Assembly (NCBI GenBank): GCA_959347425.1
Contig: OY365741.1
Span: forward strand, 620,001-684,000
DNA from: an uncultured Amylibacter sp.
Lineage (GTDB): Bacteria; Pseudomonadota; Alphaproteobacteria; Rhodobacterales; Rhodobacteraceae
Reading direction: 5' to 3'
DNA: 64,000 nt
In this document: in pieces, positions 1-64,000 of the stretch
Numbering within the stretch: position 1 is the stretch's first letter
How the letters are laid out: each line of letters opens with the position of its first letter
Translations under genes and position numbers: made by a program
The notes under the pieces: generated by a model
Told to the model about the DNA's origin: nothing
Database searches by the model: none
The model's input: the letters and a program-made list of their open reading frames with translations, nothing else

Positions 1-403
1 GGGCGATTTCCATACCTTTGGGTGCACTGGCTTGCGTGTGAAAGCGAACCGCACCGTTGGGTGCGTCCGATAGCCGTGCTTCCTCCTCCCAAAAATAGTG
101 TAAATGGGGATCAAGGCGGGTATCAAAATACGACTTCTGCCCATCCACGGTGATTTCCTGCAATAACCCCGCATCGCAAAATAACCGCAAGGTATTATAG
201 ACCGTTGCCAAGGAAATAGGCATCTGGGCGCGGGCGGATTCAAACAAGCTCTCTGCACAAACATGGCGGTCTTTACCATCGCCCACCAGCAAATCGGCAA
301 GGGCGAGCCTTTGGCGTGTCGGGCGCAAATCGGCACGGTTCAACCACGCTAGGGCGCGAGTTTCACGCGGTGTTTGCGAATAATCTGGTTGTTCATTTTG
401 CAT
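1..403 (-). CDS. irr: Fur-family iron response regulator Irr (partial, C-terminus outside window)
   Basis: Reading leftward from ATG at 403, about 134 codons are visible before the window edge. The protein is Fur-like: a winged-helix DNA-recognition segment (SLATVYNTLRLF, residues 64-75) follows the Irr-type stretch RHVCAESLFESA, and a His-rich segment around H100 and H102 (DPHLHYF) replaces the usual Fur metal-site spacing. Irr is the alphaproteobacterial heme-responsive regulator of iron metabolism. Position supports the call: irr lies divergent from fabA in many alphaproteobacteria, as here, with a 146-bp intergenic region. The start is chosen because it gives the full N-terminal helix. 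The remaining C-terminus cannot be assessed. Confidence 0.85.
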   Translation of the reverse strand, partial: MQNEQPDYSQTPRETRALAWLNRADLRPTRQRLALADLLVGDGKDRHVCAESLFESARAQMPISLATVYNTLRLFCDAGLLQEITVDGQKSYFDTRLDPHLHYFWEEEARLSDAPNGAVRFHTQASAPKGMEIA

Positions 404-549
404 AATTAACCCAATCTACATTTTTCATTTGCGGGCTTCGTTTTCGGCTTGTATAAATCTGTTATATAAGGTAGGTTAATGAAAGACAACTGAAAACACG
501 CAAAAACAACGCGAATAAATAAACGCAACCGCAATGATAAAAGAGAATA
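404..549. promoter_or_regulatory. Divergent irr/fabA promoter region
   Basis: This 146-bp AT-rich gap separates two divergently transcribed genes and so must hold both promoters. A TATA-rich stretch near 460-475 (TTATATAAGG) is a plausible -10 region for the fab operon. No perfect inverted repeat is obvious, so no operator is assigned. Confidence 0.4.
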
Positions 550-1056
550 ATGACAAAACGACTTGAAAAACTAGGGTTTGAAGACCTGATGGACTGTGCC
601 AGAGGCACTATGTTTGGCGATGGCAACCCGCAGTTGCCCACGCCTCCTATGCTGATGTTTGATAGGATTACCGCGATTTCTGACGATAAAGGCACGGATG
701 GCAAGGGGCATGTCGTTGCCGAATTGGATATAAAACCCGATTTGTGGTTCTTTGAATGCCACTTTATTAACGATCCTGTGATGCCTGGATGCTTGGGGCT
801 GGATGCTCTGTGGCAGTTGACTGGGTTTAATTTGGGATGGCGTGGCATGCAGGGGCGCGGTCGTGCCTTGGGCGTGGGTGAGGTGAAATTCACTGGCATG
901 GTGAAACCCGACCACTCCCTTGTGCGCTATGAAATTGATATAACCCGCCTGATTGATCGCCGCCTAAAGCTGGGCATGGCGAATGGTAAGGTTTTTGCCG
1001 ATGATGTGCTGATTTACAGCGCGACAGATTTGAAAGTTGGGCTGTTCCACGAATAG
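550..1056 (+). CDS. fabA: 3-hydroxydecanoyl-ACP dehydratase/isomerase FabA
   Basis: FabA dehydrates 3-hydroxyacyl-ACP and isomerises trans-2- to cis-3-decenoyl-ACP, starting unsaturated fatty-acid synthesis in the cytoplasm. The 168 residues match the usual length (about 170). The active-site block [16 protein letters not shown] carries the catalytic His71, and Asp85 lies in LGLDALWQL, matching the His/Asp pair of the E. coli enzyme. It heads fabA-fabB-fabI, with fabB starting 38 bp downstream, so the operon supplies the anaerobic-type unsaturated fatty-acid route together with its enoyl reductase. No anomalies seen. Confidence 0.97.
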
Positions 1057-1093
1057 CCCCCCCTGAATGAAACAGAATGAAAAGGAGACGATT

Positions 1094-2320
1094 ATGCGCC
1101 GTGTTGTGATTACAGGAATTGGGATTATTTCTTCCATTGGTAACAATGTGAAAGAGGTGACTCAAAGCCTGAAAAACGGAACTTCGGGGATTGTTTTTGC
1201 CCCCGAATACGCGGAACGTGGGTTTCGCAGTCAAATCCACGGGTTGCCACAGATTGACCCGACCGAGCATATAGACAAACGCCAAATGCGCTTTATGGGC
1301 AATGGTGCCGCCTATAATTATATGGCGATGGAGCAAGCCATTAACGATAGCGGGCTGGACGCTGGCGATGTTTCAAACGACCGCACGGGGCTGATTATGG
1401 GGTCTGGCGGGCCTAGTACCCTGAACCTGTTTGCTGCCCATAATGCCGTTACCGAAAAGGGTTCGCCAAAGAAAATGGGGCCGTTTATGGTGACCCGTTG
1501 CATGTCTTCCACGAATTCGGCTTGTTTGGCGACTCCGTTCAAAATTCGCGGGGTGAATTATTCGATTACCTCTGCCTGTTCGACCTCTGCCCATTGTATC
1601 GGCAACGGGGTGGAACAAATCCAGTTTAACAAGCAAGATATCGTTTTCGCTGGCGGGGGGGAGGAGTTGGATTGGACTCTGTCCTGCCTGTTTGATGCGA
1701 TGGGCGCGATGTCTTCCAAATATAACGATACGCCCGAATGCGCGTCCAGAGCGTTTGATGCAAACCGCGATGGTTTTGTTATTGCTGGCGGTGGCGGGGT
1801 TGTTGTGCTGGAAGAATTGGAACACGCCTTGGCGCGGGGTGCAAAGATTTATGCAGAGGTTACGGGCTATGGCGCGACTTCTGACGGGTTTGATATGGTT
1901 GCCCCATCGGGTGAGGGTGGCGAGCGTTCCATGCGATTGGCTATGCAAACGATTGGCGCACGCAAGGTTAATTATATTAACGCCCACGGTACCTCCACCC
2001 CTGCGGGCGATGTGACCGAGGTAAAAGCGATTCGCACAATCTTTGGCGCGGATGTGCCAAAGATTAGTTCAACAAAATCCCTGACTGGGCATAGCCTTGG
2101 GGCAACGGGAGTGCAAGAGGCGATATATTCCCTTATCATGCTACGCGATGATTTCATCACTGCCAGCGCGAATGTGGATGAGTTAGATAGCGAATTGAAC
2201 GCGGGGGAAATCGCAACCTCGCGGATAGATAACGCAGGGCTAGACACGGTTTTATCCAATAGTTTTGGTTTTGGCGGTACCAACGCAACCCTTGCCCTCA
2301 GCAAATTTCATAAAGAATAA
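1094..2320 (+). CDS. fabB: 3-oxoacyl-ACP synthase I FabB
   Basis: FabB is the condensing enzyme that elongates saturated and cis-unsaturated acyl-ACPs. The ATG at 1094 is preferred over an in-frame ATG at 1067 because AAGGAGACG lies immediately upstream and the protein then begins [10 protein letters not shown], as in other KAS I enzymes. This gives 408 residues. The catalytic triad is intact: Cys162 in ACSTSAH, His298 in NAHGTSTP and His333 in TGHSLGATG, at essentially E. coli numbering. It sits in the fabA-fabB-fabI operon, 18 bp before fabI. Confidence 0.96.
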
Positions 2321-2338
2321 AGAATAAAGAGACATATA

Positions 2339-3127
2339 ATGACAAAACTTTTACAAAACAAACGCGGTTTGATTATGGGGGTTGCCAACGACCATTCCAT
2401 CGCGTGGGGTATAGCCCGCGAAATGGCAGCACAGGGGGCGGAGCTGGCATTCACCTATCAAAGCGATGGTTTGAAAAAGCGGATTATCCCTTTAATGCAA
2501 AGCATTGGGATGAGTGTTCTGGTAGAGGCGGATGTGCAAGACGATGCCTCCATGGACAACACTTTCGCGACTTTAGAAAAAGAATGGGGGCAGTTGGATT
2601 TTGTCGTCCATGCCATCGCCTATTCGGACAAAAGCGAGTTGGCAGGGCGGTTCAGTGAAACCAGCCGCGCCAATTTCAAATCCTCTTTGGATATTTCGTG
2701 TTATTCGCTGATTGATGTTGCCCGCCGTGCGCGTCCTTTGATGAAAAATGGTGGGACGATTTTAACGCTTACTTATCAAGGCTCTAACCGTATTATTCCC
2801 TATTACAATGTTATGGGTGTAGCAAAGGCCGCGCTCGAATCTGCCATGCGCTATCTGGCGAATGATTTGGGGCCAGAGGGGATTCGCGTAAATGCGATAA
2901 GCCCGGGGCCGATGAAAACCCTAGCTGGCTCTGCCATACGCGGGGCGCGGCAGACGTTTCGCACAACCCAGGATAACACGCCGATGCGCAGTAATGCGAC
3001 ACTGGAGTCCATCGGCGGGGCGGCGGTTTTTCTGGCAAGCGATTATGGCAAAGACACAAGCGGGGAAATTATCCACGTTGACGGGGGCTATCATATCCTT
3101 GGGATGATGCAGCCGACAAATCTGTAA
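2339..3127 (+). CDS. fabI: Enoyl-ACP reductase (NADH) FabI
   Basis: FabI performs the last reduction of each fatty-acid elongation cycle. The 262-residue protein is an atypical short-chain dehydrogenase. It has an N-terminal nucleotide-binding segment (GVANDHSIAWGIA) and the FabI signature with Tyr146, Tyr156 and Lys163 (TYQGSN...YYNVMGVAKAALE), at the E. coli positions. The region at residues 188-205 (SPGPMKTLAGSAI) is the flexible substrate-binding loop. The stop codon overlaps the next gene as TAATG, indicating translational coupling. Confidence 0.96.
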   Translation: MTKLLQNKRGLIMGVANDHSIAWGIAREMAAQGAELAFTYQSDGLKKRIIPLMQSIGMSVLVEADVQDDASMDNTFATLEKEWGQLDFVVHAIAYSDKSELAGRFSETSRANFKSSLDISCYSLIDVARRARPLMKNGGTILTLTYQGSNRIIPYYNVMGVAKAALESAMRYLANDLGPEGIRVNAISPGPMKTLAGSAIRGARQTFRTTQDNTPMRSNATLESIGGAAVFLASDYGKDTSGEIIHVDGGYHILGMMQPTNL

Positions 3128-4137
3128 TGGATGTTTTTGCGGATAAAGCAACGGCTGGGGTTGCTTTGCGGGGGGCGATTGCGCGGATTGGAGCGCATGC
3201 CGTGCGCACTCCGCTTTTGCGCAGTGATGCTTTGGATAAAATCGCCGGGCGGCGCGTTTGGGTCAAGGCGGAATGTTTGCAGCATAGCGGGTCTTTCAAA
3301 TTTCGCGGGGCTTGGTCGGCGATTTCGGCTTTGTCCGCGTCCGAGCGGGCGCGTGGGATTATCGCGTTTTCCTCTGGCAATCACGCCCAAGGCGTGGCAA
3401 TGGCGGCGGCTATGCACGGCGCACGAGCCGTTATTATTATGCCCGAAGACGCGCCTTTGGTGAAAATCGCAGGAACGCGGGCTTTGGGCGCATCGGTGGT
3501 TTTGTATAAACGCGAGTCTGAGGATCGCGAAGCCGTGGCGAACACCCACAATCCAGACGGTTCTATGTGTTTAATCAAGCCGTTTGACGATGTGAATGTC
3601 ATTGCTGGACAGGCAAGCGTGGGCGCGGAATTGGCGGAGCAAGCTGTTGCTGCTGGAATTATCGGCGCGGATGTTTTTGTGCCGTGCGGTGGCGCGGGTT
3701 TGTCTTCTGGTATCGGTTTGGCTATGGAACAGGCGAGCGGGTTTGGGCAGTTGCATCCGTGTGAGCCCGTTGGATTTGATGATGTTAAACGGTCGTTAGA
3801 GTCTGGTGTTATTGAAAGCAACACACGCTTGGGCGGGTCTGTTTGTGATGCGATTATAACGCCCAGCCCTGGGCAGATTACTTTCCCTATCTTGCGCCGT
3901 TTGCAGGATGCGGGGATTTGTGGCGATGGGGTGGTGGCAAGCGATGCGCAATGTTTGCAGGCGGTCGCCTTGGCGGTGCGCCATTTGCGCGTGGTGATAG
4001 AGCCTGGGGGGGCGGTTGCCCTGGCATGTGCCTTGTTTGGCGGGGGTGCGGGCGATGTTATCGCTGTTGCATCTGGCGGGAATATCGATGCGGGCGTTTT
4101 GGCGGGTGCTGTGCGGGATTATGATGGGGCGTTATGA
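3127..4137 (+). CDS. PLP-dependent threonine/serine dehydratase-like enzyme
   Basis: This is a fold-type II PLP enzyme of 336 residues. Lys58 in SGSFKFRGA is the Schiff-base lysine, SSGNHAQGVA is the substrate-binding loop of threonine dehydratases and serine racemases, and PCGGAGLSSG binds the PLP phosphate. No C-terminal ACT regulatory domain is present, so a catabolic-type threonine ammonia-lyase, serine dehydratase/racemase or EutB-like hydroxyectoine enzyme are all possible. Substrate is not assignable from sequence. It is translationally coupled to fabI (TAATG) although not a known fatty-acid gene. It converges with the acetyltransferase gene at 4146, leaving only 8 bp. Confidence 0.8.
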   Translation: MDVFADKATAGVALRGAIARIGAHAVRTPLLRSDALDKIAGRRVWVKAECLQHSGSFKFRGAWSAISALSASERARGIIAFSSGNHAQGVAMAAAMHGARAVIIMPEDAPLVKIAGTRALGASVVLYKRESEDREAVANTHNPDGSMCLIKPFDDVNVIAGQASVGAELAEQAVAAGIIGADVFVPCGGAGLSSGIGLAMEQASGFGQLHPCEPVGFDDVKRSLESGVIESNTRLGGSVCDAIITPSPGQITFPILRRLQDAGICGDGVVASDAQCLQAVALAVRHLRVVIEPGGAVALACALFGGGAGDVIAVASGGNIDAGVLAGAVRDYDGAL

Positions 4138-4145
4138 TGGGTGGG

Positions 4146-4667
4146 TTATAGCGCGGGTTGGATGTTTGCCTTTGCATTCTTAACGGATAGAGCCATGCGA
4201 TATTCACCTTCTTCCAAAATTTCAAACCCATAGCTGTTGTAAAACTTTGCGCGTTTATCAAAATCATCATCTTTTCTTACATCAAGAACGATTGCGACAA
4301 TGCCAATATCATCTGAAGCTTCAATGCATTTTTCAATAGCATGCATCAATAAATTACCACCAACCCCCTGCCCTTGCTGGGTTTTATCCACGGCTAGAAC
4401 GCTTAGATATATCATCGGTATTTTATGGCGTTCGCCAGGAATCGCCAAATTTCCCGCATTTTCGGGCAAGATACTGTACATTGACAAAGCATAAACTCCG
4501 ACCAGAACACCATCATCATTTACTGCACACCAAACACGTGCACGGTTATTTTTAATCTTCTTGCTGATTGAGTATTTGAACCATCTATCAATAGAATCGA
4601 CACCGCAGGAAAACTCCGTGCGGTCGTGTTTCGCCTTATCAAACAGCGAAATATGGATATTAGCCAT
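4146..4667 (-). CDS. GNAT acetyltransferase, TacT/AtaT-like toxin candidate
   Basis: The 173-residue protein opens with the block typical of type II GNAT toxins (FDKAKHDRTEFSCGVDSID, residues 9-27). It has the acetyl-CoA loop QQGQGVGG (97-104) after a hydrophobic beta strand, and a C-terminal FYNSYGF (142-148) holding the conserved tyrosine. Family toxins acetylate the amino group of charged aminoacyl-tRNAs. The start overlaps the upstream small gene by 8 bp, the usual antitoxin-toxin arrangement. Toxicity is inferred from family and context; a metabolic GNAT remains possible. Confidence 0.75.
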   Translation of the reverse strand: MANIHISLFDKAKHDRTEFSCGVDSIDRWFKYSISKKIKNNRARVWCAVNDDGVLVGVYALSMYSILPENAGNLAIPGERHKIPMIYLSVLAVDKTQQGQGVGGNLLMHAIEKCIEASDDIGIVAIVLDVRKDDDFDKRAKFYNSYGFEILEEGEYRMALSVKNAKANIQPAL

Positions 4668-4962
4668 CGGTTGTATTTTCGCGCATTCGCTTCATAGCCT
4701 CTGCCAGCGCAGGAATATACCTGCCCGGTCTTTCTAATCTTTTTTCCAAGGCTCTAAAAGCCTCAAGGCTGATTGTGAAAGGCTCCTCCGACCGAAAACA
4801 CATAAAGTCAAAGTCTTCTATTCGTTCTGGCACCTTGGCAGGTGTTGCTTTGACAGATTTTACTTTGGCAGGTTTGGCTTTCGCAAGTTTTGCCTTAACA
4901 GGTTTGCGCGATACAGATTTGGATTTGGCAGGTTTGCCCGTTTGTTCATTTGGATTTAACAT
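4660..4962 (-). CDS. Putative antitoxin with Lys/Ala/Pro-rich N-terminal tail
   Basis: The 100-residue protein has two parts. Residues 10-44 are a low-complexity KPAK/VKA-rich tail like those of histone H1-type bacterial proteins. Residues 62-92 (FTISLEAFRALEKRLERPG and following) resemble the C-terminal toxin-wrapping helix of TacA/DUF1778 antitoxins, where a phenylalanine, an acidic-helical stretch and a proline-spaced tail bind the GNAT toxin. No ribbon-helix-helix DNA-binding domain can be recognised, which is unusual for this class. AAGGGG lies 7-12 nt before the ATG. It overlaps the acetyltransferase gene, so the pair is co-transcribed. The antitoxin role is inference. Confidence 0.55.
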   Translation of the reverse strand: MLNPNEQTGKPAKSKSVSRKPVKAKLAKAKPAKVKSVKATPAKVPERIEDFDFMCFRSEEPFTISLEAFRALEKRLERPGRYIPALAEAMKRMRENTTDG

Positions 4963-4974
4963 AAGATACCCCTT

Positions 4975-4997
4975 TTTATAGATATATATCTTTATAT
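4975..4997 (-). promoter_or_regulatory. Possible promoter/operator of the antitoxin-toxin pair
   Basis: A perfect palindrome GATATATATC (4981-4990) sits about 20 bp upstream of the antitoxin start within a TA-rich stretch. The position fits an autoregulatory operator or -10 region. TA-rich palindromes can arise by chance, so this is tentative. Confidence 0.3.
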
Positions 4998-5048
4998 CGC
5001 ACCTTATATCACCGAGTCAACCCCCCCTAACAAAAACCCGCAAAACCC

Positions 5049-7541
5049 TTACCCATCCGCGCGAATCGTCGCATTCTTACCGTCATACGGGCTATCGGAC
5101 ACGATTTCCGCATCCCAAAGTTCCCCCAACATCCGCACTTTCAGCTTTTGCCCAACCTGCGCATGCTCGGGCGTAACATACCCCATACCAATGGATTTTT
5201 TAAACGCCACCGAATACCCGCCAGAGGTCAAACGCCCGACTTTTGTACCATTCAAATACAGAGCCTCACGCCCCCACGGGTCAGCATCGGCGGGTCCATC
5301 CACCAACAAAGTAACGCATTTAGAACGAATCCCGACAGCCTCCATCGCCTCTTTACCATAAAAATCCTTGGACAAATCAACGAAACGGGGTAAATCCGCC
5401 TCTAACGGAGTCGCATCGCGCCCCAATTCCGTGCCAAAGGCGCGGTAGGACTTCTCTAACCGCAACCAGTTTTGCGCCCGCGCACCGACCAGCCGCAAAC
5501 CTGCATCCTCGCCCGCGTCCATCAGCAAATCAAACAGATAATTCTGCATTTCAATCGGGTGATGCAATTCCCAGCCCAATTCGCCGGTATAGGCAACACG
5601 GACAGCGTGCAGAGGACACATACCCAATTCCACAGACCGCGCCGATAGCCAAGGAAACCGAGCGTTTGATAGCGCGGTCGTAGCATCCGCATCGCGAATA
5701 ACCCGCCCCAAAACATCGCGCGTTTTCGGTCCAGCAATGGCAAAAACTCCCCATTGCGTGGTCACATCCTGTATCACAATCGCGCCGAATTTCGCTGCCA
5801 TATCCTCGGCCGCTTTGCGCATATAATCGCCATCATAGGCCAACCACGCGCCCGCAGAAATCAGATAATAATCGTTTTCTGCCAGCCGAACGATCGTATA
5901 TTCGGTACGGGTCGTCCCTGCCCCAGTCAAGGCATAGGTCAAATTAATCCGCCCAATCTTTGGCAAACGATTGCAGGTGAACCAGTCCAAGAACGCAGTC
6001 GCACCAGCCCCGCTTACCCTATGTTTGGCAAAGGCAGTCGCGTCAATTAAACCGACACCTTCACGGATAGCCCGAGCCTCTGCTTCGGCATATTGCCACC
6101 AACCACCGCGCCGAAAACTACGGCTTTGTTCGTCATTAAATCCAGCAGGGGCAAAATAATTGGGACGTTCCCAACCATTGACTTGCCCGAATTGCGCACC
6201 CGCCGCCTTTTGCCTATCGTAAGCGGGGGAAGTCCGCAAACCTCGTGCCGCGGGGCGTTCCTCGTCAGGATGATGCAACACATAAACATGGTCATAGCAT
6301 TCTTCGTTTTTCTCTCGCCCATAATCGGTGGTAATCCAACTGCCATAGCGTTTGGGGTCAAGGCTGGCCATATCAATCTCTGCCTCGCCCTCTACCATCA
6401 TTTGCGCCAGATAATGCCCTACACCACCCGCGGCGGTTATACCAAAGGAAAAACCCTCTGCCAGCCACATGTTGCGCAATCCTGGGGCGGGACCCACCAG
6501 AGGATTGCCATCGGGAGTATAACAAATCGGCCCGTTGAAATCGTCTTTCAATCCGCTCTGCTCGCAGGACGGTACGCGGTGAATCATCGCCATATATTGC
6601 TCTTCAATCCGTTCCAAATCCAAGGGAAACAAATCGGCACGGAAGCTATCAGGCACACCATAAGGGAAACGCGCGGGCGCACCGCGTTCATAAACCCCCA
6701 AAATCCAACCACCGCGTTCTTCGCGGACATAGGATTGAGCATCGGCATCGCGAACAACGGGATGTTCATCATTGCCCGCCTCGCGCCATTTTACCAAAGC
6801 GGGGTCTTTATCGGTGACGATAAACTGATGCTCCACAGGGATAGCGGGGATTTTTATCCCCAAAAGACGCGCGGTACGCTGGGCATGGTTGCCCGTGGCG
6901 GTGATAACATGCTCGGCACGAATGACAATCTGCTCATCACTCGGCACCAAATTACCGCCTTTTTCAATCATCTTTGTGCAGGTCACCTGCCATTCATCAC
7001 CCATCCATTCATAGGCATCGACTTGCCATTTGCGCTCTATCACCACGCCCAATTGCCGCGCCCCCGCAGCCATAGCCATAGTGACATCGGCAGGGTTAAT
7101 ATAACCATCGGTGGGGTGGTAAATCGCGCCTTGCAAATCATCGGTGCGGATTAACGGCCAGCGTTCCTTTATCTGGTCGGGGGTCAGCGTGTGGTATTCC
7201 ACGCCAACGGTTTCCGCCGTTGCACCATAGAGCATGTATTCATCCATCCGCTCTGCCGTTTGCGCCATTCGCAGGTTGCCAACAACGGAAAAGCCAGCGT
7301 TCAGACCAGTTTCCGCTTCCAGCTTTTTATAGTATTCCACAGAGTAATTATGAATATGCGAAGTCGCGTAAGACATATTAAACAAGGGCAACAGCCCCGC
7401 CGCGTGCCATGTTGACCCGCTTGTCAATTCGTCCCGTTCCATCAGCATCACGTCTTTCCAGCCGAATTTTGCCAGATGATAGGCGATAGCGGTGCCGACA
7501 GCCCCGCCCCCAACGACCAGTGCTTTTACATGAGTTTTCAT
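5049..7541 (-). CDS. Dimethylglycine/sarcosine dehydrogenase family flavoprotein (DAO + GCV_T)
   Basis: The 830-residue enzyme belongs to the dimethylglycine dehydrogenase/oxidase and sarcosine dehydrogenase family, which oxidatively demethylates N-methylated glycines and passes the methyl group to tetrahydrofolate. The N-terminal Rossmann motif VVGGGAVGTAIAYHLA (residues 9-24) binds FAD. His46 in GSTWHAAG corresponds to the histidine that carries covalent FAD in this family. Residues from about 420 onward form the GcvT-like folate domain, including YTGELGWELH and the late block RLVGARAQNWLRLEKSYRAFG. A good RBS (AAAGG) precedes ATG 7541. It is monocistronic. With mttB nearby it suggests glycine-betaine/methylamine use; the exact substrate is undetermined. 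Confidence 0.88.
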   Translation of the reverse strand: MKTHVKALVVGGGAVGTAIAYHLAKFGWKDVMLMERDELTSGSTWHAAGLLPLFNMSYATSHIHNYSVEYYKKLEAETGLNAGFSVVGNLRMAQTAERMDEYMLYGATAETVGVEYHTLTPDQIKERWPLIRTDDLQGAIYHPTDGYINPADVTMAMAAGARQLGVVIERKWQVDAYEWMGDEWQVTCTKMIEKGGNLVPSDEQIVIRAEHVITATGNHAQRTARLLGIKIPAIPVEHQFIVTDKDPALVKWREAGNDEHPVVRDADAQSYVREERGGWILGVYERGAPARFPYGVPDSFRADLFPLDLERIEEQYMAMIHRVPSCEQSGLKDDFNGPICYTPDGNPLVGPAPGLRNMWLAEGFSFGITAAGGVGHYLAQMMVEGEAEIDMASLDPKRYGSWITTDYGREKNEECYDHVYVLHHPDEERPAARGLRTSPAYDRQKAAGAQFGQVNGWERPNYFAPAGFNDEQSRSFRRGGWWQYAEAEARAIREGVGLIDATAFAKHRVSGAGATAFLDWFTCNRLPKIGRINLTYALTGAGTTRTEYTIVRLAENDYYLISAGAWLAYDGDYMRKAAEDMAAKFGAIVIQDVTTQWGVFAIAGPKTRDVLGRVIRDADATTALSNARFPWLSARSVELGMCPLHAVRVAYTGELGWELHHPIEMQNYLFDLLMDAGEDAGLRLVGARAQNWLRLEKSYRAFGTELGRDATPLEADLPRFVDLSKDFYGKEAMEAVGIRSKCVTLLVDGPADADPWGREALYLNGTKVGRLTSGGYSVAFKKSIGMGYVTPEHAQVGQKLKVRMLGELWDAEIVSDSPYDGKNATIRADG

Positions 7542-7681
7542 TGTTTTTATCCTTTAAGGTTTGATTTATTTTTACCGCGTAATAGCAGGTATTATGACAA
7601 AATCAAACCCCATGTGGGGACGAAAACTCGACGTGAAGGCGGGCGGTTGCGACATTGTTAAGGTTTGGCAGGATTTTAATA

Positions 7682-8172
7682 GCGATTAGTTGTTAGTTAT
7701 TAGTTATTAGTTATTAGTGGCTTTAGCCCTTCGGGTCTTCGTCATTTCTTCGAAATGCCGACCAGATCCATGCGATGGCGTGGTCTTTTGCGCGTAGTCT
7801 CTTACCCGTCCTGCGGACGTGTAAGCAGACGTGGCGCAAAAGCCCTTGGGTTTCAAGACTATAGATTCGTCATAAATTTACTATCTGGAATAACAAGACT
7901 ATAAAGTGGATTATTTGCAAAGAATACTTGGGAATTGGTGATGGGTTTTTCATAAATTTATTTAGACTATATACAAGACGCTGAACCAAACCCCAGCCAA
8001 AAAAATAGCCCGTCCAGCTCTCCGCAGGAGGGGTGGGCGGGCGGGCGACCGAACGAAGTGGCTTGCCACGAAGTGAGGGCGCAACAAAAAACCTCTATCC
8101 TTAACTTCCAATACCTAACCCCTAATCTCTAATAACCAATAATTCACCATTCATAATTCACAATTCACAATT
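7682..8172 (+). repeat. Dispersed heptamer-bounded element, copy A (subfamily I)
   Basis: This intergenic stretch between the dehydrogenase gene and tRNA-Leu has no convincing gene. It starts with heptamers (GTTATTA x3 and variants, 7682-7716). Then come the block CCCTTCGGGTCTTCG, a stem with GACCA/TGGTC arms (7760-7784), a variable hairpin (7785-7842), two A/T-rich segments containing ATAAATTTA, and the block CGTCCAGCTCTCCGCAGGAG. It ends in degenerate heptamers turning into ATTCACA/ATTCACC units (about 8130-8172). Four similar copies lie elsewhere in the window. Copy A carries a 15-bp extra palindrome GTGGCTTGCCAC (8058-8069) flanked by direct CGAAGTG repeats. Confidence 0.9.
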
Positions 8173-8223
8173 AAAACCTATTGACAAAACCTAAAACATC
8201 GTTAATATCCCCCTCAGTGGTCA

Positions 8224-8308
8224 GCCCGAGTGGCGGAATGGTAGACGCGATGGATTCAAAATCCATTGTCCTTGTGACGTGTCGGTTCGAGTCCGACCTT
8301 GGGTACCA
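8224..8308 (+). tRNA. tRNA-Leu (anticodon CAA)
   Basis: A complete class II tRNA with encoded CCA. The acceptor arms GCCCGAG (8224-8230) and CTTGGGT pair over seven positions, with G-U at the ends. The anticodon stem ATGGA/TCCAT encloses TTCAAAA, so the anticodon is CAA, reading UUG. A long variable arm follows (TTGTCCTTGTGACGTG region), and the T arm GTCGG-TTCGAGT-CCGAC is perfect. It lies 72 bp upstream of mttB on the same strand. Confidence 0.96.
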
Positions 8309-8380
8309 CTGCAAATTAAACAGGTCTCTTTATACCAAAGATGCCCTATGAATACACGGTTTTATGGGGGATTCGCCACG

Positions 8381-9922
8381 ATGACACAAACACCAAATCG
8401 CCGCGCTGGCGGGCGTTCTGCCCGAAAAGCGCTCCGCTCCGCTCCACTGGCAGAGGATATTCGCCCGATTCGCCCGGGCATGGAATCCAACACCTACAAA
8501 CCGCTCAGTGAAGCCTCCATGCAAAAAATCCACACCGCCGCGATGCGTGCGTTGCAGGAAATCGGGCTAGCCGATGCTCCGCCCAGTGGCATAGAGGTCA
8601 TGACAAAGGCGGGCGCAGTCCTTGGCGATGACGGGCGTTTGCGGTTTTCTGCCGCGATGGTGGAGGATATGCTGGGCAAAGCCGCCAAATCCATTACCCT
8701 ACATTCGCGCGATGGCAAAAATGATTTAGACCTATCGGGCAACCGCGTTCATTACGGAACGGCGGGGGCGGCCGTGCATCTGGTGGATGTTGAAAACAAC
8801 CTATACCGCGAGTGTGGCGTGCAGGATTTGCACAATGCCGCGAAAATCGCCCAACAACTGGATAATATCCACTTTTTCCAACGTCCTATGGTTTGCCGCG
8901 ATATTCCCGATAATTTTGAGATGGATTTGAACACCGTCTACGCCGCGTGTTCTGGTACGACCAAACACGTTGGGGTCAGCTTTACCGAGCCGTCCTTTAT
9001 GCCTGGATTGATTGATTTTATTTACGATATAGCAGGGGGTGAGGCGGCGTTCCGCACCCGTCCGTTTATTTCCAATTCCAACTGTTTTGTTGTGCCACCG
9101 ATGAAATTCGCCACCGAATCCAGCGAGGTGATGGAGGCTGTGATTCGCGCAGGTATGCCTGTTTTATTGCTATCTGCGGGGCAAGCGGGGGCGACCGCGC
9201 CCGCGCCTATTGTCGGGGCGATTGTCCAAGCCGTGGCGGAATGTTTGGCTGGTGTTTGCTATGTTAATGCGATTGCACCTGGGCATCCTTGCGTCTTTGG
9301 CACTTGGCCGTTTGTGTCGGATTTGCGCACGGGGGCTATGTCTGGTGGCTCTGGCGAGCAAGCGTTGCTCACCGCGGGTTGCGCCCAAATGCACAAGTTT
9401 TATGGGCTTCCAGGGGGTGCCGCCGCGGGCATAGCCGATGCGAAAATGCCCGATATGCAGGCGGGCTATGAACAGGCGCATTCCAATGTTATGGCGGGGT
9501 TATCGGGGCTGAATATGGTATATGAAGCGGCTGGGATGCATGCGTCTTTGCTGGGATTCTGCCTTGAAAGCCTGATTATCGGCGATGATTTACTGGGGCA
9601 ATCCTTACGGTGCGTACGCGGGATAGAGGTGACGGAAGACAATCTCTCACTGGAAGTCATGCGTAGCGTATGTTTGGAAGGACCGGGGCATTATTTGGGT
9701 AGCCAGCAGACTCTGGATCTCATGCAAACCGAATATGTCTATCCGCGTTTGGGCGACCGTACCAGCCCGAAAGAATGGGAAGAGCTGAAAAAACCGAACT
9801 TGATTGCAAATGCGATAGCCTATAAGAACGAAATCCTCAGCCTGCCATCGGAGGCGCGGTTTAATCCAGAGCTGGATAAAAAACTGCGTGAAAAATACAC
9901 CATCCATTTAAAATCGGCATAA
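8381..9922 (+). CDS. MttB-family corrinoid methyltransferase (non-pyrrolysine)
   Basis: The 513-residue protein belongs to the trimethylamine methyltransferase (MttB) superfamily, which transfers a methyl group from a quaternary or tertiary amine to a corrinoid protein. The basic N-terminus (RRAGGRSARK) followed by IRPGMESNTYKPLSE is typical of the alphaproteobacterial branch. The reading frame has no internal amber codon, so there is no pyrrolysine; members without it include glycine-betaine methyltransferase. The start at 8381 is chosen because an upstream in-frame start at 8279 would lie inside the tRNA, and GGGGGA sits about 10 nt before 8381. No corrinoid protein is adjacent. It is one base from dmsC. 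Confidence 0.85.
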   Translation: MTQTPNRRAGGRSARKALRSAPLAEDIRPIRPGMESNTYKPLSEASMQKIHTAAMRALQEIGLADAPPSGIEVMTKAGAVLGDDGRLRFSAAMVEDMLGKAAKSITLHSRDGKNDLDLSGNRVHYGTAGAAVHLVDVENNLYRECGVQDLHNAAKIAQQLDNIHFFQRPMVCRDIPDNFEMDLNTVYAACSGTTKHVGVSFTEPSFMPGLIDFIYDIAGGEAAFRTRPFISNSNCFVVPPMKFATESSEVMEAVIRAGMPVLLLSAGQAGATAPAPIVGAIVQAVAECLAGVCYVNAIAPGHPCVFGTWPFVSDLRTGAMSGGSGEQALLTAGCAQMHKFYGLPGGAAAGIADAKMPDMQAGYEQAHSNVMAGLSGLNMVYEAAGMHASLLGFCLESLIIGDDLLGQSLRCVRGIEVTEDNLSLEVMRSVCLEGPGHYLGSQQTLDLMQTEYVYPRLGDRTSPKEWEELKKPNLIANAIAYKNEILSLPSEARFNPELDKKLREKYTIHLKSA

Positions 9923-9923
9923 G

Positions 9924-10814
9924 ATGCATCCCGCCCCATCTGTTATTCTTTTCACCGCGCTGTCTGGTTTGGGCTTTGGCTTGCTGTTCTTTCTGGCTTT
10001 GGATAGCCCTGATATTCGCGGATTGCGGGCGTTTGGCTTTTTCTTTGTTGGCTTTGCGCTGGCGGTTGGCGGGTTGCTGATTTCTACCCTGCATCTGGGC
10101 AATCCGAAAAACAGCCTGAAAGCATTTAGCCAATGGCGCACATCGTGGCTCAGCCGTGAAGGGATAACCAGTATCGCCGCTCTGATAGTCATCGGGCTTT
10201 ACGCTGGGCTGGTGATTTTCTTTGATATAAAGGTCGTTTGGCTGGGCTGGATTGGTGCGGGGCTGGCTCTGTTGGCGGTTTTCTGTACCTCTATGATTTA
10301 TGCTAGTTTAAGGACTATTCCGCGGTGGAATCACTGGACTGTGCCGGTTTTGTTTATGCTTTATACGCTGAGCGGGGGCGCGTTGTGTATCGGTTTTAAT
10401 GGGCTGGCGATTGTTTTGCTGGTGATTTTGGGCGGGTTTCAGATTTTTTATTGGGGTGTGGGCGATGGGCTGTTTGCGCGTGCGGGTTCCACCATAGCCA
10501 CTGCCACGGGGTTGGGTGCGCTGGGCAGTTTGCGTCAGTTTGAACCGCCCCACACGGGTAGCAATTTCCTGCTAGATGAGATGGTGTATCAAATCGGGCG
10601 TAAACATACGGATAAACTGCGGGTGTTGGGGTTTGCGGCGGTTTGTGTTGTGCCTATTGGGTTTTTAGTGGCAGGTTTGGTTGGCGATTCGGTGGTTTTG
10701 AGCATCGGTGCGGTGGCGTTTCATTTTATCGGTTTGGTGGTGTGTCGGTGGCTGTTCTTTGCCCAAGCCGAGCATGTCGTTGGGTTGTATTATGGCGCGG
10801 ATTTTAGTTATTAG
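9924..10814 (+). CDS. dmsC: DmsC-like membrane anchor subunit of a DMSO reductase-type enzyme (orphan)
   Basis: This 296-residue polytopic membrane protein has about eight hydrophobic segments. It carries the DmsC signature STLHLGNPKNSLKAFSQWR followed by SWLSREG (around residues 53-76). In known systems DmsC anchors the molybdopterin (DmsA) and iron-sulfur (DmsB) subunits and oxidises quinol, but no dmsA or dmsB is adjacent. It starts 1 bp after the mttB stop, so the two genes are co-transcribed. The last residues (DFSY) and the stop are written in the heptamer repeat TTAGTTA. The tungstate transporter about 500 bp downstream fits a Mo/W-cofactor partner encoded elsewhere. Confidence 0.82.
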   Translation: MHPAPSVILFTALSGLGFGLLFFLALDSPDIRGLRAFGFFFVGFALAVGGLLISTLHLGNPKNSLKAFSQWRTSWLSREGITSIAALIVIGLYAGLVIFFDIKVVWLGWIGAGLALLAVFCTSMIYASLRTIPRWNHWTVPVLFMLYTLSGGALCIGFNGLAIVLLVILGGFQIFYWGVGDGLFARAGSTIATATGLGALGSLRQFEPPHTGSNFLLDEMVYQIGRKHTDKLRVLGFAAVCVVPIGFLVAGLVGDSVVLSIGAVAFHFIGLVVCRWLFFAQAEHVVGLYYGADFSY

Positions 10815-11283
10815 TTATTAGTTATTAGTTATTAGTTGTTAGTGATTGATTATTAAGGATTTGGGGTTGGTTATTAGAGGTTAAGGGCAGAGGTTTTTTG
10901 TTGCGCCCTCACTTGGGGGCAAGCCCCTTCGTTCGGTCGCCCACCCGCCCACCCCTCCTGCGGAGAGCTGGACGGGTTATTTTTTGGCTGGGGTTTAGCT
11001 CAGCGTCTTGTATATAGTCTAAATAAATTTATAGAATCCCTATCACCACTTCCCAAGTATTCTTTGCAAATAATCCACTCTAACGTCTTGTTATTCCAGA
11101 TAGTAAATTTATAGAATCATTATCATCTTGTAACCAAAGGGCTTTTGGCATGCCTCCACGAAGTGGGGGCTACGCACAAAAGACCATGCTGGTCGGTATT
11201 CGCGCAAGCGATGACGAAGACCCGAAGGGCTAAAAAACTAATAACTAATAACTAACAACTAATAACTAACAACTAATAACTAT
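10803..11283 (-). repeat. Dispersed heptamer-bounded element, copy B (subfamily I, inverted)
   Basis: This fills the gap between dmsC and tupB and has no gene of its own. It is the reverse orientation of copy A. TTAGTTA heptamers at 10803-10840 overlap the dmsC stop; then CTCTCCGCAG-type and CGTCTTGTATATAGTC blocks, the variable hairpin at 11142-11182 (inner stem GCCTCCAC/GTGGGGGC with GAA loop), the GACCATGCTGGTC stem, and a right array of TAACTAA heptamers (about 11234-11283). It carries the 15-bp palindromic insertion in the form GGGGCAAGCCCC (10916-10927). Confidence 0.9.
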
Positions 11284-11317
11284 TTACAATCTCCACAAAA
11301 ACCACAATAAAACCAAC

Positions 11318-12019
11318 ATGGAAACCCTAACCACCGCGCTAAACCTCATCCTCGATCTGAACGCCGATTTATGGCGGATTATCGGGCTATCCCTGCGGGT
11401 ATCGCTCAGCGCAACGCTGATAGCCGCCACCCTAGCCATCCCCATAGCCGCCCTCATCAGCCACTACAATTTCTACGGCAGACGGCTGATTTTACTGCTA
11501 TCCAGCACGATGATGGCACTGCCCCCAGTCGTTGTCGGCCTTGCCGTTTATCTGTTTTTATCCCGTGCGGGACCTTTGGGCGACTGGGGGTTGCTCTTCA
11601 CCCCACAAGCCATGATTATCGCCCAAACCATCCTGATTTTCCCAATCATACTGGTTTTGACATTCGAATCGATAAAACCCATTGCCCGAGACTACAGCGC
11701 GATGTTTAACGCCCTGAACACCCCGCCCGCGTTATGCTTGCGCACGCTGATAATGGACGCACGATTTGCCATCCTTACGGCTGTTTTGGCGGGGTTTGGG
11801 CGCGCGCTGGCAGAGGTCGGGGCGGTGATAATAGTCGGCGGCAATATCAACGGATTAACGCGAGTCATGACAACGACTATCGCCTTGGAAACGTCCAAAG
11901 GCAACCTGTCATTCGCCTTGGCTCTGGGGCTTATTTTAATCGGCATAGCCCTTTTTATTAACGCCATAATCCACATTATCGGCGCGATTGGGCGCAGGTT
12001 TGAAAACACACGACCATGA
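11318..12019 (+). CDS. tupB: Tungstate ABC transporter permease TupB
   Basis: The inner-membrane permease of a tungstate (possibly molybdate) importer, 233 residues with five to six hydrophobic segments. The cytoplasmic EAA-like loop (ALNTPPALCLRTLIMDARFAI, near residues 132-152) contacts the ATPase, and FGRALAEVGAVIIVGGNI is the segment characteristic of TupB/ModB-type permeases. The stop overlaps tupC as ATGA. The operon order tupB-tupC-tupA puts the binding protein last, whereas tupA usually comes first. Assignment to tungstate rests mainly on the TupA sequence. Confidence 0.88.
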   Translation: METLTTALNLILDLNADLWRIIGLSLRVSLSATLIAATLAIPIAALISHYNFYGRRLILLLSSTMMALPPVVVGLAVYLFLSRAGPLGDWGLLFTPQAMIIAQTILIFPIILVLTFESIKPIARDYSAMFNALNTPPALCLRTLIMDARFAILTAVLAGFGRALAEVGAVIIVGGNINGLTRVMTTTIALETSKGNLSFALALGLILIGIALFINAIIHIIGAIGRRFENTRP

Positions 12020-12735
12020 CCGCCACAGAACCCACCATTATCAGCTTTGAAAGAGCCTCGTTCCATCAAGGCGGGCAACGTCTGCTGGGCGTGCTGGATG
12101 GCAACTATACGCTGGGCGAGGTTAATTTTCTGCTGGGGCATAACGGCGCGGGCAAAACCCTTTTGCTGGGGCTGATGCACGGTATGATTACACCGACTCG
12201 CGGGCGAATCCGCCTGAACGGAGCGAACCCACGTGGCAGTCGCCACAAACGCGGTTATATCTTTCAACGCACGGCTATGATGCGCCGTTCCGTGCGCGAT
12301 AATATCGCGATAGGTCTTGCCCGCCACGGGCTTACGCGGGCGGAGCGGGTGGCGCGGTTGGACGAATTGCTCGCCCTTGTGCAACTGGGCGATAAGGCGG
12401 ATTTACCGGCCGCCGTTCTATCGGGGGGGGAGGTTCAACGGATGGCGCTGGCGCGGGCGTTAATCGGTCGCCCTAACCTTATTTTTATGGACGAGCCGAC
12501 CAGTCATCTTGACCCAGTAACGACCCAAGCGTTTGAACAAATCGTGCTGACTCTGGCGCAGAGCGGGATTGGTTTCGTGTGGGCTTCGCACAATCGCAGC
12601 CAAGCACGGCGGTGCGCCGATAGGATTATGTTTCTGGACGGCGGGCGGATTATAGAAACCGCCGAAGCGTGGCAGTTCTTTGGCAACCCGCAAACCTCTG
12701 TGGCGGGGAAATATCTGGAAGGGATGGTGCGGTGA
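12016..12735 (+). CDS. tupC: Tungstate ABC transporter ATP-binding protein TupC
   Basis: The 239-residue ATPase powers tungstate import. Visible motifs are Walker A GHNGAGKT (residues 41-48), the signature LSGGEVQRMALARAL near 136-150, Walker B LIFMDEPTS near 155-163 and the switch histidine in WASHN. The start overlaps tupB (ATGA) and the stop overlaps tupA (TGATG), so all three genes are translationally coupled. No regulatory C-terminal molybdate-binding (TOBE) domain is present, as expected for TupC rather than ModC. Confidence 0.9.
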   Translation: MTATEPTIISFERASFHQGGQRLLGVLDGNYTLGEVNFLLGHNGAGKTLLLGLMHGMITPTRGRIRLNGANPRGSRHKRGYIFQRTAMMRRSVRDNIAIGLARHGLTRAERVARLDELLALVQLGDKADLPAAVLSGGEVQRMALARALIGRPNLIFMDEPTSHLDPVTTQAFEQIVLTLAQSGIGFVWASHNRSQARRCADRIMFLDGGRIIETAEAWQFFGNPQTSVAGKYLEGMVR

Positions 12736-13637
12736 TGCGGGTTGTTTTACGCTTTGTTTTGTTGGGGATTATGGGGTTTTTTGGCGTGTTTGCAGGCGGC
12801 ATGGCTTTGGGCGAAGACCTGCCGTTCTTCACCCTAGCCTCCACCAGTTCGACCCAAAATTCAGGGCTGTACGATGCGATTTTACCGCAATTCACCGCCG
12901 ACACGGGGATAGCGGTTCGGGTTGTCGCGCTCGGCACCGGGCAGGCGATAAAAATCGCGCAAAACGGCGACGCGGATGCGTTGCTGGTGCATCACCGCCC
13001 GTCCGAGGATGCGTTTGTCGCGGCGGGCTATGGAGTCCAGCGTTTTGACGTGATGTATAACGATTTTGTTTTGATTGGTCCGCGTGCGACTCGGGATGCG
13101 TTTCAGGATGATTTTGCCTCGTTAGACCATGTTTTCACCCATTTTCACCGCAACCAGCAGTTGTTTTTCATATCACGCGGGGACGACAGCGGCACGCATA
13201 AAAAGGAACGCGAAATCTGGCAACGGGTGCGGGCGGAACCCTCGGGCGCGTGGTATAGAGAAATCGGCGCAGGCATGGGGGCTGCCTTAAATATGGTCGC
13301 GGCGATGAACGCGGGCGACGGAGTGGCGGTTTATACCCTGTCCGATCGCGGAACTTGGCTGGCGTTTGGCAATAAGGACGGGTTGGCGGTCGTATGGGAA
13401 AACGAGCCGTATTTGCAAAATCCATACGGGCTCATTGCCGTTAATCCGGCGCGGTTTGCCCATGTGAAAGCAGATCTGGTCGGGCGGTTTATTGATTGGA
13501 TTAGGTCGCCCCGAGGGCAGTCCGCAATCGGTGAATTCCGCGTGGATGGGCGGCAGTTATTCTGCCCCAATGCCAATGGTTTGGCGATTACCCGTGAGCG
13601 GTTGGCAGGCGGCGAATGTCCGCGTGATGTGCGTTAG
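12735..13637 (+). CDS. tupA: Tungstate-binding periplasmic protein TupA
   Basis: The 300-residue extracytoplasmic binding protein has a Sec signal peptide (hydrophobic residues 5-24, cleavage near GGMALG-ED). TupA signatures are intact: LASTSSTQNSGLYDAI for oxyanion contact, GTGQAIKIAQNGDADALLVH, VMYNDFVLIGP, DDSGTHKKE and NPYGLIAVNP. These separate TupA from ModA and phosphate-binding proteins. The ATG at 12735 overlaps the tupC stop and gives a proper signal peptide; an earlier in-frame start would place extra residues before it. A repeat element begins right after the stop. Confidence 0.93.
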   Translation: MRVVLRFVLLGIMGFFGVFAGGMALGEDLPFFTLASTSSTQNSGLYDAILPQFTADTGIAVRVVALGTGQAIKIAQNGDADALLVHHRPSEDAFVAAGYGVQRFDVMYNDFVLIGPRATRDAFQDDFASLDHVFTHFHRNQQLFFISRGDDSGTHKKEREIWQRVRAEPSGAWYREIGAGMGAALNMVAAMNAGDGVAVYTLSDRGTWLAFGNKDGLAVVWENEPYLQNPYGLIAVNPARFAHVKADLVGRFIDWIRSPRGQSAIGEFRVDGRQLFCPNANGLAITRERLAGGECPRDVR

Positions 13638-13639
13638 GG

Positions 13640-13799
13640 GTGGGGGCTTTTGTGTATGCTCCCGCGAAGCGGGGGCTACGCACAAAAGACCATGCTGGTC
13701 GGTATCGCGCAAGCGATTACGAAGACCCGAAGGGCATCACTAATCACTAATCACTAATCACTAATCACTAATCACTAATCACTAATCACTAATCACTAA
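13640..13799 (-). repeat. Partial dispersed element, copy C, ending in nine perfect heptamers
   Basis: Only the hairpin end of the element is present. The variable hairpin at 13647-13688 has inner stem GCTCCCGC/GCGGGGGC with a GAA loop. It is followed by the GACCATGCTGGTC stem, the GAAGACCCGAAGGGC block and nine uninterrupted copies of TCACTAA (13737-13799). It lies between convergent tupA and tuf. The A/T-rich middle and the CTCCGCAGGAG block are missing. Confidence 0.9.
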
Positions 13800-13800
13800 C

Positions 13801-13830
13801 AAAAAAGCCACCCCCGCAGGGATGGCTTTC
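13801..13830 (-). terminator. Rho-independent terminator of tuf
   Basis: On the minus strand, GCCATCCC-TGCG-GGGGTGGC forms a stem-loop followed by six T residues (13801-13806 as A on the plus strand). It lies about 30 bp after the tuf stop codon. Confidence 0.85.
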
Positions 13831-13860
13831 TTTCTTTTCCAAAACCGTCTTACAACGATT

Positions 13861-15039
13861 TTAATCGTTAATTTTGGCAACAACACCAGAGCCAACAGTC
13901 CGCCCACCTTCACGGATAGCAAAGCGCAAGCCTTGTTCCATGGCAATCGGCGCAATCAGCTCCACATTGAATTTCAAATTATCACCAGGCATCACCATTT
14001 CCGTGCCAGACGGTAATTCCACCGTCCCCGTCACATCGGTTGTGCGGAAATAAAACTGCGGACGATAATTGGCGAAAAACGGAGTGTGCCGCCCGCCTTC
14101 ATCCTTTGTCAAAATATAAACCTCGGCTTCAAATTTCGTGTGTGGATTAACGCTTTTCGGCTTACACAAAACCTGCCCGCGTTCCACAGCATCGCGTTCC
14201 ACGCCACGAAGCAGAACCCCGACATTATCGCCAGCTTCACCACGATCCAGCAGTTTGCGGAACATTTCCACACCTGTGCAGATGGTTTTCGTCGTGGCTT
14301 TCAGACCAACGATTTCAATCTCATCGCCAACATTAACAACACCGCGTTCCACGCGACCTGTGACAACTGTGCCACGACCAGAGATTGAAAACACATCCTC
14401 AATCGGCAGCAAGAACGGCTGATCAACAGCCCGTGCAGGTTGGGGGATATTGGCATCAACAGCCTTCATCAATTCGGAAATCTTTTCCGTGCCGATAGCA
14501 TCATCGCGCCCTTCCAAAGCCGCCAGAGCAGACCCAGAAACGATGGGAATATCATCACCAGGATAATCATAGCTGGATAGCAATTCGCGGATTTCCATCT
14601 CAACCAATTCCAGCAATTCATCATCATCCACCTGATCGACTTTGTTCATAAAGACAACCATCGCGGGAATCCCAACCTGACGACCCAGCAAAATATGCTC
14701 GCGAGTCTGGGGCATAGGGCCATCGGCCGCACTCACCACCAAAATCGCGCCATCCATTTGCGCAGCACCGGTAATCATGTTTTTCACATAATCGGCGTGA
14801 CCTGGGCAATCCACATGGGCGTAATGCCGCGCTTCGGTTTCGTATTCCACGTGGGCGGTGGAAATGGTAATACCACGCGCCTTTTCTTCTGGCGCACCGT
14901 CAATTTCATCGTATGCCTTAAAGGTGTCCGAAAACTGCTTAGTAATCGCCGCCGTAAGCGTCGTTTTGCCGTGATCAACGTGACCGATTGTGCCAATGTT
15001 GCAATGCGGCTTGTTTCTTTCAAATTTTTGTTTTGCCAT
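13861..15039 (-). CDS. tuf: Translation elongation factor EF-Tu
   Basis: EF-Tu delivers aminoacyl-tRNA to the ribosome as a GTP complex. The 392-residue protein has the P-loop GHVDHGKT (19-26), the switch II motif [12 protein letters not shown] for guanine specificity and SGSAL; the C-terminal beta-barrel domains end in [17 protein letters not shown]. The ATG at 15039 is chosen over an upstream frame extension because AGGAGGCC precedes it and the protein then begins [12 protein letters not shown]. It is a stand-alone copy, not next to rpsL-rpsG-fusA, so a second tuf in the str operon is likely elsewhere. Confidence 0.97.
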
Positions 15040-15105
15040 AATGGCCTCCTGTTTTAGGGTTATATCGGCGAATCTACCCCACCGCAAACCGAATTGCAAG
15101 GCACT

Positions 15106-15837
15106 TTAGCGTGATTTTTTAATAAAAAACGCTAAATGCAAGATTAAAGCCATCAGCCACACGAAAAGAAAGGCGAAAATCGCGTCCGATAGGAAATGTC
15201 CGCCCATGCCCACGCGGGTTATGAACGCCCCCGCGAGTATCACGCCGCCGAGCATCCGCAATCCCACGCGGGGGAATACCGTGTTTAGCAAGCAAAGCGA
15301 TAGGAATAATGTCGCCACACCCGCAACCTCGCCCGATACGAACGAGCAGTTTTTGACGCATTGGTTGGCGAAATCAAAGGCGGGGGTGAATATTTTATCA
15401 CCGTCAAATTCGGCGATATTGCGCGGGCGGGCGCGACCAGAATAGGCCTTTAACACTCCGTTAACTAATATCAGCGGCGCGGTGATGTAAAGCACCGCGA
15501 TAAACCCCCATATTTTCGCGGGGATTTGCCAGAATGGTCGCCAGAGGGCTATGAAAAAACTGCCCAGTGCGAATACGCCCAGCGCGAGTGTGATGTACCA
15601 TATAAACAGGCGTATAAATTGGGCGACCCCGTTATTTTCCATCCACCAGCCGCCGAATTCAGGGTCATAAAACCAGCCCGCCACGGATAAATCAACCCAC
15701 GGGGCAAGGCGGAAAACCGCGATAAATGCGGCAAAACAGACCGCGCAAATCACCCATCCGCATAATGAATAAAAATCCGAATTCGCAAAGAAATCCCGAG
15801 GTTTATGGGGGGCGGAATGCGGGGGTTTGCGCGTCAC
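15106..15837 (-). CDS. PAP2-family membrane phosphatase (lipid phosphatase-like)
   Basis: This 243-residue inner-membrane protein has about six hydrophobic segments and the three PAP2 motifs: K-x6-RP (KAYSGRARP), CSFVSGE in place of the usual PSGH, and R-x5-H-x3-D (RVGMGGHFLSD). The His-to-Glu change in motif 2 also occurs, to my recollection, in a subgroup of alphaproteobacterial PAP2 proteins, so activity is not excluded. Likely substrates are phospholipid, undecaprenyl or lipid A phosphates. The start is GTG at 15837, overlapping the stop of the upstream gene (GTGA). Confidence 0.8.
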   Translation of the reverse strand: MTRKPPHSAPHKPRDFFANSDFYSLCGWVICAVCFAAFIAVFRLAPWVDLSVAGWFYDPEFGGWWMENNGVAQFIRLFIWYITLALGVFALGSFFIALWRPFWQIPAKIWGFIAVLYITAPLILVNGVLKAYSGRARPRNIAEFDGDKIFTPAFDFANQCVKNCSFVSGEVAGVATLFLSLCLLNTVFPRVGLRMLGGVILAGAFITRVGMGGHFLSDAIFAFLFVWLMALILHLAFFIKKSR

Positions 15838-16391
15838 GGACGATAGCCTCCGTTGTCCAGAAAATCCACCTCGGCTTGGGTCGATTCCCGCCCCAGAGCC
15901 TCATTACGATGGGGAAACCGCCCAAATTTTTCAATCAGGGCGTAGTGCTCTTGCGCGTGATGCAACACGTCTTCACTATCCAAACGGGTTTTTATCAAAT
16001 CAATACAATACTGCTGGTCGTCCAGATTTTCCGAATGCATAAAGGGCAGATAGGCGAATATCCGCCGCTCATCGGCTATGTTTATATCGTGTTTATCGGC
16101 AATCATCGCGCGGGCGAGCGTCAATGAAAGGTCGCACCACGCAAAAGCCTGCGGCGTGTCGCGGTAAATATTACGCGGGAACTGGTCGGCTAGCAGGATT
16201 AACGCGAGCGCGCTGTTCGCCTCGCTCTGCCACGGGTGGGTTTGGGTTTGCTGGAATTGAGCAATTTCGGTGGCGGTGAAATCGCCGAACCTTGCGCGGA
16301 TTGTGGCATCAAACTGCGGGTCGGTTTGGAACCATTGCGCGGGCGAGGATTCGGTGAACCAGAAATGCAGGATATCTTGGGGGGTGGTCAT
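15834..16391 (-). CDS. DUF924 family protein
   Basis: The 185-residue protein has the DUF924 layout: the opening DILHFWFTESSPAQWFQTDPQFDATIRARFG, the central ILLADQFPRNIYRDTPQAFAWD-like block, and YLPFMHSENLDDQQ toward the end. The family is all-helical and TPR-like, and its biochemical role is not established. It overlaps the PAP2 gene by 4 bp, so the two are co-transcribed. It is divergent from trxB with a 139-bp gap that must hold both promoters. Confidence 0.85.
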   Translation of the reverse strand: MTTPQDILHFWFTESSPAQWFQTDPQFDATIRARFGDFTATEIAQFQQTQTHPWQSEANSALALILLADQFPRNIYRDTPQAFAWCDLSLTLARAMIADKHDINIADERRIFAYLPFMHSENLDDQQYCIDLIKTRLDSEDVLHHAQEHYALIEKFGRFPHRNEALGRESTQAEVDFLDNGGYRP

Positions 16392-16530
16392 TGTTTTGTG
16401 CCTTTTGGGTTTGGGTTTTTATCTATCTACCCGATTCGGCGGGGATTGTGAATGGTGAATTTGCATTCCCACAAAAAACCGCTATAAACCCCCAAACACT
16501 CACCACGAAAACAATCAAAGAGCCACATTC

Positions 16531-17475
16531 ATGACCGAAACAACCCGCCACACTCCCCTGCTTATTATCGGTTCTGGCCCTGCTGGGTATAGCGCCGCCG
16601 TCTATGGTGCCCGCGCCATGCTGTCCCCACTTTTAATCCAAGGGATGGAGCCAGGCGGCCAATTAACCACCACAACAGAAGTGGAAAACTGGCCTGGCGA
16701 TACGGAAGTCCAAGGCCCCGATTTGATGACCCGCATGCAGGCACACGCAGAGGCTATGGGTACGGAAATCATCAGCGATATCATCACGCGGTTAGACCTA
16801 AAAACCCGCCCATTCCACGCCTATTCCGACAGCGGCACGACATATACCAGCGACGCACTTATCCTAGCAACGGGGGCGCGCGCCAAATGGCTGGGGCTGG
16901 AAAGCGAAGAGAAATTCAAAGGATTCGGCGTGTCCGCCTGCGCCACCTGCGATGGGTTTTTCTATCGCGATAAAATCGTGGCAGTCATTGGCGGCGGCAA
17001 CACGGCGGTAGAAGAAGCGTTATTTTTAACGCGATTCGCCAGTAAAGTCATCCTTATCCATCGGCGCGACAGCCTCCGTGCGGAAAAAATCCTGATTGAC
17101 CGCCTGATGAAAAACGACAAAATAACCCCGATTTGGGACCACGAATTGGTGGAAGTCACGGGCAGCGAATCCCCGTTGGGGGTAGAGGGAATCCGCGTGC
17201 GAGACGTGAAAACCCATGCGGAATCTGACATCGCCTGCGCGGGGGTTTTCATCGCCATCGGGCACGCACCCGCCAGCGAACTGGTGGCGGAGGTGCTGGA
17301 AACTCACCACGGGGGCTATGTGAAAACCGCGGGCGATAGCACGGCGACCTCTATCGCCGGGGTTTTTGCCGCGGGGGATTTGACCGACCATATTTATCGC
17401 CAAGCCGTGACCTCGGCTGGGATGGGTTGTATGGCGGCGTTGGAGGCGGAACGGTTTCTGTCCGAAAGTGATTAA
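16531..17475 (+). CDS. trxB: Thioredoxin reductase (NADPH)
   Basis: A 314-residue flavoenzyme that reduces thioredoxin with NADPH in the cytoplasm. It shows the FAD motif [16 protein letters not shown] (14-29), the redox-active pair Cys137 and Cys140 (CATC), the NADPH motif [13 protein letters not shown] and the late FAD motif [15 protein letters not shown]. Length and spacing are normal. It is the first of several same-strand genes running to sat-cysC, with a 79-bp gap to the rhodanese gene, so co-regulation is possible. Confidence 0.96.
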
Positions 17476-17554
17476 TAAAAGGGTTGCACTTTTATCTAAA
17501 CCATATAAAAAATCATAACCGCCATTCACACACACACCTAAAAAGGAAACAACA

Positions 17555-17956
17555 ATGACTTCACAACAACTCATGCATTACCAAAACAAATTAAACTATG
17601 AAATTGATTCGTGGGATACATTTGAACAGCTTGAAAAACCCAATTCAAACCTTATCGTTGTTGACGGTCGCTCGGCAGAGGCCTTTGCCAAAGAAGCAAT
17701 CCCCGGCGCGATCAACCTGCCCCACCGCGAAATATCCGCACAATCCACGGCTGACCTTGATAAATCCAAAATTTATGTCTGCTATTGCGATGGTATTGGT
17801 TGCAATGCCTCCACCAAAACCGCTTTAAAACTTGCCACGCTTGGGTTTGATGTCAAGGAACTTATGGGCGGTTTGGACTGGTGGATTCGCGATGGTTACA
17901 ACACCCAAGGCACAAACGGACGCGCCGCCACTGGTGCATTTTGCGGTTGTGGTTGA
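17555..17956 (+). CDS. Rhodanese-like domain protein
   Basis: The 133-residue single-domain protein has the rhodanese fold: VVDGRSAEAFAKEAIPGAINLPHREI (35-60), an active-site loop after the strand KIYVCYC in which Cys78 aligns with the sulfur-carrying cysteine, and LMGGLDWWIRDGY near the end. A second cysteine, Cys83, lies in the same loop (CDGIGCNAS), as in other proteins of this subgroup. It ends with CGCG, an additional cysteine pair. AAAGGA lies before the ATG. The next gene begins directly after its stop codon. Confidence 0.85.
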   Translation: MTSQQLMHYQNKLNYEIDSWDTFEQLEKPNSNLIVVDGRSAEAFAKEAIPGAINLPHREISAQSTADLDKSKIYVCYCDGIGCNASTKTALKLATLGFDVKELMGGLDWWIRDGYNTQGTNGRAATGAFCGCG

Positions 17957-18481
17957 ATGATACGCCCAGCAAAACTTGACGATATGGCGCACCTGAAGGG
18001 TATGAATCTGTTTGAATACGCCCCGCGCCGTGCGTCTTTTCTTGGCGCATATCCGATCAAAGATCATACGCTGAAGGTCTATTCGCTGGTCGCGCAGGAA
18101 ACCGCGCGACCAACACCGACCGCCGATAAAATTTCACAACTGCTTGCCCCAGGCTTGCCCGATCCAGAATCAAAAGCAGACCACAAAGTTGGTTTTGGCA
18201 TCCTACATTGGGGCAATGACGGGCTTTATGCGCTGACGAACACTTGGTATGATGCCAATATGTTGCGGATGAAGGGGTTCATGGTTGATGAATTTTCCAG
18301 TGATAATCCCAAAATGAAGCCTCTTGCAGATTTGAATATCATCGCATGCGTTTGGGAGCTGGAAATATACAAATACGAACGCGACCTTTGGATAAAATCT
18401 GTATTGGCGCAAAAGCCCGCGAAATTAACCAAAGAGGTTTTGCGTGACTATCTTAACCTTGGTTTTGAGGGATATGTATAA
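17957..18481 (+). CDS. Conserved hypothetical protein with a start region copied from the adjacent GNAT gene
   Basis: The function is not recognised. From residue 16 (ATG at 18002, MNLFEYAPRRASFLGAYPI...) it resembles an uncharacterised alphaproteobacterial family of about 160 residues with a conserved C-terminal half (VWELEIYKYERDLW). The 15 residues before that (MIRPAKLDDMAHLKG) are nearly identical to the first 15 residues of the acetyltransferase that follows, and the 45-nt DNA segments differ at only about four positions. Either ATG could be used; 17957 directly follows the rhodanese stop and 18002 matches the family start. The stop overlaps the next gene (TAATG). Confidence 0.6.
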   Translation: MIRPAKLDDMAHLKGMNLFEYAPRRASFLGAYPIKDHTLKVYSLVAQETARPTPTADKISQLLAPGLPDPESKADHKVGFGILHWGNDGLYALTNTWYDANMLRMKGFMVDEFSSDNPKMKPLADLNIIACVWELEIYKYERDLWIKSVLAQKPAKLTKEVLRDYLNLGFEGYV

Positions 18482-18957
18482 TGATACGCCCAGCAAAAAT
18501 TGACGATATGGTGCACATGAAGGGATTGATAGAGGCACACGCAATCCACGAAGGCGCACCCTTTAGCAACGGCTTTCAAAACACTGCGAGCTTAACAAAA
18601 CTAGTCTTCGGCGATGCTCCGCATATATTTTTATGGGTCGCAGAAATGGACGCGGGTCTAGTCGGCTACATGAGTGCGACAATCGATTATTCCACTTGGA
18701 ACGCCGCGCCGTTTTTATATCTGGATTGCCTATACCTGACCCACGACGCACGCGGGCAAGGCTTTGGTTTGAAGTTCATAAAAACGCTGGATGCTTTCGC
18801 GGCGGCACGGGGCATCACCGAAATTCAATGGCAAACCCCGCCAGACAACGACATTGGGCTTGGGTTCTACCGACATATTGGCGCAGCCGAGCTGCCCAAA
18901 CGGCGATTCTTACGCACCGTGCCGCCAGAGGTTGCGAATGTGAAGCCTTTTGTGTAA
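18481..18957 (+). CDS. GNAT family N-acetyltransferase
   Basis: The 158-residue protein has a complete GNAT core: the N-terminal MIRPAKIDDM strand-helix, a central beta strand APFLYLDCLYLT, the acetyl-CoA pyrophosphate loop ARGQGFG (90-96), and a C-terminal GLGFYRHIGA that carries the usual tyrosine. The acceptor substrate is unknown. It overlaps the upstream gene by one base and ends 8 bp before sat-cysC, so the genes from rhodanese to sat-cysC are closely packed. Confidence 0.85.
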   Translation: MIRPAKIDDMVHMKGLIEAHAIHEGAPFSNGFQNTASLTKLVFGDAPHIFLWVAEMDAGLVGYMSATIDYSTWNAAPFLYLDCLYLTHDARGQGFGLKFIKTLDAFAAARGITEIQWQTPPDNDIGLGFYRHIGAAELPKRRFLRTVPPEVANVKPFV

Positions 18958-18965
18958 GAGGTGGT

Positions 18966-20672
18966 ATGATTACGACCCCCCTTGCCCCTTTGGAAGAGCT
19001 TTACGCCCCCGCGCCCGCCCGTGCCACGTTAAAAAAACTGGCCGCGCAATACGCGTCTTGGGATTTAACCCCGCGTCAAATCTGCGATTTGGAGCTTTTG
19101 ATGACTCGCGGGTTTTACCCCTTGGAGGGGTTTCTAAACCGCCCCGATTATGAGTCCGTGGTTGACCACATGCGCCTTGCCAATAACACGCTTTGGCCGA
19201 TGCCTATTAATTTGGATGTATCCCCCGATTTCGCGGCAGGTCTGGAGCTCGGCGCGGATATTGCCCTGCGTGATGAAGAGGGTGTGATTTTGGCGATATT
19301 ACACCTGCAAGACATTTACACCCCCGATAAAAAACACGAGGCGATGCAGGTTTATGGCACAACAGACCCCGCCCATTCGGGTGTGAATTACCTGTTTAAT
19401 AAGGCGGGTTCGGTCTATCTGGGCGGGCCGATAACGGGGATAGAGCCCGTAACGCACTATGATTTTCGCGACCGCCGCGATAGCCCAAACCAGCTCCGCC
19501 AGCAATTCCGCCGTGCCGGTTGGCAAAAGATTTGCGCGTTTCAAACCCGCAATCCCTTGCATCGGGCGCATTATGAACTCACCAAGCAAGCCGCGCAAAT
19601 GGCGCAGGCGAACCTGCTGATTCACCCAGTTGTCGGTATGACAAAGCCCGGCGATGTCGATCATTTCACCCGTGTGCGGTGTTATGAAGCCGTGCTGGAA
19701 CACTATCCGCCGAAAACGACGGCGCTGTCGTTGTTAAACCTAGCCATGCGGATGGCGGGTCCGCGTGAAGCCGTGTGGCACGGGCTTATCCGTAAAAACT
19801 ATGGTTGCACGCATTTTATTGTTGGGCGAGACCACGCGGGGCCCGGCGTTGATGCTACGGGGGCGGATTTTTATCTGCCCTATGCGGCACAGGATTTATT
19901 CGCCGAGCATAGCGATGAAATCGGCTTGCAAATGGTCGATTTCAAACACATGGTTTATGTCAAAGAACCCAAGCAATATCAGGCGGTGGATACCGTGGCA
20001 AAGGGCGATACTGTGCTGAATTTATCGGGCAGTGATTTGCGCAAACGGCTGAATTCAGGGGCGGATATTCCCGAATGGTTTTCCTTCCCTGCCGTGGTGA
20101 AACAGTTACGCAAATCCTATCCTGCAAGGCAAAATCAGGGTTTTACCGTTTTTATGACGGGATTATCTGGCTCTGGTAAATCAACGATTGCCAATGCGTT
20201 GTTGGTGAAATTGATGGAGATGGGCGGGCGACCCGTTACCTTGCTGGACGGCGATATTGTCCGCAAAAACCTGTCCTCGGATTTGGGGTTTTCTAGGGAA
20301 CATAGGGATTTGAACATTCACCGTATAGGCTATGTCGCGTCTGAAATTACGAAAAACCGAGGCATTGCTTTGTGTGCGCCCATCGCGCCCTATGCTGCGG
20401 GGCGGCAGGCTGTGCGTGAGCAGATAGAGGCCTATGGTGCGTTTTTGGAAGTGTATGTGGCGACCCCGTTGGAGGAGTGCGAACGGCGCGATAGAAAAGG
20501 GTTGTATCAGTTGGCGCGGGCGGGGAAAATAAAGGAATTTACTGGGATTTCTGACCCCTATGAGGTGCCTAGTGCCGCGGATGTGGTGATAGATACGATT
20601 GCCTGTAGTGTGGATGAATGCGCCGAGCAGATTATTGCGAAGTTGGTGGATATGGGGTTAATTAGTGATTAG
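18966..20672 (+). CDS. Bifunctional sulfate adenylyltransferase/adenylylsulfate kinase
   Basis: The 568-residue fusion converts sulfate to APS and then PAPS, the first steps of sulfate assimilation. Residues 1-160 are the PUA-like N-terminal domain. The ATP-sulfurylase core has QTRNPLHRAH (193-202) and GRDHAGPG (288-294). From about 390 the APS kinase domain has the P-loop GLSGSGKST (399-407) and LDGDIVRKNLSSDLGFS. The ATG at 18966 is chosen for its RBS (AAGAGGTGG); the open frame extends further upstream through the acetyltransferase gene. The final residues (GLISD) and stop are encoded by TTAGTGA heptamers at the edge of a repeat element. Confidence 0.94.
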   Translation: MITTPLAPLEELYAPAPARATLKKLAAQYASWDLTPRQICDLELLMTRGFYPLEGFLNRPDYESVVDHMRLANNTLWPMPINLDVSPDFAAGLELGADIALRDEEGVILAILHLQDIYTPDKKHEAMQVYGTTDPAHSGVNYLFNKAGSVYLGGPITGIEPVTHYDFRDRRDSPNQLRQQFRRAGWQKICAFQTRNPLHRAHYELTKQAAQMAQANLLIHPVVGMTKPGDVDHFTRVRCYEAVLEHYPPKTTALSLLNLAMRMAGPREAVWHGLIRKNYGCTHFIVGRDHAGPGVDATGADFYLPYAAQDLFAEHSDEIGLQMVDFKHMVYVKEPKQYQAVDTVAKGDTVLNLSGSDLRKRLNSGADIPEWFSFPAVVKQLRKSYPARQNQGFTVFMTGLSGSGKSTIANALLVKLMEMGGRPVTLLDGDIVRKNLSSDLGFSREHRDLNIHRIGYVASEITKNRGIALCAPIAPYAAGRQAVREQIEAYGAFLEVYVATPLEECERRDRKGLYQLARAGKIKEFTGISDPYEVPSAADVVIDTIACSVDECAEQIIAKLVDMGLISD

Positions 20673-21098
20673 TGATTAGTTATTAGTTGTTAGTTATGCC
20701 CTTCGGGTCTTCGTAATCGCTTGCGCGATACCGACCAGCGTGGTCTTTTGTGCGTAGCCCCCACTTCGTGGGGGCATGCCAAAAGCCCTTGGGTTACAAG
20801 ACTATAGATTCGTCATAAATTTACTATCTGGAATAACAAGACGTTAGATTGGATTATTTGCAAAGAATACTTGGGAATTGGTGATAGGTTTGCTCTAAAT
20901 TTATTTAGGCTGTGCCTAGATGTAAAGACAGCCTTTAGCCAAAAATCCCCGTCCAGCTCTCCGCAGGAGGGGTGGGCGGGTGGGCAACCGAACGAAGTGA
21001 GGGCGCAACAAAAAACCTCTGCCCTTAACCTCTAATAACGAACACACAATTCCTAATAACCAATCACTAATAACTAATAACTAATAACTAACAACTAA
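20658..21098 (+). repeat. Dispersed heptamer-bounded element, copy D (subfamily II)
   Basis: It fills the gap between sat-cysC and purK and contains no gene. The left array (20658-20697, GTGATTA/GTTATTA units) overlaps the sat-cysC stop. Then come CCCTTCGGGTCTTCG, GACCAGCGTGGTC, the variable hairpin at 20745-20785 (inner stem GCCCCCAC/GTGGGGGC), the A/T-rich middle with the subfamily II block GGCTGTGCCTAGATG, and CTCTCCGCAGGAG. The right array (about 21022-21098) reads as eleven consecutive 7-mers each ending in AA, and supplies the end of purK. The 15-bp palindromic insertion seen in A and B is absent. Confidence 0.9.
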
Positions 21099-22142
21099 AT
21101 TAACATGCCCCATCTTCCGCCCTGCCCGCGCCTCTGCCTTGCCGTACAGATGAACACAAGCATTCGCCCGCTCAGCATAATCGCTCACCGCCAACACATC
21201 ATCGCCTATTAAATTCGTCATAATAACATCGCTATGCCGAGACCCATCGCCCAAAGACCAGCCCGCTATCGCGCGAATATGCTGCTCAAACTGGTCAATC
21301 GCGCAACCATCCTGCGTCCAATGCCCGGAATTATGCACCCTTGGGGCGATTTCATTAACCAACAACCCCGCCTCTGTCACGAACAATTCCACGCCTAACA
21401 CGCCGATATAATCCAAAGCATTCATAATCTGCCCACATAAAATAACCGCCGAAGTCACCGTGTCCTTGCCCACCCCAGCAGGTACGCGAGTTTCACGCAA
21501 AATCCCATTCTCATGACGGTTTTCGCCGATATCAAAACACACCAAACCGCCAGACGCACCCCGCGCCCCGATAGCGGATATCTCTTTATTGAACTCCACA
21601 AACCCCTCTAAAACCGCGCTGACCGCGCCAATATCGGCAAACGCCCGCAAACCGTCTGACACCGATTTAATCACCGCCTGCCCCTTGCCATCATAGCCAA
21701 ATCGCCGTGTTTTCAAAATACTGGGCGTGCCAATCGCGGACAAAGCCGCGTCCATATCGCCCGCATTATCCACCGCGTGATAGGGGGCAACCGCCACCCC
21801 CAAACCGCGTAAAAAATCCTTTTCCGCCAAGCGGTCCTGCGATACCGCCAACGCCCTGCGATTCGGCAAAATCGGCTTTTGCGATTCCAGAAAATCCAAC
21901 GCCTCTATCGGGATATTTTCAAATTCAAAGGTAATGACATCAACACTATCGGCAAACCCAGCCAGCGCGGTTTTATCGGTGAAATCGGCGATAGTCGCCG
22001 CCCCAGCCACCTGCACCGCGGGCGCATCGGCCGCATCCGCGAATATATGCACGCGAAACCCCAGCCGAGCCGCCGCCAGCGCGAGCATCCGCCCCAGCTG
22101 TCCCCCGCCCAGAATCCCTATCGTTGCGCCAATCGCCAGCAT
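21081..22142 (-). CDS. purK: N5-carboxyaminoimidazole ribonucleotide synthase PurK
   Basis: An ATP-grasp enzyme that carboxylates AIR to N5-CAIR in purine synthesis. The 353-residue protein begins with the glycine-rich GATIGILGGGQLGRMLALAAARLGF and has the ATP-grasp segments ILKTRRFGYDGKGQ and NEIAPRVHNSGHWTQDGC. ATG 22142 is adjacent to an alternative GTG at 22145 directly after the purE stop, so purE and purK are coupled. The family usually ends near KMGHVN; here that is followed by LVVSY and a stop written entirely in heptamer repeats of element D. Confidence 0.95.
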   Translation of the reverse strand: MLAIGATIGILGGGQLGRMLALAAARLGFRVHIFADAADAPAVQVAGAATIADFTDKTALAGFADSVDVITFEFENIPIEALDFLESQKPILPNRRALAVSQDRLAEKDFLRGLGVAVAPYHAVDNAGDMDAALSAIGTPSILKTRRFGYDGKGQAVIKSVSDGLRAFADIGAVSAVLEGFVEFNKEISAIGARGASGGLVCFDIGENRHENGILRETRVPAGVGKDTVTSAVILCGQIMNALDYIGVLGVELFVTEAGLLVNEIAPRVHNSGHWTQDGCAIDQFEQHIRAIAGWSLGDGSRHSDVIMTNLIGDDVLAVSDYAERANACVHLYGKAEARAGRKMGHVNLVVSY

Positions 22143-22145
22143 CAC

Positions 22146-22631
22146 CTAATCCTGCGGGATGGCAGGCACAGCGTCGCTCTGCCCTTTGCGCCAGTTTTGC
22201 AATCGCACCGCAACATCGGCGTCAAACAGCGCAATAATCGCCGCCGCCATCAGCCCAGCATTCACCGCACCAGCCGCGCCAATCGCCATCGTCCCAACGG
22301 GATAGCCCTTTGGCATCTGCACGATAGAATACAGGCTATCCAGCCCGCCCAAGGCCTGTGTCATAATCGGCACACCCAGAATTGGAATAATCGTTTTGGA
22401 CGCAAGCATGCCGGGCAAATGCGCCGCCCCGCCCGCGCCCGCGATGATAACTTTTAACCCACGCTCACCCGCCGTTTCACCATATTGCCACAGACGGTCT
22501 GGCGTGCGATGGGCAGAGACTATTTTGCACTCATAGCCCAATTCCAGCACGTCCAACACAGCAGTCGCCTCACGCATAACCGACCAGTCGGATTGACTGC
22601 CCATAACCACGCCTATTTCAATTTTGCTCAT
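22146..22631 (-). CDS. purE: N5-carboxyaminoimidazole ribonucleotide mutase PurE
   Basis: A 161-residue class I PurE that interconverts N5-CAIR and CAIR. Motifs include GVVMGSQSDWSVM, VSAHRTPDRL with the family histidine, IAGAGGAAHLPGM and GVPIMTQALGGLDSL. It is directly followed by purK. Its RBS and start (TTAGGAGTATAAA then MSKI) are almost identical to those of the OMP gene upstream (start at 23330), as is the preceding sequence, showing that a duplication of the OMP gene took the first codons of purE with it. Confidence 0.96.
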   Translation of the reverse strand: MSKIEIGVVMGSQSDWSVMREATAVLDVLELGYECKIVSAHRTPDRLWQYGETAGERGLKVIIAGAGGAAHLPGMLASKTIIPILGVPIMTQALGGLDSLYSIVQMPKGYPVGTMAIGAAGAVNAGLMAAAIIALFDADVAVRLQNWRKGQSDAVPAIPQD

Positions 22632-22640
22632 TTTATACTC

Positions 22641-23330
22641 CTAAAACGCGAAGGTAACCCCGAATTTTATGAACGGAAACATCATCCGCAAAAACGTGGG
22701 TTTATTTAAGTTTGCCGTCACTTTCGCCAGCTCTGCCGTCAAATTTGCCGCAGGAATCGGCGCACCCGCCGTTTGGGTGATAGAGGTCTTATAGCCGTTA
22801 TTCAGCAAAAATCCAATATCAAAAACAAAAGACGCATTGCCCGCCAAATTACCGCCATAGCCAATCGCTATCATCGGAGTTATTGGGTTGGCAAATCTAC
22901 CTATTGTGCGGACGGAAACATCGGTATAATCCACCCCGCCAAGCCTGATTGGTGCATCCGCACTGCCCGTGTAATTCCCGCGAACATGCCAAAACGGCAC
23001 AATCGCACCAGCCGACAGGCGCAACCGCCCACGCTGAGGATACCAATCAAACAAAACCCCAACGCCACCTATGCCAATCCGCCCGTCTGTTACCAAGCCA
23101 TCGGCTTGATCTCGCAGAGTAAATAGCCCGATATCGTTAGTATTATAGCGAAACCCCGCCAAAGGAACGCGGAGTCCAAAGCGGTCATTAATCATCGCAT
23201 GCCCCTCAATCATCATCCCCATGCTGGTGATGCTGGGCGTTATGCCATAGGGTTTTTTGTGTAATTGCGCGGTGGCGGAGGTGGTGAAAAAAAGGGCGAC
23301 CAACACTGCCCCACCTTTAATTTTGCTCAT
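22641..23330 (-). CDS. Outer-membrane beta-barrel protein, paralogue 1
   Basis: The 229-residue protein has a signal peptide (MSKIKGGAVLVALFFTTSATA-Q) and a C-terminus KFGVTFAF that ends in Phe, the hallmark of BAM-assembled outer-membrane barrels. Alternating hydrophobic strands predict a small barrel of about eight to ten strands. Shared positions with paralogues 2 and 3 include GITPSITSMGM, NDRFGLRVPL, GGVGVLFDWYP and IAIGYGGNL. The start at 23330 is chosen for its RBS AGGAG and because its first residues match PurE's (MSKI). The function is unknown; the family looks like narrow uncharacterised barrels. Confidence 0.8.
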   Translation of the reverse strand: MSKIKGGAVLVALFFTTSATAQLHKKPYGITPSITSMGMMIEGHAMINDRFGLRVPLAGFRYNTNDIGLFTLRDQADGLVTDGRIGIGGVGVLFDWYPQRGRLRLSAGAIVPFWHVRGNYTGSADAPIRLGGVDYTDVSVRTIGRFANPITPMIAIGYGGNLAGNASFVFDIGFLLNNGYKTSITQTAGAPIPAANLTAELAKVTANLNKPTFLRMMFPFIKFGVTFAF

Positions 23331-23340
23331 TTTAATACTC

Positions 23341-24051
23341 CTAAAACGCAAAGGTAACCCCGAATTTTAAATAGGGGTAGTACTTGCTTTTATTTAATCT
23401 TTCACGCGAAACGCGCAGTTGTTCCGTCACATCTGCTTCAGGGATTCTATCAACCCCGCCCGTTTGTGTCAAGGTCAAACTATAGCCGTCATTGTAGATA
23501 AATCCCGCATCAACGTTAAAGACGATACGTTTTTCCAAATTACCAGCATAGCCGATGGAAATCATCGGCGATAAGGGCTTTTTAAACTTTGCCGAAGTCC
23601 GCACACTGGATTCAAAATCAACATTATTAATGGTAATTGGGATTTCTTCGGTTCCCAGCAAATCGGCTCTAACCTCAAGAAACGAATACAAAAGCCCGCC
23701 AGAAACGCGGAATTTACCAGCCCACGGGTACCAATCGGCAAAAACCCCCAGCCCGCCTATTTTGGCAAGCGCGGTTGAATCCACCTGTTCGGACTGGTCT
23801 TCTATTGTGAATCTGCCAAAATTATTTGGCGTATAACGGAAAAAACCCAAAGGCACGCGGATTCCAAACCTATCATTCACGATATAATGCCCCTCTAAAC
23901 CCATGCCAAGCGTGCTGATATTTGGCGTGATTCCAAAGCGGGGTTTTTCTTGCGCGGGTGCAGGTGTGGCAATAAGAAATGCACAGAACAAGGGGCAAAA
24001 CAAGGCGCAAAATTGTGGCAAGCGTGTGAATTTCAAAGGAGTCTTACGCAA
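23341..24051 (-). CDS. Outer-membrane beta-barrel protein, paralogue 2
   Basis: The 236-residue protein has a signal peptide ending APAPAQ, the paralogue signature GITPNISTLGMGLEGH, NDRFGIRVPLGFFRY, GGLGVFADWYP, SIGYAGNL and the terminal LKFGVTFAF. It is closest to paralogue 1, especially at the C-terminus and in the downstream DNA. It stops 10 bp before the start of paralogue 1, so they share a transcript. A proline/cysteine-rich leader (FCALFCPLFCAF) is unusual for a signal peptide but hydrophobic enough. Confidence 0.8.
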   Translation of the reverse strand: MRKTPLKFTRLPQFCALFCPLFCAFLIATPAPAQEKPRFGITPNISTLGMGLEGHYIVNDRFGIRVPLGFFRYTPNNFGRFTIEDQSEQVDSTALAKIGGLGVFADWYPWAGKFRVSGGLLYSFLEVRADLLGTEEIPITINNVDFESSVRTSAKFKKPLSPMISIGYAGNLEKRIVFNVDAGFIYNDGYSLTLTQTGGVDRIPEADVTEQLRVSRERLNKSKYYPYLKFGVTFAF

Positions 24052-24070
24052 ATATATCTCCTAACCTGCC

Positions 24071-24787
24071 CTAAAACGCAAAGGTAATGCCAAATCTTAC
24101 ATAAGGGAAAATCTTGCTTTTATTTAACTGCTCGCGCAGGTCGCTTATCTGTGACTCAAGCCCGCTTTGGGGAACGGGCACACCGCCAGTTTGCTTAAAC
24201 GATACATCATAACCGCCATTCACAAGCGCCCCGAATTCAAAACTGAAACTACCGCCCCCGCTCAAATTGCCAGCATAGCCCATGGCAAACATCGGCACGA
24301 TGCTGTTCTTAAAGGTCGCCGTGTTGGTGAACGAGGTATTATCATAATCCACCCCGCCGATATTAACAGGAACCCCAGGTGCACCTACGAAATCGGTTTC
24401 AATCTTGTAAAGCGAATAAATCGCGCCCAGCGACAGGCGAAACCGCCCAATCCGTGGGTACCAATCCGCCAGAAACCCAACCCCGCCTGTTCGTACCTCA
24501 CCATAAGTCTCCAAATTATCGTTCTGATCAGGCAACCCGAACGCGCCCAAATCTTTCGTTTTATACAACATCCAGCCGACAGGAATCCGAAACCCATAGC
24601 TATCATTCAACGCGTGATGCCATTCCAAAGTCAAACCCAGAGAGCTATACCCAGTGGTCAAACCATTGGAACGTTTGTCTTGCTGAGCCATGGCGGGCGC
24701 GGTCATGGCGAAAACGATAATAGTGGCTAAAATAGCACATATTATCGCGATAAATCGGGACATAAAGATATTAAAAAGGGTTTTCAT
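24071..24787 (-). CDS. Outer-membrane beta-barrel protein, paralogue 3
   Basis: The 238-residue first gene of the tandem set has a signal peptide ending MTAPAMAQ and the shared segments NDSYGFRIPVGWM, GGVGFLADWYPRIGRFRLSLGAIY, MGYAGNLSGGG and the terminal VRFGITFAF. It is the most diverged of the three. The start could be residue 1 (24787) or residue 9 (24763, MSRFIAI), and neither RBS is strong. Three tandem barrels followed by purE-purK indicate local duplication next to a housekeeping operon rather than a functional link. Confidence 0.78.
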   Translation of the reverse strand: MKTLFNIFMSRFIAIICAILATIIVFAMTAPAMAQQDKRSNGLTTGYSSLGLTLEWHHALNDSYGFRIPVGWMLYKTKDLGAFGLPDQNDNLETYGEVRTGGVGFLADWYPRIGRFRLSLGAIYSLYKIETDFVGAPGVPVNIGGVDYDNTSFTNTATFKNSIVPMFAMGYAGNLSGGGSFSFEFGALVNGGYDVSFKQTGGVPVPQSGLESQISDLREQLNKSKIFPYVRFGITFAF

Positions 24788-24866
24788 CTGCTCTGTCTTT
24801 CATTTTGCGGGCTTTTCACGGTCTTTTCGCCGTCTTTTCGCAGGTTTTCCCATAGATAAACCCCAT

Positions 24867-24897
24867 AAAAAAACGGGCTACCACAAGGGATAGCCCG
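24867..24897 (-). terminator. Rho-independent terminator of groES-groEL
   Basis: On the minus strand, CGGGCTA-TCCCTTGTGG-TAGCCCG forms a 7-bp stem followed by seven T residues (24867-24873 as A on the plus strand). It lies about 100 bp after the groEL stop codon. Confidence 0.88.
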
Positions 24898-25000
24898 TTA
24901 TAATGATTTTTTCGCAAGTTTGCAACGAATTAGCAAAACCTTTTACAAAGAATTTTTCATATCTTCCAAAGGTTTATGCACAATCGCTAAACCGCATGGG

Positions 25001-26686
<1,686 letters not shown>

Positions 26687-26971
26687 TTATAGAATACCGA
26701 AAATATCGGATTCTTTCATAATCAGTAATTCTTCGCCGCCAAGAGTTATCTCTGTTCCGTTCCATTTGCCGAACAAAATTTTGTCGCCAACTTTCACGGA
26801 CATTTTGATAATCTCGCCGTTGTCTTTGCGTGCGCCTTCACCGATAGCGATGATTTCGCCCTCGGCAGGTTTTTCTTTGGCCGTTTCTGGAATGATTAAG
26901 CCACCAGAGGTTTTTTCTTCACTTTCCAAACGGCGTACTAATACGCGGTCTTGCAAGGGTTTGAATCCCAT
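26687..26971 (-). CDS. groES: Co-chaperonin GroES
   Basis: The 94-residue lid of the GroEL cage. The ATG at 26971 is preferred because GGAG sits 7 nt upstream and the protein then starts [14 protein letters not shown] as in other GroES; in-frame ATGs at 26983 and 27025 would add an atypical leader and lie nearer to or inside the operator region. The mobile loop is [18 protein letters not shown] and the roof region KDNGEIIK. It heads the groES-groEL operon. Confidence 0.95.
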
Positions 26972-27011
26972 GTTTTTCTCCATTTTTATTAAGGGGGCGG
27001 TTGGGTTAAGA

Positions 27012-27038
27012 TTAGCACTCGCCACCCGTAAGTGCTAA
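27012..27038 (-). promoter_or_regulatory. CIRCE operator (HrcA binding site)
   Basis: TTAGCACTC-N9-AAGTGCTAA upstream of groES matches the CIRCE inverted repeat TTAGCACTC-N9-GAGTGCTAA with one mismatch, the first base of the right arm. It lies about 40 bp from the groES start, the usual position. HrcA should repress groESL through it. Confidence 0.92.
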
Positions 27039-27158
27039 TGTTGCTTACATAACCTTTTTATCGCAGTCGTCAAGGGCAAAAATGGACAAATATAATAAAA
27101 TCACGCGATTAGGTGAATTAATGCTTGTTTAATGATTTAATAATGATAAAAACCGCGT

Positions 27159-28040
27159 ATGACACAAACCCCCGCCGAAACCCAAATCATCCAGAATATA
27201 GCCGATATATCCGCGCCTTATACCGCCGTATTGTGCGATTTGTGGGGCTGTTTGCACGATGGTATCCGCCCGTTTGACGCGGGGCTCGCCGCATTGCAAA
27301 CCCTTTGCACGCAAGGCAAATCGGTGTGGTTGCTGACCAATTCCCCGCGACCCAGCCCCGATGTTATCCGCCAGTTGGATGCGATAGGCGTTACCCGCGA
27401 CCTCTACCATGGTGTGATTTCCAGTGGTGATGCGGCGATAGCGGAGGTTGCGAATGGCACTTATGGCTCGCAAATATACCATCTTGGACCAGCGCGGGAT
27501 TTGCCGTTTTTCAAAACGCTGGATGTCACGCTGACCACGCAAGACCACGCGGACGCGATAATCTGCACGGGGCTGATAAACGATGAAACCGAAACCCCCG
27601 ATGATTACAAAAACGCCCTGCTGGACGCGAAAAACCGAGACCTACCGATGCTCTGCGCCAACCCTGATATAATAGTTGATCGGGGTGATAAACGGATATT
27701 CTGTGCGGGTGCGCTGGCGGCCGCCTATGATAAAATCGGTGGGCGGGTGGATTACGCGGGCAAACCGCACGCGCCGATTTACCGCCTTGCGCTGGCTAAA
27801 TTAACCGCGACACACCAAGACATCCGCGCGGCGGACATCCTGTGCATAGGCGATGGTATCCACACGGACATAGCGGGGGCAACCGCCCAATCCATGCCGT
27901 CCGTGTTTATCACGGGCGGGCTGGCGGCACGGCAGACCGACACGCAGACCGCCCCGCAATCCAACCCGAACCCCGCGAAACTAGGCGAATTCCTGATAAA
28001 CCACCCGCGTCCGACCTACGCCATTGGTCACCTACGCTAG
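27159..28040 (+). CDS. HAD-superfamily class IIA phosphatase (TIGR01459-like)
   Basis: The 293-residue protein is a NagD-like HAD hydrolase. Motif I is CDLWGCLHDG, with Asp27 as nucleophile and tryptophan in place of the second aspartate, which is usual for the TIGR01459 group. Motif II is in the LLTNSPRPS segment and the late acidic motif IV is CIGDGIHTDIAGA. The substrate is unknown, probably a small phosphorylated metabolite. It ends 10 bp before the likely ribF start, and this HAD-ribF order suggests an operon. Confidence 0.82.
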   Translation: MTQTPAETQIIQNIADISAPYTAVLCDLWGCLHDGIRPFDAGLAALQTLCTQGKSVWLLTNSPRPSPDVIRQLDAIGVTRDLYHGVISSGDAAIAEVANGTYGSQIYHLGPARDLPFFKTLDVTLTTQDHADAIICTGLINDETETPDDYKNALLDAKNRDLPMLCANPDIIVDRGDKRIFCAGALAAAYDKIGGRVDYAGKPHAPIYRLALAKLTATHQDIRAADILCIGDGIHTDIAGATAQSMPSVFITGGLAARQTDTQTAPQSNPNPAKLGEFLINHPRPTYAIGHLR

Positions 28041-28050
28041 AAAGACCGCC

Positions 28051-29004
28051 ATGCAAATCATCCGCGATTATCAATTCCTAAACACAGAGCATAAGGGCAG
28101 CACCGTCGCCATCGGTAATTTTGATGGAGTCCATCTGGGGCATCGCCATGTGATAGCGATTGCGCGGGATATTGCCAAAGCCTCGGATACTCCGCTGGGG
28201 GTGCTGACCTTTGAACCGCACCCGCGGGCGTATTTTAACCCGCAAACCCCGCCGTTCCGCCTGATGTCGGCGCAGGCGAAAGCCAGCCAGTTGGATTTTT
28301 ACGGTATAGACCGCCTGTATCAGTTGAACTTTAACGCGCCTTTGTCAAACCTGACCGCGCGGGAGTTTGCGGGGGCTGTCATCACGGATGGGCTGGGGTT
28401 GGCCCATGTTGTGGTCGGCGAAGATTTCTGTTTTGGCAAGGGGCGGGCGGGCTCGGCGGATGATTTGCAACGATTGGGGGCGGAGTTTGGCTTTGGCGTG
28501 ACGATAGCACCGCTTTTGCGCGATGATGCCAGCACCCAGATTTTTTCTTCCACGGCGATTCGCGGGGCGTTGTCGGATGGGAAGCCAGACGCGGCGGCGC
28601 GGATGTTGGGGCATTGGTATCGTATTGAAAATAAGGTTATTCACGGGGATCAACGCGGGCGGACGTTGGGCTATCCGACGGCGAATTTATCGATTGACGG
28701 GTTGCATCCGCCGCGCTTTGGCGTTTATGCGTGTTTGGTGGATGTGCTGGACGGGGCGCATCGGGGGCGGTATCGCGCGGTTGCGTCCATTGGCGAGCGT
28801 CCTACCTTTGGCGGGCGGGTGGCGAATTTGGAGGTGTTTTTGTTTGATTTCAGCGCGGATATTTATGGAGCGCGGTTGTCCGTGGCTCTGGTGGATTATC
28901 AACGGGCAGAGCAAAAGTTTGACTCGGCAGAGGCTTTGATAGCCCAAATGGACGAGGATTCAACCCGCGCCCGTGCGACCTTGGCGGGGCTCGCCACAGG
29001 ATAG
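28051..29004 (+). CDS. ribF: Bifunctional riboflavin kinase/FAD synthetase RibF
   Basis: The 317-residue enzyme converts riboflavin to FMN and FAD. The N-terminal FAD synthetase has the nucleotidyltransferase motif GNFDGVHLGH (22-31) and the block FSSTAIRGALSDG; the C-terminal riboflavin kinase has GRTLGYPTANL. The start at 28051 is chosen because it follows the upstream stop, whereas an earlier in-frame ATG at 28024 lies inside the HAD gene. A strong hairpin terminator follows the stop. Confidence 0.94.
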   Translation: MQIIRDYQFLNTEHKGSTVAIGNFDGVHLGHRHVIAIARDIAKASDTPLGVLTFEPHPRAYFNPQTPPFRLMSAQAKASQLDFYGIDRLYQLNFNAPLSNLTAREFAGAVITDGLGLAHVVVGEDFCFGKGRAGSADDLQRLGAEFGFGVTIAPLLRDDASTQIFSSTAIRGALSDGKPDAAARMLGHWYRIENKVIHGDQRGRTLGYPTANLSIDGLHPPRFGVYACLVDVLDGAHRGRYRAVASIGERPTFGGRVANLEVFLFDFSADIYGARLSVALVDYQRAEQKFDSAEALIAQMDEDSTRARATLAGLATG

Positions 29005-29043
29005 CCCCACGGGATAGCCACAAAAAACAATCCGCTAAAAATA

Positions 29044-29075
29044 AATCGGGGGCAGTGATGCCCCCGATTTTTTTG
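29044..29075. terminator. Bidirectional rho-independent terminator between ribF and the giant lipoprotein gene
   Basis: ATCGGGGGCA-GTGA-TGCCCCCGAT is a near-perfect 10-bp stem followed by a T-tract on the plus strand, and A-rich sequence on the left that gives Ts on the minus strand. It sits between two convergent genes and serves ribF most clearly. Confidence 0.88.
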
Positions 29076-29098
29076 TTTTGATTAGAGTTTAATCGTTA

Positions 29099-32000
29099 TT
29101 ATTGGGGGGGTTTAACGATAAACCCGCCACCAAAGCTATAGTCTACAGTACCAGGAACAATATCTGGTCCGATAAACGCACCAACCGCAGCTTTACTCCC
29201 GATAATACCAGATACGCTCCCCTCTGAGCCATTCGTGCCACCAATTGCATTGATATTAGGGGTGTCAGGAGTATAAGCAGTACCAGTCACCTCTTTACCA
29301 TACGCAACACCAGTAATAATACCAGCTGCCGTATAATTGCCATCTATGACAATGTGCCTACCAAGCCCATTCGTGATATCATTATCTACATTAATAGCCC
29401 CTTCTATGGTTCGGGCATCATAATCAACAGACATCTTAAATACCCGCTCGCTGGTATTGCTATTCACATCATCCCCAACTCCAATCCAGTGAATTTTCCC
29501 AGTCCAAACGGCATTGTTTACACTTCTGTCAAATACCGGCGCGCCGACATTACCAAAAGTCGCGTCAATCCCAGCATAAAAACGCTGAGCACCTGCATCA
29601 ACTGCCTCGGTTATAGGAGTAACGCCAATATCACCAGCGACAGCTGCTCTTGGCACACCACCCACAATAACAGACATAGTGGCATTATTTGTATCATTAT
29701 CCACATCAGTCTGTGTCACAAATCGCCCTGCTGCCACCGCTGCTTTCTGTCCAGAAGTAAATGTGACACTTATATTCGGCACGGCGGTATCTTCTATCCT
29801 CACGGCAGAGCTGATAGTTGTATAGAGAGTGGCGGCGGGCGGTGGCCCAACCTTAAAATCAGTCACTAATTGATTTTTTGAAGTATCAACATTACGCCAT
29901 AACGCAAATGTCCCAGTCGTAAGGCTCTCCCTCCAAACATTTGGTGCTTGTCTGGCTAGACAACCATCAGGGGCAGTCGATTCATCACAATAGGTCGCTT
30001 GCGCCGCGTAGTCGCATGCCCAAGTGGTTTGATCGAAAGCCGCCGTCGAACAATTCGTAATCCGGTTCGAGCGTTCGTCATTATAGTCGGTAATTTGAAG
30101 ACAAGCAGCGATAAATGGGTCACGCATATTATCCAGCCCAGCAACGAGGGCAAAAGTAGAATCGCTTATACTACCACAAATTACCCCAGCCGCATCTATT
30201 TCGGTAGAAGGGGCATTACAAAGGTTAACATCAGTGTCGCTAATAGTAGCCGTATTGGTATTGCTTATACTAGTTTGGTCTGCGTTTGCAGAATTCCTAC
30301 AATATGCAAGACGGTTTGTTCTATAATCACTAAGATTACCAGCACCAAGTTCCGTCGTACAGTTACCAAACGGATTCCGCAGACAAGCTGCGGTCGCGGT
30401 ATGGGCGGTTCTGCAAATATTCTTTTGGCTGTTCACGAGGTCTCCCCCACGGCAAGTCAGTTGACGATTTGTCTTTAAGGTGGTAAAAAGAGCCCCACCA
30501 TCGCCACCCGCAACAAAATTAAGTTGAGCAAGATCGGTGCCTTCACAAGTGCCGAACGGGTCTTTCAAACAGCGCACATCGTCAAGAGCAGGAGCGCATC
30601 TGCCAGTGGTATCACTAACAATCTCCGCATCAGTATCACACAAGCCAAGAACCATCTCTTTCTCAAGATCATAGCCAGCATCATCACAAGTAGTAGGCGT
30701 GAACGGATTATTCGCACAGTTTATCACAGTCTGTGGGCATTCTGCCAGATTGCTAACGCTTATAGCCACATCCGGTGTTCCACCGACACATGAAGCAGCA
30801 AAGCTTTTTCGCACGTTGGTGTTAGACCCCACAGTACAAGCATTACTAAACGGATTGGCATTAACCCCTGTTGGTGTTTCACAAACCGCCGCTATAACAC
30901 CACCTTTATTGCAATTGGCGGGGTTGTAATCCGAAGACGCTCCAGCATCCCGACACGATTCCGTAAATCTCGTCCGTGTGGCATCAAACAGACTATAGTC
31001 GGTGCAATCCAAATCGCCTGTAATTCCTGTAATGCCAGTCGCCATGCCAAACGGATTATCTGTCGCACCATCCCCTCCACATACACCCACTATCGCACTT
31101 GTTACCGCTCTTGTGGTCGGCGCATTTTCCTCTAAACAATGTGCGTCACCTGAGTTGTCAAGGGTTAGACAAGACAACAGAACCGCTCTTCTACGGGCAT
31201 CAAGGTCAGTAATATCATCACCCTCCCCACAAATAGAGGCAAAGGGTCTGGCATTATCGCCACTATCCACACAAATCAATGCTTTCACAAGTTCAACTTC
31301 ACACCGTCCTGTACGCATCGCACTCACAGCAGAGCAATTCTCGGCAAAAGCTGTCGCCCGTGCATCGGTAAAACCTTCGCCAGCAATGCTAGCGAAATTA
31401 TCACAAGCCGCATCACGCGGGTCGGCACCACAAGTGGCCAAAATCTCAACCACATCGTTATTGGCGACAGGAGACGCGCTGTCATCTATTGTTCTTATAC
31501 AAACATTAGTAGCTACATTTTCGCCACGTTGATCTGTGCCCGTCCCTTCGCCTTTAGCCAAACAAGCATTAATAACCATTTGCTGTGCGGAAGTGGCAGA
31601 TGCCCCCCCCTCGCTACAAATAGGAGCCCAAGGATTAGTTTGCAAACCATCAAGGGTTGTGCAAATCTCTGCCGTTGCAAGACCGCATTCAACACCATTA
31701 CGAGAGGCTAAATCACCATCGCAAAGACCAGCATGCGCTGCCCGTGCGGTGTTATAATTGGTATCCGTCAAACAATTAAACATATCAGTACCCGTGGCAG
31801 TCGCAAACAGTTTATCATCCTTACAGAAATTATCAACAGCACCACGGCAATATGCGTCAGTGCCATCGGTTCTAATAGCTAGGCTTGTCGTACCCAAAGC
31901 AGAACAATAAGTCGTCCGCAAGGTTTGCGCATCCGCAATAGCCCCGCCAACATGCGTATCAGCACAAGCTACACTAGTCGCAAATTCGCCAAACGGATTG

Positions 32001-35000
32001 GCAACACAAGGATTGGTAGTAGCAAGCGTCTGACAATCGCCCAGACTGATATTCGCCGTACCGTCTGTGCTTTCCAAACCACAATAGGTAATCTTACGAG
32101 CAGCAAAAAACTTAGCGACGGATATATCTTGGCAAGTTTCAACGCCAGTAGTGCTAATCAGTGATGTGGCAAAAGGATTCTTAACACAGGCGTTAATTTC
32201 AGCCGTGCAACCATTTTCTGTACTTGTGCCATCACAGCTATCAATCAATGTTTTGCGTTGCGTGTCAAAAGTGTTATCTTGCGCAAAACAGTAATTAGCG
32301 TTAAAGGGGTTTGTGCCGACTACTGCGGTATCGTCCGCGCCAGTACCACAAACATTAGCCACAAGAACACCACAACGGGCATCGCCTGGCGTACCGCTCG
32401 CAAGACATGTCACCGTCTCCAAAGTATTGCGAAGAGTATCGTAATTGGAATTATCCGCACAATTAAGCGCAGGCGTAGTTACACCAGCAGAAGTAGCCTC
32501 AGCACGATTCAAGTAAGGATTGGTGGTTATGCAAGTCAATTGACCCACACCTGCAATCGTCATACAATCTGCATTATCGGCCGCAGTAACTGCAGGGTCT
32601 GCAACAGCAGCCACACACAAATCAACAACACTTTGACGAGCCATCGCATAGGCAGGTTCATTAATGCAATCTGTCGCATCCGTACCCGCCACAAACGGTG
32701 CGGCATAACACGCGATTACTTCTGACGCACAAGTCGCACCATCGGCATTCGCACCCAATCTAGTCGCCCCGCCCGTTAAAGCACCGCAAGCCTCAACAAA
32801 CTCCACCCGATCCGCGTCAAATTCATTATCCTTACGGACACAGAATGGAGCGAAAGGATTGGCGTCCTCGCCCAGCCCTTCGCAAACGACTGATGCAAAA
32901 TCTACATCGCTATCAAGAGCATTATCAACACCACCAGTAGTTCGGCAAAGCGTTTCATCAAAACCTTCCGCATCCACAGCCGTACAATATGCCATCCGTT
33001 GCGTTGTTAAAAACGTCCGCAATTCGGCGGTAATTGTGGCACCAGTTTGCGGGAGATCTGCCGTGCAAGTCGCGCTAAACGGATTGGCAAGACACCCATC
33101 GTCGGTGTTAATTGAATTAGAATTGGTGGGAGTATCCATACAACCAGCCTCAGAATTTCTTCGCCCACCTACGCCACAATAATACCTCTTGGAAGAGACA
33201 TACGTATTGTCAGCACAAACTCCTGCAAACGGGTTCAGACGTTCGCCCTCAGCCCCACCGGCATACGAGCAAATTTCACCACGGATAGTGGTTCCAGTTC
33301 CACCCGCGCCCTCACTCCCGCAGAGGTCTGTATCACCAGTGGCGACCATGGCCGCACTTCCCGCACGCGGACCTTCACAGAAGGCATAACGGGCGGCCCG
33401 TGCATTCCTGAACCTATGCCCTGTAGAACCCGTGCATGTCGTATCAAACGGATTTCTAAGACAAGTTTGGTAAGTTGTGTCGCCGGTGTTTATGTTTGTG
33501 CAACTTGGCAGATTGGCGTTACCATTGCTCATACAAACTTCCATGTGGTCGGCACGGGCAAAATCAAACAAATCGCTGTCACAATCCGTATGAAACGGAT
33601 CGTCCAGACAACTGCCGACTGTTACGGCAGGAACGGCTGGAATGGCATCTTTCGCATCCTCTGGTCGTGCAACAATATCTGGCGTGGCGGGGTTGTTATC
33701 GTGGTCAATCATAGTCGTGCCTGCGATTATAGCGGTCACTTCCGCCTCCCCTGCGACAATCTCTCTACCTGTGCAACTGGCATCATCTTTATTAGTGGTA
33801 AGAGCGGCAATACATTGGCCAATAGAAACCCTCCGCGCGGTGGCAATATCCGTGCGTGAATCGCAATTCGTATTAAAAATCGTGGTCGCACCATCGGCAC
33901 AATAGGCAGTCAGCGCATCGGCAAAAATCGTAGTATCACAACCAGTGGCATAAGGGTTTGTATTACACGCGGCAATCGTTGGCGCGTCTGTGACACCGGA
34001 AACGGCCACATCACAGCCTCTTGTTGCAGTGCCAGCACGGCATTCATCCGCAAATGTTTTCCGTGCGGCATCTGCGCCAGTATAAGCGGTTTCGGTACAA
34101 TTTACATTGAAAACATTATAATTGGACGCGGTGGGGGACGTACAAGAATCATTCCTTGCGGTGTTATAGGTATCCGCAGTGCAATCGGTATCAAATGGTC
34201 GAGCGATACACTTGTCGCCCGCAAACGCATCAAACGATACACAATCATCCTGGAATGGGTCATTACGACAGCCATTAACAGTCGTGTCACCAACCGGGAG
34301 AAGACAACTTGCCTGAGTCATTTTATCCACTGCCAACTCGCAGTCATTTTGAAAGAAATCTCTTCTATCGCTAAAGGCATCAAGCGTATCACAACCCGAA
34401 GCGAACGGGTTACCAATACAAGTGCCAACATTGACTTCGGTCACACTATTGGTCATATCCTCGGCGATAATCACCTGATCGCATGCATTGTGTTCGTCAT
34501 TATTCCGACAGGCGACAAAGCTCTCCGTTCTTGTATCATCAAAAACATCATTGGTACAATCGGCACCAAACGGTTCAGCGATACAAGAGGCAACGGTTAC
34601 GGCATCCGCGGCATTTTGACCAGTCACTTCAGCTTTAATAATTAAGGGCATACAAAGGGGATCGGACTCTCTATTGCTTGTCACGCCCTCACATGCATCA
34701 AATGCACTTGATCTTGTATCATCAAAATCAGCAATCTCACACCCCGTAAGGAACGGATTAGCTTTACATGAACCAACAGTTATATTGTTTGCGGGGTCAG
34801 AAGCTTCTACAATCACATCCGCACAATCAGGGTCCACAGGGCTCGTAGCCGTTGCATCACAATCCGTAATAGCCGTTGCACGGTCATCATCATAACGGTT
34901 GCCGTCAAAGAAACAAGTCGTGCCAAACGGATTCGTACCGCAAGCCGTCATTGAAGAACAGTTATCATCGTTCGGATTCGCGGTACAATAAGTAGCCCGC

Positions 35001-37558
35001 CCACCACTGGCATCATTAATAGTCGGGACACCATCACAATTCGCATGAAAGATATTCGCATTTGCGTTTGTGCTGGTTGCAGAGCAAAACTCTGTCATAT
35101 AAAGGTCAGTAGTACAAAGGGTTGCATCGGGCATATCAGTCAAACAATACTCATAACGATTGTTTTGCAATTCCGTCAGGTCAACCTCGGCCGCACCCGC
35201 ACATGAACCATTATCGCTCTCATCAAAAGGATTGGTCAAACACGTTACAACGGCCGCGGCAGATGTACAAAGCGCGTTCGTGGCGGCAAGGGCATCATCG
35301 CCAGTACAAAGAGCAATAACATTGCTCTTCGCTGTTGCCAGCAAAGTCGCGCCCAACTGGTCGCTACACTTACTGGCAGTGGCATCAAAAGGATTCGTCA
35401 AGCAATCGCTAGTCGTCGCGGCAGTCGCACACCGAGGGTTGCTTCTGTCATCAGCATCATCGCCCGTGCAAAGAGCAACTATATCGCTTTGCAAGTCATC
35501 CCGAACCATCGTACCCAGAGTCTCTCCACAATTAATACCGTTATCAGCGTCAGGCGTGAAAGGGTCGTCTAGGCATGTTTTTATATTACCAGTCAGATCC
35601 ATACAAAGAGCATTAGTGGTAATGGCATCACCCGTGCAAAGTGCAATTACATTGCTTTGCAAAGACATCAAGGGGTTTGAATCCAAAACTGTAACACATT
35701 GTGCGGCAAAAGGATTGTCAAAACATTCCGTTACTAAAGCAGCCGACGCAATCGTACAACGGGGGCTTGAACCATCGGCATCCGCACCTGTGCAAACCTC
35801 AATCAAATTGTTTTGCGCTGTTTCCGCCTGTGTTGCGCCCAAAGTCGTTTCACAAGCATTCCCAAAAGGATTTGTTATACAACTCTTGGTCGCACTATCA
35901 GGCAGAGTCGTACAAAGCGTATTCGTGGCAACACTAGCATCTGTTCCAGTACAAAGTGCAATCAAATTATTTTGCGCTGTTGTCGCCTGTGTTTCACTGC
36001 CCAAATCTGTATCACAAGAATCGGCAAAAGGATTGGCTAGGCAAGCTGTCGTTGCCGCGATAGTCATACACCGCGAGTTCATACCGTCAGCATCAGCACC
36101 AGTGCAAAGTGAAATTATATTATTTTGCGCTGTTGCCGCATGTGTTGCGCCCAATTCTGTAGCACAGGTTGCGCCAAAAGGATTGGCTAGGCAAGCCGTT
36201 ACTTCGCCATCCGTCGCCGAAAGGTCACAACGCGGATCACTGCTAACGACATCCGCACCCGTACAATATGTAATCAAATTGTCTTGCGCAGTCCCCAGAG
36301 TGTTTGCATCGCCCAAAGCCGTGAGCAATGTCCTACAATTAATACCACCATCAACGTTTTCGGTGAAAGGATTTGCTATACACATAATCTCATTCGCAGT
36401 AAACCCGTCATTCGTTGCACAACCTAATTGCTTGCCATTATTCTCAACACAAGATCCAAGCCGAACCGCCCGCGCCCCATCAAAGATATCACTACCTTTA
36501 CAATTCGTAGAAAACGGCTGGTTGGCACAGGTTGCAACGGTTACAGGTGTTGTCATACACCTTGCATCATTTGGCATTGTCGCGGCTTTGCCATTCTCCC
36601 CATCACATTCGGCAATACTTCCTATGCGTGGCGCTTCAAAAGCTGTCACGGTACAATCAGCACCATCATGCTCACCATTAGAACAGTTCGTAGCAAAATC
36701 TGCCCGCACACTAGCAAAAGCATTGCCCGTAGTCGTGCAAAGGTCGCTAAACGGATTGGCACCCGCACCACTAGCCGAGCAAACCCGCGCCAAAGCAGAC
36801 CCGCAAACCCCTGTATCCGCATCATCGCCCAGACAATAAGCAAGACGGCTCGTCTGCGCATCCGCCCTAAAGCTGGCAAATTCGCGATACATTGTTGACG
36901 TTAAACATGATTCTGCCCAAGGATCATCAAAACAAGTGAATCCCGCGTCTACACGCGCCGCCACACAATCAGCATTCTTCGTAGAATCCGCAAGTGTTGC
37001 ACTATCGACACACTTCTCAATAATTGCGTTCCGCGCAGGGTTCAATCTGCCACAAACCAAATCAAACGGGTTGGCATCATCACCGCATCTTTGCACAACC
37101 GTACTGTTGCATAAAGTCTCATTCCTGTTTGAATCATCACGGCAAAGGATAACACGAGTGTTTCTTACCTCACTAAGCGTGACACCTGAACCTTGCCTTG
37201 CGGTGTCATACGCCGCCGCATCACACGCCCTTGTACCCGAAGTGGCACGTGGGTCATCCAAACAATATACCACATCAAGAGGCACAATAGCACAATCCAC
37301 TGCGCGGTCGCTGGCGTCGGTATCAATACTGGTAGCGCAATTGGTAATCTCCATCGTCCGTGCTGCTGCATCCGCAGGTCTGGTACAGGTTGGACCAAAC
37401 GGATTGGCATCACAGGGATTTACCACTGGATCCCCAGTTGCGACTGGCGTAGCAGCCCCGCCCCCGCCGCCACAAGCCGCCAGAATAAATAAACCCGCGA
37501 ATAATGCGATAAGCGCCGCGCGAGTAAGGATTAAGTTTGTTTTTAAAGTGTTCAGCAT
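29099..37558 (-). CDS. Giant cysteine-rich repeat lipoprotein (about 2,819 aa)
   Basis: No known function. Starting at ATG 37558, the first 29 residues are a lipoprotein signal peptide with lipobox LAAC (Cys29) followed by GGGGG, so the mature protein should be lipid-anchored. It then carries roughly 40 copies (counted by eye) of a unit of about 50 residues: C-x2-[ND]-P-F-xn-C, a spacer with a conserved Arg/Asn, then two more cysteines (for example CLANPFGATC...CTGADADG...C). Between about 35160 and 36400 the units are nearly regular, with a period near 155 bp. The last 250 residues lack the unit and share a module with the next two genes (RFYAGI, AVWTGKIHW, SGIIGSKAAVGAF, FGGGFIV). Two further in-frame starts lie upstream at 37612 and 37678. 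Confidence 0.8.
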   Translation of the reverse strand: MLNTLKTNLILTRAALIALFAGLFILAACGGGGGAATPVATGDPVVNPCDANPFGPTCTRPADAAARTMEITNCATSIDTDASDRAVDCAIVPLDVVYCLDDPRATSGTRACDAAAYDTARQGSGVTLSEVRNTRVILCRDDSNRNETLCNSTVVQRCGDDANPFDLVCGRLNPARNAIIEKCVDSATLADSTKNADCVAARVDAGFTCFDDPWAESCLTSTMYREFASFRADAQTSRLAYCLGDDADTGVCGSALARVCSASGAGANPFSDLCTTTGNAFASVRADFATNCSNGEHDGADCTVTAFEAPRIGSIAECDGENGKAATMPNDARCMTTPVTVATCANQPFSTNCKGSDIFDGARAVRLGSCVENNGKQLGCATNDGFTANEIMCIANPFTENVDGGINCRTLLTALGDANTLGTAQDNLITYCTGADVVSSDPRCDLSATDGEVTACLANPFGATCATELGATHAATAQNNIISLCTGADADGMNSRCMTIAATTACLANPFADSCDTDLGSETQATTAQNNLIALCTGTDASVATNTLCTTLPDSATKSCITNPFGNACETTLGATQAETAQNNLIEVCTGADADGSSPRCTIASAALVTECFDNPFAAQCVTVLDSNPLMSLQSNVIALCTGDAITTNALCMDLTGNIKTCLDDPFTPDADNGINCGETLGTMVRDDLQSDIVALCTGDDADDRSNPRCATAATTSDCLTNPFDATASKCSDQLGATLLATAKSNVIALCTGDDALAATNALCTSAAAVVTCLTNPFDESDNGSCAGAAEVDLTELQNNRYEYCLTDMPDATLCTTDLYMTEFCSATSTNANANIFHANCDGVPTINDASGGRATYCTANPNDDNCSSMTACGTNPFGTTCFFDGNRYDDDRATAITDCDATATSPVDPDCADVIVEASDPANNITVGSCKANPFLTGCEIADFDDTRSSAFDACEGVTSNRESDPLCMPLIIKAEVTGQNAADAVTVASCIAEPFGADCTNDVFDDTRTESFVACRNNDEHNACDQVIIAEDMTNSVTEVNVGTCIGNPFASGCDTLDAFSDRRDFFQNDCELAVDKMTQASCLLPVGDTTVNGCRNDPFQDDCVSFDAFAGDKCIARPFDTDCTADTYNTARNDSCTSPTASNYNVFNVNCTETAYTGADAARKTFADECRAGTATRGCDVAVSGVTDAPTIAACNTNPYATGCDTTIFADALTAYCADGATTIFNTNCDSRTDIATARRVSIGQCIAALTTNKDDASCTGREIVAGEAEVTAIIAGTTMIDHDNNPATPDIVARPEDAKDAIPAVPAVTVGSCLDDPFHTDCDSDLFDFARADHMEVCMSNGNANLPSCTNINTGDTTYQTCLRNPFDTTCTGSTGHRFRNARAARYAFCEGPRAGSAAMVATGDTDLCGSEGAGGTGTTIRGEICSYAGGAEGERLNPFAGVCADNTYVSSKRYYCGVGGRRNSEAGCMDTPTNSNSINTDDGCLANPFSATCTADLPQTGATITAELRTFLTTQRMAYCTAVDAEGFDETLCRTTGGVDNALDSDVDFASVVCEGLGEDANPFAPFCVRKDNEFDADRVEFVEACGALTGGATRLGANADGATCASEVIACYAAPFVAGTDATDCINEPAYAMARQSVVDLCVAAVADPAVTAADNADCMTIAGVGQLTCITTNPYLNRAEATSAGVTTPALNCADNSNYDTLRNTLETVTCLASGTPGDARCGVLVANVCGTGADDTAVVGTNPFNANYCFAQDNTFDTQRKTLIDSCDGTSTENGCTAEINACVKNPFATSLISTTGVETCQDISVAKFFAARKITYCGLESTDGTANISLGDCQTLATTNPCVANPFGEFATSVACADTHVGGAIADAQTLRTTYCSALGTTSLAIRTDGTDAYCRGAVDNFCKDDKLFATATGTDMFNCLTDTNYNTARAAHAGLCDGDLASRNGVECGLATAEICTTLDGLQTNPWAPICSEGGASATSAQQMVINACLAKGEGTGTDQRGENVATNVCIRTIDDSASPVANNDVVEILATCGADPRDAACDNFASIAGEGFTDARATAFAENCSAVSAMRTGRCEVELVKALICVDSGDNARPFASICGEGDDITDLDARRRAVLLSCLTLDNSGDAHCLEENAPTTRAVTSAIVGVCGGDGATDNPFGMATGITGITGDLDCTDYSLFDATRTRFTESCRDAGASSDYNPANCNKGGVIAAVCETPTGVNANPFSNACTVGSNTNVRKSFAASCVGGTPDVAISVSNLAECPQTVINCANNPFTPTTCDDAGYDLEKEMVLGLCDTDAEIVSDTTGRCAPALDDVRCLKDPFGTCEGTDLAQLNFVAGGDGGALFTTLKTNRQLTCRGGDLVNSQKNICRTAHTATAACLRNPFGNCTTELGAGNLSDYRTNRLAYCRNSANADQTSISNTNTATISDTDVNLCNAPSTEIDAAGVICGSISDSTFALVAGLDNMRDPFIAACLQITDYNDERSNRITNCSTAAFDQTTWACDYAAQATYCDESTAPDGCLARQAPNVWRESLTTGTFALWRNVDTSKNQLVTDFKVGPPPAATLYTTISSAVRIEDTAVPNISVTFTSGQKAAVAAGRFVTQTDVDNDTNNATMSVIVGGVPRAAVAGDIGVTPITEAVDAGAQRFYAGIDATFGNVGAPVFDRSVNNAVWTGKIHWIGVGDDVNSNTSERVFKMSVDYDARTIEGAINVDNDITNGLGRHIVIDGNYTAAGIITGVAYGKEVTGTAYTPDTPNINAIGGTNGSEGSVSGIIGSKAAVGAFIGPDIVPGTVDYSFGGGFIVKPPQ

Positions 37559-37690
37559 TGAAGCCTCCATTAGATTAGTTTTGTTTTTGGTTGAGGTTAT
37601 AGGGTTCAGCATTGATGCCTCTGTTAGATTAGCCGTTAGATTAGTTGTGTTTTTAACAGGTTTTAAAGAGTGTAGCATTGATGCCTCCGT
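37543..37690 (-). repeat. Three tandem in-frame RBS-start cassettes before the giant gene
   Basis: A GGAGGC-type ribosome site plus ATGCT occurs three times, with starts at 37678, 37612 and 37558, each preceded by GGAGGCATCA, AGAGGCATCA or GGAGGCTTCA. All are in frame, so translation from the outer ones adds NLTEASMLNP-like and NLMEASMLNT-like repeats ahead of the signal peptide. The innermost start gives a normal lipoprotein signal. Confidence 0.8.
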
Positions 37691-37829
37691 TAATTTTTCT
37701 GCACTTTCTTACGCAGAATTCATGAATTTCGTGATGGTCGCAAAGACCGTTCCAGCTCGTTTCGCAGGTTTTAGGGGGTTTTGCAATAGTCTTTTTTTAA
37801 AAAAGCATAAATTTTGAAAAGATTTTATG

Positions 37830-37855
37830 AAAAAGTGATATTTTTTCCACTTTTT
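37830..37855. terminator. Possible terminator between the cysteine-rich genes
   Basis: AAAAAGTG and CACTTTTT form an 8-bp stem with a 10-nt loop, flanked by T-rich sequence on the plus strand and A-rich sequence on the left, about 110 bp after the 844-codon gene. The stem is weak, so termination would be partial. Confidence 0.4.
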
Positions 37856-37967
37856 TAGCGTTTTTTGGGTTTTTGGGGGAACTTGTGGATATTTTTGCGG
37901 GGATTGTTATAGACTATAGCTATACGCGGGGTTATTTGCGGTATTATTCGCTATATTACTCGCGATA

Positions 37968-40502
37968 TTACTCGGCTGGTTTTGTCGCGACAAATCCACC
38001 AGCATAACCGTTCGTCTCTGACTCATTGCTATGAAACGCGCCCAACGCACCATCCTGCCCGATAAGCCCCATCAATATGCCGTTCGCTCCGCGAGTCATC
38101 GCGGCGGGGGCTGTTTCAACACCGCCCGCGAATATGCCATAATTCACCGTTCCATTTGTAATAACGCCATTGGCGGTAAAATCGCCTTCCAGCAAGAAGT
38201 GATTACTGCCCGAAGGAACAAAGGCTTTAATAGTCCCTCCATTATTCGCATAGGTAACGGTCAGAGTCATTGGCAACACTGCGCTAATATTTGCATCAAC
38301 GGTTGCTTGTAGGCTACCCGTCCATTCGCCCGCTTGCGTGGCATCATTCAAAGGTTTGCCCAGATTTGCCCCGCTAAACAAACCCGCATAAAATTTAGAG
38401 TTAGCGGTGAAAAAGCCCACGCCGTTTTTGGCATCATCCTCTATCGTTAATAAGGTGGCGGTGACGTTTGATGGGGTGTCAATTCCATCTGCCGTCCCCA
38501 ATAAGAATTGGTTTTCTGGCGTGTTGGTATTCAAAGCAACCAGCGGAGTGCTATTATCGCTAAAGCTCTTCGCCCAAGTGGCGGCATTTGGATTTCCAAA
38601 CGTAACCGTGCAACCCGTCGCCCCTGTCACCAAACACGCGGCAATTTTATCGGCACGCGCATCATCAAAATGTTTAGGTGCGCAAACATCGTCTTGATAG
38701 TTTTGAAACGGTTCGCGATTACACGCATTGATAACGCTGTTATCCCCACCGCATTCCGTTGTCCGCATCCCTGAACGACACTCATTAACAAATTGCAGTC
38801 GTTTGTCATCGAAATCCTCACGGCTCAAACAAGCGGGGGTTCCCGTCCTATCAGAATCTGTGAATAAGTTTTGTCCCGTCTCACAATATCTTACAATAGT
38901 CGCCTCACACAAGGTGCTGGTTTCTGTCTTGCCTTCGGTTTCCAAGAAATTTGCGCAATAGACACCGCGTTGGCCTTGCGCTCTGTCTTGTTGTTTTCCC
39001 ATTTGTAACTCACCACTGCTATCAACGAATTGGTAGGTACCACCAAAGAATTCCGTGCAATCATCGTGCGCTGGATCTATAAAACAAGCCTCCGTTTGTA
39101 TCCCAAGGCAAAGCGGGTCTGTGGTTTTAGTGCCAATCACGCAATACAACGCCCGCTCTTGCCGTGCGGAGGTTTGTTCATCGGTCCCGCCAAAGGAATC
39201 CTCACACTCCCCAAAAGGGTTTGCAACGCATTCCGTCGCGCTTGCCCCACCGCATATATCTGGATATCTGCTGGCAATAAAAGCATTCACACAAAGAAGC
39301 GAGCGATTTTGCTGGGCGGTTGTAACATTTTCGGGACTGCCCAGATTAAGCTCGGACGCGCAATCTACGCCATCAACAAAAGGGTCGCCAAAACAAGGAT
39401 TATTGGCAAGTTCAACCCCACACGCGTTTGCTTGTGCCGCGGTGCTGGCGTCAATACATAATTCAACCCGTATCAACCGTGCGGGGGCAAAGGCAGGAAT
39501 ATCGCAATTAGAATTGCCAAACGGGGTTTCATTGCAAAAATTAACGACAGAGGTGCACCCCTCTGCCAAGGTAGGTGTTTCATCATTACGGCAAGTTGTT
39601 GCGATTCTTAATCGTTCATCCGCATAGTCGGTTACACCAGGAGCATCTTTACAAAACACATCAAAAACGCCTGACGGATTTTCGGGGTCCTCGCACACAT
39701 TCGTAACTGTGGATTCACATAAAACAGGGTTTGCGTCAATATTTGCCTCGCCTGCATCATTTGTATCTCGACAATAATTAATCCGCGCCTGTCTGGTGTT
39801 TTCCACCAAGGATACTTCTTTTAATTCTGTCATTTCTTCGCCATTTTCATCTAACTCAATATCGCCGTTTGCATCCCTGACTGGTACTTGACCACTGATT
39901 GTTTCTTGCAAGGCCGTCTGCTGTTCGCAAGCCTCATTATACGGGTCTTTTAGGCAACTGAACACACCCGACTCGGCCGCCAGTGCGCTCGCACATTCGG
40001 GGGAATTGGTGTTTTCAAAATCACTGCACCAAACAAAGGCATCACGGCATCGCGCTGCCAGTGGATTAACTGTACATTCGGCAACAACGGGTTCAATCAA
40101 TGCTTGGCGTTGGGGGGCATATTTTGCTAATGCTTCTTTCCGTGCGGCCTCTTGCGCTGCGCGGCGGGCTATGGATGCTTCGCGTTTGGCTTTGTCTTCG
40201 GGGGTTTCGTCTGCGGTTTCCTCGTCGGTTAGGTTTACCGTTGCTGCTCCAGCCAACAATTCTTCGGTTATCTCAGGATAGCATTTTGCTTGAAACGGGT
40301 GTAGATTGCACGGAATATTGCCCGAACTCACAGCATTTATCAAAGAACCCAAGCCACAGCCCGTAAGGATAAACATAGCGGACATCAGCACGACTAGCAC
40401 TGTTGCTAAGCGTGCCACGGATTGGCGAGCGGGGATAATAGTCCCGCCTGTTGCCCCACCCCTTGCAAAGAGTGTTTGAAGTTTTGAGTTTATATTAAGC
40501 AT
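37968..40502 (-). CDS. Cysteine-rich repeat lipoprotein, 844 aa
   Basis: The second member of the family. ATG 40502 follows AAGGAA and gives a long signal peptide (hydrophobic residues 30-48) with lipobox LTGC at Cys49. About ten units of the C-x2-xPF-xn-C type follow (PCNLHPFQAKC, PCFGDPFVDGVDC, ECVANPFGEC). A charged segment near residues 75-120 (TDEETADETPEDKAKREASIARRAAQE) may form a coiled coil, a part absent from the other two. The final 190 residues hold the shared module (KFYAGLFSGANLGKPL, EWTGSLQ, LMGLIGQDGALGAF, GYAGGFVA). No enzymatic motif is seen. Confidence 0.78.
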   Translation of the reverse strand: MLNINSKLQTLFARGGATGGTIIPARQSVARLATVLVVLMSAMFILTGCGLGSLINAVSSGNIPCNLHPFQAKCYPEITEELLAGAATVNLTDEETADETPEDKAKREASIARRAAQEAARKEALAKYAPQRQALIEPVVAECTVNPLAARCRDAFVWCSDFENTNSPECASALAAESGVFSCLKDPYNEACEQQTALQETISGQVPVRDANGDIELDENGEEMTELKEVSLVENTRQARINYCRDTNDAGEANIDANPVLCESTVTNVCEDPENPSGVFDVFCKDAPGVTDYADERLRIATTCRNDETPTLAEGCTSVVNFCNETPFGNSNCDIPAFAPARLIRVELCIDASTAAQANACGVELANNPCFGDPFVDGVDCASELNLGSPENVTTAQQNRSLLCVNAFIASRYPDICGGASATECVANPFGECEDSFGGTDEQTSARQERALYCVIGTKTTDPLCLGIQTEACFIDPAHDDCTEFFGGTYQFVDSSGELQMGKQQDRAQGQRGVYCANFLETEGKTETSTLCEATIVRYCETGQNLFTDSDRTGTPACLSREDFDDKRLQFVNECRSGMRTTECGGDNSVINACNREPFQNYQDDVCAPKHFDDARADKIAACLVTGATGCTVTFGNPNAATWAKSFSDNSTPLVALNTNTPENQFLLGTADGIDTPSNVTATLLTIEDDAKNGVGFFTANSKFYAGLFSGANLGKPLNDATQAGEWTGSLQATVDANISAVLPMTLTVTYANNGGTIKAFVPSGSNHFLLEGDFTANGVITNGTVNYGIFAGGVETAPAAMTRGANGILMGLIGQDGALGAFHSNESETNGYAGGFVATKPAE

Positions 40503-40645
40503 CGTGTCGTTCCTTGTTGTGGGGATGTTGTTTAATAAATATGAAGACATCAGACTGATTTTATCCTATGTTTGCATGTGCGTCAAGCGTTTTTTACCAA
40601 GTTTTAATTTTTTCACATATAAATTAATATAAATTAAAGCCTTGA

Positions 40646-43600
40646 TTAACCGCCCGAAGGTTGGTTTGGTTGCTGTACTGGCTCTTGCGTTGGCGTTTCC
40701 ACCACAGATTCTGGCTCCACTGGTGGAGTCACCACAAACCCGCCAGCATAGCCGACATCGGCCGCATTATCACTGATAAACGCACCAACCGCTCCGATTT
40801 CACCAATCAGCCCTTTAACAACCCCCGCACTGACGGCAGTAGGCGTGGCGGTCGCATCATTATTGGCAAAGATACCCAGTTTAACCGTGCCATCAATAAC
40901 CCCTTTTTCATTAAAAGTACCTTCCAATAAAAAATGCTCATAGTTATCGGTAACCTCATCCCCAAGCCGTCTGACAACGCCCCTAATCGCGGTTTGCTGA
41001 AAATCAATCCGTAAATCAAAATCTTTCACGGCGGAGGTGGCAGAGCCAGACGCGCCAGCGTCGCTAATCACCCATTGGATACTGCCAGTCCAAGTCGCAT
41101 GGACATCATCGCCTTGGGTAAAGGCGGGCAAGGGTTTGCCCAGGGTTGTGCCAGAGAATATCCCAGCATAAAACCGCGTTGTTTCATGCGGTTGCCCCGC
41201 GAAAAACGCCACACCGTATTCGGAAATAGCGTCAAGAGACTCGGTATAATACCGCGCTGGAGTCAGGCTTAGATGGGTGATGGTCGGGTCGTTCCCCTCT
41301 TTATCATTGACATCGCCAAAATCCAAACCGTGCTCAAGCCCGATAAGGAATTGGTTAGTGTCCGATACATCCCCATTGGCGGCAACGCTTGCCAGCTCAG
41401 CTGTGAAACTTTGCTCAAAAGTCGCGGCGGTGGGGCGTGCCAAAACAAACGCACAGTCAGAGTCATCCGCATTGGCTCTAATCGCGCAGTTTCTAATAAC
41501 ACTATCGCGGGCATCGGCATAGCTGTTATTATGCTGATGGCAAACGGCGGCAAACGGATTGGCATGGTTGCCCGTATCCGTGCAAATCATCGGTGTTGCC
41601 CCCACGCAGAGTTCAAAATTCGCAGTATCGCCAAGGCAATAAGTCAAACGCGCATTGCGGGTAAGAGTCACCAACTCGGCACTGCCCAGTTCTACCGCGC
41701 AGTCACGACTTGGGGCGGTTGAAAACGGGTCATCAAAGCAAGTGTAAGCATCCACGTAATGTGCGCAAAATTGTGTTGCTATCGCATTACCCTGATTGCA
41801 ATAATTGGCAATCGTACCCAGAAAGGCAGGATTATCGTTGCATATAGCATTGCTTTGAGTCGGATCTTCATTACACGATTTAATCAAGGCAGTACACCCC
41901 GCACCCTCAGGCATAACGCGACATGTATTGACCAGAGCCAACCGCTCTGCCGTATAGCGTGAATCGGTAAGGCAATCAAAGGATTCATCCATCAAATTAT
42001 CGGCGCAGAAATCGGCAATCGCATTGATGCAAGCCATATCCTCACGCACGCTCGCCCCACCAGTGGCAAGGGTTTGGCAATGGCTTATCCGTGCGGATTT
42101 GGCATCGGCAAACCCCTGTGTGCCACCCAATTGGGTTTCACAATCCGTGCCACTCCCCGTCATAAACGGGTCAGACAAACAGGTATAATCCGTAACCGTC
42201 ACTTCGCAATCGGTTGAGGTGAAATTATCTGCCATAGCACAATGGGCTATACGGGCAACATCATAGGCATCATCGGCACTACAACCATATTGTGCAGCAA
42301 ACAGATTATCCGTGCAGAACGATTTCACCGCACCAGAGCAGAGCGAATCGGCGCGGGCAATACGTGAATTCGTGTTTGCGTTCGCGTTTTCATTGGCGTT
42401 TTCACTGGCACCCAAATTGCTACAATAATCGTGTCGCTTTGTGCGGGTCGCCATAACCGCATCGGCAGAGCCTAACTCGGCATCGCAATTACCATCCATA
42501 AAGGGGTTTTCAAAACACGCGGTATCTTCGGCATAAGTACTACACACCCGCAGGGTTTGGTTTTCATTGCAAAAAGTCGTCCGTGCAAGATTAAACGCGT
42601 CTCTATTGCAAATCTCACTGCCAAACGGGGCGGTATTACAGGTATTCACCTCTGGTGTGCAGGTTTTATCCTTTGGGTCGGCAAGGCAGGTATGGGCTAA
42701 ATCCAACCGTGCCATGTCATAATCCGTATCGGTCAAACAGCCAAAGGTCGTCGATAAGGGGTCAGCCGTGCAATGGGCGAAAATCGCGGTTAAACACCGC
42801 GAATCCAAAGACGCATCCGCGCCATTAACTCCCAGCGTTTCACAATGGTCTATCCGTGCTTGTTGGGCGGCTTTTTGCGCCGTTACATCGCTATAAAACC
42901 CCTGACACTCGCCAAACGGGTTATCGATGCAATCGCTGGCGTTATCTGCACCAATACATAAGGTCGCGTGGGTATAGAGGTTATTGCCCTCGGTACAAAA
43001 CGCGGCACGTTCATGTTGGGCATCTGTCAGGGCTTGGGCACTGCCAAGGTGCTCGGCAGCCGAGCAATCGACATCATCGGTAAAGGGATTGGTAACGCAG
43101 GTATATCTCCTGGCAACATCACGGCAATTCCTTAACCCGATGGTTTCGGCGGTGTTGCAATAGGTTATCCTTGCGCCCTCAAACGCGGGAATACCACATA
43201 AGGTCGCACGGAATGGGTTTGCATTACAGGCATTAATAGCAACGGTACAGCCATCGCCTTGCGCATCCAAACGGCAGTTATTGGCCATATCCAGCCGAGC
43301 TTGCCCATAATCGGCACTGCAAATGGTATCAAACGGACTGCCCTCGCCTTCGCACAAATGGACGATAGTCCGCGCACAAAGCGCGTCATTATCGGCGTTT
43401 GTCCCATCACGGCAGAAATTCACGCGGTGCCCGATAGCATGGTCGCGAAATTCGGCAAATTTTTCGTCCTTATCGCAACCGTCATTGAACGGGTCTTGAA
43501 TACAAGGATTGACGGCAAAGGCGGGGGTGCATTCTTCTTGGGTGATTTTGTCTTCTTGCACGCAATAGCCGACTATCGGCGCACATTGTGTGGTATTCAC

Positions 43601-43864
43601 GTTCGGCGGTTGCGAGCAGACATCAATCACGGCTTTACGGGCAGAGGCGTAAGTATCACCGCAATCTTCACCAAACGGATTGCTTAGGCAGGGGTTTAGC
43701 GCGGATTTTAATGCGTTTTGGAGGTTGTTGCCTTGGGTGTCTATACTGGCGGCAAGCCCCCCGCCCCCGCAAGCGGTAAGGATGAAGAGCGCGGATAAGA
43801 TGATGGCTGATGTTGCCCGTCCGAGTAGTGGGGTTTTTGTGGGCTGGTTTGTTCTCGTGTTCAT
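40646..43864 (-). CDS. Cysteine-rich repeat lipoprotein, 1072 aa
   Basis: The third family member and first of the trio in transcription order. The start at 43864 has a good RBS (AAGGAGAG). The signal peptide ends at lipobox LTAC (Cys32) followed by GGGG. About sixteen units follow, well conserved here: CNANPFRATLC, then a helix-like EGARITYC, then CRDVARRYTC. The C-terminal 250 residues hold the shared module (RFYAGIFSGTTLGKPL, TWTGSIQWV, HFLLEGTF, VKGLIGEIGAVGAF, GYAGGFVVTPP) and end in a Pro/Gln-rich tail. The gene is 143 bp from the next member, so the three may form one transcription unit. No catalytic motif is recognised. Confidence 0.8.
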   Translation of the reverse strand: MNTRTNQPTKTPLLGRATSAIILSALFILTACGGGGLAASIDTQGNNLQNALKSALNPCLSNPFGEDCGDTYASARKAVIDVCSQPPNVNTTQCAPIVGYCVQEDKITQEECTPAFAVNPCIQDPFNDGCDKDEKFAEFRDHAIGHRVNFCRDGTNADNDALCARTIVHLCEGEGSPFDTICSADYGQARLDMANNCRLDAQGDGCTVAINACNANPFRATLCGIPAFEGARITYCNTAETIGLRNCRDVARRYTCVTNPFTDDVDCSAAEHLGSAQALTDAQHERAAFCTEGNNLYTHATLCIGADNASDCIDNPFGECQGFYSDVTAQKAAQQARIDHCETLGVNGADASLDSRCLTAIFAHCTADPLSTTFGCLTDTDYDMARLDLAHTCLADPKDKTCTPEVNTCNTAPFGSEICNRDAFNLARTTFCNENQTLRVCSTYAEDTACFENPFMDGNCDAELGSADAVMATRTKRHDYCSNLGASENANENANANTNSRIARADSLCSGAVKSFCTDNLFAAQYGCSADDAYDVARIAHCAMADNFTSTDCEVTVTDYTCLSDPFMTGSGTDCETQLGGTQGFADAKSARISHCQTLATGGASVREDMACINAIADFCADNLMDESFDCLTDSRYTAERLALVNTCRVMPEGAGCTALIKSCNEDPTQSNAICNDNPAFLGTIANYCNQGNAIATQFCAHYVDAYTCFDDPFSTAPSRDCAVELGSAELVTLTRNARLTYCLGDTANFELCVGATPMICTDTGNHANPFAAVCHQHNNSYADARDSVIRNCAIRANADDSDCAFVLARPTAATFEQSFTAELASVAANGDVSDTNQFLIGLEHGLDFGDVNDKEGNDPTITHLSLTPARYYTESLDAISEYGVAFFAGQPHETTRFYAGIFSGTTLGKPLPAFTQGDDVHATWTGSIQWVISDAGASGSATSAVKDFDLRIDFQQTAIRGVVRRLGDEVTDNYEHFLLEGTFNEKGVIDGTVKLGIFANNDATATPTAVSAGVVKGLIGEIGAVGAFISDNAADVGYAGGFVVTPPVEPESVVETPTQEPVQQPNQPSGG

Positions 43865-44071
43865 TGTGCTCTCCTTGTTTTAATCCGCGGTGCGTGGATT
43901 ATCATTGCATAAAATGGTGCGACCACCGGTGAAAACCTATTGGCAATAGGTGTTATTAACAGGGACGCTTATCCCTTGTTTTTATGTTTGGATCAAGGAT
44001 TTTGTATGCGCAAATCGCGGTAAATTTGCGGTGAATGTGGGGCAAATTTATGGTGAATTTTGGGTGAATTG

Positions 44072-44500
44072 GAATGAATGGTGAATTATGAATTGTGAAT
44101 GGTGAATGGTGAATGATTGGTTATTAGAGATTAGGAGTTAGGTATTAGAGGTTAAGAGCGGAGGTTTTTTGTTGCGCCCTCACTGCGTTCGGTTGCCCAC
44201 CCCTCCTGCGGAGAGCTGGACGGGGATTTGTGACTAAAGCCTATCCAAGCATCTAGGCATAGCCTAAATAAATTTAGAGCAAACCTATCACCAATTCCCA
44301 AGTATTCTTTGTAAATCATCCAATCTAACGTCTTGTTATTCCAGATAATAAATTTATAGAATCCCTAGCATCTTATAACCAAAGGGCTTTTGGCATGCCC
44401 TGCTCACAGAGCAGGGCTACGCACAAAAGACCACGCTGGTCGGTATCGCGCAAGCGATTACGAAGACCCGCAAGGGCTAAACCTGCTAATCCCTAATCGT
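44072..44500 (-). repeat. Dispersed heptamer-bounded element, copy E (subfamily II, inverted)
   Basis: It occupies most of the 620-bp gap between the cysteine-rich gene and the threonine aldolase gene. The left end is GGTGAAT-type heptamers; then CTCCGCAGGAG-related sequence, the subfamily II block CATCTAGGCATAGCC, the A/T-rich middle, and the variable hairpin at 44387-44429 with inner stem GCCCTGCTC/GAGCAGGGC and an ACA loop. GACCACGCTGGTC follows, and the right end is short, CCTAATC-type. The right end encodes the last residues of the threonine aldolase. The part of the gap nearer the lipoprotein gene (43865-44071) holds only that gene's upstream region and a small CCTATTG/CAATAGG hairpin. 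Confidence 0.9.
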
Positions 44501-45529
44501 TGAAACAAACCCATCCACCTCTTCATCGGTGGTCGCCCAATTACAGATTAACCGTGCCGATTCCAGACCATCCAACCCATCAGGCGTGGGATGCGGATAA
44601 TAGGCCGCACCCGCCGACCGCGCCCGTTCATGCCCCGCCGAAGACCAGCCCGCGAACACCATATTCGCCTCACACCCATGATGCAAAACCGCGCCCGCCT
44701 CGGCCATTCCAACCGCTAACCGCGCCGCCGCCGCGTTCGCTTGCCCAGCTAATCGCAACCACAAATCATCCGTCAAATACGCCAACATCTGCGCCGATAA
44801 AAACCGATGTTTGGAAAACAAATGCCCAGCGCGTTTGCGCCGCAATTCAAACTCCCACGCCTTCGCGGGGTCAAAGAAAATAACAGCCTCCACCCCCAAA
44901 CACCCGTTTTTAGTCGCGCCAAAACTAACCGCATCAATCCCGCATTTCCAGCTCATCTCCGCCGCCGAGCACCCCAGCGCGACCATCGCATTGGCAAACC
45001 GCGCCCCGTCCAGATGCACGGGCATATCAAACCGCGCGGCGATATCGCACAAATCGCGCAACTGGGGCAGGGAATAAACCCCGCCCAGCTCATTAACTGA
45101 GGTCAGGGACAGGCACCCTAACTGAGCATTATGGACTCCGTGTGGGGCGGTGGTTTCGGCAGCACAGGCGAATATATCCGCGTCAATCCGCCCGTCCGCT
45201 CCGTCCAAAATATGCAGTTTTGAGCCGCCCGTAAAGAACTCTGGCGCGGCGCATTCGTCGGTTTCTATATGGGCGTTTTTGTGGCAGAAAATCTTTTGCC
45301 ATGGCTGGGTGAAAGTGCTGAGGATAAGGCAATTCGCCGCCGTGCCAGTGGCAACCAGATGAACCGAAGCGTTGGGGGCTTCAAATACCGTGCGGATTTT
45401 ATCGCGCACTTCGTCCATCAAATCCTCCGCGCCATAAGGCGGGGTATAGCCCGCCCCCGCGTTTTCTGCCAGCAGGGCTGCTAATATTTCGGGGGCGGCG
45501 GGGGATGCGTTGTCGGATGCGAAATTCAT
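44486..45529 (-). CDS. Low-specificity L-threonine aldolase-like PLP enzyme
   Basis: The 347-residue fold-type I PLP enzyme cleaves threonine/allo-threonine to glycine and acetaldehyde, or acts on a related beta-hydroxy amino acid. It starts with FASDNASPAAPEIL, shows VATGTAANCLIL (PLP-phosphate region), VHLDGARFANA with the PLP-contacting Asp, and SFGATKNGCLG with the Schiff-base lysine. Length is typical. The C-terminal STIRD and stop are written in heptamer-like repeat sequence (ACGATTAGGGATTAG) of element E, so the end of the protein has probably been altered by repeat growth. Confidence 0.88.
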   Translation of the reverse strand: MNFASDNASPAAPEILAALLAENAGAGYTPPYGAEDLMDEVRDKIRTVFEAPNASVHLVATGTAANCLILSTFTQPWQKIFCHKNAHIETDECAAPEFFTGGSKLHILDGADGRIDADIFACAAETTAPHGVHNAQLGCLSLTSVNELGGVYSLPQLRDLCDIAARFDMPVHLDGARFANAMVALGCSAAEMSWKCGIDAVSFGATKNGCLGVEAVIFFDPAKAWEFELRRKRAGHLFSKHRFLSAQMLAYLTDDLWLRLAGQANAAAARLAVGMAEAGAVLHHGCEANMVFAGWSSAGHERARSAGAAYYPHPTPDGLDGLESARLICNWATTDEEVDGFVSTIRD

Positions 45530-45585
45530 GGGCGGTCTTTTAAATTGTTAATGATGAAATCACAGAGATATTCCACGAATATCCC

Positions 45586-46209
45586 CTAATCAAACGTCCG
45601 ACTGTCTTTTATCTGATCCCACGCCCACACGACATCTTGCAGTTGAGATTCATGGCTTCTATCCCCGCCATTCAAATCGGGATGCAGAGTTTTTATTAAC
45701 GCTTTATACTGTTTGCGCAAAGCCTCTTTATTCCAGTATTCCTTTGCCTCCAAAATCACAATCGCGCGTTTTTCCGCGATAGTCAACCGCCGCGACCCGC
45801 CCAAAGCATTGCCACGACCCGGATTTTGCGTGGCATTTTTGCCCAAAACTTGGTGGGGATTGTTAATGCCCATACGCTCCCACGCGCGTTGTTCGGTGGT
45901 TTTGCCACGGGGTTTTTCCTGTCCATCCTCGCTGGATGCGAAGGGATTGTCAAAAGTCCCCGTGTCATAATGCTCGTAATAATTCCACTTTTGGTTAAAT
46001 TGACGGACATGAGCAAGGCAGAACCAGCGAAACTCTTCCATATTATTGGGATTCATCGGGGCGCGGTATTTACCAGGCTTCTCACACCCGCGGTGCTGGC
46101 AGGATTGCAACGAGGTTTCTTGCGCACCAGGCCCCGTTCCTTTTGCCCGTTTGCGCCGTTGTTTATCGGCGGAAACGGAAATATCAAAATTAAAAGGGTC
46201 GGTGCTCAT
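45586..46209 (-). CDS. J-domain (DnaJ-like) protein of the alphaproteobacterial DPFNFDISV family
   Basis: The 207-residue protein starts MSTDPFNFDISVSADKQRRK, the characteristic opening of an alphaproteobacterial family found beside bolA and cobS. The middle has a Cys/His pattern, CQHRGCEKPGKYRAP, and a conserved FRWFCLAHVRQFNQKWNYYEH. The C-terminal J domain (from about residue 155) has the HPD motif in LIKTLHPDLNGG for stimulating DnaK. ATG 46209 is chosen on family grounds; a longer in-frame extension is unlike homologues. It is divergent from bolA. Confidence 0.86.
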   Translation of the reverse strand: MSTDPFNFDISVSADKQRRKRAKGTGPGAQETSLQSCQHRGCEKPGKYRAPMNPNNMEEFRWFCLAHVRQFNQKWNYYEHYDTGTFDNPFASSEDGQEKPRGKTTEQRAWERMGINNPHQVLGKNATQNPGRGNALGGSRRLTIAEKRAIVILEAKEYWNKEALRKQYKALIKTLHPDLNGGDRSHESQLQDVVWAWDQIKDSRTFD

Positions 46210-46316
46210 TGTCGTTTTCTTTTTGGTCAGGGATTGTTTATGGTTTGCTTTAGCACAAAGAGTTGGTAAAAGTCTAGTTAAATTAACCTCTTTTAGAATA
46301 AGGTCGTGCGAATCCG

Positions 46317-46580
46317 ATGAAAAAAACAATAATGGGCAAGTTGGAACGGGCGTTTGCGCCTGTGGAAGTGGAGGTTGTGGATGAAAGCCATCTGCATATT
46401 GGGCATGCGGGCTATCGCGAGGGGGGGAATAGCCATTTTGCCGTGCGGATACGGGCGGCGGCGTTTGATGGGGTGTCGCGGGTGCAGGCGCAGAGGTTGG
46501 TTTATAAGGCGTTAGCGGGCGAGCTGGACGCGGGGTTGCATGCTTTGCGGTTGGATGTGGCGGGGGTTAGTGGTGAATGA
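46317..46580 (+). CDS. BolA-family protein
   Basis: The 87-residue protein has the BolA class II fold: HLHIGHAGYREGGNSHFAVRI with the conserved histidines and VQAQRLVYKALAGEL in the helix region. BolA proteins partner monothiol glutaredoxins in iron-sulfur cluster handling. It is divergent from the J-domain gene, a common alphaproteobacterial arrangement. Its last residues (SGE) run into heptamer-type repeats (GGTGAATGA). Confidence 0.88.
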   Translation: MKKTIMGKLERAFAPVEVEVVDESHLHIGHAGYREGGNSHFAVRIRAAAFDGVSRVQAQRLVYKALAGELDAGLHALRLDVAGVSGE

Positions 46581-46648
46581 TGAATTGTGAATCGTTAATC
46601 GTTAATCACTAATCACTAATCACTAACCACTAATCACTAATCACTAGA
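46572..46648. repeat. Heptamer repeat array between bolA and the isomerase gene
   Basis: About 75 bp of heptamers change in type along the array: GAATGAT/GAATTGT units, then CGTTAAT, then TCACTAA units (six or seven). It provides the stop regions of both flanking genes: bolA on one side and, on the other strand, the isomerase stop with its residues SSD. Confidence 0.88.
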
Positions 46649-47227
46649 CGCAAGCCTCTTCTCGACAAAATCCAGCCTATCCTGCCCCCAAAACGCATCC
46701 TCACCTATCCAATAAAACGGCACACCGAACACGCCCCGCTCCACAGCCTCGGCGGTATTGGCGACTAACGCATCCGCAGACCCATCAGCATTAACCAAAT
46801 CACCAGAAAACCCGCTTGCCACCAGAGCTTCGCGCACCACAGCCTCTTCCGCTATATCCTTCTCTTCCGCCCAAACTGCCCGCAATAACGCATGGACAAA
46901 CGCACCTGTATCACCAGACCCGTCACTCTGCGCCGAGACAATCGCACGACACGCCATTCCAGCATCGGTCGGCCAATACGCGGGTTTCAAATTCAAAGGC
47001 AACCCAGTATGCTCCGCCCACCGCGCCAATTCCTGCCCGCGATACGCCATCCGCGATGGATGCCGTTTGGCAGGACGAACCCCGCCCGTTTCATCAAACA
47101 ATTCCATTAATAACACAGGTTTATACACCACTCGCGCCCCATATTTCGCCGCCATAGCCTCCAACTTAACCCCAGCCAAATAGCAATAAGGCGACAGTGG
47201 AAACACATAATAATCAATATCGGTCAT
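46637..47227 (-). CDS. DsbA-fold 2-hydroxychromene-2-carboxylate isomerase-like protein
   Basis: The 196-residue protein belongs to the kappa-class GST/HCCA isomerase branch of the thioredoxin superfamily. FPLSPYCYLAG (9-19) carries the active-site serine-type motif, KPVLLMELF the helical insertion, and GVFGVPFYWIGEDAFWGQDRLDFVEKRL the conserved cis-proline and C-terminal region. It likely uses glutathione for isomerisation of an aromatic compound; the physiological substrate is unknown. The terminal residues ASSD and the stop are encoded by TTAGTGA heptamers. Confidence 0.85.
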   Translation of the reverse strand: MTDIDYYVFPLSPYCYLAGVKLEAMAAKYGARVVYKPVLLMELFDETGGVRPAKRHPSRMAYRGQELARWAEHTGLPLNLKPAYWPTDAGMACRAIVSAQSDGSGDTGAFVHALLRAVWAEEKDIAEEAVVREALVASGFSGDLVNADGSADALVANTAEAVERGVFGVPFYWIGEDAFWGQDRLDFVEKRLASSD

Positions 47228-47346
47228 TTTATATCCTTTTCAAAGTGACAATTTTATCGTAAAAACATCCTAGCACATATAAAAAGACTAGGCAAACCCG
47301 TTTCATGGTGCTAAAAGGACGAAAAAACCCACAAACAGGACATCCC

Positions 47347-48369
47347 ATGCCACAGCACGAGCCAAAACTGATAACCGGCAATTCCAATATAACCCTAGCC
47401 AAGGCGATTGCCCGCAATATGCCTATGCAGAATGGTCGCCCCGTTATGCTGGCGGACACGCGGGTTGAACGGTTTAACGATGGCGAGATTTTCGTTGAAG
47501 TCTTTGAAAACGTTCGGCGGGAGGATATGTTTATCATCCAAAGCACCTCTAACCCTGCCAACGATAATCTAATGGAACTGCTGATTATGGCGGACGCTCT
47601 GCGTAGGTCGTCTGCCGCACGGATTACCGCTATTATACCGTATTTCGGCTATGCCCGCCAAGATCGCCGTAGCAAGGCACGCACGCCAATCTCTGCCAAA
47701 TTGGTGGCGAATTTATTGGTGGAGGCTGGGGTGGAACGAGTCTTAACCCTTGATTTACATGCGACTCAGATACAGGGGTTTTTCGATATACCCGTGGATA
47801 ATCTGTATGCCGCGCCAGTTTTCGCGCTGGATATCATCCATAATTTCCGCGATTTAACCGATATAGCCGTTATTTCCCCCGATGTGGGCGGGGTTGCCCG
47901 CGCGCGGGAGCTGGCAAAACGGATTAACGCCCCCCTTGCTATCGTTGATAAACGGCGCAATAAGCCGGGGGAGGTCTCTGAAATGACCGTGATTGGCGAA
48001 GTCAAAGGCAAGCGGTGCATTATCGTTGATGACATTTGCGATACGGCTGGGACTTTGTGTAAGGCTGCCGATATTTTACTGGAACAGGGCGCGAAGGAGG
48101 TTCATTCCTACATCACTCACGGGGTTTTGTCTGACCCTGCGATTGACCGTATTACCCATTCTTCTATGAAACAATTGGTGATTACCGATTCGATTGAATT
48201 GACGGAGGCTGCCCAGAAATGTAAGAAAATCCGTGCCGTGCCACTTGCCCCCGTATTATCCCAAGCGATTATGAACATAGCCAATGGTGCGTCCATATCC
48301 TCGCTGTTTGATGAAGAGACTTTGAATCCCCTTTATGACCGTTTTTATCAACCCCTATTTGAAAGATAA
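47347..48369 (+). CDS. prs: Ribose-phosphate pyrophosphokinase (PRPP synthetase)
   Basis: The 340-residue enzyme makes PRPP from ribose 5-phosphate and ATP for purine, pyrimidine, His and Trp synthesis. It shows the flexible catalytic loop region [15 protein letters not shown], the ribose-binding [11 protein letters not shown], the AMP-site [16 protein letters not shown] and the PRPP loop [13 protein letters not shown] 47347 follows AGGACA and gives a normal start; an ATG at 47305 would add 14 unusual residues. It is slightly longer than the usual 310-320 residues. The next gene starts 3 bp after the stop. Confidence 0.95.
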
Positions 48370-48372
48370 CCT

Positions 48373-48864
48373 ATGACAGATCTTACCTATACGACTATTC
48401 CCGCCCCTGACCGCGCCCAGTGGGCAGTGCCTTTAATGGGGAAAAATCCGGATTTATCGGATGAGATGACTGCCGTTTTGAATGATATGGCGAATAAAGG
48501 GTGGCGATTTCTGCGCTCTGAAACTCTGCCGTTTGTGGCACGGCGTGGGTTGTTAAGGCGGAAGGTGGAAAGCCGCCAGACGATTTTGATTTTCTATAAA
48601 AACGCCAGTAGCTTGGCGGACGCGGATATCCCCGCGCCTTTGGCAGGAACGCCGATGTTTGCCCAAACGGGCGGGCGAGAAACGGGCAAGCATGAGCCAC
48701 CAAGACAGCATGAACCAACCAGCCAACGCGAGCCTGTAAGCCAACGTGAGACTGTAAGTCACGCGCCCCACATCATGCCCAACCCGACCCATCCCAAAAC
48801 CAGCTCTGCCCCACCTTTGACGCTAAACCCGAGCAAAGACCCCACCCCAAAAGACGATACCTAA
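48373..48864 (+). CDS. DUF4177-like small protein with repetitive tail
   Basis: In the 163-residue protein, residues 1-75 resemble DUF4177 proteins of alphaproteobacteria: YTTIPAPDRA, a helix with VLNDMANKGWRFLRSETLPF, and a basic strand RQTILIFYK. Residues 100-163 are low-complexity and include HEP, SQREP and SQRET repeats (roughly seven-residue spacing) followed by a Pro/Thr/Ser-rich end. The function is unknown. It is tightly linked to prs (3-bp gap). Confidence 0.65.
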   Translation: MTDLTYTTIPAPDRAQWAVPLMGKNPDLSDEMTAVLNDMANKGWRFLRSETLPFVARRGLLRRKVESRQTILIFYKNASSLADADIPAPLAGTPMFAQTGGRETGKHEPPRQHEPTSQREPVSQRETVSHAPHIMPNPTHPKTSSAPPLTLNPSKDPTPKDDT

Positions 48865-48892
48865 AGGGTTCTAGAGTGTCCTAGAGGGCGCA

Positions 48893-49079
48893 GGGCTTTT
48901 GCCTACTACCCGCAAGGCGGGTAGGTGCAAAAGCCCCCGTTAATTGTGAATGATGAATGGTGAATTATGAATTGGGTTTTGTGGCAAATTTCTTTCCTAA
49001 AATAACGAACTCTAATTATTTTAGATAACGAATAACAAGAATAACCAATAATTCATCATTCATAATTCACAATTCACCA
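48893..49079 (+). repeat. Minimal dispersed element, copy G (hairpin plus heptamers)
   Basis: This gap before cobS (48865-49176, no gene) has a near-perfect hairpin at 48893-48936: outer stem GGGCTTTTGC/GCAAAAGCCC and inner stem TACCCGC/GCGGGTA with an AAG loop. GAATGGT/GAATTAT-type heptamers follow (about 48945-48975) and a mirrored set ATTCATC/ATTCACA ends at 49079. It preserves the shape of the hairpin in the full elements with unrelated stem sequence and lacks the rest of the element. Confidence 0.85.
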
Positions 49080-49176
49080 TATCCCCCCTTGCAATTTCCC
49101 CAAAAATATCACATTGACCCACAGTATAAACCAACCATAAACCAACCAATCAAACCCCCTATCGCGGACCCACACT

Positions 49177-50148
49177 ATGACAAACTCTTTTGAAACCATG
49201 GACAAACCCACCAAGAAAATATCCATAAAAACCGAATTCAACCTAGATTCCAAAATGGAAATCCTCGGCTTCCCCAACAAAACCGAGCATGTCCCCGAAA
49301 TCGACTCAAGCTATCATTTTGACCACGACACCACGTTGGCTATCCTTGCGGGCTTTGCCCATAATCGCCGCGTAATAATCCAAGGCTATCACGGCACTGG
49401 CAAATCCACCCATATTGAGCAAGTCGCCGCACGGCTAAACTGGCCTTGCGTTCGCGTTAATCTAGACAGCCATATCAGCCGTATTGATTTAATCGGCAAG
49501 GACGCTATCCGCCTAAAAGACGGCAAGCAAATCACCCAATTTCAAGAGGGTATTCTGCCTTGGGCTTTGCGCAACCCTGTTGCCATTGTGTTTGATGAAT
49601 ATGACGCGGGTCGCCCCGATGTTATGTTTGTTATTCAGAGGGTTTTGGAGGTTGATGGCAAGCTGACCCTGCTCGACCAAAACACCGTTATCACCCCGCA
49701 TCCGTGCTTTCGCATGTTTGCCACGGCGAATACCGTCGGGCTGGGCGATACCACGGGGCTATATCACGGCACCCAGCAGATTAACCAAGGACAGATGGAC
49801 AGATGGTCTATTGTCGCCAGCCTGAATTACCTGCCCCACGATCAAGAAACAAAAATCATCGCGTCCAAAACGCCAAAGGTCAAACCCCAGATATTAAAAC
49901 AGATGGTCACGGTTGCGGAATTAACCCGCAGTGCCTTTATGAATGGGGATATTTCCACCGTTATGTCGCCCCGAACAGTTATCACTTGGGCGCAGAATAT
50001 GGAGATTTTTAACGATATCGGCTTTGCCTTTCGCCTCACGTTTTTGAATAAATGCGATGAATTGGAACGCGAAACGGTTGCCGAATTCTACCAACGTTGC
50101 TTTGACGAGGAATTGCCAGAAAGCGCAATCAATGTCAGTTTAGGCTAG
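49177..50148 (+). CDS. cobS: Cobaltochelatase AAA+ subunit CobS
   Basis: CobS is the MoxR-type AAA+ subunit of the aerobic cobaltochelatase, hexameric with CobT and acting on hydrogenobyrinic acid diamide together with CobN. The 323 residues include Walker [10 protein letters not shown] (70-78), Walker B AIVFDEYD (136-143), and the arginine-containing QGQMDRWS. It is followed 10 bp later by cobT. No cobN is nearby. In some alphaproteobacteria without aerobic cobalamin synthesis this pair has other roles, so activity depends on the rest of the pathway. Confidence 0.93.
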
Positions 50149-50158
50149 GGCTTATGCC

Positions 50159-52051
50159 ATGAAATACCCATCAAACGACACGGCCGCCCCTTTTAAAAAG
50201 GCTCTATCCTTGGCGATGCGGGCTATGGCGAATGATGCGGATTTGAATGTGACCTTCACGCCAGACCCCGCAGGAGTCAGTGGCGAAATCGCGCGGTTGC
50301 CACAGGTATCGCGCACGTTAAAGCACGATGAAATCCTGATGGCACGGGGGACTTCCGATGTTTTGGCTCTGCATAAACGGTTTCATAATGAGGCAGTGCA
50401 TAACCGATATTTACCCCAAGGTGCGCAGGCGGTTGCCCTGTATGATACGATGGCAAAGGCGCGATGCGAAGCCTTGGGGGCAAGGGCTATGCCCGGAACG
50501 GCGGGTAATATCGATGCGAAGCTGGAATCAGACGCATTAAAGCAAAATTTTGATGTGGCGCAGAGCTACAAAGACGTGCCAATGGAAATCGCTTTGGGCT
50601 ATTATTTACGCCAGAAAATCACTGGGCGGGTGTTGCCCACGACGATAACCCACGCTTTGGCGCAGTGGGAGACGACTATTAACGAGCGTTCAGGCACACG
50701 GTTTGATGATATTGGCGCACAGATTGAAGACCCCACGGTTTTCGCCAAATTCGCCCGTGAATTGATAAAAGATTTGGGGTTTGGCGATGAATTGGGCGAT
50801 GATCCGGACGATAAACCCGATGACGATGGCGAGCAACAGAACGCAGAGGACGACCAAGACGCGCCCCCAGATACGGACGGGGGGGATGGTGAAGACCAGG
50901 AGACTCCCGATATTGACCTGCCCCCCGATTTGGCAGAGGAAAACCAAAGCCAAGCCAGCATGGATGAACAGGATGCCGCCCAAGACGAAGACACACCCGA
51001 ACAGCAGGCGGATGCCAACCCGTCCGAACAACCCACCCCCAGCCCGATATCCGATGCCGACCCGAACTACACCGTTTATACGGCAGAGTTTGATGAGGAA
51101 ATAAAAGCCGAAGATTTGGCAGAACCGATTGAATTGGAACGGCTCCGCGCCTATCTGGACACGCAGTTAGAGCCGTTGAAAGGCGTGGTTGCCCGATTGA
51201 CGAATAAACTGCAACGCCGCCTGCAAGCCGCGCAAAACCGTGCGTGGTCGTTTGATATGGAAGAGGGTTTGCTGGACTCGGGGCGATTGGCACGGGTTAT
51301 CAGCAACCCCACGACTCCGTTGTCGTTTAAGGTTGAACAGGACACGCGGTTTTTGGATACCGTGGTGACTCTGCTGCTGGATAATTCGGGGTCTATGCGT
51401 GGGCGACCGATTTCCATTGCCGCGATTTGCGCCGATGTTTTGGCGCGAACTTTGGAGCGGTGTCAGGTGAAATCGGAAATCCTGGGCTTTACCACCCGCG
51501 CATGGAAAGGCGGGCAGAGCCGTGAAAAATGGCTGGAAACCCGTGTGCCGTCAGAGGATACTCCGCAACCTGGGCGTTTGAATGATTTGCGCCATATTAT
51601 CTATAAATCCGCCGATATGCCGTGGCGGCGGACTCGCGATAATCTGGGCTTGATGATGAAAGAGGGTTTGTTAAAGGAAAACATAGATGGGGAGGCTTTG
51701 GAATGGGCCTATAACCGCCTATCCAGACGCACGGAAGCGCGGCGGATTCTGCTGGTGATTTCCGATGGTGCGCCCGTGGATGATTCGACTTTATCGGTGA
51801 ATTCGGCGGCGTTTTTGGAGGGGCATTTGCGTAAAGTGATAAAAATGATTGAATCGCGGGGTGGCGTGGAATTGGCGGCGATTGGGATTGGGCATGATGT
51901 CACCCGATACTACCACCGCGCCGTTACGATTACCGATGCAGAGCAGTTGGCGGGCGCGATAACCGAGCAATTGGTGGATTTGTTTGATACCAAAGAGCCA
52001 AAGAAAGCACGGCGAGGACGCGGGGTTGGGGCTGTTCGGGGGGCAAGATAA
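50159..52051 (+). CDS. cobT: Cobaltochelatase subunit CobT
   Basis: The 630-residue partner of CobS has an N-terminal helical region, a strongly acidic linker from about residue 215 to 325 (many D and E residues, low complexity) and a C-terminal VWA domain. The MIDAS motif [11 protein letters not shown] places the metal-binding D-x-S-x-S at Asp408, Ser410 and Ser412. The C-terminus is basic (KKARRGRG). The stop overlaps the next gene (TAATG). Confidence 0.93.
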
Positions 52052-53862
52052 TGTTCCAAGATTTCACCCCACCTGCCCTGCCTAAAGATACGCACCCGCG
52101 TTTGGCGAAATTGCGTGGGGCTATGGCGAAAGCTGGTTTGGACGGGTTTTTCATCCCCCGCGCCGATGCGTTCCAAAACGAGTCCCCAACCGCCCACGAT
52201 GCTCGGCTGGAATGGATAACGGGGTTTTCTGGTTCGGCTGGGCAGTGCCTCGTTTTGGCAAAACAAGCCGCGATTATCAGCGATGGTCGCTATCGGTTGC
52301 AATTGCGCGAGCAGGTGAATTCGGCGGATTTTACCCTGCTGGAATCGCCCGCGCAAACCCTAACCCACTGGGCGGGAGAGGTTTTGGGGGCGGATACACG
52401 GCTGGGGTTTGATTCGTGGTTATACAGCGCGGGGCAGGTTGAAGCCATGCGCCAAGTGCTGGATACATTCGCCATAAAACTGACCCCGTGTGATAATTTA
52501 ATTGACGCGATTTGGCACGACCAACCGCCCCGCCCTAATACTCCGATAACCATTTATCCGCAGAAATACGCGGGCGTAACCCACGCCGATAAACGCGCGG
52601 ATATAGCCGCGACTTTACGCAAAGACGGGCATAAATCCACGTTAATCACCAAGGTGGATAATCTGGCGTGGCTGTTAAATACTCGCGGTGCGGATTTGGC
52701 GCACACCCCGATTAACCTGAGTTTCGGAATTTTGTATGACGACGGGCAGGTGGATTTGTTTATTGATTCGGAGGTGAGCGATGCGGTGCGTGGTCATCTG
52801 GGCGACTCGGTACGGATTAAACCGATGGATGATTTTATCCCCGTTATCGCGGGTTTATCTGGCACGGTTCGCGTGGATAAAGCAAGCGTTCCCTGTGCGT
52901 TGATTGACGCGATGGGTGATGCGGGCGTAGATTTCGCCTTTGCCCGTGACCCAATCGCTCTGCCCAAAGCCTGTAAGAATCCCGTGGAAATCAAAAACAG
53001 CCAAGCCGCCCATATATTGGACGGAGTGGCGATGTGCGAATTTTTATGCTGGCTGGATTCACACGGCGCAACCCCGCAAATCAGCGAAATTGATGTGGTG
53101 CGGGCGTTGGAATCCTATCGCCGTAAAGCCGATACTCTGCGTGGTATTTCCTTTGATACGATAGCTGGCACGGGCGCAAACGGCGCGATTATCCATTACC
53201 GAGTCACTGAACAAACCAACCGCCAAATCCAAAATGGCGATGTTTTGCTGGTGGATTCTGGCGGGCAATATATCAATGGAACAACGGATATAACGCGGAC
53301 GGTGGCGATTGGCGATGTGGGCGAACGGGCGCGATTCGCGGCGACTCTGGTTTTGCGGGGGATGATTGCGGTGTCCGTTGCGCGGTTTCCCATCGGGCTG
53401 GCTGGGCGAGATTTGGATGCACTGGCGCGGGTGGCGTTGTGGTCGGCTGGGCTGGATTACGACCACGGAACCGGGCATGGGGTCGGCGCGTATTTATCGG
53501 TGCATGAAGGGCCGCAAGGGCTATCACGGCGGGCGGGGGAGGTTTTGCAGGCGGGCATGATTTTATCGAACGAGCCCGGATATTATGCCGAGGGCGCGTT
53601 TGGCGTGCGGATTGAGAATTTGGTGTTTGTGAAGAAAGCGGAGGCTCGCGGGGACGACGGGCGCGATATGCTGGATTTTGAGACGTTAAGCCTTGCCCCG
53701 ATTGATAAAAATTTGATTGATGCAGGGATGTTAACGGGGGAAGAGCTGGATTGGTTAAACGCCTACCACGCACGGGTAGAGCGGGTGATTGCTCCGTTAT
53801 GTAGCCCACAAACGCAGGTGTTTTTGAAGAAGGCCTGTGCGGGTTTAGTGATTAGTGATTAA
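52051..53862 (+). CDS. Xaa-Pro aminopeptidase (peptidase M24)
   Basis: The 603-residue three-domain aminopeptidase P removes N-terminal residues before proline. Two creatinase-like N-terminal domains (about 1-300) precede the pita-bread catalytic domain. Metal ligands are visible: Asp in LLVDSGG, Asp in TTDITR, His in GTGHGVGAYL, Glu in LSNEPGYY and Glu in GVRIENLV. It is translationally coupled to cobT. Its last residues (GLVISD) and stop are in TTAGTGA heptamers, so the C-terminus runs into the repeat array. Confidence 0.92.
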   Translation: MFQDFTPPALPKDTHPRLAKLRGAMAKAGLDGFFIPRADAFQNESPTAHDARLEWITGFSGSAGQCLVLAKQAAIISDGRYRLQLREQVNSADFTLLESPAQTLTHWAGEVLGADTRLGFDSWLYSAGQVEAMRQVLDTFAIKLTPCDNLIDAIWHDQPPRPNTPITIYPQKYAGVTHADKRADIAATLRKDGHKSTLITKVDNLAWLLNTRGADLAHTPINLSFGILYDDGQVDLFIDSEVSDAVRGHLGDSVRIKPMDDFIPVIAGLSGTVRVDKASVPCALIDAMGDAGVDFAFARDPIALPKACKNPVEIKNSQAAHILDGVAMCEFLCWLDSHGATPQISEIDVVRALESYRRKADTLRGISFDTIAGTGANGAIIHYRVTEQTNRQIQNGDVLLVDSGGQYINGTTDITRTVAIGDVGERARFAATLVLRGMIAVSVARFPIGLAGRDLDALARVALWSAGLDYDHGTGHGVGAYLSVHEGPQGLSRRAGEVLQAGMILSNEPGYYAEGAFGVRIENLVFVKKAEARGDDGRDMLDFETLSLAPIDKNLIDAGMLTGEELDWLNAYHARVERVIAPLCSPQTQVFLKKACAGLVISD

Positions 53863-53878
53863 CGATTAGTGATTAGTG
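53848..53878 (+). repeat. Heptamer array at the aminopeptidase 3' end
   Basis: Units TTAGTGA, TTAGTGA, TTAACGA, TTAGTGA and TTAGTGG run tandemly across the stop codon of the aminopeptidase gene and the start of the intergenic gap. Confidence 0.85.
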
Positions 53879-53897
53879 GGGTTTTTTGGTTGGGGGG

Positions 53898-54581
53898 TCA
53901 TTGGTTGGGGTCTCTAATCCAGTTTATTTCTCGCTCGTTTCTCGCTCTTAAAATAGCATTCACAGCAGAAAAATGTCGACAATTTTTGAACGCTTCAAGG
54001 TGTTCATTGCGCGACGTTGGATGGGGAGCGGCATGGATGTGATAGCACCGTCCGTTAATGTACTTTTTAAGTTCTTGTGCCTCATTCCCCCAGAATATAA
54101 ACTGCAACATTCTGTCATTATTAAACAACGCAGTTAAAACTGCACTCATGAATTCTTTCCAATTTTCATTTGTATGTAAGTTATTATCATTGCCATCATC
54201 GCAAAATGTCAGTACACGGTTTAACAGCAAAACGCCCTCTTCCTCTGCCCAACGTTTTAGACAAGCATTTGTAAGATTCGCATCCCCTATACCATCACGT
54301 CTCATCGCGGTATAAATATTTGTTAAGCTTCTTGTGGAATTTCCATTAGCAAAAAAAGCTATACCCGTAGCATCAGCCTGTCGTGCATAAGGTTCTTGCC
54401 CTATAATCACGACACGCACATCATTGAAATGAGTTGCCCGAAAAGCTGCAAAAACATCTGCCCTTGCGGGATAGTAGTTGCCTTCATCTCTTTGTAAAAA
54501 AACATTCAAGGCTCGTCCCTCATGACTCCCGAAAAAATCAGCAAGATGCGCACGCCAACTTACATGTACTTCATTTATCAT
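53898..54581 (-). CDS. Divergent uracil-DNA glycosylase (family 1-like)
   Basis: The 227-residue protein keeps the overall UDG family 1 order: an N-terminal WRAHLADFF, motif A as GQEPYA (61-66), LLLNRVLTF (118-126), FIFWGNEAQ and motif B beginning with His187 in APHPTSRN. The canonical motif A is GQDPYH, so the water-activating Asp is replaced by Glu and the following His by Ala. The ATG at 54581 is chosen over GTG 54587 because AAGGAG then has correct spacing. It may remove uracil slowly, prefer another base, or be non-catalytic. Confidence 0.75.
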   Translation of the reverse strand: MINEVHVSWRAHLADFFGSHEGRALNVFLQRDEGNYYPARADVFAAFRATHFNDVRVVIIGQEPYARQADATGIAFFANGNSTRSLTNIYTAMRRDGIGDANLTNACLKRWAEEEGVLLLNRVLTFCDDGNDNNLHTNENWKEFMSAVLTALFNNDRMLQFIFWGNEAQELKKYINGRCYHIHAAPHPTSRNEHLEAFKNCRHFSAVNAILRARNEREINWIRDPNQ

Positions 54582-54636
54582 ACCCACTCCTTACATCCTA
54601 AATCCAATATCTTTCACAAAACAACGGCTTTTGCAC

Positions 54637-54680
54637 ATCACTAATCACTAATCACTAATCGTTAATCACTAATCACTAAA
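54637..54680. repeat. Heptamer array between the glycosylase and helicase genes
   Basis: About six TCACTAA units with one CGTTAAT variant lie immediately after the helicase stop (the helicase is on the minus strand) and upstream of the glycosylase start. Confidence 0.85.
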
Positions 54681-54685
54681 AAAAC

Positions 54686-56332
54686 CTATTTCAAAAAGCT
54701 TGGGATATGTTCGCCCATACCCGCAACTTTGCTTTTGCCTTGTCCGCCGTCGCGCCGATTGCCTTTGTTAGAGGTCTCATTGCGATTGGAATTACGATTA
54801 GAATTGCGCCCTTCGTTACGGCTATCTTTACGACCCTCGTTGCGGGTTTCTTTGCGCGGTTCGGTGCGTTTTTCATTACGATTCTCACCACGATTCTCAC
54901 CACGATTTTCGCCCCGACCTTCACCGCGTTTCCTATTACGCCCCGGACCACGTTTCTCACCGCGATTCTCGCCACGGTTTTCACCACGGTTTTCACTCGG
55001 TTTAGCGTTGGGGTTTGCACCGCCAGCCTTACTGCCACTGCGATTGCGCCGTCTGAGACCACCACTGCCTTCGCGTTTTTTATCACCGCCAGCACCAGCA
55101 CCCGAACCGCCAGCACCACCGCCAGCCCCCGCATCCCTCTGCGTCCGCGATTTCGGCTTATCTTCCGCCTCTGCCTCAAACCCGAAATCATCCAGCTCAA
55201 TCGACAATATCCTGCTACCCATCAATTTCTCAATCGCCGCTAAATACTTATGATCCGCCTCCGCACATAAACTAAACGAAAACCCGCTACGCCCAGCGCG
55301 CCCCGTCCGCCCAATACGGTGGATATAATCCTCTGGATGCGTGGGAATATCATAATTAAACACGTGACTCACCATAGGAATATCCAACCCACGCGCCGCC
55401 ACATCGGACGCCAACAGGAACGTTATCTCGTTGTTTTTAAACGATTTTAACACCCGCAACCGATGCTTTTGCTCCAATCCACCATGAATAGCCCCCGCGC
55501 TAATCCCGTGTTTCTTAAACGATTTCAGCAAGGTATCCACCTCCGACTTCCTGTTACAAAACACAATTGCATTGGTTAATTGATGCGATTCATGGGCGAT
55601 TAACGCCCGCAAAACCGACCGTTTAACCGGACTATTGCTGCGCTTTACATTGGTTGGCAAATCGCACACCCGTTGGGTTATCAGGTTCGAGGTCATCTCT
55701 TCACGCTTAACCTCCACCTTGGCGGGGTTTTGCAAGAATTCCTTGGTAATCCGCGCGATTTCTGGCGCCATAGTCGCGCTGAAAAACAAGGTTTGCCGCG
55801 TGAAGGGCGTTAGTTTGAAAATCTTTTCAATATCGGGAATGAAACCCATATCCAGCATACGGTCAGCCTCATCCACGACCATAATTTCTATCCCGCTTAG
55901 CAATAATTTGCCGCGCCCAACGTGGTCTAATAACCGCCCAGGGGTGGCGATTAAAACATCCACGCCTTTGTCCAGCAATCGCCCTTGTTCCCTGAACGAC
56001 ACGCCGCCGATAAGCAACGCCATATCCAGTTTTACGTATTTCGCATAAAGCTCAAAATTCTCTGACACCTGCGCGGCCAATTCGCGGGTTGGCGTTAAAA
56101 CCAGCGAGCGAGGCATCCTGGCCCGCCCGCGCCCTCGCGCTAGTTTTTGTATCATAGGCAGGGTGAACCCTGCGGTTTTGCCCGTGCCTGTTTGGGCAAT
56201 CCCCAAGACATCGCGCCCTTCCAGCGCAAAGGGTATGGCCTGCTCTTGAATAGGAGTCGGCGTGTCATAGCCCACATCTTCAATAGCTTGCAAGATTTTC
56301 GGTGAAAGGTTAAGGTCGGTAAATTTGGTCAT
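54686..56332 (-). CDS. DEAD-box RNA helicase, RhlE-like, with Arg/Asn/Gly-rich tail
   Basis: The 548-residue protein has all core helicase motifs: Q motif (F4, Q29), AQTGTGKT (46-53), PTRELA, DEAD in VVDEADRMLDMG, SAT, a domain II with ARGLDIP and HRIGRTGR. The C-terminus from about residue 390 is low complexity: GGAGG, then many GENR/GENRGENRGEK-type and NRNSNRNE repeats, a flexible RNA-binding tail. RhlE-like proteins act in ribosome assembly and RNA decay, often at low temperature. Confidence 0.92.
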   Translation of the reverse strand: MTKFTDLNLSPKILQAIEDVGYDTPTPIQEQAIPFALEGRDVLGIAQTGTGKTAGFTLPMIQKLARGRGRARMPRSLVLTPTRELAAQVSENFELYAKYVKLDMALLIGGVSFREQGRLLDKGVDVLIATPGRLLDHVGRGKLLLSGIEIMVVDEADRMLDMGFIPDIEKIFKLTPFTRQTLFFSATMAPEIARITKEFLQNPAKVEVKREEMTSNLITQRVCDLPTNVKRSNSPVKRSVLRALIAHESHQLTNAIVFCNRKSEVDTLLKSFKKHGISAGAIHGGLEQKHRLRVLKSFKNNEITFLLASDVAARGLDIPMVSHVFNYDIPTHPEDYIHRIGRTGRAGRSGFSFSLCAEADHKYLAAIEKLMGSRILSIELDDFGFEAEAEDKPKSRTQRDAGAGGGAGGSGAGAGGDKKREGSGGLRRRNRSGSKAGGANPNAKPSENRGENRGENRGEKRGPGRNRKRGEGRGENRGENRGENRNEKRTEPRKETRNEGRKDSRNEGRNSNRNSNRNETSNKGNRRDGGQGKSKVAGMGEHIPSFLK

Positions 56333-56356
56333 AAAGCCCTGTTCTGCTCTGCCCCA

Positions 56357-57127
56357 TTAGTGGGGCGTGTGTGCGCTTGATCGCGCGTTTTGAACCGCCG
56401 CGCCGAACGCTGAAAACAGCGCGCGCGATGATGGATTGTCTGCCGCTTGCCATTCGGGATGCCATTGTACGGCAAGAGCAAAATCAGCATTTTTGATACG
56501 AAGAGCCTCTTGCGTGCCGTCGGGGGCAAAGCCCTCTGCACAGACGCAATCGCCCAAAGTTTTCACCCCTTGCCCGTGAAGGGAATTCACCATAATCGCA
56601 TCGGTTTTGAAAATATCGGTGAAGACCGAGCCCTTTTCAAACTGCACCAAATGGCGCAGGGCGAATTGCTCGTCCAGCGAGCCATCGGGCGGCATACGGT
56701 GATTCATCCGCCCTGGTAGGTCGCGGATTTCGGGGTAAAGAGCGCCGCCAAAGGCGACATTGAATTCTTGGAAACCTCGGCAAATGCCCAAAATGGGGAT
56801 TTGTTGTTTGACACAATGGCGAATAAGAGGCAACGCCAATCGGTCGCGGTCGCGGTCAAAGGTGCCGTGCGCTTCGGTTGGTGTTTCGTTATATTCCTCT
56901 GGATGGACATTGGGGAACGCGCCCGTGAATAAGAATCCGGCGAAATGCGGGGCGAAGGTGTCTAAATCTATGGCGAGTTCCCCCGCATAGCCCATAGACG
57001 GCACGATAACGGGGGTTGCCCCCGTCAATTCTGCGATAGCTTTCAGATTGCTGGTGCCTGCGCCCTGCACAGGATAGCCATCATTCACAATAAAAGCATT
57101 GCCAATCACGCCGATTAACGGTTTCAT
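56357..57127 (-). CDS. Class I glutamine amidotransferase-like hydrolase (peptidase C26)
   Basis: The 256-residue enzyme resembles gamma-glutamyl-GABA hydrolase (PuuD). The nucleophile Cys116 is in LGICRGFQEFNV, VHPEEY lies earlier, and QWHPEW near residue 228 holds the catalytic His with a following Glu in its neighbourhood. PuuD cleaves gamma-glutamyl-GABA in putrescine catabolism; here no other puu gene is adjacent, so the substrate is uncertain. It is co-directional with the helicase gene, 24 bp upstream of it. Confidence 0.85.
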   Translation of the reverse strand: MKPLIGVIGNAFIVNDGYPVQGAGTSNLKAIAELTGATPVIVPSMGYAGELAIDLDTFAPHFAGFLFTGAFPNVHPEEYNETPTEAHGTFDRDRDRLALPLIRHCVKQQIPILGICRGFQEFNVAFGGALYPEIRDLPGRMNHRMPPDGSLDEQFALRHLVQFEKGSVFTDIFKTDAIMVNSLHGQGVKTLGDCVCAEGFAPDGTQEALRIKNADFALAVQWHPEWQAADNPSSRALFSAFGAAVQNARSSAHTPH

Positions 57128-57409
57128 TTCGCCTGTGTCCTATAACGCTCTTAGGTCTGGTTTGACCCGTGCGCCAGTTTTCGGCGCGTCCATTTACGGA
57201 TTATCCACCCATTGTTTGGGCTTTTTGGTGCGTTTGGCAGGTTTTTGAGGGAATGGCAAGGGGGTTTTTGGGGGTTTTGTGTGTTATTTGTTATTTAGGC
57301 GTTAATTATGAATAGGGGATGGTGAATTATTACGACCGAATAAACCTCTTATTAACCTTTACACCTCTTACTATATTTGCTATCACAAATCCAAACAAAG
57401 GGGCAAGCC

Positions 57410-58693
57410 TTGCTAAATAACGATTCCATAAAAAACCGCACCATCTTTTGCCATGATAATTTGGAAATTCTGCGTGGGATAGATTCCGATTGCGTAGATT
57501 TAATCTACCTTGACCCGCCGTTTAACAAAAAGAAAACCTTCACCGCCCCGATTGGCAGTCATGCTGAGGGTGCGTCTTTTTCCGATATATTCCGTGAAGA
57601 GGATGTCAAAGACGACTGGTTGCAGGATATTAAAGAAGACCATTATTTCATCCACGATTTGCTCTCCACCGTGAAAACGATAGGGGGGCGTGCGTCCTAT
57701 AACTTTTGTTACCTTGCTTATATGGCGATTCGTCTGCTGGAATGCCATAGGATTTTGAAAGAAACGGGCAGTCTGTACCTACATTGCGACCCGACCATGT
57801 CGCATTATTTGAAACTGCTGATGGACTGTATTTTTGGCGAAATCAACTTCCGCAACGAAATCATTTGGTGTTATCACGGGCCGGGCTCGCCCAAAATGCG
57901 TCAGTTTAATCGGAAAAGCGATAGTATCTTTTGGTACTCCAAAAGCAAGGTTTGGACGTTCAATGGCGATGATGTCCGTGTGCCGTTCAAAGACCCGAAT
58001 CAAAGCCTGCGGCGAGCGATGGCGACCGATGGCACGTTTTCGGATGAAGAGGTCAAAGAATACCGTGAAAAGGGCAAAATCCCTGAAAACTGGTGGGAAA
58101 TCCGTATCGCGGCGCGGAGCAAAACCGAATACACGGGCTATCCCACACAGAAACCACGCGCTTTATTAGAGCGGATTATTAAGGCGAGCAGTAATGCGGG
58201 CGATGTCGTGCTTGATCCGTTTTGTGGCTGTGCAACGACTTGCGTTGCGGCGGAGCGGTTGGGTCGGTCTTGGGTCGGTGTGGATGTGTCCATAAAAGCG
58301 TTTGAGCTTATTAAAGAGCGGATGGATAAAGAGGTGGAGCGCAAGGGTGAACTTGGATTGGAAGATAAAGAGGTAGATTTTCAAACCAGCCCGCCTGCCC
58401 GCACCGATTTGGGCGCGGATGTGCGCAGGAAAAAATATGTTTATATCATTTCCAACACGCAATATAAGGGCGAGTGGAAAGTCGGTATTGCCTCTAATCC
58501 TAAAAGCCGTTTGAATTCTTACCAAACCTCCGACCCGAACCGTGGTTATGTTTTGGAATATAGTTTTCTAACACCTAATTTTCGTGAGATTGAAAAATAT
58601 ATCCATGAACAATATGAAAACCGCCATGAATGGGTGCGTGAGCCTGATATGCAAAAAATTGTTAAAGATATAGAGGGTTTTAATAACGATTAA
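57410..58693 (+). CDS. DNA methyltransferase fused to a GIY-YIG (T5orf172-like) domain
   Basis: The 427-residue protein starts with TTG at 57410, chosen because AAAGGGG sits 6 nt upstream; an earlier TTG at 57377 lacks one. The beta-type (N6-adenine/N4-cytosine) methyltransferase has motif IV LDPPF (34-38), SLYLHCDPT, and motif I DPFCGCATT near residue 267 after the target-recognition region. From about residue 341 a GIY-YIG-like domain follows: YVYIISN, GEWKVGIA, an arginine in SRLNSYQ and a glutamate in REIEKYIHEQ. Its last residues (FNND) run into AACGATT heptamers. It may be a solitary methylase with a DNA-binding or nuclease add-on. Confidence 0.82.
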   Translation: MLNNDSIKNRTIFCHDNLEILRGIDSDCVDLIYLDPPFNKKKTFTAPIGSHAEGASFSDIFREEDVKDDWLQDIKEDHYFIHDLLSTVKTIGGRASYNFCYLAYMAIRLLECHRILKETGSLYLHCDPTMSHYLKLLMDCIFGEINFRNEIIWCYHGPGSPKMRQFNRKSDSIFWYSKSKVWTFNGDDVRVPFKDPNQSLRRAMATDGTFSDEEVKEYREKGKIPENWWEIRIAARSKTEYTGYPTQKPRALLERIIKASSNAGDVVLDPFCGCATTCVAAERLGRSWVGVDVSIKAFELIKERMDKEVERKGELGLEDKEVDFQTSPPARTDLGADVRRKKYVYIISNTQYKGEWKVGIASNPKSRLNSYQTSDPNRGYVLEYSFLTPNFREIEKYIHEQYENRHEWVREPDMQKIVKDIEGFNND

Positions 58694-59183
58694 CGATTAA
58701 TGGTGAATGGTGAATGGTGAATGATTGGTTATTAGGGATTAAGCGTTAGGTATTAGAATTTAAGGGTAGAGGTTTTTTGTTGCGCCCTCACTTCGTTCGG
58801 TTGCCCACCCGCCCACCCCTCCTGCGGAGAGCTGGACGGGCTATTTTTTGGCTGGGGTTTGGCTCAGCGTCTTGTATAGTGTCTAAATAAATTTATAGAA
58901 AACCCATCACCAATTCCCAAGTATTCTTTGCAAATAATCCAATTTATAGTCTTGTTATTCCAGATAGTAAATTTATAGAATCATTATATTCTTGTAACCA
59001 AAGGGCTTTTGGCATGCTCCCACGAATCTTTGTCTTGTCGGGCAGGTTCAACTGCCCTTATGTGGGGGCTACGCACAAAAGACCACGCTGGTCGGCATTC
59101 GCGTAAGCGATGACGAAGACCCGCAAGGGCAAACTCGTTAATCGTTAAAATAATCACTAATCACTAATAACTAACAACTAATA
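58683..59183 (-). repeat. Dispersed heptamer-bounded element, copy F (subfamily I, inverted)
   Basis: It fills most of the 607-bp gap between the methyltransferase gene and ftsW, with no gene. The left array has CGATTAA and GGTGAAT heptamers; then CTCCGCAGGAG, CGTCTTGTATAGTGTC, the A/T-rich middle and the variable hairpin at 59006-59081. Its inner stem GCTCCCAC/GTGGGGGC is interrupted by a roughly 30-nt loop that itself contains GGGCAG/CTGCCC. GACCACGCTGGTC follows, and the right array is TCACTAA and TAACTAA heptamers. The remaining 59184-59300 is the promoter side of ftsW. Confidence 0.9.
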
Positions 59184-59300
59184 TCTAAAAAAATCACTTT
59201 CCCCCTAGCAAACCCGCCAAAAATCCCCTATACTCCCCCAAAAGCCGCCCAACAAAAACAAGAGGCGGCATAAAACTGAGGCAGAAAACAGGCGGTATCT

Positions 59301-60476
59301 ATGACCAATATGGCACATAGTCTGGGCGTGACCACCCCACGCGAGGCAGAGCTTTCACGCTGGTGGCGCAGCGTTGATAAGGTCTCATTCGCCTTACTCA
59401 TCCTTTTATTCATCGTTGGGGTTGCGTTGGCACTGGCGGCCTCCGTGCCTCTGGCGGAGCGCAACGGATTGCCCCAATACTACTATGTCAAACGCCAAGC
59501 CGTGTTTGGGCTGGCAACCCTAGCCGTCATTTTCATGACCGCCATTATATCGCCGAATTGGGTGCGTAGGCTGGGTATCGTGGGGTTTTTCATCGCCCTG
59601 ATTGCGCTGATGTGCTTGCCTTTGCTCGGCACGGATTACGGCAAGGGCGCGGTGCGCTGGTATTCCACGCCTTTCGGCTCGCTTCAACCCTCTGAATTCA
59701 TCAAACCCCTGTTTGTCGTTTTCACCGCTTGGATGATGTCCAGCGGGATGAACGGCGCGGGTATTATTTGGCGCGGAGTGTCATTCCTATCCCTATCCCT
59801 CGTCGTTTTTATCCTTATTATGCAACCAGATTATGGACAGGCGAGCCTGCTGGTCTTTGCTTGGACGGCCATTTATATCGTGGCGGGCGCGAATTGGCTG
59901 GTTATCGGCGTTTTGGGCGCGATATTGGTGGCGGTTGGCATGATTGCCTACGCCAATTCCGAGCATGTTGCTGGGCGGATTGATGCGTTTTTATCGCCCG
60001 ACCTGTCGCCCTATACTCAATTAAGTTACGCCCATAACGCCATACAGGAAGGCGGATGGTGGGGTGTCGGCATCGGGCAAGGCGAATCCAAATGGCACCT
60101 ACCAGACGCACACACCGATTTTATCATAGCCGTGGTGGCAGAGGAATTCGGGCTATTCGTGGTCTGTTTGATTTTGCTGTTATTCAGCGCGATTACGTGG
60201 CTATCCTTCATGCGTATTATGAAAGAGAGCAATAATTTCATGCGACTGGCGGCAACGGGGCTTATCAGCCTGTTTTTCATTCAATGTTTTATTAATTTCG
60301 GCGTGACCATGCGTTTGTTACCCGCGAAAGGCATGACCTTGCCGTTTATCAGCTATGGCGGGTCGTCATTATTAGCGTTTGGCTTGACCTTTGGCATGCT
60401 GTTTGCCTTTACCCGCTTGCGCCCGCAAAATATTTTTTCTGGCGGGCAGGGTTTGCAAAATAGGACTATAAAATGA
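59301..60476 (+). CDS. ftsW: Septal peptidoglycan glycosyltransferase FtsW
   Basis: The 391-residue SEDS-family protein polymerises septal peptidoglycan in complex with FtsI. It has about ten transmembrane segments; the SEDS signatures PSEFIKPLFV (residues 131-140), the conserved region around PYTQLSYAHNAIQEGGWWGVGIGQG, and HTDFIIAVVAEEFG with the candidate catalytic Asp are present. It starts the ftsW-murG-murC-murB block; upstream, where murD is usual, lies a repeat element. Confidence 0.92.
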   Translation: MTNMAHSLGVTTPREAELSRWWRSVDKVSFALLILLFIVGVALALAASVPLAERNGLPQYYYVKRQAVFGLATLAVIFMTAIISPNWVRRLGIVGFFIALIALMCLPLLGTDYGKGAVRWYSTPFGSLQPSEFIKPLFVVFTAWMMSSGMNGAGIIWRGVSFLSLSLVVFILIMQPDYGQASLLVFAWTAIYIVAGANWLVIGVLGAILVAVGMIAYANSEHVAGRIDAFLSPDLSPYTQLSYAHNAIQEGGWWGVGIGQGESKWHLPDAHTDFIIAVVAEEFGLFVVCLILLLFSAITWLSFMRIMKESNNFMRLAATGLISLFFIQCFINFGVTMRLLPAKGMTLPFISYGGSSLLAFGLTFGMLFAFTRLRPQNIFSGGQGLQNRTIK

Positions 60477-60485
60477 GTTTTAAAA

Positions 60486-61769
60486 ATGAGTTTTAAACAA
60501 AAAACAACTCCCCCCCCATTGGTTTTAATCGCGGCGGGGGGAACGGGCGGGCATATGTTCCCTGCCCAGTCGCTCGCCGAAGAAATGCTATCGCGCGGCT
60601 GGCGGGTTGCGTTGATGAGCGATGATCGCGGATTGCGGTATAGCGGGGGTTTCCCCGATACGGTCGCAAAGATACAGATAGGGTCAGCCACTTTTGCCCG
60701 TGGTGGGCTGGTCGCGCGATTGCTGGTTTTGCCGAAAATCCTTGGCGGGGCGTTATCGGCAAGTTGGTTTATCTTTAAAAACAAACCCGCGGTTATTGTG
60801 GGTTTCGGCGGGTATCCGTCCATTCCTGCGTTATTGGCGGGTGGATGGGCGCGAGTCCCCCGCGTTATTCACGAGCAAAACGCCCTGCTGGGGCGGGTTA
60901 ATCGGCGGTTTGCTCCAAAGGTGAATTTGCTCACCTGCGCCCTGCCTTTGGCGCAAGATTATGAAAACACCACGGGGGTTTTTATCGGCAATCCCCTGCG
61001 TAAATCCATCCAAGCTCGGCAGGGTGCTGGGTATATCGCCCCGGGCAACTGGCCTTTGCAGATGCTGATTATCGGTGGGTCGCAAGGCTCTGCCGCACTG
61101 GGCGAACCTGTGGCACTCGCGCTGGCAACCTTGCCCGAAGCCCTGCGGAATCGGCTTACCATCATTCATCAAGCCCGCACGGAAGACGCACCCGCATGCC
61201 ACGCGATTTATACAAACGCGGGGATTCGCGCCGAGGTTGCTGGGTTCTTTGATAATATCGGCGATCATCTGGTGGAATCACAACTGGTTATTTCGCGTAG
61301 TGGCGCGTCTTCTATCAGTGAAATCGCGGCAATAGGTCGCCCGTCCGTGTTAATTCCCTTGCCAACGGCTATGGATGACCATCAATCCGCGAACGCGCGG
61401 TGTTTGGCGGATATTGGTGCGGGGATTATTTTACCGCAGGACGAATTGGACGCACCGACATTGAAAAAAATCGTCACGGGGATATTAAACGCCCCTACCA
61501 AATCGGCTAAAATGGCGCAGGCGGCGCTGATGCTGGCACGACCAGATGCGGCGGTGGCTTTGGCGGATTTGGTGATGCAAACCGCCAAAGATAAAAATAA
61601 AAACCACACAGAAACCCCCGCAGAAACCCACATAGAAACATACGCAGAAAATAACATGGCGGATTTGATAGCAGATGCGGTCGCGTATGCCGAGCAAAAT
61701 GAGAATAATAAAATAATACCCAAAACAGAACCCAAAACAGAACATAAAATAAAAGAACCCGCACCATGA
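60486..61769 (+). CDS. murG: UDP-GlcNAc:undecaprenyl-PP-MurNAc-pentapeptide transferase MurG with a charged C-terminal extension
   Basis: MurG adds GlcNAc to lipid I, producing lipid II, on the inner face of the membrane. N-terminal [10 protein letters not shown] (18-27), [11 protein letters not shown] and [12 protein letters not shown], then C-terminal [11 protein letters not shown] and [10 protein letters not shown], are typical. The protein is 427 residues, about 60 more than usual: from about residue 365 there is a Lys/Glu/Thr-rich extension ([17 protein letters not shown] and repeated KTEPKTE). A 13-bp copy of the start (ATGAGTTTTAAAA) precedes it. The stop overlaps murC (ATGA). Confidence 0.92.
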
Positions 61770-63202
61770 CCCCTACCTTGATTCCCAACCCCGCAGACCC
61801 AACGAAGCTCCCCCGTCAACTCGGCGGGATTCATTTCATTGGGATTGGCGGGATTGGCATGTCTGGTATTGCCGAGGTTTTGATGAACCACGGCTATAAA
61901 GTCCAAGGCTCCGATATAAAAACCAGCAAAATAACCGACCGTTTGCAATCGCTAGGGGCGAAGATTTTCACCGACCAGAAGGCGGGTAATGTCACGGGGG
62001 CGGATGTTATTGTAGTCTCATCCGCTATCCAGCCCGATAATGCCGAATTGATGGAGGCTCGCCGAACCTCTATCCCCGTTGTGCGACGGGCAGAGATGCT
62101 CAGCGAACTGATGCGTTTGAAATCAAACATAGCCGTTGCTGGCACGCATGGCAAAACCACAACCACAACCATGGTGGCAACCTTGCTGGAATCCTCAAAC
62201 ATGGACCCAACCGTGATTAACGGCGGGATTATCCACGCTTTCGGCTCTAACGCTCGGATGGGTTTGGGCGAATGGATGGTGGTGGAGGCAGACGAATCGG
62301 ACGGCACTTTTGTGAAACTGCCCGCGACAATCGCTATGGTGACGAATATCGATTCCGAACACATGGAGCATTACGGCAGTTTTGAGGCCTTGCTGGCAGC
62401 GTTTGAACAGTTTATTTCCAACATCCCCTTTTATGGTGTGGGGATTTGCAATACCGACCACGAGGTCGTTCAAAACCTTGTCGGGCGGATGCACGATAGG
62501 CGAATTATCAGCTATGGTTTTAATCTGCAAGCCGATGTGCGGGCGGAAAATCTGGTCTATCGCGCGGGGAATAGCCATTTTGATGTGATAGCGGGCAAAC
62601 GGCGGATTGCCGTTGCCTTACCCATGCCTGGGGCGCATAATGTATCAAATGCCTTGGGTGCGATTGCGCTGGCGATTTATTTGGGGCTTACCGATGAGCA
62701 AATCCAAACTGCCTTTGCCAATTTTAAGGGTGTTAATCGGCGATTCACCCATATTGGCGATTGGAACGGAGTGATGTTAATTGATGATTACGCCCATCAT
62801 CCTGTGGAAATCCGTGCGGTATTGGATGCGGCTCGGCAAGTTACGAAAGGGCGGGTTTTGGCAGTGCATCAACCGCATCGGTTCAGTCGCCTATTTGATT
62901 TGTTTGAGGATTTTTGCACCTGTTTTAATCAGGCCGATTGCGTGGGGATTTGTGATGTGTATAGCGCGGGGGAGTCGCCTATTGAAGGCGCATCCCAAGC
63001 CGATTTATTGGCGGGTTTGCGCGACCATGGGCATCGCGGGGTGTTCGCGTTGGACGGCAAATTGAATGGTGCGGAGGGTTTGGCAAAATTCGTTAAAACC
63101 CACGCCCAATCGGGCGATATGGTGATTTGTTTGGGCGCGGGTAGTATCAGTGCGTGGGCGAATGATTTGCCACAGGAATTGGCAAAGCTGGATAAAAAAT
63201 GA
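61766..63202 (+). CDS. murC: UDP-N-acetylmuramate-L-alanine ligase MurC
   Basis: The 478-residue ATP-dependent ligase attaches L-Ala to UDP-MurNAc. The N-terminal Rossmann segment is [18 protein letters not shown] (22-39). The ATP-binding GTHGKTTTT begins at residue 126. [11 protein letters not shown] and the conserved FKGVNRRF and [10 protein letters not shown] blocks are typical. It overlaps murG and murB by ATGA junctions. No anomalies. Confidence 0.95.
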
Positions 63203-64000
63203 TGCACTCCTTGCCCAAAGTACGCGGTCGTTTGCAAGCGGATTTTGACCTATCCGCGTTGTCTTGGTTGCGAGTCGGCGGGAAGGCTCAGGTTTTATTT
63301 CAGCCCGCAGATAGCGATGATTTACGCGAATTCTTACGCGATTTGTCCGCCGATATACCCGTATTCACTATCGGAGTCTGTTCCAATTTAATCATCAGGG
63401 ACGGCGGGGTAAAGGGTGTGGTTATCCGTTTGGGACGCGGGTTTAATGATGTGGAAGTCTTGGCGGATTGCCAAATCCGAGCGGGTGCAGGTGCGCTGGA
63501 TTCCATCGTTGCCAAACGCGCGGCCGAAGCGGGTATTGATTTGGCGTTTTTACGGACAATTCCGGGCAGTATCGGCGGGGCGGTAAAGATGAATGCAGGG
63601 TGCTATGGTCGCTATATTGCCGATGTTTTTATGGGGGGTGAGGGTGTGACACGGACGGGTGAAACCGTGAAACTAACCCGCACGGATATAGATTTTGCCT
63701 ATCGCAAAACCAACCTGCCCGATGGGTTTATTGTGACCTCTGCCATTTTGCAGGGGGCGGCGGATTCGCCCGATGCGATAAACGCCAAGATGGACTCGGC
63801 ACTGGCAAAACGCAGTGAAACGCAACCGATTGACATGCGCTCCTGCGGTTCTACCTTTCGCAATCCTGCGGGTTATAGCTCGACTGGTGCGATTGATGAC
63901 CCAAACACGCTGAAAGCATGGAAACTGATAGAAGACGCGGGTTTGCGCGGTGCAACCCTTGGCGGGGCGCAAATGTCACCCAAACATTGCAACTTTTTAG
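63199..64000 (+). CDS. murB: UDP-N-acetylenolpyruvoylglucosamine reductase MurB (partial, C-terminus outside window)
   Basis: MurB reduces UDP-GlcNAc-enolpyruvate to UDP-MurNAc with NADPH and FAD. About 267 codons are visible. Motifs: [11 protein letters not shown], the FAD-binding [41 protein letters not shown], and SCGSTFRNP with the catalytic Ser. The final Glu-containing segment lies beyond the window. The ATG overlaps the murC stop (ATGA). Confidence 0.93.

Follow-up and report, generated by a model that had tools for sequence, protein, structure and literature searches.

Three adjacent genes, here called A, B and C, lie on the minus strand of the window, i.e., the 64,000-nt stretch of Amylibacter sp. 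DNA that was analysed. Gene A (29099..37678) is an open reading frame of 2,859 codons, gene B (37968..40550) one of 860 codons and gene C (40646..43864) one of 1,072 codons. Each encodes a lipoprotein with a cysteine-rich repeat array and one C-terminal barrel, and all mature cysteines (174 in A, 38 in B and 62 in C) are found upstream of the cysteine-free C-terminal domain. The signal peptide and lipobox of A extend from Met41 to Cys69 (37472..37558, minus strand). The lipobox cysteines are C69 (ILAAC) in A, C65 (ILTGC) in B and C32 (ILTAC) in C, and all three are followed by Gly at position +2, a residue that fits sorting of a lipoprotein to the outer membrane. The initial annotation described three consecutive minus-strand genes for giant four-cysteine repeat lipoproteins with lipobox signal peptides, and the open reading frames, lipoboxes and repeat units agree with this description. 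Its codon counts of 2,819, 844 and 1,072 refer to the same genes, but A and B had been read from later in-frame ATGs, at codon 41 of A and codon 17 of B. Met17 of B, at 40502, is preceded by AAGGA and represents an alternative start that yields 844 codons.

The cluster is flanked by ribF (28024-29004) and a beta-eliminating-lyase family gene (44486-45529). Gene A and ribF face each other with their 3′ ends, and between them, at 29043..29070, is a terminator-like stem of 12 pairs. It is the longest stem among 20 terminator-like sites found; it should be noted that shuffled sequences give 17.8, thus terminator-like sites of this kind are near chance. Close to the cluster, at 45586-46329 on the minus strand, a gene encodes a 247-aa protein whose C-terminal part resembles DnaJ (E 1e-5, slightly short of the family cut-off). 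Elsewhere in the window, positions 9431-9530 on the plus strand match Rfam PYLIS_3, the pyrrolysine insertion element of mttB (48.2 bits, with a cut-off of 38), inside an MttB-like open reading frame (8279-9922) in which no amber codon interrupts translation. At 22641-24787 on the minus strand, three adjacent open reading frames look alike: each codes for 236-238 aa, has a signal-like beginning and ends in GVTFAF or GITFAF. They have no Pfam match at E 0.01 and are perhaps a triplicated outer-membrane barrel family. A single protein encoded at 57377-58693 on the plus strand combines a DNA methylase domain with a T5orf172 domain that comes after it.

The 5′ end of gene A displays three in-frame modules that consist of a Shine-Dalgarno-like sequence plus ATG (RGAGGCWTCAATGCT) and correspond to start codons 1, 23 and 41 (37554..37688, minus strand); the pattern was written from A's own three sites. 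In pairwise comparisons of A and eight orthologues, identity averages 58% overall but reaches 94% in residues 1-40 and 98% in residues 41-69. The leader can be read as a putative triplicated and conserved translation start. The length of A is conserved as well: A and nine orthologues (45-92% identity to A) span 2,735-2,894 residues, and P0018 and P0024 are further, shorter relatives. It had been suggested that length varies by repeat number; this finds no support in A and its nine orthologues, but array length does differ among other members of the wider family.

The cysteine array of A covers residues 89-2573 (29960..37414), with 174 cysteines that would form 87 loops if paired in order, and with 37-45 four-cysteine units. 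The arrays of B (residues 81-647, 38610..40310) and C (residues 59-804, 41453..43690) are likewise on the minus strand. The unit pattern is C-x2-NPF-x3-C, a helix, C-x8-12-C and a shorter helix that leads into the next unit. An HMM of the unit finds 45, 10 and 16 units in A, B and C, respectively, close to the approximately 40, 10 and 16 counted previously, and 37, 7 and 14 at i-E <= 0.1, with E-values that are flattered since the seeds come partly from A, B and C themselves. In a six-frame scan of the window over stretches of at least 40 codons, the unit HMM matches A, B, C and one 56-codon stretch at E 0.69. A regular stretch is found at residues 496-864 of A (DNA positions 35087-36193), where unit starts are spaced 50-57 residues apart. 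A tandem period of about 155 bp had been noted at 35160-36400, and this is present at the protein level but not at the DNA level, as Tandem Repeats Finder detects no period above 12 bp in 29000-44000.

In the 139 relatives judged intact, odd-numbered gaps between cysteines (the loops) have a median length of 11 and even-numbered gaps (the helices) a median of 14, and the motif [ND]P[FYWL] occurs in 1195 of 3228 odd gaps versus 13 of 3028 even gaps. NPF-like loops alternate with non-NPF loops in 2185 of 2962 steps. Thus, the arrays begin and end with complete loops. Three units modeled alone are predicted to form an all-helical repeat (AlphaFold, pLDDT 89), and the rod-like reading of the initial annotation gains from this prediction.

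A fold search with the three-unit model against the PDB and viral structures gave no significant match, and A, B and C have no convincing match among PDB sequences. The unit had not been recognised as a named family in the initial annotation; accordingly, neither the three whole proteins nor three-unit stretches score over a family cut-off in Pfam or NCBIfam. The GLG1 or Cys-rich FGF receptor repeat (PF00839), which is helical with four cysteines, is similar as a Cys-rich repeat, but only one of 16 three-unit stretches matches it (E 0.13, below the family cut-off), and whole A, B and C show no match up to E 1. The Helicobacter Hcp proteins (Sel1-like, PF08238) consist of disulfide-stapled helix pairs with a unit of about 36 residues and two cysteines, whereas the unit of A, B and C has about 50 residues and four cysteines and is part of a lipoprotein with a barrel; no Sel1 repeat model is present among the Pfam matches of A, B, C or the three-unit stretches. 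The Hcp proteins are nevertheless comparable as secreted Cys-rich repeat paralogues of a host-associated bacterium, as described in PMC3608669. Hcp chains are not among the fold-search matches listed for the three-unit model, an absence that excludes nothing.

With the lipobox cysteine removed, 140 of 147 proteins overall have an even number of mature cysteines, as do 137 of the 139 relatives judged intact; the proteins are related and hence are not independent trials. The two odd members of the intact set, P0013 and P0085, both deviate from the barrel pattern towards their C-terminal end. The eight proteins outside this set are divided into three even and five odd, and the odd ones look incomplete or have no recognised signal. 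Cysteine-bearing stretches before, between and after barrels are even in 210 of 212 cases. Totals of 2 mod 4 are found in 60 of 139 proteins (and in 70 of 200 arrays), thus the parity is not merely a result of duplication of a four-cysteine unit. The even numbers suggest that a separate disulfide probably closes each C-x8-12-C loop, and they are compatible with the folded, paired unit envisaged in the initial annotation. An alignment of A with its nine full-length orthologues has 202 cysteine columns, of which 139 are invariant. Cysteines that are lost as a block mostly go four at a time, in one case as a pair, and most isolated differences are shifts by one or a few columns. Three of the orthologues (P0017, P0019 and P0023) carry a cysteine pair in the barrel region, at positions corresponding to A 2659/2671, that the other seven proteins lack.

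The cysteine-free C-terminal barrel, which the initial annotation does not mention, is situated on the minus strand at 29105..29851 in A (residues 2610-2858; i-E 2.3e-15 with a seed HMM that contains no A sequence), at 37977..38609 in B (residues 648-858, found with the barrel HMM) and at 40721..41452 in C (residues 805-1048, within the predicted model m5dde7da86b07). In a six-frame scan of the window (stretches of at least 40 codons), the barrel HMM matches the A, B and C open reading frames alone. Fourteen barrels were compared with Pfam and NCBIfam and none scored over a cut-off, TbpB_B_D included; the best values are E 0.06 in Pfam (DUF7172, one member) and E 0.0029 in NCBIfam (an aminotransferase model, one member). 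The AlphaFold model of the barrel (pLDDT 82) has its best solved matches in hemophilin, fHbp, TbpB and NHBA, i.e., the fold of Slam (type XI) cargo. Foldseek reports four significant matches, with modest TM scores of 0.30-0.38 by query and 0.47-0.55 by target and an rmsd above 6, and the model displays 13 strands of at least 3 residues, not plainly eight. A VIA search with the barrel model lists 50 solved entries, which we take, by title or general knowledge, to be Slam-cargo-type surface or secreted proteins. On the predicted structure, the barrel of A, B and C is of the TbpB-like, or Slam cargo, fold, and this predicted Slam-dependent lipoprotein fold is the best clue to a possible surface display.

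Three database searches, each of which scored about 8,000 candidates that share most words, gave at least 144 related proteins; in one of these searches 120 of 144 matches were listed. Among these proteins together with A, B and C, the units are present in 147 of 147 and the barrel in 145 of 147, a near-universal presence that is expected, as the family was collected by such searches. The two without a barrel are P0018, whose orthologues are about 400 residues longer, and P0112, in which the barrel pattern is lost. The 145 others have one barrel in 40 cases (A, B and C have one each), two in 69 and three to thirteen in 36. In a FastTree tree, barrels that adjoin an array separate from those that follow another barrel (46 changes, versus 101-122 in 40 shuffles). 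A lipobox was found in 133 of the 139 relatives judged intact, and a plain signal peptide, assessed by eye, in the remaining six, which keep the array and barrels; the initial annotation had named homologues without an export signal as evidence against its reading, and none occur among these 139. Gly at +2 is present in most family members. Nine proteins (P0105, P0108, P0113, P0115, P0117, P0120, P0121, P0124 and P0128) form a subgroup with 20-24 mature cysteines, two barrels and a precomputed PF27069.1 tag, and a Pfam scan of three of the tagged proteins did not report PF27069.1. The family has no curated name in the libraries searched.

Eight relatives among the matches listed have a named source, six being from Candidatus Halichondribacter symbioticus (P0028, P0044, P0053, P0060, P0078 and P0096) and two from Proteobacteria bacterium (P0125 and P0141). 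Candidatus Halichondribacter symbioticus is placed in Rhodobacterales; PMC10154371 describes it as living in obligate symbiosis with the sponge Halichondria panicea. Its six proteins (ACNYPD_ tags), named only hypothetical, belong to the same family and have a cysteine array and at least one barrel, but none is among the length-conserved orthologues of A. The window itself has an alphaproteobacterial look, with Cereibacter (60.6%) as the best match to its CobT among plasmids, and it is possible that it comes from a sponge symbiont. Also among the matches listed, eight family proteins are on contig(s) sized 4,737,489 and eight on contig(s) sized 2,404,561, which points to many paralogues if equal size means the same contig.

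Slam cargo can be lipidated or soluble, with a C-terminal eight-stranded barrel thought to hold the export signal, according to PMC5449769 and PMC8406197. Cargo proteins such as TbpB, LbpB, fHbp, NHBA, HpuA and hemophilin HphA share with the family of A, B and C a C-terminal barrel of similar predicted fold, lipidated as well as soluble versions, and a variable part before the barrel. However, where the cargo has a short handle the present family has a cysteine rod that can reach about 2,500 residues, and it has 1-13 barrels, compared with the one or two reported for cargo in PMC5449769. Further differences are that its barrels have no Pfam TbpB_B_D match and that a Slam (DUF560) gene was not found in 39 scanned open reading frames of the 119 listed for the window at >= 100 aa; the 39 include every listed one of at least 480 aa except the antisense frame 35160-36839, and the scan covered frames that lie wholly within the window.

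From the lipobox, the array and its parity, and the predicted barrel fold and helical rod, we infer, with a probability of roughly 0.55, that A, B and C form rods on the surface of the outer membrane, each with a barrel of the Slam type for export or binding. The proteins would be exported by Sec, acylated on the lipobox cysteine and anchored in the outer membrane. The array would oxidise outside the cytoplasm, each C-x8-12-C loop forming its own disulfide and joining two helices, with NPF loops largely alternating with a second type without NPF. Closed loops and helices could then build a rigid, rod-shaped helical solenoid; as a rough guess, that of A might be tens of nanometres in length. 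The C-terminal barrel would probably serve as the address for a Slam-type outer-membrane translocon and/or, at the tip of the rod, as the head that binds a ligand. With many members per genome, the family might be an enlarged repertoire of arms directed at the host or at nutrients in animal-associated Alphaproteobacteria. Several results weigh against this reading of A, B and C: the 39 scanned frames have no Slam gene, the barrel scores over no family cut-off at the sequence level, its fold matches are modest and its strands not plainly eight, five of the eight proteins outside the intact set have odd cysteine totals, and 36 of 145 relatives have at least three barrels, although A, B and C have one each.

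What the rods would bind can be viewed in more than one way. A serious though tentative candidate is host contact or adhesion, with the cysteine solenoid rather than the barrel as the part that attaches to sponge tissue, mucus or other bacteria, and with targets that vary between paralogues. The two sets of eight family proteins on equal-sized contigs (among the matches listed) are consistent with this, as is the obligate sponge symbiont (PMC10154371) as source of six of the eight source-named relatives, again among the matches listed; in addition, the N-terminal part of Slam cargo is proposed in PMC8406197 to be a host effector. The conserved length of A is, however, unlike that of a fast-evolving adhesin, and such binding is hypothetical, with a sponge origin of the window only a possibility. 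An unlikely alternative is nutrient capture, in which a hemophilin- or TbpB-like barrel head binds heme, iron carriers or another metal complex for a TonB receptor and the rod is a mere spacer. In HphA, however, it is the handle domain that supplies the heme-binding machinery, the barrel being the shared part, and here the cysteine rod replaces the handle. Also, the 39 scanned open reading frames contain no TonB receptor or heme gene, and an array of 174 cysteines seems excessive for a spacer.

It is improbable that the proteins face the periplasm, as tethers between the outer membrane and the cell wall that never reach the surface, with the barrel a mere fold resemblance. In favour of this are the Gly at +2 of the lipobox in most members, as is usual for Lol sorting, and the absence of a Slam gene from the 39 scanned frames. 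Against this are the 50 solved VIA entries, presumably surface or secreted proteins of the Slam-cargo type, the six members without a lipobox that keep array and barrels, and the roughly 2,485 residues of the A array, which seem too long for the periplasm. Coordination of zinc or iron-sulfur clusters by the cysteines, with no disulfides, is very hard to credit: even numbers would suit metal sites too, but the totals of 2 mod 4 in proteins and arrays run contrary to obligate four-cysteine sites, a CxxC motif is found once in 139 proteins, and the family proteins are exported.

Returning to the surface rod, the arms of A, B and C may serve in touching or feeding on a host, since relatives occur in a sponge symbiont. 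A broader proposal, for which the prospects fall somewhat short of even, is that the family is a new class of type XI cargo: giant disulfide-closed helical solenoids for which no solved repeat relative was found, with many paralogues per genome and 1-13 export or binding barrels, that are exposed on the cell surface of sponge-symbiont Alphaproteobacteria and act as their main host-facing arms. In this family, a repeat rod with no known relative is combined with the barrel of pathogens' vaccine and heme-capture proteins, and its cysteine parity rule is a simple genome-level check of disulfide use. If Slam export is true, type XI cargo would be extended to nearly 4,800 residues and up to 13 barrels, and the biology of sponge symbionts would gain a concrete set of surface proteins to test.
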